Virus record (IMG/VR): IMGVR_UViG_3300010412_000026 | Span: 1-48,322 of that record | Length of the DNA stretch: 48,322 nucleotides | Origin: a virus | Strand: one strand, 5' to 3' | Shown here: in pieces, positions 1-48,322 of the stretch | Numbering within the stretch: position 1 is the stretch's first letter | Layout: every line of letters begins with the position of its first letter | The notes under the pieces: model-generated | The model's input: the letters and a program-made list of their open reading frames with translations, nothing else | Database searches by the model: none | Told to the model about the DNA's origin: nothing | Program-made: the position numbers and the translations under genes

Positions 1-144
1 ACTTACGGTTGCGCCCTCACCAATAGCTAGGGCATTAGCATAACCGTTGACGGTCGCGCCGTTGCCGATCGCTATCGATGATACGCCATTGACGATTGCA
101 TTAAGTCCGATAGAGATGGCAGCCGCACTTGCGATAGAAGTACT
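1..144. repeat. Left copy of 144-bp end repeat
   Basis: These 144 bases are identical to 48179-48322. The fibre reading frame passes through the join without a break, so this is best read as the overlap of a circular or circularly permuted genome rather than as a functional repeat. Confidence 0.95.
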
Positions 145-3100
145 GCCTGCCTTAGCGTTGCGGCCTAATACGACCGCGTTGTTGGCCGAGCTGTTTGTGC
201 CGGATGTTGCGCTATCCCCTACTACAACGCTACCCCCACCCGTACTCCCGATAGAAGTCGCATGCCCTACTGCGATCGAATAAGGCTGACTGACGATGGC
301 TGCGTGTCCAATAGCGATCCCGTAAGCTCCCGTAACCGATGCAGCGTAACCGTGAGCGATACCACCGGCAGCCGTAACCGACGAGGTAGCTCCCATAGCT
401 AGGGTTTGCGTGCCATAGGCATGCGCCTGGTATCCGTGGGCAATTGCATACGGATAGTCATCAAGTCCGGTCGCAGCGCACGCCGCTAAATATCCGATTG
501 CAATCGCTGCCTCATTAGCTGTCGTGCCATCTAGCCCAGCCGCAGCTTGGCGTCCGATAGCAATTTGATGCGCGCCATCGGCGTTGCTTGCGTAGCCGAT
601 CGATACTGCATCGCTACCCGTTGAGCTAATTTGAGCGCCTAGGCTTACCGACCGCGCGGCAATGCTACTCTGTACGTTATACCCGATGTTGACGGTATAA
701 TCGCCGCTGCCATAGACGGCATTGCCTAACGCTACAAAGCCCAGACCCGTAGTGTCGCCATTACCTATAGCAATGGCATTGTTTGCCGCTGCCCTAGTAT
801 TGCCGATGGCGATTGAGTCCGTGCCAGCTGCTCGCGCATTATATCCGATAGCAGTCGATGCTGACCCGGTAGCACTGGCCGCGGGTCCATAGGCAGAGGC
901 ATTGCCGTTAGAGGCGACGGCTCCAGCGCCAGCGCCGATGGCACTGGAGCCCGAGACGCTGCAACCAATACCGATTGCCGCGCCGCCTGTTACGTTAATT
1001 TGATAACCGATCGCCAGAGATTGAGCGCCCGTAGCATCGGCATCGTAACCCACTGCGATCGAATTGGCGACGGCCGATGAATTACGACCGATACTGACGC
1101 TGCTCGCTCCCGAGCAGGTCGCAGAGCCACCTATCGCGACGATGCTGTCGAACGTTGTGCCTGTAGCGCTGCGCCCAACAGCGACGCTGTAAATACCTGA
1201 GGCGGCACTAGACCGTCCTATGGCAACCGAATCATCAGTAACCGTAGCGGACATGCCGACGGCGACACCGTCACCAGACGACAGTGCCCCCGACCCTACT
1301 GCAGTACCCGCTGTACCAGTTACATCCGCGTTGTATCCAAGGCATGTCGCGTCATCAACGTTACCAGATACCGTTGCTGAATTACCGACGGCAGTACATC
1401 TGTCCGATGCTAGATTACCGCAACTGCAACTGCGTCCTATGGCGACGTTGCCCTGGCCAGAAGCCGACGCAGAGGAACCGAGAACTACTACATAATTACC
1501 GGCGGCTTGCGACCCAACTCCGATGGCGATGGCCTCCGTGCCGGAACAAGATATGTTGCGGATGCCTATAGAACTTATACCGGTAGCGCGCGCGCCAGCT
1601 CCGAGAGCGACGCTGCCAACGGTACCGATGGCTTGGGCATCGTAACCCAATGCCGTCGCATCCGCCTGCGTCGCCTGGGAAATGGCTCCAACGGCGGTTG
1701 CATCGAGAGCCGTTGCAGCGGCATTAAAGCCAACAGCCACCGAGTAATTAGCTGACGCGGTGGACGTTGCTCCAAGCCCCGTTGCGTAGGTCCCGGACGC
1801 AGCGGCAGAGGCACCCAATGCAACTGCATTTTGAGCGGCGCTGGCTGAACTGCCGACTGCGGTGGCGTTGCTAGACGTAACTGATGACGTTGCGCCTATG
1901 CATGTACATGACGACGCAGACGCCGGAATCGTAGCGCCGTCACCTATCGCGACTGCGCCCAACGATGTAGCCGTACCCGAGTTAGCATTGTGCCCGATTG
2001 CCACGCCAGACGCGCCACCCGCATTAGCGTTGGCTCCAAGTGCAATCGTATAATCGGCTGTAGCGTTAGAGCTGACACCGACCGCAATTGATTGCGTGCC
2101 TGATGACGACGTATTGCGGATACCGATGGAGCTCGCGCCGCTCGCACGCGAACTGGCACCAAGCGCGACGCTGCTACCGCCGCCCGTGGCTTGAGCATCG
2201 ACGCCTACAGCGGTTCCGCCCGACAAACCCGTGGCTTGAGCTCCCCATCCGACCGCGGTCGCATTAACTTGTGTGGCTTGGGCAGTGGCTCCCAAAGCAG
2301 TGGCCGAATCGCGCGACGCCACCGCAGAAGCTCCGACGGCGACTGCTTGCGGTACAGCTATGGTCTCTGCGGCATCTCCTACTAGCGCATCAGCACCAAT
2401 CGCTACGCTCGTTGAGCATAGCTCGTAAGCTGCGGCATCGTGTCCTAAAACTACGCATTCTACGCCGCGACAAAATGCGCTATGGCCGACGCATACAGCT
2501 CTTAGCGCTGCCGAGTTCGTTATACATCTCGGTCCGATATTGACGGCATCCTGCGCCTCGTTGCTTGCATCGTATCCGATATTTATCGCTTCGGTTGCGC
2601 CGGATGTTATCTCTGCACTGTACCCTAGCGAGATAGAGCCGGTAGCTGCCGCATTTGATGAACGGCCGATAGCAACGGCATTCCAAGCCGCCGATGCAGA
2701 ATGCCCATAAGCGCAACCTGCAAGATTTGCAGTAGAAGCGTAACCGACAGTCGTTGCTTGGTCGCTTACTGCTACTGCATTGCGCCCTACAACAGTGCAC
2801 GCGGCAAAGCCACCGTCCGAGGTATTCGCGCCAAAAACCGCGCTTGAACTACCGGTACAAGAAGAATTTGCTCCTACGGCAACGCCATTGCTGCCGGTAC
2901 ATAAAGCCAGGTACCCGAGAGCCGTCGCATTAACCGCTGCCGCACTGGCGCTCTCGCCGTATTGCTCCGAACCTGCTGCGCCCGCGATAGCGCGCACACT
3001 AATAGAGTTAAAGGTTACGTCGCCGGTAGTACTGATTAATATATCTTCGTCAGCGCCCGCATTTTGCACCGTCAGGTCGACATTGCTGCCCGCGACCAGC

Positions 3101-3363
3101 TTGCCTGTTAGATAGTCGGCAGTCGTATCCGTGGGCGATACTTTGACGTATTCATCAGTCGTGGCTGGCAAGTCTTGCCACGCTGCCACGCTGCCGGTTT
3201 CAGTCAGAACTCGGCCATCGATGCCGCTTGGGGTCGGTACTTGTGATATATCTTCCCAGCCGGGCGTGTCGGCACGCTCTATTAATGCACGACCATCGAC
3301 GCCCGTAGGCGTTGGCAAAGTATCACGAACCACCGTAACGGTGCGAATTTTGACAGTCGTCAT
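1..3363 (-). CDS. YadA-head-repeat tail fibre / adhesin, N-terminal part (continues at 48178)
   Basis: This frame has no stop from its ATG at 3363 down to base 1 and continues in frame at 48178, ending at 47723. The whole protein is about 1272 residues. Residues 1-110 are non-repetitive but hold a twofold motif (PTPTGVDGR, PTPSGIDGR, each followed by a W-[EQ]-D element), a likely virion-attachment region. The rest is a long series of imperfect 14-16-residue repeats of the type S-x-A-[IV]-G-x-x-A-x-A-x-G, the left-handed beta-roll repeat of YadA-type trimeric adhesin heads. There is no signal peptide or membrane anchor, so it should be a virion fibre that binds the host rather than an autotransporter. 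The start overlaps the preceding gene as ATGA. Most confident about the repeat fold; the receptor is unknown. Confidence 0.85.
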   Translation of the reverse strand, partial: MTTVKIRTVTVVRDTLPTPTGVDGRALIERADTPGWEDISQVPTPSGIDGRVLTETGSVAAWQDLPATTDEYVKVSPTDTTADYLTGKLVAGSNVDLTVQNAGADEDILISTTGDVTFNSISVRAIAGAAGSEQYGESASAAAVNATALGYLALCTGSNGVAVGANSSCTGSSSAVFGANTSDGGFAACTVVGRNAVAVSDQATTVGYASTANLAGCAYGHSASAAWNAVAIGRSSNAAATGSISLGYSAEITSGATEAINIGYDASNEAQDAVNIGPRCITNSAALRAVCVGHSAFCRGVECVVLGHDAAAYELCSTSVAIGADALVGDAAETIAVPQAVAVGASAVASRDSATALGATAQATQVNATAVGWGAQATGLSGGTAVGVDAQATGGGSSVALGASSRASGASSIGIRNTSSSGTQSIAVGVSSNATADYTIALGANANAGGASGVAIGHNANSGTATSLGAVAIGDGATIPASASSCTCIGATSSVTSSNATAVGSSASAAQNAVALGASAAASGTYATGLGATSTASANYSVAVGFNAAATALDATAVGAISQATQADATALGYDAQAIGTVGSVALGAGARATGISSIGIRNISCSGTEAIAIGVGSQAAGNYVVVLGSSASASGQGNVAIGRSCSCGNLASDRCTAVGNSATVSGNVDDATCLGYNADVTGTAGTAVGSGALSSGDGVAVGMSATVTDDSVAIGRSSAASGIYSVAVGRSATGTTFDSIVAIGGSATCSGASSVSIGRNSSAVANSIAVGYDADATGAQSLAIGYQINVTGGAAIGIGCSVSGSSAIGAGAGAVASNGNASAYGPAASATGSASTAIGYNARAAGTDSIAIGNTRAAANNAIAIGNGDTTGLGFVALGNAVYGSGDYTVNIGYNVQSSIAARSVSLGAQISSTGSDAVSIGYASNADGAHQIAIGRQAAAGLDGTTANEAAIAIGYLAACAATGLDDYPYAIAHGYQAHAYGTQTLAMGATSSVTAAGGIAHGYAASVTGAYGIAIGHAAIVSQPYSIAVGHATSIGSTGGGSVVVGDSATSGTNSSANNAVVLGRNAKAGSTSIASAAAISIGLNAIVNGVSSIAIGNGATVNGYANALAIGEGATVS

Positions 3364-3683
3364 GATATATCTCCGCTAACGTCGATAGTTATGCCAGGCC
3401 AGGTTTCGTTCTTGCCGTCTGGATTCCACATTTCTATTTCGGCTTCCATCCGTCCACGGATAAGGTCACCAGCTTGCCACTCAAAGTGAAAAGCGCCCGA
3501 GCCGGACACGGTACCATTATCATCGATGATTGCTGCGCGAGTGAATCTCGTGCCATCAGCTCGACGGACGTGCAAATTAAACGAATAGTCGACTATGCTG
3601 CCCGAATCTTCCCATTCAACGAATAGATACGGCAACAAATCGCCTTCCGTGTATTTTAGAATCGTGACGCAATCGCAGGACAT
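3360..3683 (-). CDS. Small BppU-N-like tail/baseplate accessory protein
   Basis: A 107-residue protein with no signal peptide or membrane segment. Its composition and strand pattern suggest a single beta-sandwich like the N-terminal domain of BppU-type phage baseplate proteins (alternating hydrophobic strands, polar loops such as the RADGTRF and DDNGTVSGSG stretches). It begins with MSCD, as does its upstream neighbour, with which it shares a TAATG junction. Its stop overlaps the start of the giant fibre as ATGA, so the three are probably co-translated. A role as a small adaptor in the fibre assembly is inferred from position only. Confidence 0.5.
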   Translation of the reverse strand: MSCDCVTILKYTEGDLLPYLFVEWEDSGSIVDYSFNLHVRRADGTRFTRAAIIDDNGTVSGSGAFHFEWQAGDLIRGRMEAEIEMWNPDGKNETWPGITIDVSGDIS

Positions 3684-4084
3684 TATGGGCCTCCGACGGA
3701 TGGCAAAATCACAAAATCCCCTTGAATATGCACATATTCGTTATCGGTAATGCCTTGTATTCGACGGACTTCATAAACCCAATATGTCCAGTGGTACGTA
3801 CTAGCAGTAGCGGTCGCCGCTTTCGGTATCGTAAATTCAGTAACGCCGTTTGTTGGGTCTTTATGGCTTCCGGGTAGATTCAAATATTGAGCCTGCACGG
3901 TGCCGCCGAGTTTATCACGTAGCGTAAGCGCTATAGTGTCGAGCGTTATGTCTATTACTTGGCCTTCGCCATCGGTTATCACAACCTCGAAAACATTATC
4001 AGTGCCGCGCGTAATACATATGCCCTGCTCGTCGGGCTTGACGCAAACGGTAGACTCTTCGCTCGCAGCTAAGTCGCAGCTCAT
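3683..4084 (-). CDS. BppU-N-like tail protein
   Basis: A 133-residue protein resembling the BppU N-terminal domain found in many phage tail regions. It has a GQVIDIT strand, then LTLRDKLGGTVQ, a DPTNGVTEFTIP turn and a late strand near HIQGDFVI. That order (input definition, 'DPTNG' loop, final 'QGDF' strand) is typical of this small virion domain. It is joined by TAATG overlaps to both neighbours, between the LamG-type fibre protein and the other MSCD protein. It probably forms part of the tail-tip or fibre assembly; no enzymatic motif is seen. Confidence 0.6.
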   Translation of the reverse strand: MSCDLAASEESTVCVKPDEQGICITRGTDNVFEVVITDGEGQVIDITLDTIALTLRDKLGGTVQAQYLNLPGSHKDPTNGVTEFTIPKAATATASTYHWTYWVYEVRRIQGITDNEYVHIQGDFVILPSVGGP

Positions 4085-5826
4085 TATTGTCGCCTCCTAA
4101 TTTGACCACCGACGCCACCGACTACTCGCACGCGTCCACCGACGGAAGTCGTATCTATCCGACCGGGAATAAATATCTTGCCAAAAAATTCGCCTGAGCC
4201 ATCCACAGAGCCGTCGAGACCAAGCGCCATTGTTAATGCGCTCACAAGCTCGCCATCGCCGTCGATGCTACCTATCAGTCTCGCAAGAATAAATAGGTCA
4301 GCCAGCAAGCTCGAAGTCGCCGCAATTGAACCGCTGATACCGAAACCGCGCCGTAGATAAGCGTCAATCTGAGATAGCCCGGCAAATGCACCAGCAACTG
4401 GTACATCAGCTCGCAAAAAGGCGTCGAGTCCACCGAGCGCATCGACGCTACCGCCCATCGCGTATACTGCATGCAGCCTGGCAGCTAATAAAGAAGTCGC
4501 GGGTGCCAAGCCAGCAAGGCCTAATTGCATAGCTAGCGTGCCAGTAATAGCGCTATCTTCGGGCAGCACTCCCTTTAGAGCTAGCTGTATTATCGGCGTC
4601 GCGCTCAACGCGCTGGCGCCTGGCAAATTAGCCTCTAGCAGCCTATCACGCAGCAGCGTAGCATCTAATGCCGATAGGCCTGCGAACGCGCCGCTAATGG
4701 GCAGCGTGGCGCGTAAATAACCATCTAATACACCTTGCCCTGCGAGCAGGCCACCGAGGTCACCGGCTGCAACAAGATATCCATCGAGGTCACTAATGCC
4801 CGTCAATAGTCCGCCTATCGGGGTCGAGGCTGAAAACAACCCATCGATGGCGCTTTGCCCGTGGAGCGTCGAAGCCAATTTCAATGCGAGCGATAAGTCC
4901 GACAGCAAGCTCGACGTTGCGTCCGACTGTCCGACAATTGGCACGTCGGCGGACAAAAACCCATCAATATCAGACTGCCCGGCAAGCGTAGCAAAAAAAC
5001 CACGGCAGCGGCAAAGGTAGACCTCCAAAAAGCTTTGCGCATCAATGCTGCCCGACACGGGATTGTCGGCAGCTAAAAATGCCGTTAGGTCGCTATCGCC
5101 ATCGATGGAACTCTCTAAAAGCTGCTCTTCGCCACCGAAAGGCGTCTCAACGTCATCGATTTGAATTATTCTTAGGTGTGCCCCCGTAGTCGGCGCATTG
5201 ACCAATGTCGCGCTATTGCCGCCGTATGCGTCGACCTCGGGAGAAAATCTACCAATCAGAGGGAAATATGCGCTAGGCATTTTAAAGCCCGGCGTAAACC
5301 TCTTATAGATTTCCGTCATCTCTTCGGTCGATAAAAGCCGTTTGAATAAGCTAACCTCGGCTATCCAACCGTCGAATGCTCGATCCGTCTTATCCGGGCT
5401 GCCGCTAATGGTGAATGGCAAACCGTTATCTAGCGAGCCCGTTGTAGGGTTACTGTTAATCGCTAGCGGAATATTGTCGCCCCAAAGCTCAATTTGTACC
5501 GCAGCATTACGACGGCCAACGAGCATATGCCAATTGCCATCGTTTAAATTAGGCACCGTCGCTTCGACTCTTAGTCGGCCTGCCCCTAACGGCTGAATGT
5601 CAAAGCGTATGCTGCCCGCTACGCCGTCTCTCAGTTTTAGTTCCCACCCAGTCCCGTTATCCCAATTACGATTGCCGACGATTGCCTCGTCGTTATTGGG
5701 GCTTGCTAATGGGCGTCGAACCCAACAAATTACGGTGAAATCGCCAGTGCCAATAAGCAGCGACGCCGGCAAAGGTGCCGCGACGACCAATTGTTGGTTA
5801 GTGGCATTACTAAATATTCGCGCCAC
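4084..5826 (-). CDS. LamG-type lectin domain plus repeat-rich tail fibre protein
   Basis: A 580-residue protein with a GTG start preceded by AAGGGG. Residues about 15-205 look like a LamG/concanavalin-like jelly roll (FTVICWVRRP, GNWHMLVGRRN, FDGWIAEVSLFKRLLSTEEM), a fold that usually binds carbohydrate. Residues about 235-550 are imperfect repeats of roughly 23 residues, of the form G-x-LAG-x-S-x-LDGYL-x-A-x-x-P-I-x-G. The last 25 residues are Gly/Arg/Val-rich. It lies in the fibre cluster and ends in a TAATG overlap with the BppU-like gene. Likely a host-recognition component; the ligand cannot be predicted. Confidence 0.65.
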   Translation of the reverse strand: MARIFSNATNQQLVVAAPLPASLLIGTGDFTVICWVRRPLASPNNDEAIVGNRNWDNGTGWELKLRDGVAGSIRFDIQPLGAGRLRVEATVPNLNDGNWHMLVGRRNAAVQIELWGDNIPLAINSNPTTGSLDNGLPFTISGSPDKTDRAFDGWIAEVSLFKRLLSTEEMTEIYKRFTPGFKMPSAYFPLIGRFSPEVDAYGGNSATLVNAPTTGAHLRIIQIDDVETPFGGEEQLLESSIDGDSDLTAFLAADNPVSGSIDAQSFLEVYLCRCRGFFATLAGQSDIDGFLSADVPIVGQSDATSSLLSDLSLALKLASTLHGQSAIDGLFSASTPIGGLLTGISDLDGYLVAAGDLGGLLAGQGVLDGYLRATLPISGAFAGLSALDATLLRDRLLEANLPGASALSATPIIQLALKGVLPEDSAITGTLAMQLGLAGLAPATSLLAARLHAVYAMGGSVDALGGLDAFLRADVPVAGAFAGLSQIDAYLRRGFGISGSIAATSSLLADLFILARLIGSIDGDGELVSALTMALGLDGSVDGSGEFFGKIFIPGRIDTTSVGGRVRVVGGVGGQIRRRQ

Positions 5827-5838
5827 GGCATCCCCTTA

Positions 5839-6339
5839 CTATGCTAGCGCTTCGCGGATTTCGACGCGTAGCAGCTCCGCATCGCCGACTAGGTTATCCG
5901 ATACGTTTGCCGCCGCTCGCCGAACAAAAGCTCGGAACGAATCGCCATTGACGATGTTGTCGATTTGCGCACCGTCCGTAAAATTGATTTCGCTATATTG
6001 CAGCGCACCGTTCAGCGCGGGCGCGCCTGCGACGACCAACTGAGCCGCGGCAAATCCATTGGCGTCAAGGTCATCAACGCCTTGTTGATGCCGCTCAAAT
6101 GCTACCTCCCAGACGACATTGCCCGTCGTAGCGGTTGTTGCCATCCAATACAGCGTGACCACTAGGCCATTGCCGTCGTATATGCGTGGCATTACGCTAC
6201 CAAAATAAGCCGTTTCGGCCACCGTATCGTCGAAGTCTAAGACAGGATGCGCGTTGCGCAAATCAAGCGTTGCGAAGTTAGTTGCCGGTGGACGTGCCGA
6301 AGCGGCAGTCCACACTAGCAAAGTATGTCCCTGCGCCAT
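5839..6339 (-). CDS. Conserved phage fibre-region structural protein
   Basis: A 166-residue protein without signal peptide or membrane segment, predicted all-beta. It resembles a family seen near phage fibre genes, with a run like HPVLDFDDTVAETAYF, then a MPRIYDGNGLVV strand, a VVWEVAFER strand and a late AELLRVEIRE strand. Such proteins are generally annotated as structural. It sits between the gp80-like protein and the LamG fibre on the same strand with short spacers. Family recognition is from memory of the pattern and the precise role is unknown. Confidence 0.5.
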   Translation of the reverse strand: MAQGHTLLVWTAASARPPATNFATLDLRNAHPVLDFDDTVAETAYFGSVMPRIYDGNGLVVTLYWMATTATTGNVVWEVAFERHQQGVDDLDANGFAAAQLVVAGAPALNGALQYSEINFTDGAQIDNIVNGDSFRAFVRRAAANVSDNLVGDAELLRVEIREALA

Positions 6340-6350
6340 GCAGCCCTCTA

Positions 6351-6755
6351 CTAGTCAAGCGTAATGTCGAGGTCGCCAATCTGAAACGATGCCGTATCGC
6401 CTGAGTCGATGGTCTTAGGATTCGTTAGCGTGCCCCATCCGAGCATATTGCCGCCGCTTGCAGCGTCCGAGATAAAAAACCATGATACGGTGCCCCAGCT
6501 TGCCGTCGCAGTAGGGAACGCAATCAGTGAGCCATTGCTCTTTGCGCCGCCAATTGCCGCAGGCCAATTCGTCAAATTATTTGTGACCGCGACTCTCGCA
6601 TAGCCGTTAGCTCCCGATGGTTCCGTAATATTGCCGCCCGCATCAGTCGGTAAAGTCGTTGACAAGCCAACGTAAAGAGTCACTGGCGCCGTATAAGCCG
6701 ATGCGCCCCAAACATGATCAAGCAATTCGTTCTCAAGGAAATCGCCGAAACTCAT
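6351..6755 (-). CDS. gp80-like phage tail fibre / structural protein
   Basis: A 134-residue protein. The ATG at 6755 was chosen because AAAGGG precedes it; a seven-codon upstream extension has no ribosome binding site. The pattern is that of a very common phage family: an N-terminal helix (FGDFLENELLDHVWG), TAPVTLYVGLSTT, TEPSGANGYARVAV, NNLTNWPAA, WGTVSWFFISDAASGGNMLGWG, and a C-terminal GDTASFQIGDLDITLD strand. It is a small beta-rich virion protein encoded among tail fibre genes here. Its exact place in the particle is not known. Confidence 0.75.
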   Translation of the reverse strand: MSFGDFLENELLDHVWGASAYTAPVTLYVGLSTTLPTDAGGNITEPSGANGYARVAVTNNLTNWPAAIGGAKSNGSLIAFPTATASWGTVSWFFISDAASGGNMLGWGTLTNPKTIDSGDTASFQIGDLDITLD

Positions 6756-6788
6756 TAGATGCCCTTTCTGTTCCAAACAAACTACAAA

Positions 6789-7124
6789 TTAAAACCGTTG
6801 TCGATACCCGCTGTTTTTGGGCTCATGCCCTAGCGCTTCAATTGCCAAGGTGATATTGCGCGTTTGCTCCTGTTGTACATCACGTTCGCGCTCGATTTGC
6901 TCGGCGAAAAATTTCTCGGCCTTTTCGAGCGCATTCATAAAATCTGCTCGAGTTTGCTTTGTTTCTTCGCGGAAACTATCTCTTTGTTCGGATAAAGCGC
7001 GCTCAAAAGACCTCAATAAATTAGGGATAGTATGCTTGGTCAAACGCCACGATAGCCAAAAAACGAAAGCGAGCGCTCCGAGGTTACCAGTCATATTGAG
7101 AAAAAAATTTGTCTCGGACATCAT
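6789..7124 (-). CDS. Holin-like small membrane protein with coiled coil
   Basis: A 111-residue protein; the ATG at 7124 follows AAAGAGG, whereas the longer reading frame starts inside the upstream fibre gene without a ribosome binding site. Residues about 10-28 form one hydrophobic segment (LGALAFVFWLSWRL). The rest is a charged helix rich in Glu, Arg and Gln (RALSEQRDSFREETKQTRADF), likely a coiled coil. An N-terminal membrane segment followed by a charged helix is the plan of BhlA/UviB-type holin-like proteins. It lies between fibre genes, away from the endolysin. Membrane placement is firm; the lysis role is inferred. Confidence 0.5.
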   Translation of the reverse strand: MMSETNFFLNMTGNLGALAFVFWLSWRLTKHTIPNLLRSFERALSEQRDSFREETKQTRADFMNALEKAEKFFAEQIERERDVQQEQTRNITLAIEALGHEPKNSGYRQRF

Positions 7125-7149
7125 GATAACCTCTTTAGGTTTTGATGTT

Positions 7150-8787
7150 TTAATCGGTGGCGTCCACGATAAGCTCAACTAGTCTGAGTGACGTCGTGCC
7201 ATTGCCAGTGAAACCATCAACGCGAACTGTAACGTTACCGGATAAATTAATTGCTGCTCGCTGTATTCCAGTAAGAAAAGTATCTTCAGCGCGATTTGAA
7301 TTTTGCTGCGAAGTTATCCCCATGCCCGTTGCACCAATCGTGCCGCCCGCACCGGTAGTCCTGCAAGTAACTGTGACATCGACTGAAAAATTCGTATCAA
7401 AGACGGTGCCAGCACCCACGGTGATGACGCGGGCTTGGCCGACCTGTACTGCGCCACTGACGCTAGACACCAAAAATACTCTGATATAACCCTGTACTTC
7501 GGCAGGAGTAATGCCTCCTCCGTACTGATACGCGCTTGCTCTGATACGAATAGTACTGCCAACGCGTAAGGTGCTGCCCGGCATCGTGAAAGTACTGGCG
7601 AAAGTACCGGAATTTGTAATTGTATCGATGTCGCTGGTCATCGAATACAGTTTATTCTGTACCCTAGCCCAAACGTTATGGTTTGTCTTAATTGACATCT
7701 GCCCGGCTGAACCGTGCAAATAAATGCTTCCCACGTCGCTGCTTGACGGGTCTGCGTCTTGTTGATTCATGTAAAACGTTGATTTGACCGGAGAAAACTG
7801 GTCGCCAATGGCAATAAGAGCATGGGAATTAGCGCTCTCAAAATAGCCTCCCGGGCCATTAGTCGAAACACCATAAACGCCAATACCATCGACCGCGTGT
7901 CCTTCTACTCCGTATCCAGTCGATTTAGCATTACCGTAAACGCCTACGCCAGTATAAGTATCCGCAAAACAAGCTCTATTTCCATCGCTGTTGAAATGAC
8001 CGCCATAACCTGATCCAGACGTACCATAGACACCCGCGCCTACGCCTGCACTTCCATAAACTCCGACTGGAAAACCGGTTGAACTAGTACTGGCTCCGAC
8101 AACACCATGATATCCGCTGCCATAAACTCCTGAACCCGTCGTCGTATTAGAATTAGCGCCTCTTACACCTGCAGCCGACGAATCTGCTTGGCCTAAAATA
8201 CCACCACCCGTGGATTCGGTTCTAATGCCATATCCGGTACCGCTGTTATTTACCTGTACGGTCGCGAGCGTGTTAGCCGAGTCGAACGTGCCCGCAGCAC
8301 CTGTAACGCCGGTTGCAACGATACCGATACCGTTATCTTGGCCAACTGCTACTACGCCAGCGCCGTCGGTAGACGAACCTGTACCACCTCGAAAATATCC
8401 GCCGTCGCCGCCCGTCGTGCCACCTGACGAACCGTAGCCGATTACGCCGCGCGCACCAGTCGCCGTGGCACCATAGAAGTAACCACCGGCACCCGTCCCG
8501 GTCCCGGCTCCCTCGATGCCTACGCCGTTGGTCGCGCCACCAATACCTTTCAGCCCTGGACCGTCACTATCACCACCCGTACCCGTGATAGCAGCGCTTG
8601 AGCCGGTTCCGACAGGCGCATCAAGGTACTGCATCCACTGATAGGTTGTATTCAAAATCCAATTCATCCACCGAGCAGGTGGTCGAGTCCCAACCACGAA
8701 GCCAGTGCCCTTGACGCCCGCTGCGGGTTCAAGCGTAGCGCCGCCGTCGGTTGCCCATTGCGGTAGAGTCGTAGGTTTCTCGGCCAT
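7150..8787 (-). CDS. Tail fibre protein with GVYG-type glycine repeats
   Basis: A 545-residue protein; the ATG at 8787 follows GTGGAG and begins MAEKPTTLPQWAT, a usual start for phage fibre proteins, with RPPARWMNWILN soon after. Residues about 75-320 are Gly-rich short repeats such as GVYGSG, GVVGAS, GVYGTSG, GGYFxS, suggesting a beta-solenoid or triple-stranded shaft. Residues about 370-545 form a beta-sandwich tip like that of other phage fibres (SGTFASTFTMPG, GSTIRIRASAYQYGG, a closing LRLVELIVDATD). It starts 3 bp downstream of the baseplate gene. Probably a receptor-binding fibre; receptor unknown. Confidence 0.75.
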   Translation of the reverse strand: MAEKPTTLPQWATDGGATLEPAAGVKGTGFVVGTRPPARWMNWILNTTYQWMQYLDAPVGTGSSAAITGTGGDSDGPGLKGIGGATNGVGIEGAGTGTGAGGYFYGATATGARGVIGYGSSGGTTGGDGGYFRGGTGSSTDGAGVVAVGQDNGIGIVATGVTGAAGTFDSANTLATVQVNNSGTGYGIRTESTGGGILGQADSSAAGVRGANSNTTTGSGVYGSGYHGVVGASTSSTGFPVGVYGSAGVGAGVYGTSGSGYGGHFNSDGNRACFADTYTGVGVYGNAKSTGYGVEGHAVDGIGVYGVSTNGPGGYFESANSHALIAIGDQFSPVKSTFYMNQQDADPSSSDVGSIYLHGSAGQMSIKTNHNVWARVQNKLYSMTSDIDTITNSGTFASTFTMPGSTLRVGSTIRIRASAYQYGGGITPAEVQGYIRVFLVSSVSGAVQVGQARVITVGAGTVFDTNFSVDVTVTCRTTGAGGTIGATGMGITSQQNSNRAEDTFLTGIQRAAINLSGNVTVRVDGFTGNGTTSLRLVELIVDATD

Positions 8788-8789
8788 GT

Positions 8790-9395
8790 CTAAATCTCCA
8801 CTAGATCCGCCCAATATCCGCCGGACGTTTGAGCATCGTCTGCCCACCCTTGGGTCGTCGACGAAGTAGGTATATCGGCTTCGGCGAAAGTGAAATCTTC
8901 GCCCACTGGTGACAATGTATAAATCAAGCCCGAGCCAACGCCTGCAGGACTGGCTTCTTCAATAAAAGACGCTATTTTTTCTGCGATTGCCGCAGAAGCT
9001 AAGGGCTCTAATATTTCAACGGTAAAGTACGCCGGAAAATATTGAGCTAGCAATACCGACGAGCCGTCGGTAAGCGCACGAGCCAAAGCAATAATATCTT
9101 CGGGAGTGCCAGAGCTGAGATTGAGCAAGATACGCGCTTGAATTGCAAGCCTATAATCATCATCGGTTCGGCCTTCTCGGGCCTCGCCGACTATCGAGCC
9201 AAAGCCATCGAGCTGAGCGCCTTCCGCGTTATCGAGCCATCTTTGACTAAGCAGCTCAAAGCAAACATTCTCAAGTTCTTGAATTTGATTGACAAATGCG
9301 GTCAAAACGCCTGCGAGATAAGTCTTGCCTTGGAACTGCGAAACAAGATTAGCGAGCGCCTCGGTCGCGTGGTTGTCTTTATACGCAATCGCCAT
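8790..9395 (-). CDS. Baseplate protein, DUF2612 / P2 gpI-like
   Basis: A 201-residue protein encoded immediately after the baseplate J-like gene, with a TAATG overlap; this is the place of Mu gp48/P2 gpI-type proteins. An N-terminal helical part is followed by the block WLDNAEGAQLDGFGSIVGEARE and then DYRLAIQARILLNLSSGTPEDI, a pattern typical of DUF2612-like tail proteins. A beta segment near FTVEIL and an acidic/aromatic C-terminus follow. It probably links the baseplate wedge to the fibres encoded next. Family level is fairly sure; contacts are inferred. Confidence 0.7.
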   Translation of the reverse strand: MAIAYKDNHATEALANLVSQFQGKTYLAGVLTAFVNQIQELENVCFELLSQRWLDNAEGAQLDGFGSIVGEAREGRTDDDYRLAIQARILLNLSSGTPEDIIALARALTDGSSVLLAQYFPAYFTVEILEPLASAAIAEKIASFIEEASPAGVGSGLIYTLSPVGEDFTFAEADIPTSSTTQGWADDAQTSGGYWADLVEI

Positions 9396-10873
9396 TAGGT
9401 CACTGTCACCGATATCCAGCTTGTGTCAAATTCAGCCAAGTCTCGAAATGCTATTGCGATATTCGTCGTGCCTACCGGTGGACTTACTATGTCAATTTTG
9501 AAGTCCGTTACGTCAATTACGCCCGTAACAGATAGAGGAGCGCATTTAAACTGCAAGGCTATTACGTCATCACCTATCTGCAGCGAATCGCCGAGCGCCT
9601 TGAGTGCTGCCTTTATTTGATCGGATCCATTTGCTGGAAAAATTGTAGGATTAGTGCTGACTGTAACTTCGATATAGATAGGCACTAAGGTCGGACGGCT
9701 GAACTTAATATCATGGAAAAAACCCATGGAATCTTGCACTGATTCCGTAATTGAACCGTAGCTTTCGATTCCGGCGGGTTTTACTTCCCATATCGTATCG
9801 GCAATTTCTTGGTTAGCGCCACCCGAGACAACGACCTCAAAAGACTTCGGCGGCAGACTAGTTATCGGGTCGGTAACTATTGTCACGTTTTCGAATACGT
9901 ATGCTTGAACTACGTCATCTAGCTCACGGACGCGAGCACGGATGGCCTCCACCGAGCCGGCACCCGTGATGCGCAGTAGCTCAATGCGCCGCAGGCGAAA
10001 GTCAGCGTCAGACTCAAGCTCACGACCGATCTCGGCATCAGCGCTGTTAAAGCCAACTACTAAGGTAGTCGGAAAAGCAAGCGCTGCATTGGCAGTGCCG
10101 CCAACTATTTGCACTGAGCTACCGTTGCCCTCCGTATCCGATGTTAAACGTACCTCGCCGAGTGCATCCTCAGCTGCGCCGCCCGTTATACCGGCATTGA
10201 TGGCATCGGCCACTTCTTGCGCTGTCGCATTGCCAATATCGACAAAATCGCCCGTGCTAAAAATCACCGTTTGCGCTAAACCGCCGTCAATTCGGACTTG
10301 AAGCGTCTGAGCATCGGCAAGCGCGAAAGGCTCCGAATTAGCAGTATTAACCGCTGCCGCCGCGCTCCAACCGGATATCGGGGTCACTATAGTATCGATA
10401 GTGCCCGACAAACCTTGAATCGCTCCATAGTCTTCAGATTGAGCCTGCGCAGTAAATGTACCTGGCGCGCCCGTGCTGTTGGTCACTGAGTCAAGTAGTT
10501 CCCATCGAGCACCGGTGGAACCGATACTTACAATGCTGCCAGCCGGGACCGTTACGCCGTCATCGAGATTGAGCTGGTCAAGCTGAACTACGCTCTGCGT
10601 AGCAGGTAGCCGCGTGGCACCCGTAATTGATGCAACCTGGTCGAGCGCTTCGCCGCTGGCACTGTCCGGATACTGACTGCGGTAAATAGCCTCGGCTAAG
10701 TCCCATAATTCCCGTAACTTATCGCCAAAAACACCATTGAGCTGACCGAGCACCGACGTATCGAGCAAGTTTAATGTCGAACTAATTGCGTCGCGCTCAT
10801 CGTCGCGTATTTCGCTCAATATATCTTCGAGCGTTTTTTTTGAAAAACCTTCAGTAGTTACGCCGAAGCTCAT
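9395..10873 (-). CDS. Baseplate J-like protein (Mu gp47-like wedge)
   Basis: A 492-residue protein of the baseplate J / Mu gp47 family, a main component of the contractile-tail baseplate wedge. The N-terminus shows the usual pattern: a helix with long hydrophobic spacing, then YPDSASGEALDQVASITGATRLPA, followed by a beta domain with VPAGSIVS. The centre holds DADFRLRRIELLRITGAGSVEAIRARVREL, characteristic of J proteins. Length matches the family. It overlaps the gp46-like gene by ATGA and the gpI-like gene by TAATG, giving the conserved gp46-gp47-gp48 order of Mu-type baseplates. Confidence 0.9.
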   Translation of the reverse strand: MSFGVTTEGFSKKTLEDILSEIRDDERDAISSTLNLLDTSVLGQLNGVFGDKLRELWDLAEAIYRSQYPDSASGEALDQVASITGATRLPATQSVVQLDQLNLDDGVTVPAGSIVSIGSTGARWELLDSVTNSTGAPGTFTAQAQSEDYGAIQGLSGTIDTIVTPISGWSAAAAVNTANSEPFALADAQTLQVRIDGGLAQTVIFSTGDFVDIGNATAQEVADAINAGITGGAAEDALGEVRLTSDTEGNGSSVQIVGGTANAALAFPTTLVVGFNSADAEIGRELESDADFRLRRIELLRITGAGSVEAIRARVRELDDVVQAYVFENVTIVTDPITSLPPKSFEVVVSGGANQEIADTIWEVKPAGIESYGSITESVQDSMGFFHDIKFSRPTLVPIYIEVTVSTNPTIFPANGSDQIKAALKALGDSLQIGDDVIALQFKCAPLSVTGVIDVTDFKIDIVSPPVGTTNIAIAFRDLAEFDTSWISVTVT

Positions 10874-11229
10874 ACGATTAGTTCCTTGTTATACTCGATG
10901 GTGCCCTCAGTTGACGTCGCCAAGAACGATACATTAAGCACTCGGCTTGTACCATCGTAGTCGACGACTAAATCATTGACGGCAGTAACGCCTGGCGTCG
11001 TCAAAATTGCTGCTCGAAATATGCTTTTGATTGCCGCTAGCCGTGGTTTTTGCCCCAGAATTTTTTCGTAGTAGGGAACACCCAAGCGTCTATCCAAAAA
11101 CCATTCTCCCAGAAAAAATTTAAGCCTGATATCAATGTCTTGAGCAACCGCGTCGACGCCCTCGACCAACATGACCGAATCGTTTTCGATGGCCAAGTCC
11201 CCTGACGAATCAAGCTTCAAATCTGACAT
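10870..11229 (-). CDS. Baseplate wedge protein, gpW/gp25 (Mu gp46-like)
   Basis: A 119-residue protein of the gp25/gpW/Mu gp46 family, which joins baseplate wedges to the tube and sheath start. Visible signatures are DLAIENDSVMLVEGVDAVAQDIDIRLKFF, the GEWFLDRRLGVPYYEKILGQ core with the E-W-F-x-D motif, and a C-terminal beta pair (GTSRVLNVSFLA). Length is normal. It lies directly between the spike protein and the J-like wedge, as in Mu-type phages. Confidence 0.88.
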   Translation of the reverse strand: MSDLKLDSSGDLAIENDSVMLVEGVDAVAQDIDIRLKFFLGEWFLDRRLGVPYYEKILGQKPRLAAIKSIFRAAILTTPGVTAVNDLVVDYDGTSRVLNVSFLATSTEGTIEYNKELIV

Positions 11230-12015
11230 TTAGCCGTCCGGTATCGATACTTTGGTTGAGTTAATGCTTGTATCCCAAGCGGGCGTCGATAACGGTGGCA
11301 CCGGCGGTCCGGTCGGCGAACCTGGCGCTGCCGATAAATGCGTATGGCCCGCGGCTCCCCCCCATAAATCAAGCGTCGACTTGAGATTCGTCCACAAAGT
11401 TTGCAAGGCTTCAGCTATAGCGACGTGCTTTGCCCCATCTCCCAGCGTTAGCTTGGCGTCACCATCCTTGCCTTCGAGAGTTAGTGTTATGCCGTCATCG
11501 TAGGTAATCTCGACTATGCCGCCGTCTTTGATGGTTACCTGCGCGCCTTTGTCTTTTTGGCCGAACGTCAGGCCTTCCGTGTTTGCATCTTTGAGCGATT
11601 TGTTGAACGGGTAAAAGCAAGGGAAAGCAACCGCGTCCGATAAATCGTGCATTCGGAGGTCAATCGGGTCCACTTCCGAACCGTCGCCAGCGCTCCATAT
11701 ATCGATGCTGCGCTCGCAAAATACAAGCAGCACAAAGTCGTCTTTTTCTACGGGGAAACTAATAAAAAAGCCGCCTGCGCGCGGAAACATTACAGGTACA
11801 TCGGTAATAACGGGCAGCGATTCGGTTTCCTCCGTGCCGTCATCGTTTATGACAGTGCGCTTAAGCAAAGGCTTTACATCGACTTTTTGCTTCTTGGCGT
11901 CGTACTTCTCGACGCGTCCGGGCATCGCAGTATGCGTATTGCTCAGCCCGCTATCGACAGCAACCCGCAGCACTTCTTCGAGTGCAGGCGTGCGCGTATT
12001 TCCAAGTCGTGTCAT
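11230..12015 (-). CDS. Baseplate spike protein, Gp138-N / Mu gp45-like
   Basis: A 261-residue protein. The N-terminal half resembles the Gp138 N-terminal OB-type domain of baseplate spikes (HTAMPGRVEKYDAKKQKVDVKPLL, then PVMFPRAGGFFISFPVEKDDFVLLVFCERSID). A short beta-helical stretch follows (VTIKDGGIVEITYDDGITLTLEG). Near the C-terminus GHTH lies in a Pro/Gly-rich stretch; His pairs of this kind can coordinate metal at spike tips. It overlaps the upstream hub-like gene by ATGA. Function as the membrane-piercing spike rests on family and position. Confidence 0.75.
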   Translation of the reverse strand: MTRLGNTRTPALEEVLRVAVDSGLSNTHTAMPGRVEKYDAKKQKVDVKPLLKRTVINDDGTEETESLPVITDVPVMFPRAGGFFISFPVEKDDFVLLVFCERSIDIWSAGDGSEVDPIDLRMHDLSDAVAFPCFYPFNKSLKDANTEGLTFGQKDKGAQVTIKDGGIVEITYDDGITLTLEGKDGDAKLTLGDGAKHVAIAEALQTLWTNLKSTLDLWGGAAGHTHLSAAPGSPTGPPVPPLSTPAWDTSINSTKVSIPDG

Positions 12016-12854
12016 AGCGGCTTCGCCTCCAACTCACTGTACCAGTCCGTGCCCCAAGTATCACCATAATGCCTTACGCGCTCTAATTTAAAAAATCCAG
12101 TGACCGTCAGAGACTCAAACTTAACGCGTCTACCAGGGACTAGACCACCGAGCAGTAAAGTCCGAGCTTTGACGATACCCTTTTCGCCCAGCTCGGGCGA
12201 ACCGATTAAACCAGACGATGGCGATAGAAGCAAAACTTGTTGTTGTGTGGTTTCTCCGGGCTTGAGCACTTGTAACTGCCCATCCTGTATGGACCATTGA
12301 AGCCCTGCCGTGCTTATGTATTTGTCTAATATATCCGATACCTTGCCCGATATCGCAACCCCCTTCGTAAATTGCTTCATACCGCGAGTTATATCAGTGA
12401 ATGCCGTCGAGCTATTGCCGAGCCCGACACCGAGAGCCTTGGCTGCTTGGTTTAAAACCGCTGTTAATTGCGTACCTGGTCCGAAGCTTTTATTAATGCG
12501 AGCTGAAGCGTACTTTTTGCCGCCGTCCTTGAGCTGAATTTTTGTTACCCACGCGGTCGATTCTTTGTTAGACGCTGCGTAGGTAATATCGCCCGAGAAA
12601 ATCTGCTCCAATTGCTGAACATAGCCAGCCTCAATGATGCAAGGTTGAGTTTCCTTAAGAGACTGACGATGCGTTTCGTTCAAATTGTAGACCGTAAGCT
12701 CAGCTTTATTCGGACTGCTAGCCCCTGACTTCTCGACCGAGAAAGCCATACGCAGTGTCGGCCGAGCTACTGCTTGACCGTTCTCGACCACGCGAGCTGC
12801 AATCTTGGTGGTGCCTATCGTCACCGATATGTCGCGATTGAAAAGGTCGGTCAT
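12012..12854 (-). CDS. Baseplate hub-like protein
   Basis: A 280-residue protein between the plug and spike genes, overlapping each by ATGA. It has a mixed alpha/beta composition typical of gpD/gp44-type hub proteins: an early ARPTLRMAFSVEKSG stretch, AELTVYNLNETHRQSLK (a family-like 'VYNL' strand), then a central tail-protein-like domain with LDKYISTAGLQWSIQDGQLQVL. The C-terminal SELEAKPL segment matches similar phage proteins. No lytic catalytic residues are seen. The hub assignment rests on order and pattern rather than a unique motif. Confidence 0.65.
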   Translation of the reverse strand: MTDLFNRDISVTIGTTKIAARVVENGQAVARPTLRMAFSVEKSGASSPNKAELTVYNLNETHRQSLKETQPCIIEAGYVQQLEQIFSGDITYAASNKESTAWVTKIQLKDGGKKYASARINKSFGPGTQLTAVLNQAAKALGVGLGNSSTAFTDITRGMKQFTKGVAISGKVSDILDKYISTAGLQWSIQDGQLQVLKPGETTQQQVLLLSPSSGLIGSPELGEKGIVKARTLLLGGLVPGRRVKFESLTVTGFFKLERVRHYGDTWGTDWYSELEAKPL

Positions 12855-13186
12855 GGCAGCGAGCTTTGCTCCTCGTAGACCATCGTCACGTTCTCGTCGA
12901 GGTCGTTAAGCCCGGGGTCTTCTACAGGCTCAATAGTATCGAGAACTATAATCTCGCCTGGAGGTCTCGTCTGAAGCTGGCAAGTACGCATCACGGGAAA
13001 GTTTACGACTAGCTTCATTCCTAGCCGAATCGGATTGCCATCCGTGTCATTTACATCGAGATACCAAAAATCCTCGCGGGCGTTATACTTGAAATAAAGC
13101 TGATACTCGGCACCGTCGAGCGTAATCACCATATAGAAATTGCCATCAGTAGAGGCATTCGACGTCGGTATGGTAAGCAGTGACAT
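12851..13186 (-). CDS. Baseplate plug protein (DUF6983-like)
   Basis: A 111-residue all-beta protein. The run YMVITLDGAEYQLYFKYNAREDFWYLDVNDTDGNPIRLGMKLVVN is the hallmark of the small phage plug family, with the W-Y-L-D-V strand and the G-x-P-[IL] turn. Family members sit in the centre of small contractile baseplates. The protein is normal in length and lies between the Dit-like gene and the hub gene, with an ATGA overlap to the latter. Role by family resemblance. Confidence 0.7.
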   Translation of the reverse strand: MSLLTIPTSNASTDGNFYMVITLDGAEYQLYFKYNAREDFWYLDVNDTDGNPIRLGMKLVVNFPVMRTCQLQTRPPGEIIVLDTIEPVEDPGLNDLDENVTMVYEEQSSLP

Positions 13187-13786
13187 TTAGGCTCCGAATA
13201 GACTGGCCAAGCTTCCTAGTACGGATGACGATTTTGCGGCTTGTGCTGCAGTCGCAGCTCCCGGCACTTTCTTGCCGACGTCTTTTGCGCCTTTCTGCCC
13301 GACGTTAGCTGGCTCGGGCGCATTGACGGTTTCGGTCTTCGCAATGATGATTTCGCGCAAACTGAGCGAGCAGTTGATCACGTTACCAGTATTTACGTCT
13401 CGAGCTACCGACATGGACGTTATCGCCATGTTCTCATATTCCCACAGACTGGTTACCACCGTGACGAGCTCACCATCATCCATGAGCTGCCGAAGCGTTG
13501 CATATGCAAGTTCAGCCCTATCTGTAGCTGGCGTCAAATCGTTAGTAAGCGGCGATGGACTATTTAGACTTGCCAAAAATACAATTGGATGGTTCGAGAC
13601 GACGCCATTAACTTCGAGCGTCTCGGGCAGTCGCCGGATATGGTCGGATATAGTCGAGCCCTCTTCGACCGGATGGTCTGCAATTTCGCATTGCCGTGCA
13701 TGAGTCTCGCTGAGGCTCGCGTCGAATTGCACCACTCCGACGGTTAGATGCGTTTTAGGTCCGAAAAGCAGCTCGGTAAGTGCCAT
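13187..13786 (-). CDS. Dit-like baseplate protein
   Basis: A 199-residue protein encoded just after the tape measure gene; its ribosome binding site (AGGAGGG) lies inside the end of that gene. It begins with a beta-rich domain (GVVQFDASLSETHARQCEIADHPVEEGSTISDHIRR), in which the HPVE/ISDH block recalls the Dit-like family of myovirus baseplates. NMAITSMSVARDVNTGNVINCSLSLREIIIA further matches that family. The C-terminal 40 residues are Ala/Lys/Ser-rich and probably flexible. It likely forms a ring around the tube start. Confidence 0.7.
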   Translation of the reverse strand: MALTELLFGPKTHLTVGVVQFDASLSETHARQCEIADHPVEEGSTISDHIRRLPETLEVNGVVSNHPIVFLASLNSPSPLTNDLTPATDRAELAYATLRQLMDDGELVTVVTSLWEYENMAITSMSVARDVNTGNVINCSLSLREIIIAKTETVNAPEPANVGQKGAKDVGKKVPGAATAAQAAKSSSVLGSLASLFGA

Positions 13787-13789
13787 TGC

Positions 13790-15445
13790 TCACCCTCCTG
13801 TAGCTGCCGCAGGCGACAGTGCTTGTATTGCCATCCGATTCTGTGATTCGATTGCGTTCTCGACTTGACGCGCTACCGCTTGCGCTAGACGCTCTTCGTT
13901 CATGCCCGGTGCCGCGGTCACGTTGACGCCGACCGATGTTTGTGGGCTGAAGATATTGCCACTACGACTAGGCGAAGCCGAAGCAAGTGGCGTTGCCATT
14001 GCAGCCGGACCCGCTGTTGCCACATTACCAAGGCCGCGCGCAGTCGTAGCAGCAGTCCCGCCTTCGTCGCCACCGAACAATCCCGCGATGTAATTCTTCG
14101 CTGATTTAAAAGGCGAAACGATTGCATCCAAGGCTGAGCTTGCAAAATTGCCTAGCATTTCAAGCCAACCGTTTAGCGCATCTTGCATGCTCGTACCAAT
14201 GTCAGACCAAAGATTGCTAAAAACATCGGCCAAATTAGTACCTAAGCCCTCGAACGCTGCGGTAGCATCTTTGGTAAATAAGTCGATCCAAAATTGAACG
14301 AACGAAAAGACGATATCGCGTAAAGCAGTGAACGTGGTTTTCGTCTGCTCCCATATTATGAGCAGAGCTTCCTTAAGCGCAGGAAACTGATTAAGTAATT
14401 GGCCTAAAGAATCAATCAGCTTACCTATTGCGGATTCACCACCCTCGCGCCATGTCTGAAAATCTTCGATAAGGATGCCGATAAGACCTATCAGCAATAA
14501 TATTGAGCCGCCGGGCAATAACAATAGGGCTACAAGTCCAGCTATCGCGATAGAGACATTGAATATCTGACGTTGTAGCGGAGTAAAGCTATCCATCCAC
14601 GCCACGAAACCGGCGACTACATCAACAACCAATCTCTGAACGCCGGCCATTACTCCGCCAAGCCTTTTTACGACCGGACCGATGTTCGTTCTAATCCAGC
14701 CCTGGCTGGCTTTAATCAGACCTATTAGAGATTCTTGAACTGAGATAAGCGATGGCAGAAAGGCTTTCGCTATTACATTATTAACGCCTTGGAAACCTTT
14801 TTGCAGCCTAGTTTGATTATCGACAAAACTTGTCGATAGACCTATGAGTTCGCCATCTATGACTCCACCGAGCGCATCTAATTCGCCACGTTGAGCTTCG
14901 ATGGCAGCCGAACCTTGCTTTAGTAGTGGCAATAATGCCACACCGCTTTCGCCAAGTACGCGTTGAGCTGCCGCCGCGCGTTGCGTATCATTCGGTAGCG
15001 CTGCAATCCCATCGGCTAGCTCGGGAAGCAATTCGTTGGCAGTCTTAAGCGAGCCGTCGGCCTTTTTTACGTTTACGTTTAGGCTGGCGAAACCGTCTGA
15101 TGCTTCTTTTGAGCCCTTGCTTGCCATATCGATCGAAAGCGCTAATTTGCGTACGCCCATCGATATTGACTCAACGCTCGCGCCGCTCAGTTCGGCTACG
15201 TGTCCCCAGCGCTGCAGCTCGTCGGCGGCAATGCCTGTCCTTTGAGCCATTTTGTCAAATTTGTCACCGAGAGCTGCAGTCTGTTCGGCGATGCCCTTAA
15301 GAGCACCAATCGCTTTTATCGATGCGAAAGCAGCAGCAGCGACCTTTGCTGCTTTGACGAGCGAACCTAAAGTACCCTCAGCTTTTTGGGCGCTTTGTTC
15401 GTCGGTCTTGAATCCAAGTAGCGCGACTAGCTGCTTAACGATCAT
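13790..15445 (-). CDS. Tail tape measure protein
   Basis: A 551-residue protein placed after the frameshifted chaperones and before the baseplate genes, the usual tape-measure position. It is largely helical, with a GLxxLxK-type N-terminus, long Ala/Leu-rich helices, a hydrophobic region at about 290-325 (SIAIAGLVALLLLPGG, ILLLIGLIGIL) and a Ser/Ala/Pro-rich linker before the C-terminus. The length suggests a fairly short tail, using the usual rule of about 1.5 angstrom per residue. No lysozyme or peptidase motif is evident. Confidence 0.85.
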   Translation of the reverse strand: MIVKQLVALLGFKTDEQSAQKAEGTLGSLVKAAKVAAAAFASIKAIGALKGIAEQTAALGDKFDKMAQRTGIAADELQRWGHVAELSGASVESISMGVRKLALSIDMASKGSKEASDGFASLNVNVKKADGSLKTANELLPELADGIAALPNDTQRAAAAQRVLGESGVALLPLLKQGSAAIEAQRGELDALGGVIDGELIGLSTSFVDNQTRLQKGFQGVNNVIAKAFLPSLISVQESLIGLIKASQGWIRTNIGPVVKRLGGVMAGVQRLVVDVVAGFVAWMDSFTPLQRQIFNVSIAIAGLVALLLLPGGSILLLIGLIGILIEDFQTWREGGESAIGKLIDSLGQLLNQFPALKEALLIIWEQTKTTFTALRDIVFSFVQFWIDLFTKDATAAFEGLGTNLADVFSNLWSDIGTSMQDALNGWLEMLGNFASSALDAIVSPFKSAKNYIAGLFGGDEGGTAATTARGLGNVATAGPAAMATPLASASPSRSGNIFSPQTSVGVNVTAAPGMNEERLAQAVARQVENAIESQNRMAIQALSPAAATGG

Positions 15446-15449
15446 CGTC

Positions 15450-16090
15450 TTATCTTCCTTTCGCGCTTCTAGTCATCGCCTCGGTGGCTCGTCTCTCTGC
15501 CTCTTCTTTTATGTCAAGCGCCTCGTTTGCGTCTAAAACATCGAGCAAGTCGTAATATGTTTCAATCTCTCTTAAGGTCGCTACATGCTCGAGCACCAGA
15601 CGCCAGACGAGCCATTTTAGGTGCTCCGGGACAGGGACACTATGTTCGCCATGTCTGCGCCTCGGGCTTGAACGTTGTCGACCAAGGCGCTCAAGCACTT
15701 TCCCCATTGCGCCTGCATTGCAAAGGCAAGCCACTTGTACATCGCCTGCAACTTGCCTCTAAAATGCGCTTCGAAAATCGGCTTCAATGGCTTGCCGTCG
15801 ACGTGAGTTACTTCAGCCATTGAATTGATTATGTTTTTTAGCGTGACCTTATCGAGACTAGCAAATAGACTGCTTGCTGCCTTCGTAAAAAAATCGGCAT
15901 TTAGCTCGTTTTCAAGCGTCGGCTTTCCCGAGCTAAGCGAATTCGCAAATACATCTAAGACCGGACCAAGCGATGGTCCGACCATCTTTGATAGGTCGAC
16001 TAGCAGGTCATGCGAAACCATTGGTCCGAGCATATAAACCGTATATTTATTTCCGTCTATTTCGCGTGTTTCGCCGTTAAATTGGCTCAT
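15450..16090 (-). CDS. Tail assembly chaperone, -1 frameshift fusion product
   Basis: Two overlapping frames lie upstream of the tape measure gene, with the second in the -1 frame relative to the first. The overlap contains GGGAAAG (minus strand 15704-15698), phased as G-GGA-AAG in the first frame. This is the heptamer used by lambda G/GT. A slip there joins residues 1-131 of the first frame to 82 residues of the second, giving about 213 residues. The added part is charged and helical (EHLKWLVWRLVLEHVATLREIETYYDLLDVL). It should bind the tape measure and tube proteins during tail assembly. The second frame has no convincing start of its own. Confidence 0.8.
15617..16090 (-). CDS. Tail assembly chaperone, short form
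   Basis: A 157-residue protein made when no frameshift occurs. It is mainly helical, with MVSHDLLVDLSKMVGPSLGPVLDVF near the N-terminus and AFAMQAQWGKCLSALV near the slip site. It resembles the small acidic chaperones encoded before tape measure genes in myoviruses. Its start follows the tube gene by only a few bases. The short-to-fusion ratio is normally fixed by slippage efficiency. Its role in coating the tape measure protein is inferred from family and gene order. Confidence 0.75.
   Translation of the reverse strand: MSQFNGETREIDGNKYTVYMLGPMVSHDLLVDLSKMVGPSLGPVLDVFANSLSSGKPTLENELNADFFTKAASSLFASLDKVTLKNIINSMAEVTHVDGKPLKPIFEAHFRGKLQAMYKWLAFAMQAQWGKCLSALVDNVQARGADMANIVSLSRST
15698..15704 (-). 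promoter_or_regulatory. GGGAAAG slippery heptamer for -1 frameshift
   Basis: On the minus strand the sequence reads TGG-GGA-AAG-TGC in the frame of the short chaperone. The heptamer G-GGA-AAG fits the X-XXY-YYZ rule for tandem -1 slippage and is identical to the lambda G-T site. The -1 frame is open from here to 15450. Confidence 0.85.
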
Positions 16091-16093
16091 AAA

Positions 16094-16522
16094 TTAATTG
16101 CCCCCATGATTTTGAATTAAATCCGCCGTTTCAACTATCCACTCCCGGCTTTCGGCTTCACGGCTAAATGCGGCAGCCGGTGGTCTCACTATCCAAGCTT
16201 TCTCGGCCGCGTAAAGCGACGTGCCACTATTGTCTTTGACCAGCAACGGTCCGATGCCGTCGCCGTTGGGCGTGTTGACATCGAGATTGTGCAAAGCCGA
16301 CAATAAAGCGTTACTGCTCGACCACTGACCGAGAGTAAAAGTTACTCGACCGCTTTTATTGTTGGTTTTTGAACGGCAGGCTTCACCGTCGGTCCCAACC
16401 TGAAGCGTAAAACTATCTTCGTTTTGTTCGACGTTTACGAATGTACCATCAGCAAATCCCGAGACTGGTATCCCGGCAAAGATGATGGCTACCTGCGACG
16501 GGTCATAAGTATATAAAGCCAT
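16094..16522 (-). CDS. Tail tube protein (DUF3277-like)
   Basis: A 142-residue beta-rich protein directly downstream of the sheath gene. It opens with YDPSQVAIIFAGIPVSGFADGTFVNVEQNEDSFTLQVGTDGEACRSKTNNKSGRVTFTL, which shows the tube-family pattern 'G-x-x-[IV]-x-G-[FY]-x-x-G-x-x-[IV]' with a conserved G-x-D-G-E turn. Length matches DUF3277 tube subunits, which travel with DUF3383 sheath proteins. It polymerises into the inner tube through which DNA leaves the head. Confidence 0.88.
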   Translation of the reverse strand: MALYTYDPSQVAIIFAGIPVSGFADGTFVNVEQNEDSFTLQVGTDGEACRSKTNNKSGRVTFTLGQWSSSNALLSALHNLDVNTPNGDGIGPLLVKDNSGTSLYAAEKAWIVRPPAAAFSREAESREWIVETADLIQNHGGN

Positions 16523-16532
16523 AGGTATCTCC

Positions 16533-17852
16533 TTAAACCGAGACTACGCCAGTTACGATAACTTTGTGAATCGCGCCCGCTAGGACGGCCTCGAACTCGA
16601 CGTTATCCAATAGACGAATTGCTTTATCGGTGGATGGCACATTGGCAGCAAGCGGCACCGTGACCGTTGGCGCCGGATCAGCTGACAAAATTCCCTGGTC
16701 GATAGATAGCTGCATGACCGCCCGAACTTCGGCCTCAATTACTGCAATACCCTGGTCGGTAAAAGGAATCTTGTCGGAATTCGCAAGACGGCTATAGATG
16801 TATTCTTGGAGCCTAGCTCGAATAAAGTCTACGCTACGCGTAACATCGATAAACTCGCCCGAAGCGGTTACGCCTTGTTGAGTTATCGAGACACCTGCCA
16901 CCGTCGTGTAGTGGTTACAGCCTTTGCCCTCGAGCACTCCAACTTGCGTATCAGTGAGCGACACCGAATCGACGCCCGATAAAGTCTTAAACTTCCAAGT
17001 AATCGAGCCAGGGTCTTTGGGAAAGCACTTGCCCATCCAAGCCGCGCCCGCGTACTGCGAAGCTTTCGGATGGTACATTATCGCTGTTCGCGCGTAGCCA
17101 GCGGTCTGTAGCTGCGAAGCCACGTCATCTGATACCGACGCGGACAGTATCTCGGTATCCGCCGATTGTGTAATCATCAATTTTATATTGGCTTCGATAT
17201 AAGCTGCCGCAGCTAAAATGCAGGCCGAACTAGCATTGGTCAAAATTAGACCATACCAATCGTCATTTTCTTCGCGTACTGCAGTAATATCGGCCACGAT
17301 GCCATTAGGCGTGCCGTCGGGCGTGATATCTTCGAGGTCAAGAATCGCGGTATTTTGCACGTAGAACGTAAATGGATTGCCAACCGCATTGGCTTCGATA
17401 TCTAAATCGGTAGTGTTATCCGTCGTAGTTACCGGTTGCGCTAACAGGTCGATGGCAGCTTTTAGCCCTGCGGTAATCTCGGCCACCGTGGGCGACGCAT
17501 CGGTCGTGAACTTGGCTTCAAGCCCGTTTATGTACACGATATAATCGTAGGTAGCCTTTAAATTCGTAGCGACAGGCGTTACTTTTACTTTCTTTTCTTC
17601 GCGATTTTCTTCGCGACCGACAATGACGCGCGTCGGCTTCGGATTTTGCGAGAAGCAAGCTTGTGCCGCGAGATATGCTTCGTCGGTCGTAGCGAATCCA
17701 TCCGAGACCATTGAATCTAAGCTAGTGTAGCTTCGAGCGCGTTCCGGCCAATTAGTATGATAGGCCATAATCAACGGCAAGCCGAAACCGGTTCGTGACG
17801 GTGCTGTCGTTTGCGCCGTAATAGTAACCTGTACGATATCGCTAAGGCTCAT
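16533..17852 (-). CDS. Contractile tail sheath protein (DUF3383-like)
   Basis: A 439-residue protein of the DUF3383 sheath family. The N-terminus carries DIVQVTITAQTTAPSRTGFGLPLIMAYHT, followed by an ARSYTSLDSMVSDGFATTDEAYLAAQACFSQNP block typical of sheaths. The C-terminal third has LQEYIYSRLANSDKIPFTDQGIAVIEAEVRAVM, the interlocking domain of this family. Presence of this gene next to a tube gene shows that the phage has a contractile tail. Length is standard. Confidence 0.92.
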   Translation of the reverse strand: MSLSDIVQVTITAQTTAPSRTGFGLPLIMAYHTNWPERARSYTSLDSMVSDGFATTDEAYLAAQACFSQNPKPTRVIVGREENREEKKVKVTPVATNLKATYDYIVYINGLEAKFTTDASPTVAEITAGLKAAIDLLAQPVTTTDNTTDLDIEANAVGNPFTFYVQNTAILDLEDITPDGTPNGIVADITAVREENDDWYGLILTNASSACILAAAAYIEANIKLMITQSADTEILSASVSDDVASQLQTAGYARTAIMYHPKASQYAGAAWMGKCFPKDPGSITWKFKTLSGVDSVSLTDTQVGVLEGKGCNHYTTVAGVSITQQGVTASGEFIDVTRSVDFIRARLQEYIYSRLANSDKIPFTDQGIAVIEAEVRAVMQLSIDQGILSADPAPTVTVPLAANVPSTDKAIRLLDNVEFEAVLAGAIHKVIVTGVVSV

Positions 17853-18443
17853 CTAGGTGTCTCCAAAAGTTTGATCTATTCCCAATGTCTGCGATACAGC
17901 GTGCACTTTTTGGATATAGGTTGTGTATTCAACCAAGTTCAAGCTAGCGCCAAACGTGACGTCCATACTAGCCCGCGACACGTAGGCATCCTCTATCAGT
18001 TCGTCGATGTTTTGCACAGTGTCCGGTCGGATGACCGATATTTGTTTCGCGCGAAATTCGGCGAGTACCGATGGTAGCGACAAGCTACTCTGCGCAACTG
18101 TAAGATAGTACAGTGCTTTTCGATTTGGGCATCTAGCTTCAGGCTGACCTACGTAAGCTTGGCACGACACGATAAACGAGCACGGGATAACGACCTCGGT
18201 CGCGACTTCTTCGCCAGCCATTGGGCTAAGGTCGGTATACGTCCTTTGCTCCCATTGCGGAGCGGCTGGCGTTGGTCCCGAAGTAATCTGCAGCGAACCG
18301 TAGGGATAGCAAGGCTGCGGAGCGGCCATCGTTTGCCAAATAGTCGTAAGCCCGGTTGCATTGGCGAACCAATTATGTATCGCGTTTTCGAAGACCTCGA
18401 GGTCGATTGGTACCTGCAAGTTATCCGGATAGGAAAAATTCAT
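17853..18443 (-). CDS. Tail terminator / neck protein (LIC_12616-like)
   Basis: A 196-residue protein encoded just before the sheath gene. It resembles the phage neck terminator family: an N-terminal helix with ENAIHNWFANATGLTTIWQ, then PQPCYPYGSLQITSGP, and a central V-I-P-C-S-F-I-V-S-C-Q-A strand. C-terminal strands near ASMDVTFGASLNLVEYTTYIQKVHAV follow. Such proteins cap the tail and join it to the head. It overlaps the upstream gene by ATGA. Family call fairly good. Confidence 0.7.
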   Translation of the reverse strand: MNFSYPDNLQVPIDLEVFENAIHNWFANATGLTTIWQTMAAPQPCYPYGSLQITSGPTPAAPQWEQRTYTDLSPMAGEEVATEVVIPCSFIVSCQAYVGQPEARCPNRKALYYLTVAQSSLSLPSVLAEFRAKQISVIRPDTVQNIDELIEDAYVSRASMDVTFGASLNLVEYTTYIQKVHAVSQTLGIDQTFGDT

Positions 18444-18808
18444 TGACCGACCTCAACCGCGATAACCTTAAAAAAATCGTGCTCGCTCCAATCGTCGATA
18501 GAGAGCACTTCGTATTCCTTCCCATGCCAGGTGAATTTATCAGGTTGCCGTCGCGCCTGCACGTCTGCGGTCTGCAATTGAGTCATCGTGTAAAGCTTAA
18601 CCGAGCCAGACGTGCGCCTGCCTTCGGGCACTCGGACCATCTCATGTGACTTGAGCGGCTGCACCGAAGCCATGATGTTTATGTTTGCGACCGGTCCATC
18701 CACCCATCGACCGTTCTCGTCGTAGCAACCCGGCGAAGTTCGAGTAATGACGACCTTCGAACTCATACCGCAAATACAAGGCGTTACATCGCAAAGGCAC
18801 TTGCTCAT
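18440..18808 (-). CDS. Head closure-like neck protein with Cys-rich N-terminus
   Basis: A 122-residue protein; the ATG at 18808 follows AAGGG and is preferred over a TTG two codons upstream. The first 14 residues contain four Cys (MSKCLCDVTPCICG), which could bind a metal, an unusual start for a neck protein. The rest is beta-rich (VKLYTMTQLQTADVQARRQPDKFTWHGKEYEVLSIDDWSEHDFFKVIAVEV), the pattern of head closure and head-tail joining proteins. Position between the connector and terminator genes supports the role. Confidence 0.6.
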   Translation of the reverse strand: MSKCLCDVTPCICGMSSKVVITRTSPGCYDENGRWVDGPVANINIMASVQPLKSHEMVRVPEGRRTSGSVKLYTMTQLQTADVQARRQPDKFTWHGKEYEVLSIDDWSEHDFFKVIAVEVGQ

Positions 18809-18810
18809 TA

Positions 18811-19296
18811 TCAACCCTTAATTTTATCGAGGTCTACTACTATCGCGGTTATAGAGTCTCTTAATTGGTTGGTACGGATTAACGCAGGCTCCGGGTCGCC
18901 TGCTTCTTGTCGTTGAGTTTTTGGCGGTATATCAGAATTGATGCGCATAATGATGTCGCCTCGGTAGAGGTCGCCAAGCACCTGCAATTCACCGTCAATA
19001 TCATGACCTTCGGCCATCATAGCGCCGATTCGCTGCAGTTCTTTATCGTATACTTTCGCGTTTTTGTCGTAAGTTGCGCCGATAAAAGAGCGCTGAGGAA
19101 TATTTCGTCGCGGACTGCCAAACTCATGCACGGTGGCAACAAGTACGTTAGTTACTTTGGGACTTTCTTTTTTTGGCTCACTGGCATCCGGTCCTTGGAT
19201 GCCAACGCTAGCTGCCTTGCCTGAACCCGAATATTTTTTCGCCAAGGTTACGAGTCGATTCCAACCCTTATCTACCACCTTGACTTTTTCAGCCAT
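18811..19296 (-). CDS. HK97 gp10-like neck / virion morphogenesis protein
   Basis: A 161-residue protein; the ATG at 19296 follows AAGGTGG, while the longer frame lies inside the upstream gene. It shows the gp10-like pattern: VGIQGPDAS, LVATVHEFGSPRRNIPQRSFIGATYDKNAKVYDKEL (the H-E-F-G and P-x-R-x-F motifs), and a C-terminal GDPEPALIRTNQLRDSITAIV. These proteins lie at the neck or help tail joining. It overlaps its upstream neighbour by 8 bp. Confidence 0.75.
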   Translation of the reverse strand: MAEKVKVVDKGWNRLVTLAKKYSGSGKAASVGIQGPDASEPKKESPKVTNVLVATVHEFGSPRRNIPQRSFIGATYDKNAKVYDKELQRIGAMMAEGHDIDGELQVLGDLYRGDIIMRINSDIPPKTQRQEAGDPEPALIRTNQLRDSITAIVVDLDKIKG

Positions 19297-19753
19297 TAAC
19301 AGGCCACCTTGAATAATAGTCGCGTTCGTCACGGTCGCCAGGCACGCCTGGATTGTCATCCATACCGACGCTGAACGCCGGCTGCACTGCATCGGGATTT
19401 TCGTCGAGCGAGATTTTTTCGGCAATCGAAAGGCCACCGAAGCTAGGAGCTACTAAAGCGTATTCGTTGGCTTCTTCTTTCAGCTCGTTGCCACGGTCGC
19501 GATACGCGGTCGCAAGCTGCGAGCAGCTACGGCTGACGTCGCCGACGCTGCAATCGGCCAGTCGGCTGTATTTGCGCGAAAGATGGTAGCAGAGCATCAT
19601 AGCCGCGTAACGCGTATCGTCGCCCTGCTTGCTCAGTGCCCACAAAACTTCGTCATCGGATACTTGGGCGTTTTCTCGACAGGTATCGCCGAGAATAAAT
19701 CGAGTTTCATCCAATAAAGAAGTACTTGGGTCGCCTGAGTAGTTCCAACGCAT
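19289..19753 (-). CDS. Head-tail connector / adaptor protein
   Basis: A 154-residue mainly helical protein, with DETRFILGDTCRENAQVSDDEVLWALSKQGDDTRYAAMMLCYHLSRKYSR near the N-terminus. The 'R-F-x-L-G-D ... v-s-D-e-E-v-x-x-a-L' pattern is common in phage connector proteins that sit under the portal. The C-terminal third is acidic and Pro/Gly-rich (DENPDAVQPAFSVGMDDNPG) and probably flexible. It lies between the LEM/HeH-like protein and the gp10-like gene. The connector role is by family resemblance. Confidence 0.65.
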   Translation of the reverse strand: MRWNYSGDPSTSLLDETRFILGDTCRENAQVSDDEVLWALSKQGDDTRYAAMMLCYHLSRKYSRLADCSVGDVSRSCSQLATAYRDRGNELKEEANEYALVAPSFGGLSIAEKISLDENPDAVQPAFSVGMDDNPGVPGDRDERDYYSRWPVNG

Positions 19754-20068
19754 TTAGATCCCTTGAGCGTCTTGAATCAGCTCGATAATCGCATTGCGCT
19801 TGAGTTCGTCTGCAACGCTTAAACCGTGCTTGCCAGCTACCTCTATCATCTGCTTCTTTGTAAATTTACGCAATTCGGCGACACTAAACTTACGGTCTTC
19901 GCTAGGCGTATTTTCAGCTTCTTCCTCGACGAATTGTACGTACTTGGTTCGTTCCCAAGCTTTTAGGTTAGGCCAATTCTCTGCTTCCGGGCATGCATCG
20001 CCAGGTCGCAAGTCGACATATTTGCCGTCACGCAATATCTTTATCTGTTTTGCTGCTATCCAACCCAT
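19754..20068 (-). CDS. Small head-region protein with HeH/LEM-like C-terminus
   Basis: A 104-residue protein; the ATG at 20068 (MGWIAAKQIKIL) was chosen because AAAAAGG precedes it, whereas the upstream extension begins inside a hairpin. The first 50 residues look like a small beta domain (KYVDLRPGDACPEAENWPNLKAWERTKYV). The last 40 (FSVAELRKFTKKQMIEVAGKHGLSVADELKRNAIIELIQDAQ) fit a helix-extended-helix/LEM fold, common next to major capsid genes. A nucleic-acid or capsid contact is possible but not shown. Confidence 0.6.
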   Translation of the reverse strand: MGWIAAKQIKILRDGKYVDLRPGDACPEAENWPNLKAWERTKYVQFVEEEAENTPSEDRKFSVAELRKFTKKQMIEVAGKHGLSVADELKRNAIIELIQDAQGI

Positions 20069-20083
20069 TATTACTGCCTTTTT

Positions 20084-20116
20084 GACCGCAAGCACTGAAA
20101 CGCCATGCTTGCGGTC
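20084..20116. other. 11-bp perfect inverted repeat after the capsid gene
   Basis: GACCGCAAGCA (20084-20094) and TGCTTGCGGTC (20106-20116) form an 11-bp stem with an 11-base loop. In the direction of transcription it lies after the capsid stop (20130) and before the next ribosome binding site. The downstream side is AAAAAGG rather than a T run, so it is not a standard intrinsic terminator. It could protect capsid mRNA or reduce read-through into the neck genes. Confidence 0.6.
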
Positions 20117-20129
20117 GGTTACTACAAAA

Positions 20130-21113
20130 TTACGCTAATACGTCGTTAAAGAATACGCCGAGGTCTGAAGCTACGACCTGCTGGTCATATGCCATCTCGC
20201 CTTCGACACGGTCGCTGCGTAGGTGCTGCATTCTGAATCGAAGCATCCGCAAACCATCAGCCGCTGCGCCGAGGTAGCCGGTCCACGAAAACGTGTAACC
20301 CGCACTTGGCATCATTAACGATGGTCGGTCGGCTGCGTAACACAACAAAGCAGCGTCCTCAAACAGCAGCTTAAGGTCATCGCCAGTCGGAGCACCCTCG
20401 ATGGCAATATTCTGAATTGCGCCAGCGAGTAAAATTCCACCCGGCGGCAATCCGAGCACCGATGCAAGCAAGTCCAGAGTCACGATTTTGTCGCGAGTAA
20501 TGGCGATGCGGTCCAAGAAATCCGCATTGTCCTGAATCGCGTCCCAAACGTCCTCGCCCAAAATTAGGCGATTCGGCCTAAATCCGCTCTGAGTTTTAAT
20601 CGACCGCATCTGAGTGCGAATATCTTTAATAGGCGTCGAGCTTCCTGCATTCCACTTGGTACTCGGCACGATATCGGTGCCCGTAGTACTGCCAGTCCAT
20701 ACGCCCGTTTTAAAATACTTGTCGGCGAAATCTTTCTCGCGACGAAGCAATAAGCCGCGCGTGACTAGCTCGCTCACGGTGGTGTCGAGGTCAATAGGCG
20801 CATCGGCATTGGATCTTACTTGGTCGTCAATGTCGATATGCAGTGATTTGACGCGGGCATGGTACGCCGGACTCTGCTCGATACTGAATCGCGTTCCAGC
20901 AGATTCACTGCCCATTGGGCGCTCGCGAGCTTCCGTTCGGAACCATTCTCCCTTGGGAAACACAAAATAAACATCGGAGTTTTTGGCGACTGGTACATTC
21001 GGAAAGCACTTGGTCGCAATAAATTCCGATTGGTCCTGCATGTAAGCGATACTGATGTTCGTCAACGGTTGATTAACGTGAACATCGCTCGCCGTAGGCC
21101 TTGAAGTAGGCAT
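20130..21113 (-). CDS. Major capsid protein (GpE-like HK97 fold)
   Basis: A 327-residue protein in the capsid position after the scaffold and decoration genes. It matches the major capsid protein E group: an N-terminal SDVHVNQPLTNISIAYMQDQSEFIATKCFPNVPVAKNSDVYFVFPKGEWFR, EQSPAYHARVKSLHIDIDDQVRSNAD, a central GFRPNRLILGEDVWDAIQDN (typical 'P-N-x-x-[IV]-[IL]-G-x-x-[VA]-W') and a late GYTFSWTG strand. It lacks an obvious long delta domain, consistent with a separate scaffold gene. It forms the icosahedral shell. Confidence 0.88.
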   Translation of the reverse strand: MPTSRPTASDVHVNQPLTNISIAYMQDQSEFIATKCFPNVPVAKNSDVYFVFPKGEWFRTEARERPMGSESAGTRFSIEQSPAYHARVKSLHIDIDDQVRSNADAPIDLDTTVSELVTRGLLLRREKDFADKYFKTGVWTGSTTGTDIVPSTKWNAGSSTPIKDIRTQMRSIKTQSGFRPNRLILGEDVWDAIQDNADFLDRIAITRDKIVTLDLLASVLGLPPGGILLAGAIQNIAIEGAPTGDDLKLLFEDAALLCYAADRPSLMMPSAGYTFSWTGYLGAAADGLRMLRFRMQHLRSDRVEGEMAYDQQVVASDLGVFFNDVLA

Positions 21114-21137
21114 CTATTTTTCCCTTTCTCGCCTAAG

Positions 21138-21512
21138 TTACGGTAAATACCCTGCGGGCTTCAGAGCGATGGTCAAACGCTCCTCTGCAGTGCTCGTCGT
21201 CGATAATGCCCGTCCTGCGGCAAAGGTAGCCGATACCGCAGTAATAGCACGACCTTGAGCATCGCTTTGCACTAAGTCGCCAGCAGTGACAGCAGCGCCA
21301 CAGCGAACTATGCAACGACCACCCAGAGCCACCGAAGCAGGCTCGCCTACGTCCGGCTTACCAATCAAAACGCCATCAACGACGCCACCGGCCGAAGTAT
21401 TCAGGACGACCGCGCCATTGCTGTCGATTACGACAAAAGAATCTTGAGCCGCCGTGAGGTCTGCCCCAGCGACTACGCCTTCAAGTATGTCCTTTGGATT
21501 TTCCCAAGCCAT
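21138..21512 (-). CDS. Capsid decoration / stabilising protein (DUF2190-like)
   Basis: A 124-residue beta-rich protein lying between scaffold and major capsid genes, where head decoration proteins are usually encoded. It has VVAGADLTAAQDSFVVIDSNGAVVLNT, then GVLIGKPDVGEPASVALGGRCIVRCGAAVTAGDLVQSDAQGRAI, the 'G-x-a-x-V-x-[TA]-G-D-x-[LV]-x-x-[DN]-x-x-G-[RK]-A' motif of DUF2190-like cement proteins. It probably trims the capsid surface and steadies it after expansion. Length is standard. Confidence 0.8.
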   Translation of the reverse strand: MAWENPKDILEGVVAGADLTAAQDSFVVIDSNGAVVLNTSAGGVVDGVLIGKPDVGEPASVALGGRCIVRCGAAVTAGDLVQSDAQGRAITAVSATFAAGRALSTTSTAEERLTIALKPAGYLP

Positions 21513-21528
21513 CTTTTACCTCACGGTT

Positions 21529-22467
21529 TTATTGCCTAAAAGGTTCAGTCTGTGCGGGATGCTCAGCTAAATATTGGTTGTATAATTCTTTGCCCACTGC
21601 GCTTTTCATGACTCGCGCAATGGCCTTTTCTTTCGTCAGATTCAAATCGCCGCTTTTTTCGACGAGACCGTCGGCCATCTTTGTAATCTGAGACCATGCG
21701 GAATCGTTACGATTAAACGAGTTACCAGATCTTGGCGATGGTCGTAATCCGGCATCGGTCAGTAACTGGCTCTTTTCAATGGTAACGCTAGCCTGCTTCA
21801 TCGCCTCGAATTGAGAAGCCGCTAGTTCCGGCATTTGCTTATGCAACGTGAAAAGCATTTTGCCGAGTTCGTCCGCAGACTTGCCCGGATAAAATGGAAG
21901 TTCAGCCTGGCACTTGGCAACCCAAGCTTCAAGGTCGCGCTGTTCGCGCTCGGCCTGTAGCGCTGCTTCGCTCTTAGCCACTTGCTCTTTGAGGGCTTGG
22001 ATTTGATCTTCTTGAGCCTTAAGCACTGGCTCTAGCGCCGCTCTAACTTCAGGGGATAATTCGCTTTTAGTCACTGGGTCACCATCCTTTGAGCCCTCTT
22101 TTGGCTCGGTATACTCATTTCCGGGCTCTTTGCTCGGTGGTTCGTAGCCGGCCATCGCAGCTAATTTTTCCATAACGTCGCCGGGCAATTGGTCCTTAAA
22201 CCCTGCCAATATCCGCAATGCGCCGCGTACTGCTTCCATGCCTTGCTCGGACATCTTTGCGGCTTCGAAAACTTCAGCCAATTTAGCTTCGGCTTCAGTT
22301 TCCGTTTCCATCACGGACTTTAGCACCTTCATGAAGTCGCTAGTCATGCTTGGTTCCTTTTTAAATATCGGGAATCTTTTTTTCTTATTAGCGCCTCGGG
22401 TCACCAGAGAGACTTCTTCTGCTCTTAGATCCGTTAATGCTGTTAAGCCGTCTCTGCCCATTGTCAT
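21529..22467 (-). CDS. Capsid scaffold protein with XkdF-linker N-terminus
   Basis: A 312-residue protein. Residues about 10-35 (LRAEEVSLVTRGANKKKRFPIFKKE) match the stretch that often links a prohead protease to its scaffold in single-chain versions. Here the gene is split from the protease by an ATGA overlap. Residues about 45-75 and 145-215 are acidic coiled coil (ALEPVLKAQEDQIQALKEQVAKSEAALQAERE). Scaffold proteins of this type fill the prohead and are then degraded. The upstream multidomain protein supplies the likely protease. Confidence 0.75.
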   Translation of the reverse strand: MTMGRDGLTALTDLRAEEVSLVTRGANKKKRFPIFKKEPSMTSDFMKVLKSVMETETEAEAKLAEVFEAAKMSEQGMEAVRGALRILAGFKDQLPGDVMEKLAAMAGYEPPSKEPGNEYTEPKEGSKDGDPVTKSELSPEVRAALEPVLKAQEDQIQALKEQVAKSEAALQAEREQRDLEAWVAKCQAELPFYPGKSADELGKMLFTLHKQMPELAASQFEAMKQASVTIEKSQLLTDAGLRPSPRSGNSFNRNDSAWSQITKMADGLVEKSGDLNLTKEKAIARVMKSAVGKELYNQYLAEHPAQTEPFRQ

Positions 22468-25400
22468 CGCTCCGATTGTCGAGGGACTAATTCGACGTAA
22501 GTTACGCGCGGCATAGCTGAGCGGTCAATGGGCGTTCGTATCCCAAGGCCGCCCGGTGAAAACGCGTTTATTTCACCGGATTTAAAGGCTGCCCACTCGT
22601 CAGGTCCAAGTTCGACGCCTAAACACCACGAACCTGAGTGCACTTTGTCAGTGCCAAAGGGTCTAGCCCATACCTTATGCGGCTTTAGTTGCATCGCCGC
22701 TAGATAGTCTTCTCTAGTTGGATATTGTTCCACCCAGCTCTCAACTACCCGCGCGTTCGCTTTTTTGTCATGCTGTAGTCCTACCGTCATGTCGCCTTGC
22801 AAAAATCTATGTGCTGTTTTTTCGATTTCGCCCGGTGGCATCCAGTCGTTATGCGCATCCTCTGCGGGACCATGCTCGCCATATGGATCGAGCACAACTC
22901 CGTAAACTATACGCTTTTCGCTGTCTACTTTGACGATAGGTACATCTACCGATTTGTCGGAACCGTAAGCTTGAATGTCTATCAGCTTAGGTTGTGTGTT
23001 TGGACCTCCCCAGACAAGATACTTCTGACCTTTTTGCTTCAGGTCTTTTACTTCATCGTCGAGTTTTTGGCGTTCAATTATCGGTGTCTGTTCCTCGGGT
23101 TTATCTATGAGCCAAACCCGTCTTTTTGTTCCACCTTCTTCGAACTCCGCTAACTGCAGCAAATATCTACCTTTTAGATGCTTGCCGTCAAGAAAAACTT
23201 CTATGGCACTGCGCTTTGCCACACCAATTTGATAAGTGCCATGGTCCATAGCAAAAAACTTTGCGTAAGTCTCTGACGTGGCACCGGGACCACCTGGCTC
23301 TGCAATGTACGGTTTATCGACGCCAATATTGAGCCAAGCCGAAGGTTGCTGCAACTTGGGCGCTAGGCGCAATTTAGTTTCACTATCGCTATCGAGTGCA
23401 ATCAGCTTATCGCCGCCGACCTTTTTGTTCTCATCTGCACTACCTATAAGTACCGCCCATCCCCATAGGCCACCGTCGCCAGTAAACCTCAGGTCGCCAT
23501 GCAGGCTATGGTCGCTATTGATCAATTCGGCATCAGTTTTGTTTAGTTCGTCCTCAGTAACGCCGCGCCAGTGGTGTTGATAAACGAATTTTCCTCGGCC
23601 GCTCTTCGGCAGATAATCTTGCCAATTTTCGAACCACGCATCCATGGCCTCAGAGCCACGCGTATCTTCGCCACCTTCTTCGAGATTGTGGGGTTTTTGC
23701 TTAGCGATTTCGACTTCTTGCTTTAGCCTTCGGAGCTTACGCCCTATCTCGCCCGAATCCCCATAGCGCAGCACTGCCATAGGATGCGGTAGGCAGTAAT
23801 TGACGCGGCTGCCGAGCGCTTTCTGAGCGAGGCGTCCGAGAGAGACCACTACTGCGGGCTGCAGCTCATCCAACTTCGCAATAACTTCTTTGATGCCATT
23901 AGCCACCTCGGTATCCGTTGGCTCTCGCAAATTACCTGCGTTATCGAGCAACAACTTGGGCACAATGTCAGCCATTATTATTTCTTGGCGAGTTAGACCG
24001 AGCGGCTCGAGATAGAGCCGATTGAATACATCGCCACCCATGCCCGCTAGATGCTCTTTGCGCGCAAATTCTAAACGGCCAGGCTGACCACCTATAAACG
24101 CAATGGGCGCAAATTTAGGACCAACCAATGGCAGCTCGAGTTTTTTCTGAAGTACTTGAGACCGGGTTGTTATATCGATAGCCTGTTCGGCTGAAAACGG
24201 CAGTTCTTGCGAGCTATCAATATCGACGACCTTGGGACCAAGCCATATCAGCATACCGTTTTCTTTGTCGGGCACCAATTCTTGCACTTCGACCGTCAGG
24301 ACATCGCCAGGCTTGGCTTTTAGCGTCGTACTATAGGTTTTGCCTAGGACGATATAAGGCTTGCCATTATATTCGACAACGTTTCGCCAATCGGACGCGC
24401 CGGCTGCTAGACCGCATTCATAAGTATAAGAGCCGCTAGCCGTTTCGTTGCGCTTTAGCGCGATAACTTTAAGCTCAGCCACTCGTTTAAGTTCCGCCCA
24501 TTCCTTCGTGCCCCCATCGGTCGAATAATTGCCCGCGCTAGATTTCGCCATAAGCCCCTCTGACCTCGGTTGGTCGAACGCCCAATGTGAGGCTTCGCGC
24601 AATTGGTCGATGTTTTCAACCCATTCCAGAGGAGTTATTCGTATATCCTCGGATTCTATTTGTCCGATAATTTGTTCCAGCGTTTCTCTGCGTCTTTTAA
24701 ACGGTTCTTGTGTGATATCTTCGACCAAGTAAGGAACATCAAAAGCACTAATAACAACCCTGTCATCATCACTAAGCTCTGGCTCGTCTGCATCTAGCAC
24801 TCCTAAGTCAATGCGCGGCAAACGTTCACCGTCGCGTTCAATGCCAAAATCGACATCAAGAATGACATCTCTATCAAATCCGCGCATGGCTTCAATAATA
24901 GTCGGGAAGCGCTTGCTTAAGTCTTTGCCAATGGCACGTTCGAACCAAATCGAAACGCGGTCGCCCTTTTTGCTGATAATGCCACGGTAGCCATTGAGCT
25001 TAGGTTCGACCGCGACAGGCAACCGTGTTTCTGCCCAAGGCCATATTTCGTCGATCTCGTATACTTGGGTCGTGACTACCGTAGTCGGCTTCGGTGGCTT
25101 GAAACCCTTTAGCGGCTCAAGTGCCTTCAATAAACTTATTACACCCTCATCAAAGCGCGCTTGCTCTAAAGCATTGATATACAAGGCACATGAGCCAAAT
25201 TTTTCGACTACGCCTTCGACTAATTGGCATCTTGATGCCGGACTACCTATAGTGCCTGGCAGATAGGCGACGCAGGTCACGCACGGATTTTCTTGCAGGT
25301 GATTGCCGCTGTAATACTGCGCTTCGGTCTTAAAAAATGGCCGTTTTTGTTTATCTTTGACCTCGAGAGCTTTCCAAAAAGTAAGCCCCAGCGAATTTTG

Positions 25401-26132
25401 CGGCATATCCTCTTTTACGACCTGCGACTGAATCTTATCGCGTCGACGCAGTATCAGGTCATAAAGCGGATAACAGGTATCATGCGGTCCCTGAGCATTC
25501 CAGACAAACGAAAGCAGGTCTTTTTTTTCGGGGTCGAGCACATTGCGCAGCGGGAGCCAGACGTTTTGCACGTCGACCAATGCACTGCCACCGTCCCTAG
25601 CGGCTCGTACTAGTATGTCGATATCCTTGGGATTAGAGCACCTCTTGGCCATCGAACCGACGAGCGAGATGAAATCCTTAACCATCAATATATCGGTAGG
25701 CAGCTCGCCTAGCTTCTCGCCGACATCCATTGATTTGCGTACGCTAGCCAGCTTGTCGGCCTCTGCCTTAAGGTCCGTATCGGTGGCTTCAAATCCGCGC
25801 TTGTCAAATTCAGCAAGCACCCATATCGCAGCATTTACATAGTCTTCGACTGGTTTTTTATGCTGCTTAGCACTCGCGAACCATTGATTTAGGCGATACC
25901 AAGTATCGAGCACTTCTTCATCGGTGGCGCGCGCAAGCATCTCTGGCCTTATGTCTACCAAGGCCAGTTTCTCGACAGTAGATGGCTCGTCTTGCCGATG
26001 CCTAGCCCTACCGCCGGCGCGACTCCGTGCCTCAGCTCGCAACGACGCGTAAACCCATCCGGGCAGCTTCTTTCGTGCGACTTCCCAAAGCTCTTCTAAA
26101 AACTCTCGGCTGAAGCCTTGCGATTCTCTCAC
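22464..26132 (-). CDS. Multidomain head protein: NTase-like, Cys cluster, DNA ligase, UDG-like, LigD-PE-like and XkdF protease
   Basis: A 1222-residue protein with a GTG start right after the TAA of the previous gene. In order: helical N-terminus (1-140); nucleotidyltransferase-like segment (about 145-235; GS at 159-160, D170 and D172); four Cys at 284, 287, 302, 315; ATP-dependent ligase (about 372-555; motif I KLNGYR with K378, LDVDFG near 425-430, SEGLMAK at 524-530, WAELKR at 545-550) and a probable OB fold to 640; uracil-DNA-glycosylase-like domain (about 670-805; GGQPG, then PHP at 782-784); LigD-type 3'-phosphoesterase-like domain (about 848-1000; H853/H854, H878, D880, R882, H964, Y967); XkdF-like protease (about 1070-1200; GLQH at 1118-1121, ES at 1131-1132). 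The split scaffold follows. The ligase and protease ends are most secure; the NTase call is the weakest. Confidence 0.8.
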   Translation of the reverse strand: MRESQGFSREFLEELWEVARKKLPGWVYASLRAEARSRAGGRARHRQDEPSTVEKLALVDIRPEMLARATDEEVLDTWYRLNQWFASAKQHKKPVEDYVNAAIWVLAEFDKRGFEATDTDLKAEADKLASVRKSMDVGEKLGELPTDILMVKDFISLVGSMAKRCSNPKDIDILVRAARDGGSALVDVQNVWLPLRNVLDPEKKDLLSFVWNAQGPHDTCYPLYDLILRRRDKIQSQVVKEDMPQNSLGLTFWKALEVKDKQKRPFFKTEAQYYSGNHLQENPCVTCVAYLPGTIGSPASRCQLVEGVVEKFGSCALYINALEQARFDEGVISLLKALEPLKGFKPPKPTTVVTTQVYEIDEIWPWAETRLPVAVEPKLNGYRGIISKKGDRVSIWFERAIGKDLSKRFPTIIEAMRGFDRDVILDVDFGIERDGERLPRIDLGVLDADEPELSDDDRVVISAFDVPYLVEDITQEPFKRRRETLEQIIGQIESEDIRITPLEWVENIDQLREASHWAFDQPRSEGLMAKSSAGNYSTDGGTKEWAELKRVAELKVIALKRNETASGSYTYECGLAAGASDWRNVVEYNGKPYIVLGKTYSTTLKAKPGDVLTVEVQELVPDKENGMLIWLGPKVVDIDSSQELPFSAEQAIDITTRSQVLQKKLELPLVGPKFAPIAFIGGQPGRLEFARKEHLAGMGGDVFNRLYLEPLGLTRQEIIMADIVPKLLLDNAGNLREPTDTEVANGIKEVIAKLDELQPAVVVSLGRLAQKALGSRVNYCLPHPMAVLRYGDSGEIGRKLRRLKQEVEIAKQKPHNLEEGGEDTRGSEAMDAWFENWQDYLPKSGRGKFVYQHHWRGVTEDELNKTDAELINSDHSLHGDLRFTGDGGLWGWAVLIGSADENKKVGGDKLIALDSDSETKLRLAPKLQQPSAWLNIGVDKPYIAEPGGPGATSETYAKFFAMDHGTYQIGVAKRSAIEVFLDGKHLKGRYLLQLAEFEEGGTKRRVWLIDKPEEQTPIIERQKLDDEVKDLKQKGQKYLVWGGPNTQPKLIDIQAYGSDKSVDVPIVKVDSEKRIVYGVVLDPYGEHGPAEDAHNDWMPPGEIEKTAHRFLQGDMTVGLQHDKKANARVVESWVEQYPTREDYLAAMQLKPHKVWARPFGTDKVHSGSWCLGVELGPDEWAAFKSGEINAFSPGGLGIRTPIDRSAMPRVTYVELVPRQSER

Positions 26133-27149
26133 TTATCCCTCGCTTCTGCGTAAAATCTCAGTGCAGCGGCAATACGGATGCGCCGGTGGCCTTGCAATAG
26201 GCGCTGGCGCGTACATGCTTTCGTAAGATTCGCCTAAATTTCTACGCTGCCCGTCGAGGTCGTTGCATATTCTGCAAGTTCGACCACCGGCGTTATATCC
26301 TGGCACTGCAACCCATACGCGAACTACAGGTGGCAATGAGCCCTGATTCTTAGCTTGTTGCCATAACTGATTGCGACCTTCCGCTTGCGCCGCCGTCGTC
26401 TCGGTGCGGGCTATGCGCTCTGCTCTTTTTTTTCGCAATTTTTCCGCATACTTATCAGCTTTCTCGCTTATTTTTTCTTGCGATAGCCCTGCTTGCTCGA
26501 GTATTTGCCGTCGGCGGTTTACGGCTGCGTATTCACGCGTAGTTAGACCAATATCTTGACGTAAACGGTCGACGATAGTCTCGGCGCGTTCGCCGCGCTC
26601 AAACGCGTCATATAGTAGCTGCCGGACCATGCTTTTTTGTTCGCGAGTAATGTACTGAGCAATCAGGTTGCCGGTGGCTTGCCTTATCCATTCTAAGCTG
26701 GCAGGATTCACAGGGTTGGTAGGCACGGCACTGATTATGTTTTCGGCTTTAGAAATGTCCTCCTTGGGGCTGAAAGTCAAATCGGTGCCGAGCTGACGGT
26801 TAACGTCTTTTGCTTCTTGGTCGCCAGCTTGAGTCAAAACATCAGCATAGGCTTGCACGACTTTATCGATGGCTTTTTGCCAATATTCATTGGGCGCGCC
26901 GGCATCATACCAAGGGATAACATCGACTATTTCTTCGGGGTTGCTTGTCTCTTTTAGAGCTGCCTTAACTTGTTTAATTACATCGTCATTAATAAGTTCG
27001 CGCTGAATGCTTTGGAATATTCGGCTAAACTTGCCGACGTTTTTGTCGGCTATATTGTAGGCTTGCTGCAATGCCCTTTCGTCGAGCTTGGCTTTTTTTA
27101 CTCGTACTTTCCAAGCTCGCTCGGCCTTATGGACGGAAACAAAAGGCAT
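26133..27149 (-). CDS. Mu gpF-like minor head / head morphogenesis protein
   Basis: A 338-residue protein following the portal gene by a TAATG overlap, as in Mu-like and many other phages. The first 200 residues are helical. The last part has RIARTETTAAQAEGRNQLWQQ, the usual 'A-R-T-E' helix of the family, then a metal-site-like block (GGRTCRICNDLDGQ ... HPYCRCTEI) with Cys pairs and a His. Family members stay inside or at the portal vertex and help head assembly or DNA injection. Confidence 0.82.
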   Translation of the reverse strand: MPFVSVHKAERAWKVRVKKAKLDERALQQAYNIADKNVGKFSRIFQSIQRELINDDVIKQVKAALKETSNPEEIVDVIPWYDAGAPNEYWQKAIDKVVQAYADVLTQAGDQEAKDVNRQLGTDLTFSPKEDISKAENIISAVPTNPVNPASLEWIRQATGNLIAQYITREQKSMVRQLLYDAFERGERAETIVDRLRQDIGLTTREYAAVNRRRQILEQAGLSQEKISEKADKYAEKLRKKRAERIARTETTAAQAEGRNQLWQQAKNQGSLPPVVRVWVAVPGYNAGGRTCRICNDLDGQRRNLGESYESMYAPAPIARPPAHPYCRCTEILRRSEG

Positions 27150-28558
27150 TAGATTGTACCTATTAGTGGCAGCTTCAACTGACGACTACGAACAGTCCGC
27201 TTTATTTGACGTGGGCTAGACTTCCTGATTTTGCAGCACTGCTTTTGAATGGCACTGTCATTGCTGAGTTCGAACTCGGTGTCTTCGTCGGGTTGGGGCA
27301 AAGACCCGATTTCGAGCAGCTTGCGTTGCAGTGGCTTGTCGCCTTCGGGCAGCATGCCCGAATTGGCCAATGCCGTGATATACTGAGCGACCTCTGCCAG
27401 CGCCGGGGTCTCAAGGTCTCCATGTACCAAATACGGCCAATAATCGTTTGGCACATTGTTAAGCTCCATGAGCCTCGGTATCGCGAATCTATTCCAGACG
27501 GCGGCAATATTGTCTAAAATACCACCGAGCGCGACGGCGAAAACATTGGTGAAATTGCTGGCGAGCGCGAAAGAACCCGTGTTAGTGCTGCCGAGTTCAA
27601 GAAATTGCGCAAGCACCGATTGAAAAATAGCCTTACGATAGTAGTTTTTGGTCTCGTTTATATCGGTTGGCTTCCGGCTCGCTCCTTGAACAGTACCTAG
27701 CTTGTATCCGGTAGGATTGCCTTTGCTGTCTACTTCCGGTGGTGTCAGCGCGAATTCCCGCTCGTCTCGCTTGAGCTGACTGAGCATGGTCTCAATCTCA
27801 GCACGCAGCCTAGCGTCATCGCCATTGCGCGCTTGCAATAGCTTTAACGGGACTTGCATGTGCAATAGGCCGAGAGCATCGCGTTCGATGCCGACCACCT
27901 CGAACTCCTCGATTCGCTGCAGCTTATAGGCGTCGACCACTGCATTTCGCCACAAACTCCGACCTTCGGGGTTGTTTTTGACGTTCTCAGTGCGGAACAG
28001 CAGAGCCTTTTCAATAGGTATATACGCATCGATGCCCGCGTACATGTCGCTTTGATGCATCCCACGGATGCCACCGTCAGAATCGAATTCCCAGCGCTCT
28101 AACGTATCTTGACCGCGAAGCTTGATTTTGCGCCAACCCCATAGGCCATCATTATATTTAGACCGGAGTCGCGCATCGTTATTTCTGCCGCGACGAAGTT
28201 TGTAAACGATTTCAAAGTAAGCCCACCCGTAATCGAGAAAGGTCAATGCCTCCGACATCCATTCCTCGAAGGTATGGCTCATGTCTTCGAGGCAGCCCTC
28301 CAAGAATTCGGCTTGCTCTTTAGCGCGCGGGTCATCAGACGCTGGCTCGACTCGAAACTCAACGCCACCAAAATAAGCGCGGATAAGAAAGCGAACTGCA
28401 CCGATAACTGAACTATTATCGGTGAGCTGCTGAATAGTCTTGTAGCCACCTGGCTTGCGCAGTCTCGGATGCCATTCCTCATCGACGATGCCACCCGACT
28501 GCTTAAGCCCGGACGTACCAAGTATTTGTAGCTGTTCAACTGGCTCTTTGTCAGACAC
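27149..28558 (-). CDS. Portal protein (DUF935, Mu gp29-like)
   Basis: A 469-residue protein with a GTG start at 28558 preceded by GGAGG. It has the DUF935 portal pattern: TIQQLTDNSSVIGAVRFLIRAYFGGVEFRVEPAS near the N-terminus, FEEWMSEALTFLDYGWAYFEIVYKLRRG, WEFDSDGGIRGMHQ, EGRSLWRNAVVDAYKLQRIEEFEVVGIERDALGL, and the C-terminal NTGSFALASNFTNVFAVALGGI. It forms the dodecameric DNA channel at one vertex. It lies between terminase and the gpF-like gene, as expected. Confidence 0.9.
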   Translation of the reverse strand: MSDKEPVEQLQILGTSGLKQSGGIVDEEWHPRLRKPGGYKTIQQLTDNSSVIGAVRFLIRAYFGGVEFRVEPASDDPRAKEQAEFLEGCLEDMSHTFEEWMSEALTFLDYGWAYFEIVYKLRRGRNNDARLRSKYNDGLWGWRKIKLRGQDTLERWEFDSDGGIRGMHQSDMYAGIDAYIPIEKALLFRTENVKNNPEGRSLWRNAVVDAYKLQRIEEFEVVGIERDALGLLHMQVPLKLLQARNGDDARLRAEIETMLSQLKRDEREFALTPPEVDSKGNPTGYKLGTVQGASRKPTDINETKNYYRKAIFQSVLAQFLELGSTNTGSFALASNFTNVFAVALGGILDNIAAVWNRFAIPRLMELNNVPNDYWPYLVHGDLETPALAEVAQYITALANSGMLPEGDKPLQRKLLEIGSLPQPDEDTEFELSNDSAIQKQCCKIRKSSPRQIKRTVRSRQLKLPLIGTI

Positions 28559-28575
28559 TTAAATCCTCCGGGCTA

Positions 28576-29949
28576 TTAGAACGCTGCCGGATTAGGCTGA
28601 ATACCAGCGCTTGAAACGTTCCATCCGAACAGCTCTTCTTGCGGCTTTAATTCAGCCCAAGCGTAAATTACGGCATCGCCTGCGTCGGTACTGCGCCCGA
28701 TTCGCTTGCGTATTTCGTCCTTGGATTCGACCTTTATCACCTTATCGCCCGAGACTGTATACCTCGGAGCGGTCAAGTCCTCAATTAGTCGGTCATCCCA
28801 CGTCTCGAAGCAAACTTCACCCTTTCGGAGCGCCTCGCGGAATTCCCACCAAAGCTGCGAGCGTAAGTTAGCGAAACGGAACATACTTTCTGTTCCATCT
28901 ACTTCGCGCTCAATGGCCTTTCCACCGCTTTGTACCTCGAGCACTTCATAGCCATGCTTTCGGCAGTTATCTACTACGCCTGCACCGAGACCAACCACGT
29001 CGACGTTTACCATGTTGGCATCGATACTTTCGTCGCGCATCAATGCCATTACAAGGTCTGCGGTCCGGTCGATGCTAAGCTGCTGATGATATTCGATTTT
29101 AATCAGAGCGTTGCCCTGCCGCAGAGCGAAAACGGTATTGTCATCACCATAGCGCGCCACGTCGACACCCAGCCCTTTTTTGCCGTCTTTGAACTCGACG
29201 TTGCGCGCTGCCTCGGTCCATTCGAATTTAATTAACTGAGTCGGGTCGTCGGCCTGGTCCCAATCGCCGAGCACGAACCGTCGATACGCCTTGGGGTCCG
29301 TGTGCCGCATATGGTCCAGGCTTTCGAGGTATGCGGCAGGTATATGCGGATTGTCATCGACACGCGCGGGTAGATAGAAAAACGGTGGTTTCAGCCGACC
29401 CGTTTTCCAATTATCGTAAAACAGCCTTTTTACCCAATTTCTTGCGGGATTGCAGGTCATCACGATTAGCACCGGTGGCTGCGGTCTATCAGGGATAACC
29501 CAAGTACCAGCGCGCTCGATGGCCTTGTTAAAGCTCTGCTCGCTAAGCTCGTTTGCCTCTTCGAGCACGAAACCGTTGACCTCCAAGCCTTTCCATCGGT
29601 CAAGGTCGGGGTCGTGCTTAATTGCTTCCGCAAACAGAAATACCTCAGAGCCATTAGTGCATCGATAGGTCCAAGTCGTCTGCTTTAGCGAGCGCATGAA
29701 ATTAGACGGTCGGATGCGCTCAATTGTCGGTATCGTATTTCGGCGCAGCGTCGGCAGGTCTTTGCGGACTATCGCCCACCGTGAACCGGGGAATATTTTG
29801 CATAGCAATATGACGAGCGCTATCGCGACGACTGACTTGCCGCCTCGTATGGCGCCACCGTAAAGCAGATAGCTATATTTGCCGCTTAAAACGGCCTCCG
29901 CGAAATCGTTCTGCTTAGGGAATAACTCGAGGTCAAACGAACCATCCAT
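28576..29949 (-). CDS. terL: Terminase large subunit
   Basis: A 457-residue protein, the ATPase/nuclease motor that packages DNA. Walker A is GGAIRGGKS at residues 31-39. A Walker B-like GFVLEEANEL lies near residue 135 with the following acidic pair. The nuclease part begins around KGLGVDVARYGDDNTVF, where D in the V-D-V-A-R motif is a predicted metal ligand, and TDAGDAVIYAWAE near the C-terminus supplies another. The ATG at 29949 overlaps the upstream stop as TGATG. Confidence 0.93.
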   Translation of the reverse strand: MDGSFDLELFPKQNDFAEAVLSGKYSYLLYGGAIRGGKSVVAIALVILLCKIFPGSRWAIVRKDLPTLRRNTIPTIERIRPSNFMRSLKQTTWTYRCTNGSEVFLFAEAIKHDPDLDRWKGLEVNGFVLEEANELSEQSFNKAIERAGTWVIPDRPQPPVLIVMTCNPARNWVKRLFYDNWKTGRLKPPFFYLPARVDDNPHIPAAYLESLDHMRHTDPKAYRRFVLGDWDQADDPTQLIKFEWTEAARNVEFKDGKKGLGVDVARYGDDNTVFALRQGNALIKIEYHQQLSIDRTADLVMALMRDESIDANMVNVDVVGLGAGVVDNCRKHGYEVLEVQSGGKAIEREVDGTESMFRFANLRSQLWWEFREALRKGEVCFETWDDRLIEDLTAPRYTVSGDKVIKVESKDEIRKRIGRSTDAGDAVIYAWAELKPQEELFGWNVSSAGIQPNPAAF

Positions 29950-30500
29950 CAAAATTCTATCTTTTTACCGCCAATAGTTATCGTTTGTACAACCTTGGGC
30001 TCGCCAATCGTGTGGTCATGCTGCTGAATCTCTTCAGGCTCGCCTCTAGCCCTTGCCTCTAGCTTTGTAGCGACCTCTACTAGCTTGATCGCAATAGCGT
30101 CTTGCATAAGGTCGGGGTCCATTACGGCTAAACGCTTGACCGCTTTATCTAGCATCAACAGAGCTAGCTGCGCGTGGCGCTCGCGCATCTTGCCGACTTG
30201 CTTTGCTGCTTCCTTTTGTTGCTGACGGTCAACATGCGCATCCCAGGCCTCGATGCGTTTTCGCCAATTGTATTTCGACGACAAAACGTAAAGCGATTTT
30301 ATGTTCCGTCTAACCGCTTTAGCGGCTGCAGCCATAGTCCTATCGCCACCGAGGTCACGGTAGGCCTGAAACGCCAAAAATGCCTTGCCGGTCTCGCCGG
30401 GCAATCTTTCCCAAGGCATTCGGTATTGAGCCGCAATCGATTCGATTGCCTCGAATTCTTCTTTGCTTATCGCTCGCTTTCTACGTGATTTTTGCGGCAT
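29949..30500 (-). CDS. terS: Terminase small subunit-like DNA-binding protein
   Basis: A 183-residue protein directly upstream of terL. After a basic N-terminus it has ETGKAFLAFQAYRDLGGDRTMAAAAKAVRRNIKSLYVLSSKYNWRKRIEAWDAHV, a helix-turn-helix pattern seen in many small terminases, with a W-x-x-R-x-x-A-W-D tail. A long helix follows, then a short beta tail. It should recognise the phage DNA end or start site and recruit TerL. Its start overlaps the radical SAM gene by 20 bp. Confidence 0.8.
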   Translation of the reverse strand: MPQKSRRKRAISKEEFEAIESIAAQYRMPWERLPGETGKAFLAFQAYRDLGGDRTMAAAAKAVRRNIKSLYVLSSKYNWRKRIEAWDAHVDRQQQKEAAKQVGKMRERHAQLALLMLDKAVKRLAVMDPDLMQDAIAIKLVEVATKLEARARGEPEEIQQHDHTIGEPKVVQTITIGGKKIEF

Positions 30501-31929
30501 TTTCGTGCCTCTCTATATACCAACAAGTCGTATGCTTGGGTTCGCGCCTAAGCAACCCACGGTAGCGATAAACCAAATTCCCTTCATCATCTTGACCATG
30601 GACGCGCCAAGCGCCCTGGAAATACTTTAGGGGACTGCGTTCATGATGCGGATTATTCCAATGTTCAAGCAGCTTATCGCGCCAAGTTTTATGCTTGCGG
30701 TCATATTTTTTTTTCGGTCCTGCCCCCATGTATCCTAGTTCGCCTGCGAGAATATCGCCTGCCCAAGGCGGTATGACTAAATCATGCGTAATCGGCAACA
30801 CAAAATTATGTACGGCTTCATACATCGCGTTGGTGGCATTTTCCCTCTGCCAGTTACCAAATACTGGATCATCCGGCTTGATACCGCAGCAACAACCGGT
30901 GGTCGTCAACTGCTTCCATACGGGGTCACTGACGCCTATCGATAGTCCGCAGCTCTTTGCTACGTCATAGATTGCGTGCATTATTTGTTCGGTCCACAGA
31001 TAGCTAGGACGCAAGCAGGCCTGCTTTTTACCTAGTCTTTGATAGATATTTTTGAGCTTCATTCCTGCCGCTTCCTCTAATCGCTCCCATCGCTCTTTTT
31101 GCTCGGGCGAATATCGCGTCGGCACGAAGCCAGCTTCGTAGCTAATAGCGCACGCTCCGGCTTCAGCCGCGCGCTCGATAAGCTCAATATAAGCCTTCGG
31201 ATGCTTGCGCGTGGAATCGGTAATGCCTGGCCAAATCGGACGCATCCTGAGGCTTGTTTTGCACCCGAGCTTAGATAGCTTGCGCATGGCTTCGAGCCGT
31301 TTGCTAGGACTCGGTGCCCGCGCATCTGTTACGCGCGCCTTAGAGTCATCAATAGTATTGATAGACCACGCAACCCAAAAAAGCTCGGGACTTTTAGCGA
31401 TTTCTGCGAGGTAATCGTCATCCGCAATGACCGTGCCTTTTGTTGATATACGTACCGGTTGACGATACTTGCGGGCGAGCTTGATAAACTCGAGTGCCCA
31501 ACCTTGTTGCCGCTCAATTTCGTCGAACGGGTCGTTGATACCGCCGAGCTGAATCGGACACGGATAACCCCTAGCATTCGGTCGGTCGTATTTGAGCGCT
31601 TTGCGCAGTACTCGGAGCTTTTGACTATCCGTCTCGCCTGAAAAGAGAGCATCTATGGCAGATAGGCTTGTCTGACCGATATCAGCGCTCCTCGATTTCG
31701 AACGGCCAATTAGCTGCTCGGAGAAGCAATAAAGACACCCATAAGAGCAAATCGAATGCGAATCAACCGTGACGGGCAGTGCGCAGTCGAAGCCATCGGC
31801 GGTCAGTCGGATGCCATTATATGGTCTAAGCCTTATTCGGTGCGATTCGCAGCGCATCTTAGTGCAGGATTTGCACGTCGAACATAACTGAGCGGTAGAG
31901 ATTCTCTCATAGCGTCGTTGCCAAAGCAT
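30481..31929 (-). CDS. Radical SAM protein, spore photoproduct lyase (SplB)-like
   Basis: A 482-residue protein. The radical SAM motif C-x3-C-x2-C is present as CSYGCLYC (C61, C65, C68), binding the [4Fe-4S] cluster that cleaves S-adenosylmethionine. Four further Cys (16, 19, 22, 27) make a second cluster or zinc site possible. The middle (IQLGGINDPFDEIERQQ, RISTKGTVI, LFWVAWSINTID) has the COG1533 photolyase-like pattern. A C-terminal 120-residue extension is Lys/His/Trp-rich. It lies between a ParB-like gene and the terminase. Pyrimidine-dimer repair or base modification are both possible; no experiment distinguishes them here. Confidence 0.75.
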   Translation of the reverse strand: MLWQRRYERISTAQLCSTCKSCTKMRCESHRIRLRPYNGIRLTADGFDCALPVTVDSHSICSYGCLYCFSEQLIGRSKSRSADIGQTSLSAIDALFSGETDSQKLRVLRKALKYDRPNARGYPCPIQLGGINDPFDEIERQQGWALEFIKLARKYRQPVRISTKGTVIADDDYLAEIAKSPELFWVAWSINTIDDSKARVTDARAPSPSKRLEAMRKLSKLGCKTSLRMRPIWPGITDSTRKHPKAYIELIERAAEAGACAISYEAGFVPTRYSPEQKERWERLEEAAGMKLKNIYQRLGKKQACLRPSYLWTEQIMHAIYDVAKSCGLSIGVSDPVWKQLTTTGCCCGIKPDDPVFGNWQRENATNAMYEAVHNFVLPITHDLVIPPWAGDILAGELGYMGAGPKKKYDRKHKTWRDKLLEHWNNPHHERSPLKYFQGAWRVHGQDDEGNLVYRYRGLLRREPKHTTCWYIERHENAAKIT

Positions 31930-31954
31930 ACAATAATAATGATAGAGTCAACAC

Positions 31955-32722
31955 CTATTGTCCATTTAAATATCGATAATATAACGATACCATTTTTTCG
32001 AATTCGTCACTGTTTATTTTGTTAGGTGTTGCCAGAGCTTTGTTTAATTTTTGCGTTATTTCAACAAAACGCTTTTTTTGGCCGTAAAATTCGACGAAAA
32101 AATATAAAGCATCTTTCGTTAATTCAGTTGTTTGTTCAGAACGCTGCGATTCTGAATTTTGCCCATTGTCGCTATGACTTTGCCTCGTCGCGCCATCAGA
32201 AACGGACTGATCATTTTGACTTTGTTCTATTTGATTCGTCGCCGTATCTTCGTCGAAAATTATATCGTGACCTGATTCCTCCATAAAATCATCAGGTGGC
32301 TGCATAGCTTCTAGTGTCTGCTGCAGCTTGGCCACCAGCCTGTCGCTTTCGTCTTTGCTAAAGCCAAGACTATCTGACTTCTCGCCTTCGTCCATCGCCT
32401 CCTTGATTTGCTTCGCCAGCTCTATTTCATCCCACTGAGCCAGCTCACCGGAACGATTCATGCGGATGCTTAACCGCTTAGCCTGCTTGTCATTAAGCTC
32501 TATGACGTTACAATAGACCTCGGTCCATCCCAGCTCCCGCATAACTTCGAGCCGGCCATTACCCGATATCACATAGTTGTGCCCGACTCTGACGAGTAGC
32601 GTCTCTACCTGACCGTGCTCTTTGAGGCTGCAGCGGATTGCCTCGAGATTGCGTTTCGTATGAATGCGTGTCTGATTAGGGTCAAACCTTAAATCAGATA
32701 CCTTGATTTTTTTTATATTCAT
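31955..32722 (-). CDS. ParB-like N-terminal domain protein
   Basis: A 255-residue protein. Residues 1-90 form a ParB/Srx-type domain: KIKVSDLRFDPNQTR, GQVETLLVRVGHNYVISGNGRLEVMRELGW with the G-N-G-R nucleotide motif at 54-57, then DEIELAKQIKEAMDEGE. The middle is acidic and Ser/Gln-rich, and the C-terminal 60 residues are helical and basic. There is no ParA, so chromosome partition is unlikely. Phage ParB-like proteins of this kind often lie near DNA-modifying enzymes or terminase, and here a radical SAM gene follows. CTPase or nuclease activity is not established. Confidence 0.75.
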   Translation of the reverse strand: MNIKKIKVSDLRFDPNQTRIHTKRNLEAIRCSLKEHGQVETLLVRVGHNYVISGNGRLEVMRELGWTEVYCNVIELNDKQAKRLSIRMNRSGELAQWDEIELAKQIKEAMDEGEKSDSLGFSKDESDRLVAKLQQTLEAMQPPDDFMEESGHDIIFDEDTATNQIEQSQNDQSVSDGATRQSHSDNGQNSESQRSEQTTELTKDALYFFVEFYGQKKRFVEITQKLNKALATPNKINSDEFEKMVSLYYRYLNGQ

Positions 32723-32724
32723 AA

Positions 32725-33030
32725 CTAGTTAGTCACGTCGTTAGCGGCATCCATTAAAGGTAGCTTATATTCGATACTGATATCTAGTTTATACTTATCA
32801 TGTAAAATACTACCGACTTCGACAAGGTGCTCGAGCAGCTCATTAAGAATTTTTTTCGGCTCCGGCACTGGCGCATCGTCTGATTTCAATATCGAGACTC
32901 GGAGCAAGTCATAAGCGACTTGCAGCAAGTCGAGTACGCATAGACGGTCGCCACCGATTGCCTCCATAACGCAACGGGGATTCGTAGCCCCAGCTTCCAT
33001 CAGGTATTCAACTTTAATTCCATAAGCCAT
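32725..33030 (-). CDS. Small protein, paralogue of the next upstream gene
   Basis: A 101-residue protein whose ATG at 33030 overlaps the upstream stop as TGATG. It begins MAYGIKVEYLMEAGATN, closely matching MAYGFILKYLKDKEATN of its upstream neighbour, and both then show a V-L-D-[LV] strand followed by a helix. The pair looks like a tandem duplication. No known domain was recognised. Position in the early block suggests a small regulatory or inhibitory role, but this is a guess. Confidence 0.55.
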   Translation of the reverse strand: MAYGIKVEYLMEAGATNPRCVMEAIGGDRLCVLDLLQVAYDLLRVSILKSDDAPVPEPKKILNELLEHLVEVGSILHDKYKLDISIEYKLPLMDAANDVTN

Positions 33031-33329
33031 CAATCATCCGTTTCTTCGAAGTCTCGATACTCGATCATTTGAGGACACTGGTGTTCATCGACTAAATAGG
33101 TGCCTAGCCGCTCTATCTCACTAATTACGGCTTTAATTTTTTGTTCTGCCTTATCTTCTCCTGCTATAGACGCCGAGCCAGCCGCAACCAACAACAGATT
33201 TCGACTTCCCAATACTACATCGAGCACGCTGACTTCACCCTCACCTAGCGGACTGACGTTGCAAATACCTTTATTCGTATTTGTCGCTTCTTTATCTTTG
33301 AGGTATTTTAAAATGAAACCATAAGCCAT
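33030..33329 (-). CDS. Small protein, tandem paralogue
   Basis: A 99-residue protein starting MAYGFILKYLKDKEATN, with a short acidic C-terminus. It shares its first 17-residue layout with the following gene and ends in a TGATG overlap with it. Conserved features across both are an N-terminal strand, an A-T-N turn, a V-L-D-[LV] strand and a helix of about 20 residues. No known family was recognised. Confidence 0.5.
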   Translation of the reverse strand: MAYGFILKYLKDKEATNTNKGICNVSPLGEGEVSVLDVVLGSRNLLLVAAGSASIAGEDKAEQKIKAVISEIERLGTYLVDEHQCPQMIEYRDFEETDD

Positions 33330-33338
33330 TGATAGTGC

Positions 33339-33611
33339 CTACTTTTTAATCGATGCGTTCGCCGACATCTTGAGCCAATATTTCTGCGCGTTAGCGTGCG
33401 GGTGCGTATGCGAATGCACTTGCCACCAATTACTTATTGCTTCAACAAGAGTAGAACCTTTGCTCCAACACTTATCACCAGACGGATCGCCATCAATATT
33501 ATATGGGTCGACGCCTATATGATATGTTACTGCGTTGCCTTTTCGGTGCTTAAAAACACAAAAAAAACCCGGCAAATCGATAAGTTCCATTAGCTTTTCT
33601 TGACTACTCAT
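33339..33611 (-). CDS. Small uncharacterised phage protein
   Basis: A 90-residue protein that begins with a LMELIDLPGFFCVFKHRKGNAVTYHIGVDPYN beta segment and contains a His-rich stretch (HSHTHPHANAQKYW). It could be a small structural or metal-binding protein; no family was recognised. The start at 33611 lies just downstream of a 151-base spacer that may hold a promoter. It overlaps neither neighbour. Confidence 0.45.
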   Translation of the reverse strand: MSSQEKLMELIDLPGFFCVFKHRKGNAVTYHIGVDPYNIDGDPSGDKCWSKGSTLVEAISNWWQVHSHTHPHANAQKYWLKMSANASIKK

Positions 33612-33762
33612 GTTGCCCCCTACGCCCCGTGCAAGCGTTGCTAAAGTTTTGTCGACTTACCATATAATAACGTCGGTAAGCAAAAACTTGTTGCCTTGAG
33701 CCGCGCTTGAGTATATGGTCGCGTTTCTTTCTTAGAGTATCCTCACCTCGAAAGAATCCCTA
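33612..33762. other. 151-bp spacer with a 6-bp inverted repeat
   Basis: The spacer lies between the RusA-like gene and the small gene starting at 33611. It contains CTTACC and GGTAAG about 13 bases apart near 33657-33681 (minus strand GCTTACC ... GGTAAGTC), flanking an AT-rich TTATTATAT. This could be a weak promoter with an operator, but no clear -35 box at normal spacing is seen. No gene is evident inside. Confidence 0.35.
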
Positions 33763-34296
33763 TTATCTGACGGTACCCGAGGCTGCGCAAATCCTGGCAG
33801 CCTCAACCGTTTTCGCGATGCTGCCGAGATAAGGCGCTAGATAAATTTCGACTCTCGGATTTTCACGGTCGGATTCGCGGAACACCACTAGCGGGCTGCA
33901 CCAATAATCGTTGGCGACGATGCCCGAATGCTTGAGCGCATCGAGCGGAGCCGCTGCTAGATTATCGCTATCGAGCGCCTGGCCTGGTCCCAAGTAGCAA
34001 AAAAGGATGGTCGCCAACCTTCGGCCTTTGCCACCTTGTCGGAATAGCTGATGCTCGAGAGCCTGCGTAATGAGCTGTACCTTGGCGTTGTCGTGCCAGC
34101 TCCGAACGGGCTTATCCGATATTAGAAAAGGTCGGCCGCGTACGCGGATTATCTGCTTTGAATTTTTCTGGGAGACCGGATTGCCTTTAATTATGAGCCT
34201 AAAAGGAAAGCACTCGTTGCCGCCGCACGAACAGGGGTTCCAAGCATCGGCCAGTAAGCCATTGCAATCGATGCACTTCCAACGAAATTGGGTCAT
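33763..34296 (-). CDS. RusA-like Holliday junction resolvase with N-terminal zinc ribbon
   Basis: A 177-residue protein. Residues about 7-28 carry two C-x2-C-type pairs (CIDCNG, CSCGGNEC), a likely zinc ribbon. The RusA-type core starts at FRLIIKGNPVSQKNS and includes GPGQALDSDNLAAAPLDALKHSGIVANDYWCSPL, where D-x-D-N and the following D-A-L and N-D match the acidic metal site of RusA endonucleases, which cut four-way junctions. Length without the ribbon is normal for the family. The start is preceded by a promoter-like region. Confidence 0.72.
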   Translation of the reverse strand: MTQFRWKCIDCNGLLADAWNPCSCGGNECFPFRLIIKGNPVSQKNSKQIIRVRGRPFLISDKPVRSWHDNAKVQLITQALEHQLFRQGGKGRRLATILFCYLGPGQALDSDNLAAAPLDALKHSGIVANDYWCSPLVVFRESDRENPRVEIYLAPYLGSIAKTVEAARICAASGTVR

Positions 34297-34345
34297 AGAC
34301 CGAAAATAAACCTATCTAATAGGCTTGTCACGATTTGAGCACATC

Positions 34346-34429
34346 ATTATAAGCAGATTCCCTCACGTCCGGACGCGGAGCCGACAACCAAGGGTATTTT
34401 TTTTAACTGAAGTCAAGCAACCGGACGTG
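34346..34429 (-). promoter_or_regulatory. Promoter-like region before the RusA-like gene
   Basis: On the minus strand a perfect TATAAT lies at 34351-34346, about 50 bases before the RusA start. The -35 area has the palindrome GTCCGGAC (34368-34375) rather than TTGACA. A 9-bp inverted repeat, CACGTCCGG (34364-34372) with CCGGACGTG (34421-34429), surrounds it, so an activator or repressor site is possible. No gene is evident in 34297-34450. Confidence 0.4.
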
Positions 34430-34450
34430 GGAATTACTCGGTCTATTTCG

Positions 34451-35032
34451 CTATTTTTTTTCCATCGCGTTCAGGGCTTCGAGCGCCTCAAACATCGCAT
34501 AGCGTCGCAATTGTTTACCCAGGTCTTGAAACCCAATTTGCAATTGGTCGAACAGAGGCACAAAAAAATCATCAATCCTGCCCTCACGAAGAACCACATA
34601 ACGCGCCATCAAAGTCGCTTCGACCATCTGCAGCAACTCGGTAACCGCCTCTTTTATTCCGTGGTTTATCGATGGCAACGAGTCCCATAGCCGACAAATA
34701 GACTCGCCGTCGTTTATTTCTTTCGCTACCTCGTCGGAGCGCATCTGAAGCTCTCGAATAGCCGGGTCGGTATCGTAGCTTTTTGGCTCGTCGGCTTCAT
34801 CGGCCTTCAGCAAATGCCCGATGACATCATGAACGTTTTTTACGCCTGTAGTCTCGGAAATTGCCATGACGACCGCTCTAAGCAGCGCATTGTTCATACC
34901 CATTAGCTCCCGCGCTCTTTTTGCCACGGGGCTATCGTCTCTATCGAGCGCCGACCAATAATCCTCATTGGCGAGCTCGACACGAAACTCTTTGACCATA
35001 TTGACTATTGAGTTTATTTTTTCTTGATTCAT
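34451..35032 (-). CDS. Early helical protein of unknown function
   Basis: A 193-residue helical protein without membrane segments. It contains DRDDSPVAKRARELMGMNNALLRAVVMAIS and a Met/Leu/Glu-rich C-terminal half with GIKEAVTELLQMVEATLMARYVVL. No domain was recognised. It lies first in a group of four small early genes (34451-35938) that share strand and tight spacing. The first 60 residues are charged and the last are amphipathic helices, so a protein-protein role is likely. Confidence 0.5.
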   Translation of the reverse strand: MNQEKINSIVNMVKEFRVELANEDYWSALDRDDSPVAKRARELMGMNNALLRAVVMAISETTGVKNVHDVIGHLLKADEADEPKSYDTDPAIRELQMRSDEVAKEINDGESICRLWDSLPSINHGIKEAVTELLQMVEATLMARYVVLREGRIDDFFVPLFDQLQIGFQDLGKQLRRYAMFEALEALNAMEKK

Positions 35033-35042
35033 TATTGTGGCC

Positions 35043-35378
35043 TTATTTTGCTACTTTTTTCGCTAGTTTTTGCTCTTCATTAGACGTCAGTTCGCCTAAG
35101 TTTATTAGCACTTCGAGATCGGTCGCTAATTCGACCGCTTTAATGTTGGTCGTCACTAACTCAGCTCGCTGCAACCGAAGAGTCTCAATTATTTGCATCA
35201 CGTAATTTCGGGCATCGGCAGGTATCGCCACGTATCCATCATACAGTCTACTAATTTGATGGTCGATTTCAGTCGAAATATTGTTTGCAGTACGCTGAGC
35301 GATTAGTCGCGCAGCTTCGCGAATTTCTTCTAGCGTCTTAGCCCTATCGACAACCCTATATTTTTTTTGCGTTCTCAT
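35043..35378 (-). CDS. Small helical early protein
   Basis: A 111-residue protein; the ATG at 35378 was chosen because AAGGAGG lies 5 bases before it, whereas the longer frame overlaps the upstream gene without a ribosome binding site. It is strongly helical and basic near the N-terminus (RTQKKYRVVDRAKTLEEIREAARLIAQRTANN) with a Leu-rich C-terminus. No family was recognised. The very strong ribosome binding site suggests high expression. Confidence 0.5.
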   Translation of the reverse strand: MRTQKKYRVVDRAKTLEEIREAARLIAQRTANNISTEIDHQISRLYDGYVAIPADARNYVMQIIETLRLQRAELVTTNIKAVELATDLEVLINLGELTSNEEQKLAKKVAK

Positions 35379-35388
35379 ATTCGCCTCC

Positions 35389-35709
35389 TTATTCCGATTC
35401 ACGCGTCCCCTGCAGTTCTACGAATTGCATTTGAGGCATATCGCCTCTAATCGTATTTTGCATGGTCCACAGCGCCGTGAGCGACTTCATTAGCTGCTCG
35501 GGCAACGGCTGCGTTCCTTGCATGACTTGCTCCCAATCCTTAACGACATTATCGACCGATACCATGAGCAATCGCATCTTAGACGCTACGTCGGCCGCTT
35601 GCTTGGCAGTGGTCACAACTTTGTCTAGCCTCGCCATTTCCTGCTGAGCATCAAAAGCGATGTCTTTGGTCGCCCGGCTCAAAAAGCAGAGCTGGTCTTC
35701 TAGCTTCAT
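35389..35709 (-). CDS. Small helical early protein
   Basis: A 106-residue protein; the ATG at 35709 (MKLEDQLCFLSRAT) follows the upstream stop by one base, with AGAGG in front, and is preferred over a longer frame that overlaps the next gene. It has LDKVVTTAKQAADVASKMRLLMVSVDNVV and a C-terminal SLTALWTMQNTIRGDMPQ helix. Predicted all-helical; no family recognised. It may act with its immediate neighbours. Confidence 0.5.
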   Translation of the reverse strand: MKLEDQLCFLSRATKDIAFDAQQEMARLDKVVTTAKQAADVASKMRLLMVSVDNVVKDWEQVMQGTQPLPEQLMKSLTALWTMQNTIRGDMPQMQFVELQGTRESE

Positions 35710-35710
35710 G

Positions 35711-35938
35711 TCACTGAGCCTCTTTTTCGTCTGTCTGGTTGATGGCATCGCAGAGAGCGTCCAGATCTTCGATCGAGCTTTGCAGTGCCGGTTCGCACCA
35801 GCCTTTGCTGCGAATAGCGTGGTAATGGGCGAGCAATTCATCTGCCGCTCTTTTCAGCATCTTATAGCGCAAAGCTATGTCGCCTGCCTTAAGCGCGAAC
35901 GCGACCAAATCTTCGTTTTCGGATTTTTTGTTTTGCAT
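35711..35938 (-). CDS. Small early protein behind a shared promoter motif
   Basis: A 75-residue acidic protein (MQNKKSENEDLVAFALKAGDIALRYKMLKRAADELLAHYHAIR). Predicted helical; no family recognised. Its ATG is preceded by a strong AGGAGG and by a promoter-like TTGCGGGCT-N12-TATATT about 26 bases upstream, making it the first gene of a four-gene group running down to 34451. Confidence 0.5.
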   Translation of the reverse strand: MQNKKSENEDLVAFALKAGDIALRYKMLKRAADELLAHYHAIRSKGWCEPALQSSIEDLDALCDAINQTDEKEAQ

Positions 35939-35963
35939 CCTGACCTCCTATTGGAAGCGCACC

Positions 35964-35990
35964 AATATACGCTTTCGCGAGAGCCCGCAA
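35964..35990 (-). promoter_or_regulatory. Shared-motif promoter for the 35938-34451 group
   Basis: On the minus strand TTGCGGGCT (35990-35982), 12 bases, then TATATT (35969-35964). The same 9-mer with the same 12-base gap and TATATA stands before the lipoprotein gene at 43284. The predicted start of transcription lies about 20 bases before the ATG at 35938. Confidence 0.6.
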
Positions 35991-36071
35991 GTTTTTGTTG
36001 GGTGCCTGCAAAATTGCTTACCCGGGTCCGTTTATAAATAGACGCACGCGGTCATAAGTATTTTTATGTCA

Positions 36072-37715
36072 TCAAAAGCCCTTTTTACTTTCGATCTGTT
36101 TCATCAGCTGTTTCATAAATTGCAGGTTCCTAATTCGCTGCTCCTCGGTGATTTCGGGCAGTGGCTCGGCTGCCGGTGGGGGCTTCGGCGCAGGCGCTGC
36201 AGCGGGCTGCCTAGGTTGCCCTGTCTCGCGCCTGCGTTGCTCTGTCTCGCGAGCGCGGGCCTTAGCCCATTCGCTATCGGGCGCGGGTATCTTAGGCGGC
36301 AGCCTTTCCTCCGCGCGCCAGCGTTCGAGAATTGCGACGATGAAGCCAGGGCTAGGCCTCTGCGCGTGGGACTCAGACCACGCCGTGATCAAAGCCCTGC
36401 GGATTTCATCGGGCGAGAACGGGGCTATAGCCTGCGCGCGTGTAGCCCATCGCGGACTCATCGGCGTTAACCCATGATTAATAAAAAGCTCTTCGACTTC
36501 CCCAATGCTTAGCGTCCGTTCTGTCGAGCTACCGAGCGATTCGAATTTGCGATTTAAGCCGCTTTGAGCACCGGGTGCAGGTGCATGCATAGCCTCGGTG
36601 CCCAAACGCGTCTCAGTGCCCGCCGCAGGTGCCTTCTCGCGCTTACATGCCTCCGAGCTGGCACCCGAGTCAGAACTCAAATCCAAATCAGACCGACGAA
36701 GCGCGCCCGAAGTGACGGGCTCGCTTGATTGCGATTCCGGTGGCGCGCCTCCTGCGACTGTCGAAGTCGCCTGATGCGATTTATTGCTCAGCTCGCCGGT
36801 GCGTGCATGCTCGGGTGCAATCGCGCTCATTGCAGAGTCCGGCTCGCAAGCGGACTCGACCGCTGCCCTACTAGCGCCTCCTAGTTCACATGCTTGCTTT
36901 GCATAATTCATAATTCTTATATTCTTTGCCATTTTGCCATCCCGCCAATTCTTGACGGGTTTTTGGTCGTTACGTATTGAATTATGATTGCAAATTCCGT
37001 CGTGTTTCTGCTCGCATGCACGGACTTCTTGATGTGCCGTCTCAACTTCAGTCTCAATTGTCTCAAAATCAAAATTTGACGATTTTTGCTTCAATCGTGA
37101 TGAAAGTCTCAATTTGAGTTTTGCTATCGCTTTGCTATCAGGATCTGAAGGGTCGGGTAACGTATTTTCAACCACTTGCGCCGGTTTTGCTATTTTTTTG
37201 CCATCGAGTTTTGCCATACTTTTGCCATGGACGTTTGCCATTTTTTTGCCATCGGACGAAAAAATTTTGCCATAGCCGTGGCACGCATTTTGCGCGCTTT
37301 CGTTACGTATCGACGTTACAGTCTCATTACGATTTATTACACTTCCCGATTCTTGCTGCGATTCTTGCTGCTTCTTTCTCCAACGTTTTTGCGCACCTAG
37401 CTGACCTGCCTTGGCGCGAGTCTCGGAAATTTTCCGTGCACGGTCCGAGATAGTCCGAGCGCGCGTCTGATAGTCGCCGTAATCGTGCACTTCGTAGTCC
37501 TTAGCAAAACGCGATAGCAAACGAGCGTCGACGAGACGCTTGAGGACACGCTTCGAGCCTGCAATCTCGAGTGCCACAGAGGCAGGTACGCGACCATCGG
37601 TGAGCTTTGTGTTGCACCAAGCAATGAGCCTGACCCACGCGCCGCACGCCTCATTGCCAGCCGCTAGTATTTTTGGATGCATCACGATTTCATTCTCGAT
37701 CTTGATCCACGCCAC
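36072..37715 (-). CDS. Replication initiator-like protein with long disordered middle
   Basis: A 547-residue protein with a GTG start preceded by GAGGGGG. Residues about 1-125 resemble phage replisome-organiser N-terminal winged-helix domains: WIKIENEIVMHPKILAAGNEACGAWVRLIAWCN, then DGRVPASVALEIAGSKRVLKRLVDARLLSRFA and a basic linker. Residues about 130-390 are low-complexity, with several short Lys/Met repeats. A helical region near 400-480 (SIGEVEELFINHGLTPMSPRWATRAQAIAPFSPDEIRRALITAW) may bind a host helicase or loader. A Pro/Ala/Arg-rich tail follows. It lies downstream of the structured element at 37944-38090, a possible origin. No helicase or polymerase is encoded. Confidence 0.6.
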   Translation of the reverse strand: MAWIKIENEIVMHPKILAAGNEACGAWVRLIAWCNTKLTDGRVPASVALEIAGSKRVLKRLVDARLLSRFAKDYEVHDYGDYQTRARTISDRARKISETRAKAGQLGAQKRWRKKQQESQQESGSVINRNETVTSIRNESAQNACHGYGKIFSSDGKKMANVHGKSMAKLDGKKIAKPAQVVENTLPDPSDPDSKAIAKLKLRLSSRLKQKSSNFDFETIETEVETAHQEVRACEQKHDGICNHNSIRNDQKPVKNWRDGKMAKNIRIMNYAKQACELGGASRAAVESACEPDSAMSAIAPEHARTGELSNKSHQATSTVAGGAPPESQSSEPVTSGALRRSDLDLSSDSGASSEACKREKAPAAGTETRLGTEAMHAPAPGAQSGLNRKFESLGSSTERTLSIGEVEELFINHGLTPMSPRWATRAQAIAPFSPDEIRRALITAWSESHAQRPSPGFIVAILERWRAEERLPPKIPAPDSEWAKARARETEQRRRETGQPRQPAAAPAPKPPPAAEPLPEITEEQRIRNLQFMKQLMKQIESKKGF

Positions 37716-37917
37716 GATTTTCCCCCTCTACTATAGTAGTCGCGACGGGCTCTGTTGGTTCGTGTGTTTCGATGCGCTCTAAAAGAGCGAGGGCCTCCTT
37801 TCGGCGCGCCGAGTGGAACTTATTACGGCACTCACAACAACAAAATCGCTTGAACCACGGACCGTCAAATGTACGGTTGCAATGCGGACATACTTTTTTA
37901 ATTGATTGCATTTTCAT
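37690..37917 (-). CDS. Small four-Cys zinc-finger protein
   Basis: A 75-residue protein; the ATG at 37917 (MKMQSIKKVCPHCNRTF) was chosen because an upstream extension would cover the structured element. It has KVCPHCNRTFDGPWFKRFCCCECRNKFHSARRKEA, with C-x2-C and C-x2-C pairs forming a zinc finger. The C-terminal part is acidic. It overlaps the start of the replication gene by 26 bp, so the two are probably coupled. Nucleic-acid binding is plausible. Confidence 0.65.
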   Translation of the reverse strand: MKMQSIKKVCPHCNRTFDGPWFKRFCCCECRNKFHSARRKEALALLERIETHEPTEPVATTIVEGENRGVDQDRE

Positions 37918-37943
37918 AAGCCTATTATTGTGATGCAGTGAGC

Positions 37944-38090
37944 CGCCGGATCTAGACGGCGAAAGAATTTCTGTAGTGGATTTAAAAGCCGGGGAGCCCA
38001 AGCAGCGAGAACACGCGAGTAAACTCGCTGCTCGGTCGAACTCGATGTCCGTTGGGGGGAGGCGGACAGATTGACCGTTAGGCTCCCGGC
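37944..38090. other. Branched structured element between recombination and replication genes
   Basis: Several nested inverted repeats fill a 248-bp gap: P1 GCCGGGGAGCC (37988-37998) with GGCTCCCGGC (38081-38090, one bulged base); a hairpin AGCAGCGAG (38001-38009) with CTCGCTGCT (38024-38032), which competes with an internal GCGAG/CTCGC pair; CGGTC (38033-38037) with GACCG (38073-38077); TGTCCG (38046-38051) with CGGACA (38063-38068). A further CGCCG/CGGCG hairpin lies at 37944-37961. Together they make a multi-branched fold on either strand. It could be a non-coding RNA, a leader switch or a replication origin. It does not match tRNA geometry. Confidence 0.6.
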
Positions 38091-38165
38091 GAATAAGCAT
38101 ATTACCCCAGCATTACCGGCGATTGAAGTACGCACGGGTATCCCCCCTTCAAAAATTTACGTTAG

Positions 38166-39416
38166 TTATTTTTTATCTATGTATTTTTCCCAAGGTCGAT
38201 CATCATCGGGCTCAATATCAACCTGTTTTTTTTCTTCCAGCTCAGCGCAGCGCTCGCTTATCGCCATAAGCACCGGCTCCCTCGTTTCACCCGATTCAAA
38301 CGTGATTAGTTCGCCGATATTTTTCGCTACCTTAATTTTTCTTATTATTTCATCGACTTCGGAAGCATCCTCGCCCGTCTTTGGAATGCCATCGAGATAA
38401 GGCGCTAATTGTTCGCGCGCTCGCTTCGCCTGGTCATCTAAATATTTTTCTCCACTAGCGGGCGGACTTTGTGCTAGGGTCTTTTCGTGTACCGGGTGAA
38501 CCTGCTTTGCGTGCTCTCTGTCTTTGTCTTTGTTGGTTTTGAACTTTTCTCCGTAAATTGCATTTGACTCTTGGCCTCTACTGACATCACCCGGTACCTG
38601 CTCCCTTATTTCTTTTTGTTTAATGCCATTACGATTTCGGAACACGTGCTGTCCCGGCACTGGCTTTATTGGCGTCTCTTCTGGCTCCGGGAATGCCTCA
38701 TCGATAGTAATGTCGCCTTCCTTAATTGCCGTATAAAGACCCTGCATGGTCGCTAGTTCGGCTACGCCTATGTCCTCTATACCAGGCACACCAAGGCTCG
38801 CGCAGACACGCTCAGCGCTGATGCCGCGTTGCTTCCACTGATTGAGCCAAAGATGCCGCTTTTCGCTCAGAGTCTTTTTGCCACCGGCACCGACTTCTTG
38901 TACTTGTTGCCAAATCTGAAACCAAAATCCCTCGGGTATTACTGCACGTAGCGCGTTCCGATGCGCAGTGCTCGCTGCAGCGTTGCCGGTGACAACGATC
39001 ATGTCGTCGTTGTACCGCCTGCCCTTGCTGTCCTTGATGCGTTTCTTGACCTCGACTCTCACTAGCCGATTGCGTTCCATGTCCCAGACCGTCGCCTGGC
39101 CCCGTATGATATCTTCTTCGGGGTCTAGGCTGCGTTTCTCTTCTCTCAAGTTACCCCACGCGGACGCGACCATCTCCATAAAGCGAATGCTCGGACCAAC
39201 TATGTGCTTGCCTGCGCGTGGTATCGTATAAGTGCACGCACGTGCGGTTTCTTCGTCGATAGTGGCTATCGATAGTACTTCATGCCGGAACTGCTGCAGA
39301 CTACGCGGAAATCGCTTTGCCGTGGCTACCTGCATGTCGACTTCGGCGTTAGTTAATTGCGCCAAAGTGCCACCGTTTTGAATTTCAGCATTCTGCAATT
39401 GATTGAATTCTACCAT
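38166..39416 (-). CDS. Probable phage recombination / single-strand annealing-type protein
   Basis: A 416-residue protein encoded in a group with a PD-(D/E)XK nuclease and a coiled-coil protein. It shows the pattern of a common phage family: VDMQVATAKRFPRSLQQFRHEVLSIATIDEETARACTYTIPRAGKHIVGPSIRFMEMVASAWGNLREEKR, VEVKKRIKDSKGRRYNDDMIVVTGNAAASTAHRNALRAVIP, and GVPGIEDIGVAELATMQGLYTAIKEGDITIDEAF. Such proteins lie beside phage exonucleases and are thought to act in annealing-based recombination. The C-terminal 150 residues are charged and disordered. A hairpin (39434-39466) and iterated repeats lie upstream. Confidence 0.6.
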   Translation of the reverse strand: MVEFNQLQNAEIQNGGTLAQLTNAEVDMQVATAKRFPRSLQQFRHEVLSIATIDEETARACTYTIPRAGKHIVGPSIRFMEMVASAWGNLREEKRSLDPEEDIIRGQATVWDMERNRLVRVEVKKRIKDSKGRRYNDDMIVVTGNAAASTAHRNALRAVIPEGFWFQIWQQVQEVGAGGKKTLSEKRHLWLNQWKQRGISAERVCASLGVPGIEDIGVAELATMQGLYTAIKEGDITIDEAFPEPEETPIKPVPGQHVFRNRNGIKQKEIREQVPGDVSRGQESNAIYGEKFKTNKDKDREHAKQVHPVHEKTLAQSPPASGEKYLDDQAKRAREQLAPYLDGIPKTGEDASEVDEIIRKIKVAKNIGELITFESGETREPVLMAISERCAELEEKKQVDIEPDDDRPWEKYIDKK

Positions 39417-39433
39417 CGTATTTCTCCGTTAAA

Positions 39434-39466
39434 GTAGCCGGCCAAACTCATGTTACGACCGGCTAC
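39434..39466. other. 8-bp hairpin before the annealing-type gene
   Basis: GTAGCCGG (39434-39441) and CCGGCTAC (39459-39466) pair across a 17-base loop. On the minus strand it lies about 20 bases before the ATG at 39416, and TTTAACGGAG, which contains the ribosome binding site, follows. It may regulate access to that start. Confidence 0.5.
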
Positions 39467-39500
39467 CGCAGTCTTTAATGCCGGAACCACCGACGCGTTA

Positions 39501-39522
39501 CAATACGTGTTGCAATACGTGT
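39501..39522. repeat. Iterated CAATACGTGT repeats (two units, 12-bp period)
   Basis: CAATACGTGT occurs at 39501-39510 and 39513-39522, 12 bases apart, upstream of the annealing-type gene. The same unit with C for T occurs before the nuclease gene at 41700. Likely binding sites for one regulator. Confidence 0.6.
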
Positions 39523-39552
39523 CGCAGTTCATAGATCGTTTTGAGAACTAAG

Positions 39553-40311
39553 TTACTTGCGCACCCAAATTTCGTTGTCTTCAAAAATTTCAACGCCGGG
39601 AATATTGCGCGCACCAGACCGCACGGCTGCAGCGATAAGCTTGAGGTCAGGTGAACAAAATTCGCGTGGCACTTTCTCGGCGTCGGTTATCCTATGTCGC
39701 CAAACTTTACGATAACCGACGCTGCCGTTTTCAGTATGTCGCGTATTTTGCGCGATAGGCTGAATCACTGGTTGAATTGCGGCTTTTTGCTCGCTCTCTG
39801 CTTCGACCTGCTGAGCTTTCTGTTCCATCGACTCGGCAGTATTTTTCAGACCTGATTGCCGCAGCATCTCAGCACGTCGCCTAGCTTCTTCGGCTTCTCG
39901 CTGCGCGGCTTCCTGTAGCCTGCGCAGTTCTTGCTGCTGCCTTTCTATCTTTGCCCGCTCTTCTTGGCGATAAGCCGCGACCTTGCTGCGCAGAATCGAA
40001 TCTGCCTCATGCAAAGGCGCTGAGAGCTCCTTGTAATATGCGTTGATGTTACGCACGTGCGTATTAAGTGGACCGACAAAACACTTGCGCCTTTCTTCAG
40101 CTCGCTTAATTTTTTTAGCTAACGAAATAAGCAGGTCATCAGCAATCTGCAGGTCCATCGGGCACTCAAGCTCGAGGCTCTCAACCTTACGCTTGAGCGC
40201 TACGGCCGTAGATTCAATCATCTGCGTTTCGGCATCGTCGAAAAATTTCGAGTTAGAATTGAATCCATCAGGTATCAATCCTGCGCTAATAGGTACAACA
40301 TTATGGCTCAT
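39553..40311 (-). CDS. Coiled-coil protein of the phage recombination cluster
   Basis: A 252-residue protein. The first 100 residues are a helical domain with SLELECPMDLQIADDLLISLAKKIKRAEERRKCFVGPLNTHVRNINAYYKELSAPLHEADSIL; the middle is a Glu/Arg/Gln coiled coil (ERQQQELRRLQEAAQREAEEARRRAEML); the last 70 residues form a small domain (VGYRKVWRHRITDAEKVPREFCSPD, ARNIPGVEIFED). This layout is widespread beside phage annealing proteins. Its exact role is unknown; it may hold the recombination complex together. Confidence 0.6.
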   Translation of the reverse strand: MSHNVVPISAGLIPDGFNSNSKFFDDAETQMIESTAVALKRKVESLELECPMDLQIADDLLISLAKKIKRAEERRKCFVGPLNTHVRNINAYYKELSAPLHEADSILRSKVAAYRQEERAKIERQQQELRRLQEAAQREAEEARRRAEMLRQSGLKNTAESMEQKAQQVEAESEQKAAIQPVIQPIAQNTRHTENGSVGYRKVWRHRITDAEKVPREFCSPDLKLIAAAVRSGARNIPGVEIFEDNEIWVRK

Positions 40312-40320
40312 TACTAACCC

Positions 40321-40593
40321 CTAGTCTTTTAAGTAAATTTCAAGATTCTTAAGCAGTTTATGCATCAGATAATTATTGCCGTTGCTTGGATTTAGCTTTA
40401 TCGTTCTTATTATATCCATCAATATGACAGTAATTTCTCTGCGGCATATGGCTTTCATTTCTTGTTTCTGTTGCTGTTTAGCTTCGTCTATAGCTTCAAT
40501 TACGGCTTTCTTGGTTGCATCAATATGTTTGAGCAAAACTTCGAATTCCGTTTCTCTGCAGTCAGGTGATGCATTTAAATATTGCGACATCAT
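40321..40593 (-). CDS. Small helical protein of the recombination cluster
   Basis: A 90-residue protein, mostly helical (FEVLLKHIDATKKAVIEAIDEAKQQQKQEMKAICRREITVILMDIIRTIKL). It overlaps the nuclease gene by four bases, with a second ATG in frame 3 bases later and GGGAG before it. No family was recognised. Probably an accessory of the recombination genes by position. Confidence 0.45.
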   Translation of the reverse strand: MMSQYLNASPDCRETEFEVLLKHIDATKKAVIEAIDEAKQQQKQEMKAICRREITVILMDIIRTIKLNPSNGNNYLMHKLLKNLEIYLKD

Positions 40594-41684
40594 TGCTCCC
40601 TTTTGACTTTGATTACTTTGGTACGCACTGCGCCGGCTTCGTGAAGCTCGGCCATAACTTGTTGCTTGGCTTTGGCCTTAAGGCCTTTCGGGGCTGCTTG
40701 GCCTACTAGCTCGAGAAGACTAGTTTTCGATATCGACATCGCTGCGGCTATCTCCATATCGCTTAATCTCGATTGCAATACTGGCATTGCCTCCGCAACG
40801 TCTATCTGCTGACGCTCCTGTTCTACCAAGCAGTATTTCTTGCCATCATTGAGTTCTAGCGGACCTTGCTCGAGACGCATCGAGTATATTTTATCAATGG
40901 TATCGACCAAGCCCTTGAGCGCTTTCCATTTCGGGTAGGCCTCTCGGAGCGCCTCATCGGTGAAGCCTAGCTCATACTGCATCTGAGGCAGTACCACGGC
41001 GCATTGTGACATGTAATTTTGACGCGGCTCGCAGCGTAGTTGGCGCGAGCAAAATCGACACGTATCAGGTCCAGGCGAATAGACTGTGCCACAATTTCGG
41101 AACGCGCGCTCTAAGTCCTCGCGGAATCTCGCTAGGTCCGCCGAATCGTAGCTCAGCGTCGAGTAGTTGCCGTGTCGGCACATAATATGGAACACATCGA
41201 TTCTGCCGGACGATGGCATACCGAACATATGGTAAGCGGCATCAGCGTATCCGAGTAGCTGGTATCGCTTATCGGTGCCGAGATAGCCGAAGTCCCAATC
41301 CGCTATCGACAGCGTAGTGCCATCTGCATGCAGCACGTCAGCTCGGCCATACGTTCGGATGCCGCGGACTTCGAATTCGATGCGCGGCTCTCGAAAGTAT
41401 TTAGATATCTCTGACCAAGCATCGAGACCATATTGGCACAGCGGGCCTATCTCTTCGGGATTGCATCCGTGTTGATGGCACACCGATTCAATATCTACAG
41501 TGCCATCACGCAGAGCCAGCGCGATGGCCTCATGTGCCGCAGAGCCAATCGTAGCCGCGTCACCATGGGAATCAAATTTATAGAAGTCCTCGATGGTCTC
41601 TAGCTCGCTTGACGGGCAAGCGAGAAATCGACCTAGCTTACTGCCCGAGACCATCGATGGCACTGTTCCGTTGTGTATTAGCAT
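40590..41684 (-). CDS. Fe-S PD-(D/E)XK nuclease-like recombination exonuclease
   Basis: A 364-residue protein; the ATG at 41684 follows AGGAG and is preferred over an extension that would cover the iterated repeats. It has GSAAHEAIA (47-55), IEFEV (102-106), GRADVL (113-118) and ADWDFGY (128-134), then QLLGYADA, which together follow the RecB/DUF2800-type nuclease order. Four Cys (23, 209, 212, 218) match the Fe-S staple of Cas4/AddB-like nucleases. The usual D-x-K lysine is replaced by D131, so activity is uncertain. It likely resects DNA ends for the annealing-type protein encoded downstream. Confidence 0.65.
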   Translation of the reverse strand: MLIHNGTVPSMVSGSKLGRFLACPSSELETIEDFYKFDSHGDAATIGSAAHEAIALALRDGTVDIESVCHQHGCNPEEIGPLCQYGLDAWSEISKYFREPRIEFEVRGIRTYGRADVLHADGTTLSIADWDFGYLGTDKRYQLLGYADAAYHMFGMPSSGRIDVFHIMCRHGNYSTLSYDSADLARFREDLERAFRNCGTVYSPGPDTCRFCSRQLRCEPRQNYMSQCAVVLPQMQYELGFTDEALREAYPKWKALKGLVDTIDKIYSMRLEQGPLELNDGKKYCLVEQERQQIDVAEAMPVLQSRLSDMEIAAAMSISKTSLLELVGQAAPKGLKAKAKQQVMAELHEAGAVRTKVIKVKREQ

Positions 41685-41699
41685 TTGCACTCCTATTTG

Positions 41700-41730
41700 C
41701 AATACGCGTTGCAATACGCGTTGCAACGCC
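41700..41730. repeat. Iterated CAATACGCGT repeats with partial third unit
   Basis: CAATACGCGT at 41700-41709 and 41712-41721, then a partial TTGCAACGCC. The 12-base period and core match the copies before the annealing-type gene at 39501. A palindrome CGCCTTAAGGCG follows. The repeats lie just before the nuclease ribosome binding site. Confidence 0.6.
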
Positions 41731-41849
41731 TTAAGGCGCAAACGGATCGGAATGCAAGTCATTAGTCGCGGGTTGGCACTGACCGCGATCGCAATTCATA
41801 AGTATGATTTAGAATTGAATAACGAAGTAATAAAAGAGCTGGCGAGAAA

Positions 41850-42041
41850 TTACTTAGTCGGACGGTAGTCTTCGGGATTTATTTCGTGGCGTCGCATGGC
41901 ATAACGTAATGTGGACTCAGGCATTTTTAGCGCCCGCGCGGTCCCTGCTACGCATCCGTCGGTCAAGCGTAATTCGTTGATAATTATATCGCGCTCGGCA
42001 TCGTCTAGCCTTTGGCGCAGCGACCTAACTTTTTTTTGCAT
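41850..42041 (-). CDS. Fis/NtrC-type HTH regulator
   Basis: A 63-residue protein with DAERDIIINELRLTDGCVAGTARALKMPESTLRYAMRRHEI, which fits the Fis-family (HTH_8) helix-turn-helix: an acidic first helix, then the A-G-T-A-R-A-L-x-M/I-x-x-[ST]-T-L-R-x-x-[LM]-x-[RK] pattern. It starts behind GAGGAG and overlaps the upstream gene by 37 bp. It may regulate phage genes, perhaps through the iterated repeats or twin operators, but no site has been assigned. Confidence 0.75.
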   Translation of the reverse strand: MQKKVRSLRQRLDDAERDIIINELRLTDGCVAGTARALKMPESTLRYAMRRHEINPEDYRPTK

Positions 42042-42409
42042 AATTTACTCCTCTGCGAGTTCTGTTGGTCCTCGTCAACAAAATAACCATGGGGTATCTT
42101 ATTAAGCTTTCGGATCATTTCATCGGACGTAATCGCTACCTCGTCGTCTTGCCAATCGATATCGTCCGGGTCGTCAACCTCCTCGCACCAAGCGCAATCG
42201 CACGCGACCGAACCGGTACCTACGTCGGCTAAGATAGGCACCGGTCGCCCGTCGAGGCATAAATGCGTGTAATAATCTGCTTCATAACCCCAATGGATAT
42301 GACCGTCAGGATACACATATAGCTTATGATGCATTTGCCGGTGTTCATTTCGCGCTGTTTCGTCCGCGAGACGGTCTCTTATCAGGTCCGCGACTTTAGC
42401 TCTTATCAT
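42005..42409 (-). CDS. Small early acidic protein with Cys/His motif
   Basis: A 134-residue protein. Residues about 27-60 are rich in His and aromatic residues (HHKLYVYPDGHIHWGYEADYYTHLCLDG); near 70-76 lies CDCAWC, a possible zinc site, followed by a strongly acidic stretch (DDPDDIDWQDDE). The C-terminus is basic. No family was recognised. It lies third in the early leftward series, with a strong ribosome binding site (GAGGAGG). Confidence 0.5.
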   Translation of the reverse strand: MIRAKVADLIRDRLADETARNEHRQMHHKLYVYPDGHIHWGYEADYYTHLCLDGRPVPILADVGTGSVACDCAWCEEVDDPDDIDWQDDEVAITSDEMIRKLNKIPHGYFVDEDQQNSQRSKLCKKKLGRCAKG

Positions 42410-42451
42410 CGTGACCTCCTCTAATTTCTGCTTTGAGAGTTCGGCGAGTTA

Positions 42452-42829
42452 TCACATACCCGACGCAGTTCGTGATTTTTTTGTGGGTTTTTTCTCGGGT
42501 TTTTTATTTTTCGCCATGAGTTCCTCGGCTCGTTTGCGGGCACGGCGAGCCCGACGCAGCTCGTTAAATCGGTCACGCCTCGCCTGTTTTACCGCCGGGT
42601 CGACTGCTGGTGCCTTTGCTTGCGGGCCGAGCCAGGTAACTAATGTCGCTCGCGCAATTGCTAGGTCTGCTGCCACAGCGCGCGGTTCTTGGTCCGAGAC
42701 TCCGACCTCAACGCAAGCTTCGGCGGCTTTCTCGGCCTGCCTGATGCGTGCGTCTATTAGGCGCACAGCCTTTTTGATGTTCGTCAATCCCAAAGCCTGC
42801 ACGATGTAGTGATTCGGTGTTTTTTTCAT
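42452..42829 (-). CDS. Small basic protein, possible DNA-binding
   Basis: A 125-residue protein with an N-terminal helical part (NIKKAVRLIDARIRQAEKAAEACVEVG), a possible short HTH-like segment (EPRAVAADLAIARATLVTWLG) and a very basic C-terminal third (RRDRFNELRRARRARKRAEEL, KKPEKKPTKK). A nucleic-acid-binding role is likely from charge alone; no family was recognised. It is the second gene of the leftward early series and has a good ribosome binding site (AGGAGA). Confidence 0.5.
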   Translation of the reverse strand: MKKTPNHYIVQALGLTNIKKAVRLIDARIRQAEKAAEACVEVGVSDQEPRAVAADLAIARATLVTWLGPQAKAPAVDPAVKQARRDRFNELRRARRARKRAEELMAKNKKPEKKPTKKSRTASGM

Positions 42830-42860
42830 GGTTGTCTCCTAAGATGGTTTTTGTCGACGC

Positions 42861-43079
42861 CTATCGATTACGGTATATCGTCGGTATGCGACTTATCTTG
42901 CCGCTATTGGTCACATAGTGAGTATAGTCGTATCGGTCAGCAGCGCGCAGTGCCATCGCTTGACTCGGGTAAGACGGACCGGTCGCGTCTATATAGTCCG
43001 CCGCGTCGTTACTGATTACGTATCCATTTGCTTCGTACGATATCCGCGCCACTCTTTTTTCGGTGTTTTGCTCTGACAT
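42861..43079 (-). CDS. First early gene of the leftward operon, unknown
   Basis: A 72-residue protein with no recognised family. It has YEANGYVISNDAADYID and a Tyr-rich C-terminal half (DRYDYTHYVTNSGKISRI), suggesting a small beta-rich fold. Its ribosome binding site is AAGGAG. It lies first behind the divergent control region, so it should be expressed early after infection. Such first genes often counter host defence, but this is speculative. Confidence 0.5.
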   Translation of the reverse strand: MSEQNTEKRVARISYEANGYVISNDAADYIDATGPSYPSQAMALRAADRYDYTHYVTNSGKISRIPTIYRNR

Positions 43080-43111
43080 TGTCGGCTCCTTTTTTTTGAC
43101 CTTATATAACT

Positions 43112-43154
43112 ATTATATCATCATAAAATTAATACACAAGTTTTTAACGGTCAA
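43112..43154 (-). promoter_or_regulatory. Leftward early promoter
   Basis: On the minus strand TTGACC (43154-43149) lies 17 bases before TAATTT (43131-43126), and a perfect TATAAT follows at 43117-43112. Either -10 could serve. The -35 lies inside operator 1. The start of transcription would precede the ATG at 43079, which has AAGGAG in front. Confidence 0.6.
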
Positions 43155-43169
43155 AAAATTGTCCGTTAA
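43144..43169. promoter_or_regulatory. Operator 1: TTAACGG-N12-CCGTTAA
   Basis: A 26-bp inverted repeat with 7-bp arms and a 12-base AT-rich centre. It covers the -35 box of the leftward promoter, so binding would block it. It is the twin of operator 2, with centres 110 bp apart. The regulator is not identified. Confidence 0.7.
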
Positions 43170-43253
43170 CTTTTTGCTAATACGTTAGGATCGTATTTCT
43201 TGTAGTAAGATTAATACCTGCATTGCGATTGCCAAAAACGATCGCATAAAAAC

Positions 43254-43279
43254 TTAACGGATTATTTTTTACCCGTTAA
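43254..43279. promoter_or_regulatory. Operator 2: TTAACGG-N12-CCGTTAA
   Basis: The second 26-bp site, with the same arms and the same 12-base centre length, ends 4 bases before the rightward promoter motif. Two other short inverted repeats, AATACG/CGTATT and TGCGAT/ATCGCA, lie between the operators. Confidence 0.7.
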
Positions 43280-43283
43280 TTAG

Positions 43284-43310
43284 TTGCGGGCTTTGTTTTT
43301 GTCCTATATA
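43284..43310 (+). promoter_or_regulatory. Rightward promoter for the lipoprotein cassette
   Basis: TTGCGGGCT (43284-43292), 12 bases, TATATA (43305-43310). It is the same motif and spacing as the promoter at 35990. The start codon follows at 43340 with AGGAGA in front, so the leader is about 20 bases. Confidence 0.65.
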
Positions 43311-43339
43311 GACTGCTTTTTGCAAAACAGGAGAAAATC

Positions 43340-43855
43340 GTGCAAAAATTCGTAGTTTTTTTTGTTTTGTCGGCAGCTTTAGCGGGTTGCCAGACGCACT
43401 TTGCCACGCCGCCGAGCCCGTCGGCACTGGCGGCTAACCCCGACGGCTACAAGCTCAAGCGCACGGGCAATATCTTTTCGGGCTATTACTATAGTAGAGA
43501 CGCCGAGCCGTTCGACGATGGGGAAGCGCACCGAGGTAGCACAAGCTTTGATCCACTTTTTGCCAGTTACCCGGAAACTAGGGAGGGCTTAAACCGCGTA
43601 AAGCAACTTGATTGGCTTTCTCATTTCTCGCTAGGGTTAGGGGAGGTATTTTTTTTAAGCCACTTGCTCGCAGCGCAATCCGGATCAAAATTCTTGGAAT
43701 CGGATACGTCATCAATAATTTCTGTAACGAGTTTAATTTCAGGTTTTTTATTCCAATATTTAGCTGCATATAAATTCGGCACCTTGGGGGATGCATATAA
43801 CGCGGCGATGGAACGCGCAGTACTCGAAAATCAAAATTTTAATGTCACAAAATAG
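43340..43855 (+). CDS. Phage-encoded lipoprotein
   Basis: A 171-residue protein with a GTG start. A signal peptide (MQKFVVFFVLSAALAGC) ends in the lipobox L-A-G-C, so Cys17 should be lipidated and the protein anchored in a bacterial membrane. The mature part starts with a Pro/Ser/Ala linker and an NPDGYKLKRTGNIFSGYYYS segment. Two hydrophobic stretches follow (about 93-115 and 125-150). The C-terminal AYNAAMERAVLENQNF recalls bacterial lipoproteins. It may alter the infected cell surface, for instance by blocking superinfection; that is inference. It stands on the strand opposite most of the genome. Confidence 0.7.
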   Translation: MQKFVVFFVLSAALAGCQTHFATPPSPSALAANPDGYKLKRTGNIFSGYYYSRDAEPFDDGEAHRGSTSFDPLFASYPETREGLNRVKQLDWLSHFSLGLGEVFFLSHLLAAQSGSKFLESDTSSIISVTSLISGFLFQYLAAYKFGTLGDAYNAAMERAVLENQNFNVTK

Positions 43856-43888
43856 CCGCATTATTCGATATCATTCATTGAGGTAGTT

Positions 43889-45187
43889 ATGCATTATTTA
43901 TTACTGCTTTTTGCAGCTTTATCGGCACAACCCGCCCGTCAATTGTGCGCGCAAATAGACGAAAATAATCGCTATGCCGTAGCGTGTATCGACCAACAAG
44001 AATTAGCGCAAGCGCTAGAGTCGAATGCGGACAAATTATCAGCGCGGAAAATTATTAGTTGGTTTGATGCTCAACGGAAAAATTTAAATTTATCCGATGA
44101 TCAAGCGCTCGTAGTGGACCAAATTTATAGAGCCCATGGGAGAAATTTAAACGCGCCATCAAATGGCGTACGAAGGGATGCATTAACACTTTCACCCTTA
44201 TCGCTTCAACGCGTCACGGATCCAATCCCGGCAATACCGAATACGCTAATTACGGATCCCCGTAATAGCTATAGAGGCGCAACTGATCCGGACGAAATAC
44301 AAAATTGGGATCCGGGCTGTAATACCGAAATAAACGAGCTATACGGTCCTCCGGTTTCTCCATATTGGCCTATCCAATACGCATGTAATGGATATATGAC
44401 ACCGGAAAAGTGTAAAAATTGTTGTAAAACAGGCCGAAAAGCTGGATTAGGTGCAACGGGGACCTATGCCGAACGATGTGTGGAATGGCTAGGCGCAGCT
44501 AGTGACCCTTATGCCGCAGCATTCTGCGCTTTGTCTGCTGGCGCGGCTGCTAGTTTCATCTTAATTGATGCCGACGAATGCATATCGGACCACTGCGAAA
44601 CGACGTATTTCGATTCGTTTTCATCGGAATTTTCGAATGCGTCCGCGTATCAAATAGACAAAAACAATTGGACGGAACGTCCATATGTAAAAATCAAACG
44701 CTATTCGGATACCTTTCGAATGCTCACCGAGGAATTAGGACGACATATTTGCCTATTAAGGCCAGAAAACCCCTTGTATTCCGAGATTCCGACCGACGTA
44801 TTGTTGCGAATAGCTTATGCAGGTACCGAGGTTTGCGATATAAAAGACTATCGCGTCATGGATAAATATCCGTCGCCACCGAGACGCAATCAGGTGCACA
44901 AGCCTACCGTACCGGTTATCGGTAGAGTCTATTTCGATTCGGCGCAAGGCGAATGGTATCTAGCGCAAGAGGATGGCGGAAAAATATGGCTTCGACGCAC
45001 GACACTAGCGTTTATGGCTTACCCATATCCGCCATTCACAGAGGATTTTGGTCGGTCAATAGGGTGGGAAAACGGCGCAAAAATAATGGCTTCAGGCGAC
45101 TACTCGCCCGCACCCGTTAGCGCGCTATACGTAATCCATGAGCCCTGGATGAATAAGGTGAATCATCAGGTGTTAGCTCGCCCATAG
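43889..45187 (+). CDS. Secreted Cys-rich protein of unknown function
   Basis: A 432-residue protein encoded 33 bases behind the lipoprotein gene. The N-terminus (MHYLLLLFAALSAQPA) is a signal peptide. A proline-rich linker (DPIPAIPNTLITDP) leads to a domain of about 100 residues with many Cys (YACNGYMTPEKCKNCCKTG, AERCVEWLGAASDP, ECISDHCE), probably disulfide-bonded outside the cytoplasm. The C-terminal 150 residues are rich in Tyr/Pro/Trp. No family was recognised. A lysogeny-conversion or exclusion role fits its location but is unproven. Confidence 0.55.
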   Translation: MHYLLLLFAALSAQPARQLCAQIDENNRYAVACIDQQELAQALESNADKLSARKIISWFDAQRKNLNLSDDQALVVDQIYRAHGRNLNAPSNGVRRDALTLSPLSLQRVTDPIPAIPNTLITDPRNSYRGATDPDEIQNWDPGCNTEINELYGPPVSPYWPIQYACNGYMTPEKCKNCCKTGRKAGLGATGTYAERCVEWLGAASDPYAAAFCALSAGAAASFILIDADECISDHCETTYFDSFSSEFSNASAYQIDKNNWTERPYVKIKRYSDTFRMLTEELGRHICLLRPENPLYSEIPTDVLLRIAYAGTEVCDIKDYRVMDKYPSPPRRNQVHKPTVPVIGRVYFDSAQGEWYLAQEDGGKIWLRRTTLAFMAYPYPPFTEDFGRSIGWENGAKIMASGDYSPAPVSALYVIHEPWMNKVNHQVLARP

Positions 45188-45233
45188 GTCACGTACACTA
45201 TACACGTCCGAACCATATCTTTTTTGTTTCTGT

Positions 45234-45263
45234 CAGCTGGCACTGGTGTTTGCCAGCTGGCAC
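45234..45263. other. Hairpin and direct repeat between plus-strand genes
   Basis: CAGCTGGCA (45234-45242) pairs with TGCCAGCTG (45251-45259) across 8 bases. CAGCTGGCAC is also directly repeated 20 bases apart (45234-45243, 45254-45263). A T run lies before the hairpin, not after it, so a terminator is not clear on either strand. Confidence 0.5.
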
Positions 45264-45272
45264 AATAAGCCG

Positions 45273-45446
45273 ATGAAAATACGAGAAAAACTGAAGCCTG
45301 TAGGTCAATGCGCGCTTTGTTGCAGAGCAGCATGCGGCTCAGTAGCGGGCATTCCGTATTGTTGCCTGCACCTTAATATGCGTGTTCGTGCACGCTGGCC
45401 GATAGCGACGAAAACGAAATCAGGTCGAACTAAGCGAGACCGCTAA
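45273..45446 (+). CDS. Small Cys-rich protein
   Basis: A 57-residue protein; the ATG at 45273 is preferred over a GTG at 45246, which would place the hairpin inside the frame, though neither has a clear ribosome binding site. It has GQCALCCRAACGSVAGIPYCCLHL, a compact cluster of six Cys and one His that could bind zinc, and a basic C-terminus (KTKSGRTKRDR). It runs into the end of the amidase gene by 27 bp, tail to tail. It could be nucleic-acid-binding or regulatory; moderate doubt that it is expressed. Confidence 0.4.
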   Translation: MKIREKLKPVGQCALCCRAACGSVAGIPYCCLHLNMRVRARWPIATKTKSGRTKRDR

Positions 45447-46052
45447 TCCGTGGTCGGCAAGAAAAGAACGCGAGCGGCTCGCTATCATCTGCGCGACGTC
45501 ATCTCTTATGAGATTCATTCGCACGTAATCGCCGGGGCACGCATACGGCTGACCTGGCGCTTTATCGCCACCGTGCGCGCCGGGCACTTCGCCGTGGCCT
45601 TTGATGCTTTTGTAGGGGTCGAGCTTTAGCCCAAGGCAAAGCACGGCGAGCACATAAAGCAGAGAATTTTTTTGGCGCTCGCTCATTGGCTCATATCGGA
45701 AGTCACCGATGCAAGCCACGCCAACATAACCCCTCGAGAACCGGCGCGCGTGCCAGCCAACTTCGTCGAGCGGCATCGTCTGCCAAATCACGCCATCGTC
45801 CTCGCCCGGACCGCAGTTGCCGCCTATCATGATGGTATATGGATTCTGCCCGCCCGTGTATTTTTCGAGCCCTGGGAATCTTGGGTCGAGCCCCTGAAAG
45901 GCTTTGCAGATTGTGATGGCATCGTCGCCGATTGTGTTGGATGGAATGCCGAGGTCGACTCCGACTCGGTGAACCATTATGCCTTTGATGGTTTCTATGT
46001 CTCGCTCAAGGTACTTGCCATCGAATACTTGGTGAATAATATTTCGAATCAT
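45420..46052 (-). CDS. Endolysin, N-acetylmuramoyl-L-alanine amidase (amidase_2/PGRP)
   Basis: A 210-residue protein with the amidase_2 layout: GIMVHRVG (H28 is the first zinc ligand), DGVIWQTMPLDEVGWHARRFSRGYVGVACIGDFR (H101 next to the W-H-A motif), YKSIKGHGEVPGAHG (H153) and YACPGDYVRM (C172). H28, H153 and C172 are the expected zinc ligands. It cleaves between muramic acid and L-Ala in peptidoglycan, releasing progeny. No signal peptide, so a holin is needed; the holin-like gene is elsewhere. It has a strong GGAGGG and is the last gene of the leftward series. Confidence 0.88.
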   Translation of the reverse strand: MIRNIIHQVFDGKYLERDIETIKGIMVHRVGVDLGIPSNTIGDDAITICKAFQGLDPRFPGLEKYTGGQNPYTIMIGGNCGPGEDDGVIWQTMPLDEVGWHARRFSRGYVGVACIGDFRYEPMSERQKNSLLYVLAVLCLGLKLDPYKSIKGHGEVPGAHGGDKAPGQPYACPGDYVRMNLIRDDVAQMIASRSRSFLADHGLAVSLSST

Positions 46053-46066
46053 GCGTTCCCTCCGGT

Positions 46067-46408
46067 TTACGATGGTACGTCTAGTTCAAATGCTGTAAAT
46101 CCTTCCTTCTTTCCAATAGCAGTAAGCCGCAGTTGATTATAGTGTAACCGAAGCTGAATATCTAAAGAATTAGAGAAACCTTCACTTAAAAGCCAATAAT
46201 ATAAAGCAGCACTCTTTTCGTCGTTGCTGTATTCGTTATTGCCAGAATAAAGATGAACGCGCCGAGTCTCATCTTGCGTAAGAGACACTAACCACTGAAG
46301 CGCACCCGGCTTCGTTTCGTGGCTAGTCTCGAGCGCGCCAGGCCAACCGAACTTGGTCGGCCTAATGAGCGAATCGAAATCGACGTATACTGCCTTTTCA
46401 TAGCGCAT
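46067..46408 (-). CDS. Short HAD-like protein
   Basis: A 113-residue protein. The N-terminus KAVYVDFDSLIRP carries D-x-D (D10, D12), as in the nucleophile motif of HAD-superfamily phosphatases, followed by a VHLYSGNNEYS strand that could supply the second (Ser/Thr) motif. The typical cap and motif III/IV Asp pairs are not clearly seen, and the protein is short. It lies between the methyltransferase and endolysin genes. A phosphatase role is possible, for instance on nucleotides, but weak. Confidence 0.45.
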   Translation of the reverse strand: MRYEKAVYVDFDSLIRPTKFGWPGALETSHETKPGALQWLVSLTQDETRRVHLYSGNNEYSNDEKSAALYYWLLSEGFSNSLDIQLRLHYNQLRLTAIGKKEGFTAFELDVPS

Positions 46409-46422
46409 TAGGGCTCTGCCTT

Positions 46423-47217
46423 TTATGTGTCCGAAAAAATTCTTCGCTTAGCAAGTTCAAAATATTTTTCGACGCGTTCGATTCCGATGAAACTACGTTT
46501 CAACAACCTCGCTTGCTTTCCGGTTGTGCCGCTGCCCATAAAGGGATCTAAAACAGTGTCGCCCTCATTAGACCAAGATAAGATGTGGTCTCTAGCCAAT
46601 TTGTCCGGAAAAACTGCTGGATGAACGAAGACATCTTTATCGGTAGCTGAAAAACTACCGGTATCGTAAAGCCAAACGTTGTTGCGCATTCTATATGGAT
46701 TGGTCACATATGGTTTTCTGAATCTTAACTCGCCATTTTTTTCCCTAATATTGGAATATTTAACGAGTTTTCCAGCGCTTTTATTGGGCACGTCTATTAT
46801 CGGATTGAATGTTTTCGGCCTTTTTTTCGAAAATACGAACATATACTCGAAACCCGGAGTATATCGTCTGCAATTCAACGTAGACTTTACGCCAGCGCTT
46901 TTTTTTGCGTAAATCATCGTGTCTAATAAGTTTAAACCGCAAACTTCTACAAAAAATATTGCGTGTTTAAATGAAGTCAAGCTTTCACAAAAGTTATTCG
47001 TTTGATCGTCAACGACCCAGACAATTACACCGCCTTCTTTCAGTAAACGACTAACTTCTAATGCTATATTCTTAAATACAGCAAAGCTCCAATTGAGGGA
47101 ATTTTCATACTCTCTAATGTTGTCGTAAGGCGGTGATGTAACGACTAGATCAATTGAGTCCTTGGGCATCGATTTCATTCGATACAAGCAATCACCGAAA
47201 AGCAATCTCGTTTTCAT
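46423..47217 (-). CDS. Orphan DNA methyltransferase, beta class (TSPPY)
   Basis: A 264-residue protein. The catalytic motif IV is TSPPY (27-31), and the S-adenosylmethionine-binding motif I is DPFMGSGT (224-231), in the IV-before-I order of beta-class N4-cytosine or N6-adenine methyltransferases. IGIERVEKYFELAKRRI follows as motif II. Length is standard. No restriction enzyme is next to it, so it may protect the phage DNA from host restriction or act in regulation. Which base and site cannot be told from sequence. Confidence 0.85.
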   Translation of the reverse strand: MKTRLLFGDCLYRMKSMPKDSIDLVVTSPPYDNIREYENSLNWSFAVFKNIALEVSRLLKEGGVIVWVVDDQTNNFCESLTSFKHAIFFVEVCGLNLLDTMIYAKKSAGVKSTLNCRRYTPGFEYMFVFSKKRPKTFNPIIDVPNKSAGKLVKYSNIREKNGELRFRKPYVTNPYRMRNNVWLYDTGSFSATDKDVFVHPAVFPDKLARDHILSWSNEGDTVLDPFMGSGTTGKQARLLKRSFIGIERVEKYFELAKRRIFSDT

Positions 47218-47235
47218 TATCTAATTGATCGCAAA

Positions 47236-47496
47236 CTAAGGCTTTCTCGCCCCACTGCACACCGGACAAACGCGAGCTGCTGCGAGGTAGATAGTACCGC
47301 AATTGAGGCATACTGCCGATTCGCCTATCGGTTGCTCCATATCGCGCAGCGTCTCGGCTACCGTTGCATTGAGCTGCGCCATCTTAAGCTCGCCTTGCGA
47401 TTTGTGCCATGCCGAGCGGTCGAAGTCGCCCCTCGCTTCTGTGAATAGCGCGCGCAGGTTATTCAATTTTTCTTCGTCAACTTTTAGCGGTTCCAT
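47236..47496 (-). CDS. Small zinc-ribbon protein
   Basis: An 86-residue protein. The first 50 residues are helical and acidic-amphipathic; the last 25 (VCLNCGTIYLAAARVCPVCSG) hold two C-x2-C pairs, a classical zinc ribbon. It shares a TAATG junction with the upstream gene. It could bind nucleic acid or a protein partner. The methyltransferase follows 18 bases downstream. Confidence 0.6.
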   Translation of the reverse strand: MEPLKVDEEKLNNLRALFTEARGDFDRSAWHKSQGELKMAQLNATVAETLRDMEQPIGESAVCLNCGTIYLAAARVCPVCSGARKP

Positions 47497-47714
47497 TATG
47501 CACTCTCTTTATGATTTCGAGCAATGCTCGCGTTAGCCCACATGACTACTTCTTCTAGCTTCGTGAGCGCTAAACTTTGCTCCCGACTTTCCGGGCACGC
47601 TTCTTGTAGCAATTCCGCAAATTCACGGGCTTTGTCTCTTATGGCTTGGTAGCACACAATTTGTTCATTTTTGGGTGCGTGATAAGTATAAATATTGTCT
47701 AAATCCCTTTTCAT
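47496..47714 (-). CDS. Small uncharacterised protein after the fibre gene
   Basis: A 72-residue helical protein (MKRDLDNIYTYHAPKNEQIVCYQAIRDKAREFAELLQEACPESREQSLALTKLEEVVMWANASIARN). The start is 8 bases after the fibre stop, with AGGAGA in front. The pattern 'Y-[HQ]-x-P-x-x-[ED]-Q-x-x-x-Y-x-x-[IL]-R-x-x-A-[KR]-x-[FL]-A' is familiar from small phage proteins of unknown function, often near lysis genes. Confidence 0.6.
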   Translation of the reverse strand: MKRDLDNIYTYHAPKNEQIVCYQAIRDKAREFAELLQEACPESREQSLALTKLEEVVMWANASIARNHKESA

Positions 47715-47722
47715 TTTGTCTC

Positions 47723-48322
47723 CTATTGCTCAACAAGCACCTCTACCGTTAAATCGGCGGTCGTAGGAGCCCAATCGGCGCTGGTAGTTATCGTAACCCC
47801 TATCCGTTGGCCAGCCGAAAAGACATCGGCATCTTTAGCTTGAGTCGCGACTGCTGTTTGTGTGTCCGTTGCGTTGAGCACTGCCGTTAAACCCGTATCC
47901 GTGCCGTTAATCGTGACTCTGACCGTAGCCGTGCCCGCAGTCCGAGCTTCATTGGAGTACACAACGATGCCAAGCACGCTGCCCGCTCGCGTCATTATGC
48001 GCTCGTTGCGAGTGACGGATAGTCCAAGCCCAAGCGCGACTGCGGACTGCGATGCTGCTACGTCATCTTGCACCCACGGACCGAGGGTCTGCGCGTAACC
48101 TCCTGTCCAGTCTAGGTCGCCATAACCCTTGAGCGATATCGGTTTACTCGACGTGCCTATCTCGCCCGCATTAGCAGCACTTACGGTTGCGCCCTCACCA
48201 ATAGCTAGGGCATTAGCATAACCGTTGACGGTCGCGCCGTTGCCGATCGCTATCGATGATACGCCATTGACGATTGCATTAAGTCCGATAGAGATGGCAG
48301 CCGCACTTGCGATAGAAGTACT
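47723..48322 (-). CDS. C-terminal end of the YadA-head-repeat fibre
   Basis: This is the end of the gene that begins at 3363; on the circle it is reached through base 1 (=48179). Bases 48179-48322 duplicate 1-144. After the last repeats it reads ISLKGYGDLDWTGGYA and then a beta-sandwich (ERIMTRAGSVLGIVVYSNEARTAGTATVRVTINGTDTGL ... DWAPTTADLTVEVLVEQ) like the tip domains of other phage fibres. An internal GTG at 48073 is not a real start. The tip rather than the repeats may hold the receptor contact. Confidence 0.85.
   Translation of the reverse strand, partial: STSIASAAAISIGLNAIVNGVSSIAIGNGATVNGYANALAIGEGATVSAANAGEIGTSSKPISLKGYGDLDWTGGYAQTLGPWVQDDVAASQSAVALGLGLSVTRNERIMTRAGSVLGIVVYSNEARTAGTATVRVTINGTDTGLTAVLNATDTQTAVATQAKDADVFSAGQRIGVTITTSADWAPTTADLTVEVLVEQ
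48179..48322. repeat. Right copy of 144-bp end repeat
   Basis: Identical to bases 1-144. This supports a circular or circularly permuted genome whose unit length is 48,178 bp. Confidence 0.95.

Follow-up and report, generated by a model that had tools for sequence, protein, structure and literature searches.

A prohead-protease polyprotein with LigD-like ligase and phosphoesterase domains and a uracil-DNA glycosylase fold in a viral head gene block

The sequence analysed here is the IMG/VR virus record IMGVR_UViG_3300010412_000026, 48,322 bases in length, and "the window" below means all of it. An earlier note on this DNA had described a 1222-residue open reading frame of the head region at 22464-26132, and the frame is present there, on the minus strand. 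By Pfam and PHROGs matches the genes for the terminase large subunit (TerL), a Mu-type portal and a MuF-like protein lie on its upstream side, and those for a scaffold-like protein, a cement protein and the major capsid protein on its downstream side, as follows:

28576..29952, minus strand: terminase large subunit (PF04466, 2e-11; phrog_2, 6e-43)
27149..28558, minus strand: Mu-type portal protein (PF06074, 3.4e-26)
26133..27149, minus strand: MuF-like head morphogenesis protein (PF04233, 1.1e-10; phrog_3517, 1.7e-35)
22464..26132, minus strand: 1222-aa polyprotein, GTG start at 26132, stop at 22464
21529..22467, minus strand: next gene, an N-terminal XkdF-type segment (EVSLVTRGANKK) plus a scaffold-like protein (phrog_3017 match; homologues in 32 ORFs)
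21138..21512, minus strand: capsid cement/decoration protein (PF09956, 3.8e-6)
20130..21113, minus strand: major capsid protein (phrog_1005, 3e-77)

The start of the polyprotein gene directly adjoins the MuF stop (26133), and its end shares 4 nt with the next gene (ATGA, 22464-22467). Near the terminase gene a Radical SAM protein (PA0069/Rv2578c-like) is encoded at 30481-31929 on the minus strand, with no homologue in the loci of the relatives described below. No Rfam match to an RNA element was found in the window or in loci L022, L009 and L080.

The polyprotein had been read as a series of enzyme domains standing before an XkdF-type protease, and profile and fold searches back that reading, weakly so for the nucleotidyltransferase and the cysteine cluster. 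From the N-terminus, the parts are:

25806..25979, minus strand: N-terminal helical domain, residues 52-109 (48 matches in 47 ORFs; common to most relatives)
25443..25688, minus strand: Pol-beta-type nucleotidyltransferase-like (NT) domain, residues 149-230 (G159, D170, D172, D225)
25188..25283, minus strand: four-Cys cluster C284, C287, C302, C315 (related segment only in L014 and L042)
24483..25055, minus strand: ATP-dependent ligase adenylation domain, residues 360-550 (K378, N380, D428, E525, G526; E547 in motif V)
24216..24476, minus strand: ligase OB-like domain, residues 553-639 (custom HMM; aligned to the ANMV-1 ligase)
23718..24185, minus strand: uracil-DNA glycosylase (UDG) fold, family 4/UdgX-like, residues 650-805 (PF03167, UDG_fam4, fold match to 1ui0)
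23655..23696, minus strand: disordered linker with conserved EEG(G)xTR motif (pLDDT < 50)
23088..23594, minus strand: LigD-type 3'-phosphoesterase (PE) domain, residues 847-1015 (H854, H878, D880, R882)
22536..22937, minus strand: XkdF-type (S78_2) prohead protease core, residues 1066-1199 (H1121, S1192)

The C-terminal domain matches the Pfam family Peptidase_S78_2/XkdF at 2.2e-15 (residues 1066-1195; 57.2 bits against a cut-off of 24), and among relatives its residues S1192 and D1092 are present in all copies aligned (35/35 and 36/36) and H1121 in 27/36. The match to phrog_3017 is divided between two genes: residues 11-50 of the next gene correspond to profile positions 5-44 and the polyprotein to positions 38-158. 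As judged from sequence, the XkdF protease is split and re-ordered, with its N-terminal motif carried by the scaffold gene and its core at the end of the polyprotein. The earlier placing of the protease beside a split scaffold holds in this form, the next gene being the missing XkdF N-terminal piece plus a scaffold.

The ligase domain matches DNA_ligase_A_M (PF01068) at 3.4e-15 (residues 373-549; 56.7 bits against a cut-off of 26.2), and its best NCBIfam match is TIGR02776 (LigD) at 8e-12. The motif I lysine K378 is found in 61/61 aligned sequences, and in motif IV E525 is kept in 60/61 and G526 in 61/61. One row of these ligase columns is L011, an ordinary cellular ligase of a Patescibacteria MAG that was rejected as a relative. 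The K-x-K of motif V is absent from the window copy, which has W-A-E-L-K there with E547 at the place of the first lysine, a lysine kept by every other relative aligned at that position. The window ligase also has D428 for Glu and N380 for Asp, and both types occur in relatives too. The ligase with K378 and EG/K motifs of the earlier note is upheld in its profile, in K378 and in EG; its motif V lysine is not there. The fold is that of a ligase, and catalysis by the window copy is uncertain.

Behind the OB-like domain lies a domain that matches PF03167 at 7.7e-12 (residues 671-791; 45.9 bits against a cut-off of 24.3) and NCBIfam UDG_fam4 at 1.7e-8. In an AlphaFold model of residues 640-1222 (mean pLDDT 79.7), which was used for the UDG and PE fold comparisons, it superimposes on the family-4 UDG 1ui0 with a VIA Z of 19.3 and an rmsd of 2.2 over 151 aligned residues. 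The UDG-like fold that had been proposed is thereby confirmed by Pfam and the modelled fold, and the Glu of motif 1 (UdgX E52) is missing: the HMMER alignment places G682 there and K726 at the UdgX His109 position. Close relatives hold Ala at the motif-1 Glu position. No CxxC that could supply Fe-S cysteines of family 4 precedes the UDG domain in the window copy.

The same model places the PE domain close to the archaeal LigD PE structures 3p43 (Z 13.7, rmsd 1.9, 123 of 124 target residues) and 3p4h (Z 13.6, 117 of 118 target residues). A profile built from 28 PE domains (window and relatives) matches 3p43 at 9e-7 and 3p4h at 3.5e-5, and the Pfam family LigD_N gives 0.005 over residues 960-992, beneath the Pfam cut-off. 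The metal-site residues H854, H878, D880 and R882 are conserved in the family; H964 and Y967, which had been listed with them, fall in variable columns and were mis-assigned. The equivalents of P. aeruginosa LigD His84 and Tyr88 are absent from the PE domain, the aligned places being Q929 and an invariant W933. The EEG(G)xTR motif in the linker before PE is kept in relatives whatever domain precedes PE (UDG or OB), and this linker is a candidate cleavage site. It is the sole conserved linker motif; a general cleavage-like motif at every domain junction was not found.

The N-terminal helical domain is modelled by AlphaFold with a pLDDT of 90-96. In the NT domain that follows it the GS...DxD motif is conserved across relatives (G159 55/55, D170 55/55, D172 60/60), and the third Asp, D225, is the commonest residue at its column, present in 40 aligned relatives. 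NTP_transf_2 and DNA_pol_B_palm match some relatives at 0.0012 and do not match the window copy. The best Foldseek match is MNT at an E of 0.22, which is not significant (AlphaFold mean pLDDT 66), and the VIA rows for the NT-region model mostly report the N-terminal helices, with one MNT chain at Z 4.2. The nucleotidyltransferase assignment draws on motif and topology, its profile and fold backing being weak. The four-Cys segment has a weak HiPIP-like match (E 0.22) and a pLDDT of 33-40. What had been said of these two regions stands as far as the cysteines and the NT motif go, with weak profile and fold support for the NT.

The earlier note had recognised neither the relatives nor their modular cargo, archaeal virus members included. 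Relatives came from three sources: tblastn against phage records gave the archaeal virus ANMV-1, a genome scan gave Methanosarcinales, Methanophagales and Myxococcales MAG contigs, and scans of viral contigs with PE and NT alignments gave 69 loci. Single-sequence scans (P0001 or P0009) and a two-sequence ligase alignment run on viral contigs found no true relatives, and the first match in L001 was a chance match in a tail-type protein. When relatives are grouped at 95% identity on one core domain (L011 standing outside the counts) and their architectures assigned with custom HMMs, they form 59 clusters, nearly all of uncultured viral contigs, together with ANMV-1 virus and the archaeal and Myxococcales MAG contigs. 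NT, ligase and PE occur in a single ORF in 37 of the 59, a fused S78_2 protease in 27 and a UDG domain in six. The independent contig L014 has the same eight-part series as the window (Nterm-NT-Cys-LIG-OB-UDG-PE-S78) at 52-78% identity per domain, which rules out an assembly chimera; since L014 repeats this order and the core recurs in 59 clusters, chance is excluded as well.

Two main domain orders are found among the relatives, NT-LIG-OB-PE and NT-PE-PE-LIG-OB. In loci L048, L061, L072 and L082 parts are neighbouring separate genes, which supports a working partnership among them. The fusion to the protease is not essential, since several loci have the enzymes in separate ORFs with no fused protease; in such cases a separate protease gene often comes next. 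Of 51 clusters that could be tested, 42 have portal, MuF or TerL genes upstream, and in seven of the other nine PHROGs recognised a portal or minor head protein; scaffold, cement, major capsid protein or protease genes lie downstream in 38/47. Ku (PF02735) was found in none of 47 viral records, many of which are fragments.

Each domain is under purifying selection in the relatives: among close ones, all domain pairs with unsaturated synonymous sites give a dN/dS of 0.01-0.11 (0.06-0.11 for UDG). Between the window and L014 synonymous sites are saturated except in the NT domain, where dN/dS is 0.11. We note that some loci show insertions, identified by eye or by domain. An HNH-type homing-endonuclease-like ORF (by eye) within OB cuts the polyprotein gene of L022 in two (L022:4136-5056, minus strand), and a LAGLIDADG domain, possibly an intein, lies between OB and PE in L032 (residues 1154-1222 of ORF 1006-6354). 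Segments of ASCH-type appearance (by eye) follow the portal in L010 and L012.

The extra domains of the relatives vary. By Pfam they include Dam D12 methylase, pyrimidine-dimer glycosylase (Pyr_excise), UDG, class I methyltransferase, metallo-beta-lactamase (MBL), DHH/DHHA1, 2H and Acb1 domains. The anti-CBASS Acb1 domain lies inside a prohead-protease polyprotein (L015:8030-8470; 2.6e-22) and has both HxT motifs. In a Myxococcales MAG contig an ORF of 1970+ aa downstream of a MuF-like gene (L013:2211-8120) has three Dam methylase matches, as well as NT, PE, the start of a ligase and a possible ART (by eye). Such a mix of cargo is as expected of polyvalent proteins (PMC5512222).

The domain content of the polyprotein and its fusion, its place in the head block, its recurrence, the conserved motifs and the purifying selection are best explained, with a confidence that we put at about even, by a polyvalent virion-associated chain in which a LigD-like end-processing core with a UDG-fold accessory forms an N-terminal extension of an XkdF-type protease. 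The packaging and cleavage that this explanation includes would proceed as follows. The assembling protease would bring the fused enzymes into the prohead and, as the head matures, would cleave both the linkers and its own chain; the enzymes would remain in the capsid and be ejected with the genome. Incoming DNA could then be freed of nicks, base damage and blocked 3' ends and, with their help, be sealed or circularised, and the exchangeable cargo (methylases, Acb1, glycosylases) might counter host defence or damage. The head operon is normally expressed late. Packaging is preferred because repair and anti-defence enzymes made from a late head operon would reach an incoming genome only if they were borne by the particle, and polyvalent proteins and T4 Alt are precedents for packaged enzymes (PMC5512222). 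Against this explanation we count that the window copy lacks the motif V lysine of the ligase, the motif-1 Glu of UDG and the PE equivalents of His84 and Tyr88, that no cleavage-like motif recurs at all junctions, that several loci have separate enzyme ORFs with no fused protease, and that Ku was found in none of the 47 viral records. The folds are present in the window copy, and its full activity is doubtful because of two of these replacements, E547 for the motif V Lys and G682 for the UDG motif-1 Glu.

Fusion to a prohead protease and a place beside portal, MuF and scaffold would also suit enzymes whose work is confined to packaging within the infected cell: at the prohead or the portal they would seal or repair the genome before or during its entry into the head, and would then be broken down or excluded from the finished virion. 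Partners of prohead proteases are often digested, which also speaks for this possibility; the Acb1 and Dam cargo, however, makes better sense if it reaches the host cytoplasm or acts there, and we regard action confined to packaging as unlikely, if the nearest competitor of the packaged chain. Alternatively the core might work on RNA, such as tRNAs that a host defence has cleaved: NT would rebuild 3' ends, PE would heal ends and the ligase would seal. RNA ligases share the ligase fold, RNA_ligase (PF09414) is matched by two relatives (best 9e-6), 2H-type cargo is present, and 3' ribonucleotide ends are a substrate of LigD PE enzymes. DNA ligase profiles are nevertheless matched far better, and it is DNA glycosylases and DNA methylases that recur as cargo, so that an RNA substrate appears improbable.

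The replaced residues themselves allow a further reading, that the enzyme domains of the window virus are partly decayed and the chain serves the head mainly from within, as a structural or DNA-binding component. E547, where every other aligned relative has Lys, would be a sign of such decay, together with D428 for Glu, N380 for Asp and G682 in UDG motif 1. The 1222-aa frame is intact, however, the residues of the NT, the PE metal site and the protease are kept, the D428 and N380 types are found in relatives too, and purifying selection in the relatives is strong; we consider decay the least probable of these explanations.

The packaged chain extends to a wider proposal, which we hold tentatively and at slightly less than even confidence: that in many uncultured tailed viruses infecting bacteria or archaea the capsid is loaded, by way of a self-processing prohead polyprotein, with a LigD-like apparatus for end joining and base repair. 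Interchangeable anti-defence cargo (Acb1 and Dam methylase, for example) would travel with it, and a genome entering a cell would bring its own repair kit along. If this is true, DNA end-repair enzymes are packed into the heads of tailed viruses that infect bacteria and archaea, and it can be asked directly by what means a linear genome, during the first minutes after entry, withstands nicks, lesions and the nucleases of the host. The slot that separates portal/MuF from scaffold in the head operon is a place for a systematic search for anti-defence and DNA-repair enzymes; Acb1, Dam, UDG-fold and pyrimidine-dimer glycosylase domains have already been found in it.

Polyvalent proteins, as described by Iyer et al. 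2017 (PMC5512222), are enzymes encoded beside virion genes and predicted to be packaged and injected, and zincin-like peptidases are stressed in that description. Like them, the polyprotein is a multidomain chain with an embedded peptidase that is encoded with virion genes. Both are large chains that join disparate enzymes to a peptidase, and adenine methylases, ARTs and 2H domains are cargo common to both; in the text of PMC5512222 neither XkdF nor a serine protease or glycosylase is named, nor is DNA ligase given as a component domain. Bacterial LigD likewise joins a ligase, a PE and a nucleotide-adding domain in one chain. Unlike in LigD, a Pol-beta-type NT replaces the archaeo-eukaryotic primase polymerase in the viral chain, a UDG fold and a protease are added, the PE His84 and Tyr88 are not kept and Ku was found in none of the 47 viral records, many of them fragments.

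A further close system is AJP62006.1 of ANMV-1 virus (KP703175), an 866-aa protein annotated "ATP-dependent DNA ligase" that has the order NT-LIG-OB-PE and is encoded between the portal and a MuF-like protein. It is 24% identical to the window polyprotein across the ligase (E 1e-13) and lacks the protease and UDG; the word "ligase" does not occur in the text of the ANMV-1 paper (PMC4372165). In the same genome a 1166-aa protein (L003:5868-9368) has many Cys-rich repeats and a MuF-like C-terminus (by eye). Genes with a protease of the same S78_2 type have been annotated as DNA methyltransferase (Lactococcus ul36-type and Rhizobium RHph_TM16; phrog_1530), and by annotation they may be a precedent for linking this protease with DNA enzymes; they have no ligase, PE, NT or UDG, and their matches to the window span the protease alone.

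In the account of Pitcher et al. 2006 cited in PMC7719229, the mycobacteriophages Omega and Corndog use their own Ku and the LigD of the host for genome circularisation, which would be LigD-type end-joining at infection as proposed here; going by that citation these phages bring Ku and borrow LigD, whereas in the present relatives the virus itself encodes the LigD-like core and no Ku turned up in 47 records. African swine fever virus also has a repair set for base excision (Pol X, ligase and AP endonuclease; PMC5330486, PMC7076025), in which a ligase accompanies a minimal polymerase of the Pol-beta type; in that unrelated eukaryotic virus the proteins are separate, with no LigD PE and no prohead protease. 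The open-access literature searched gave no description of ligase/PE/XkdF fusions. Both polyvalent proteins and prohead-protease genes annotated as enzymes are already known. New relative to that literature is the presence, within the head block, of a LigD-like core of ligase, PE and nucleotidyltransferase, whether or not a prohead protease is fused to it.
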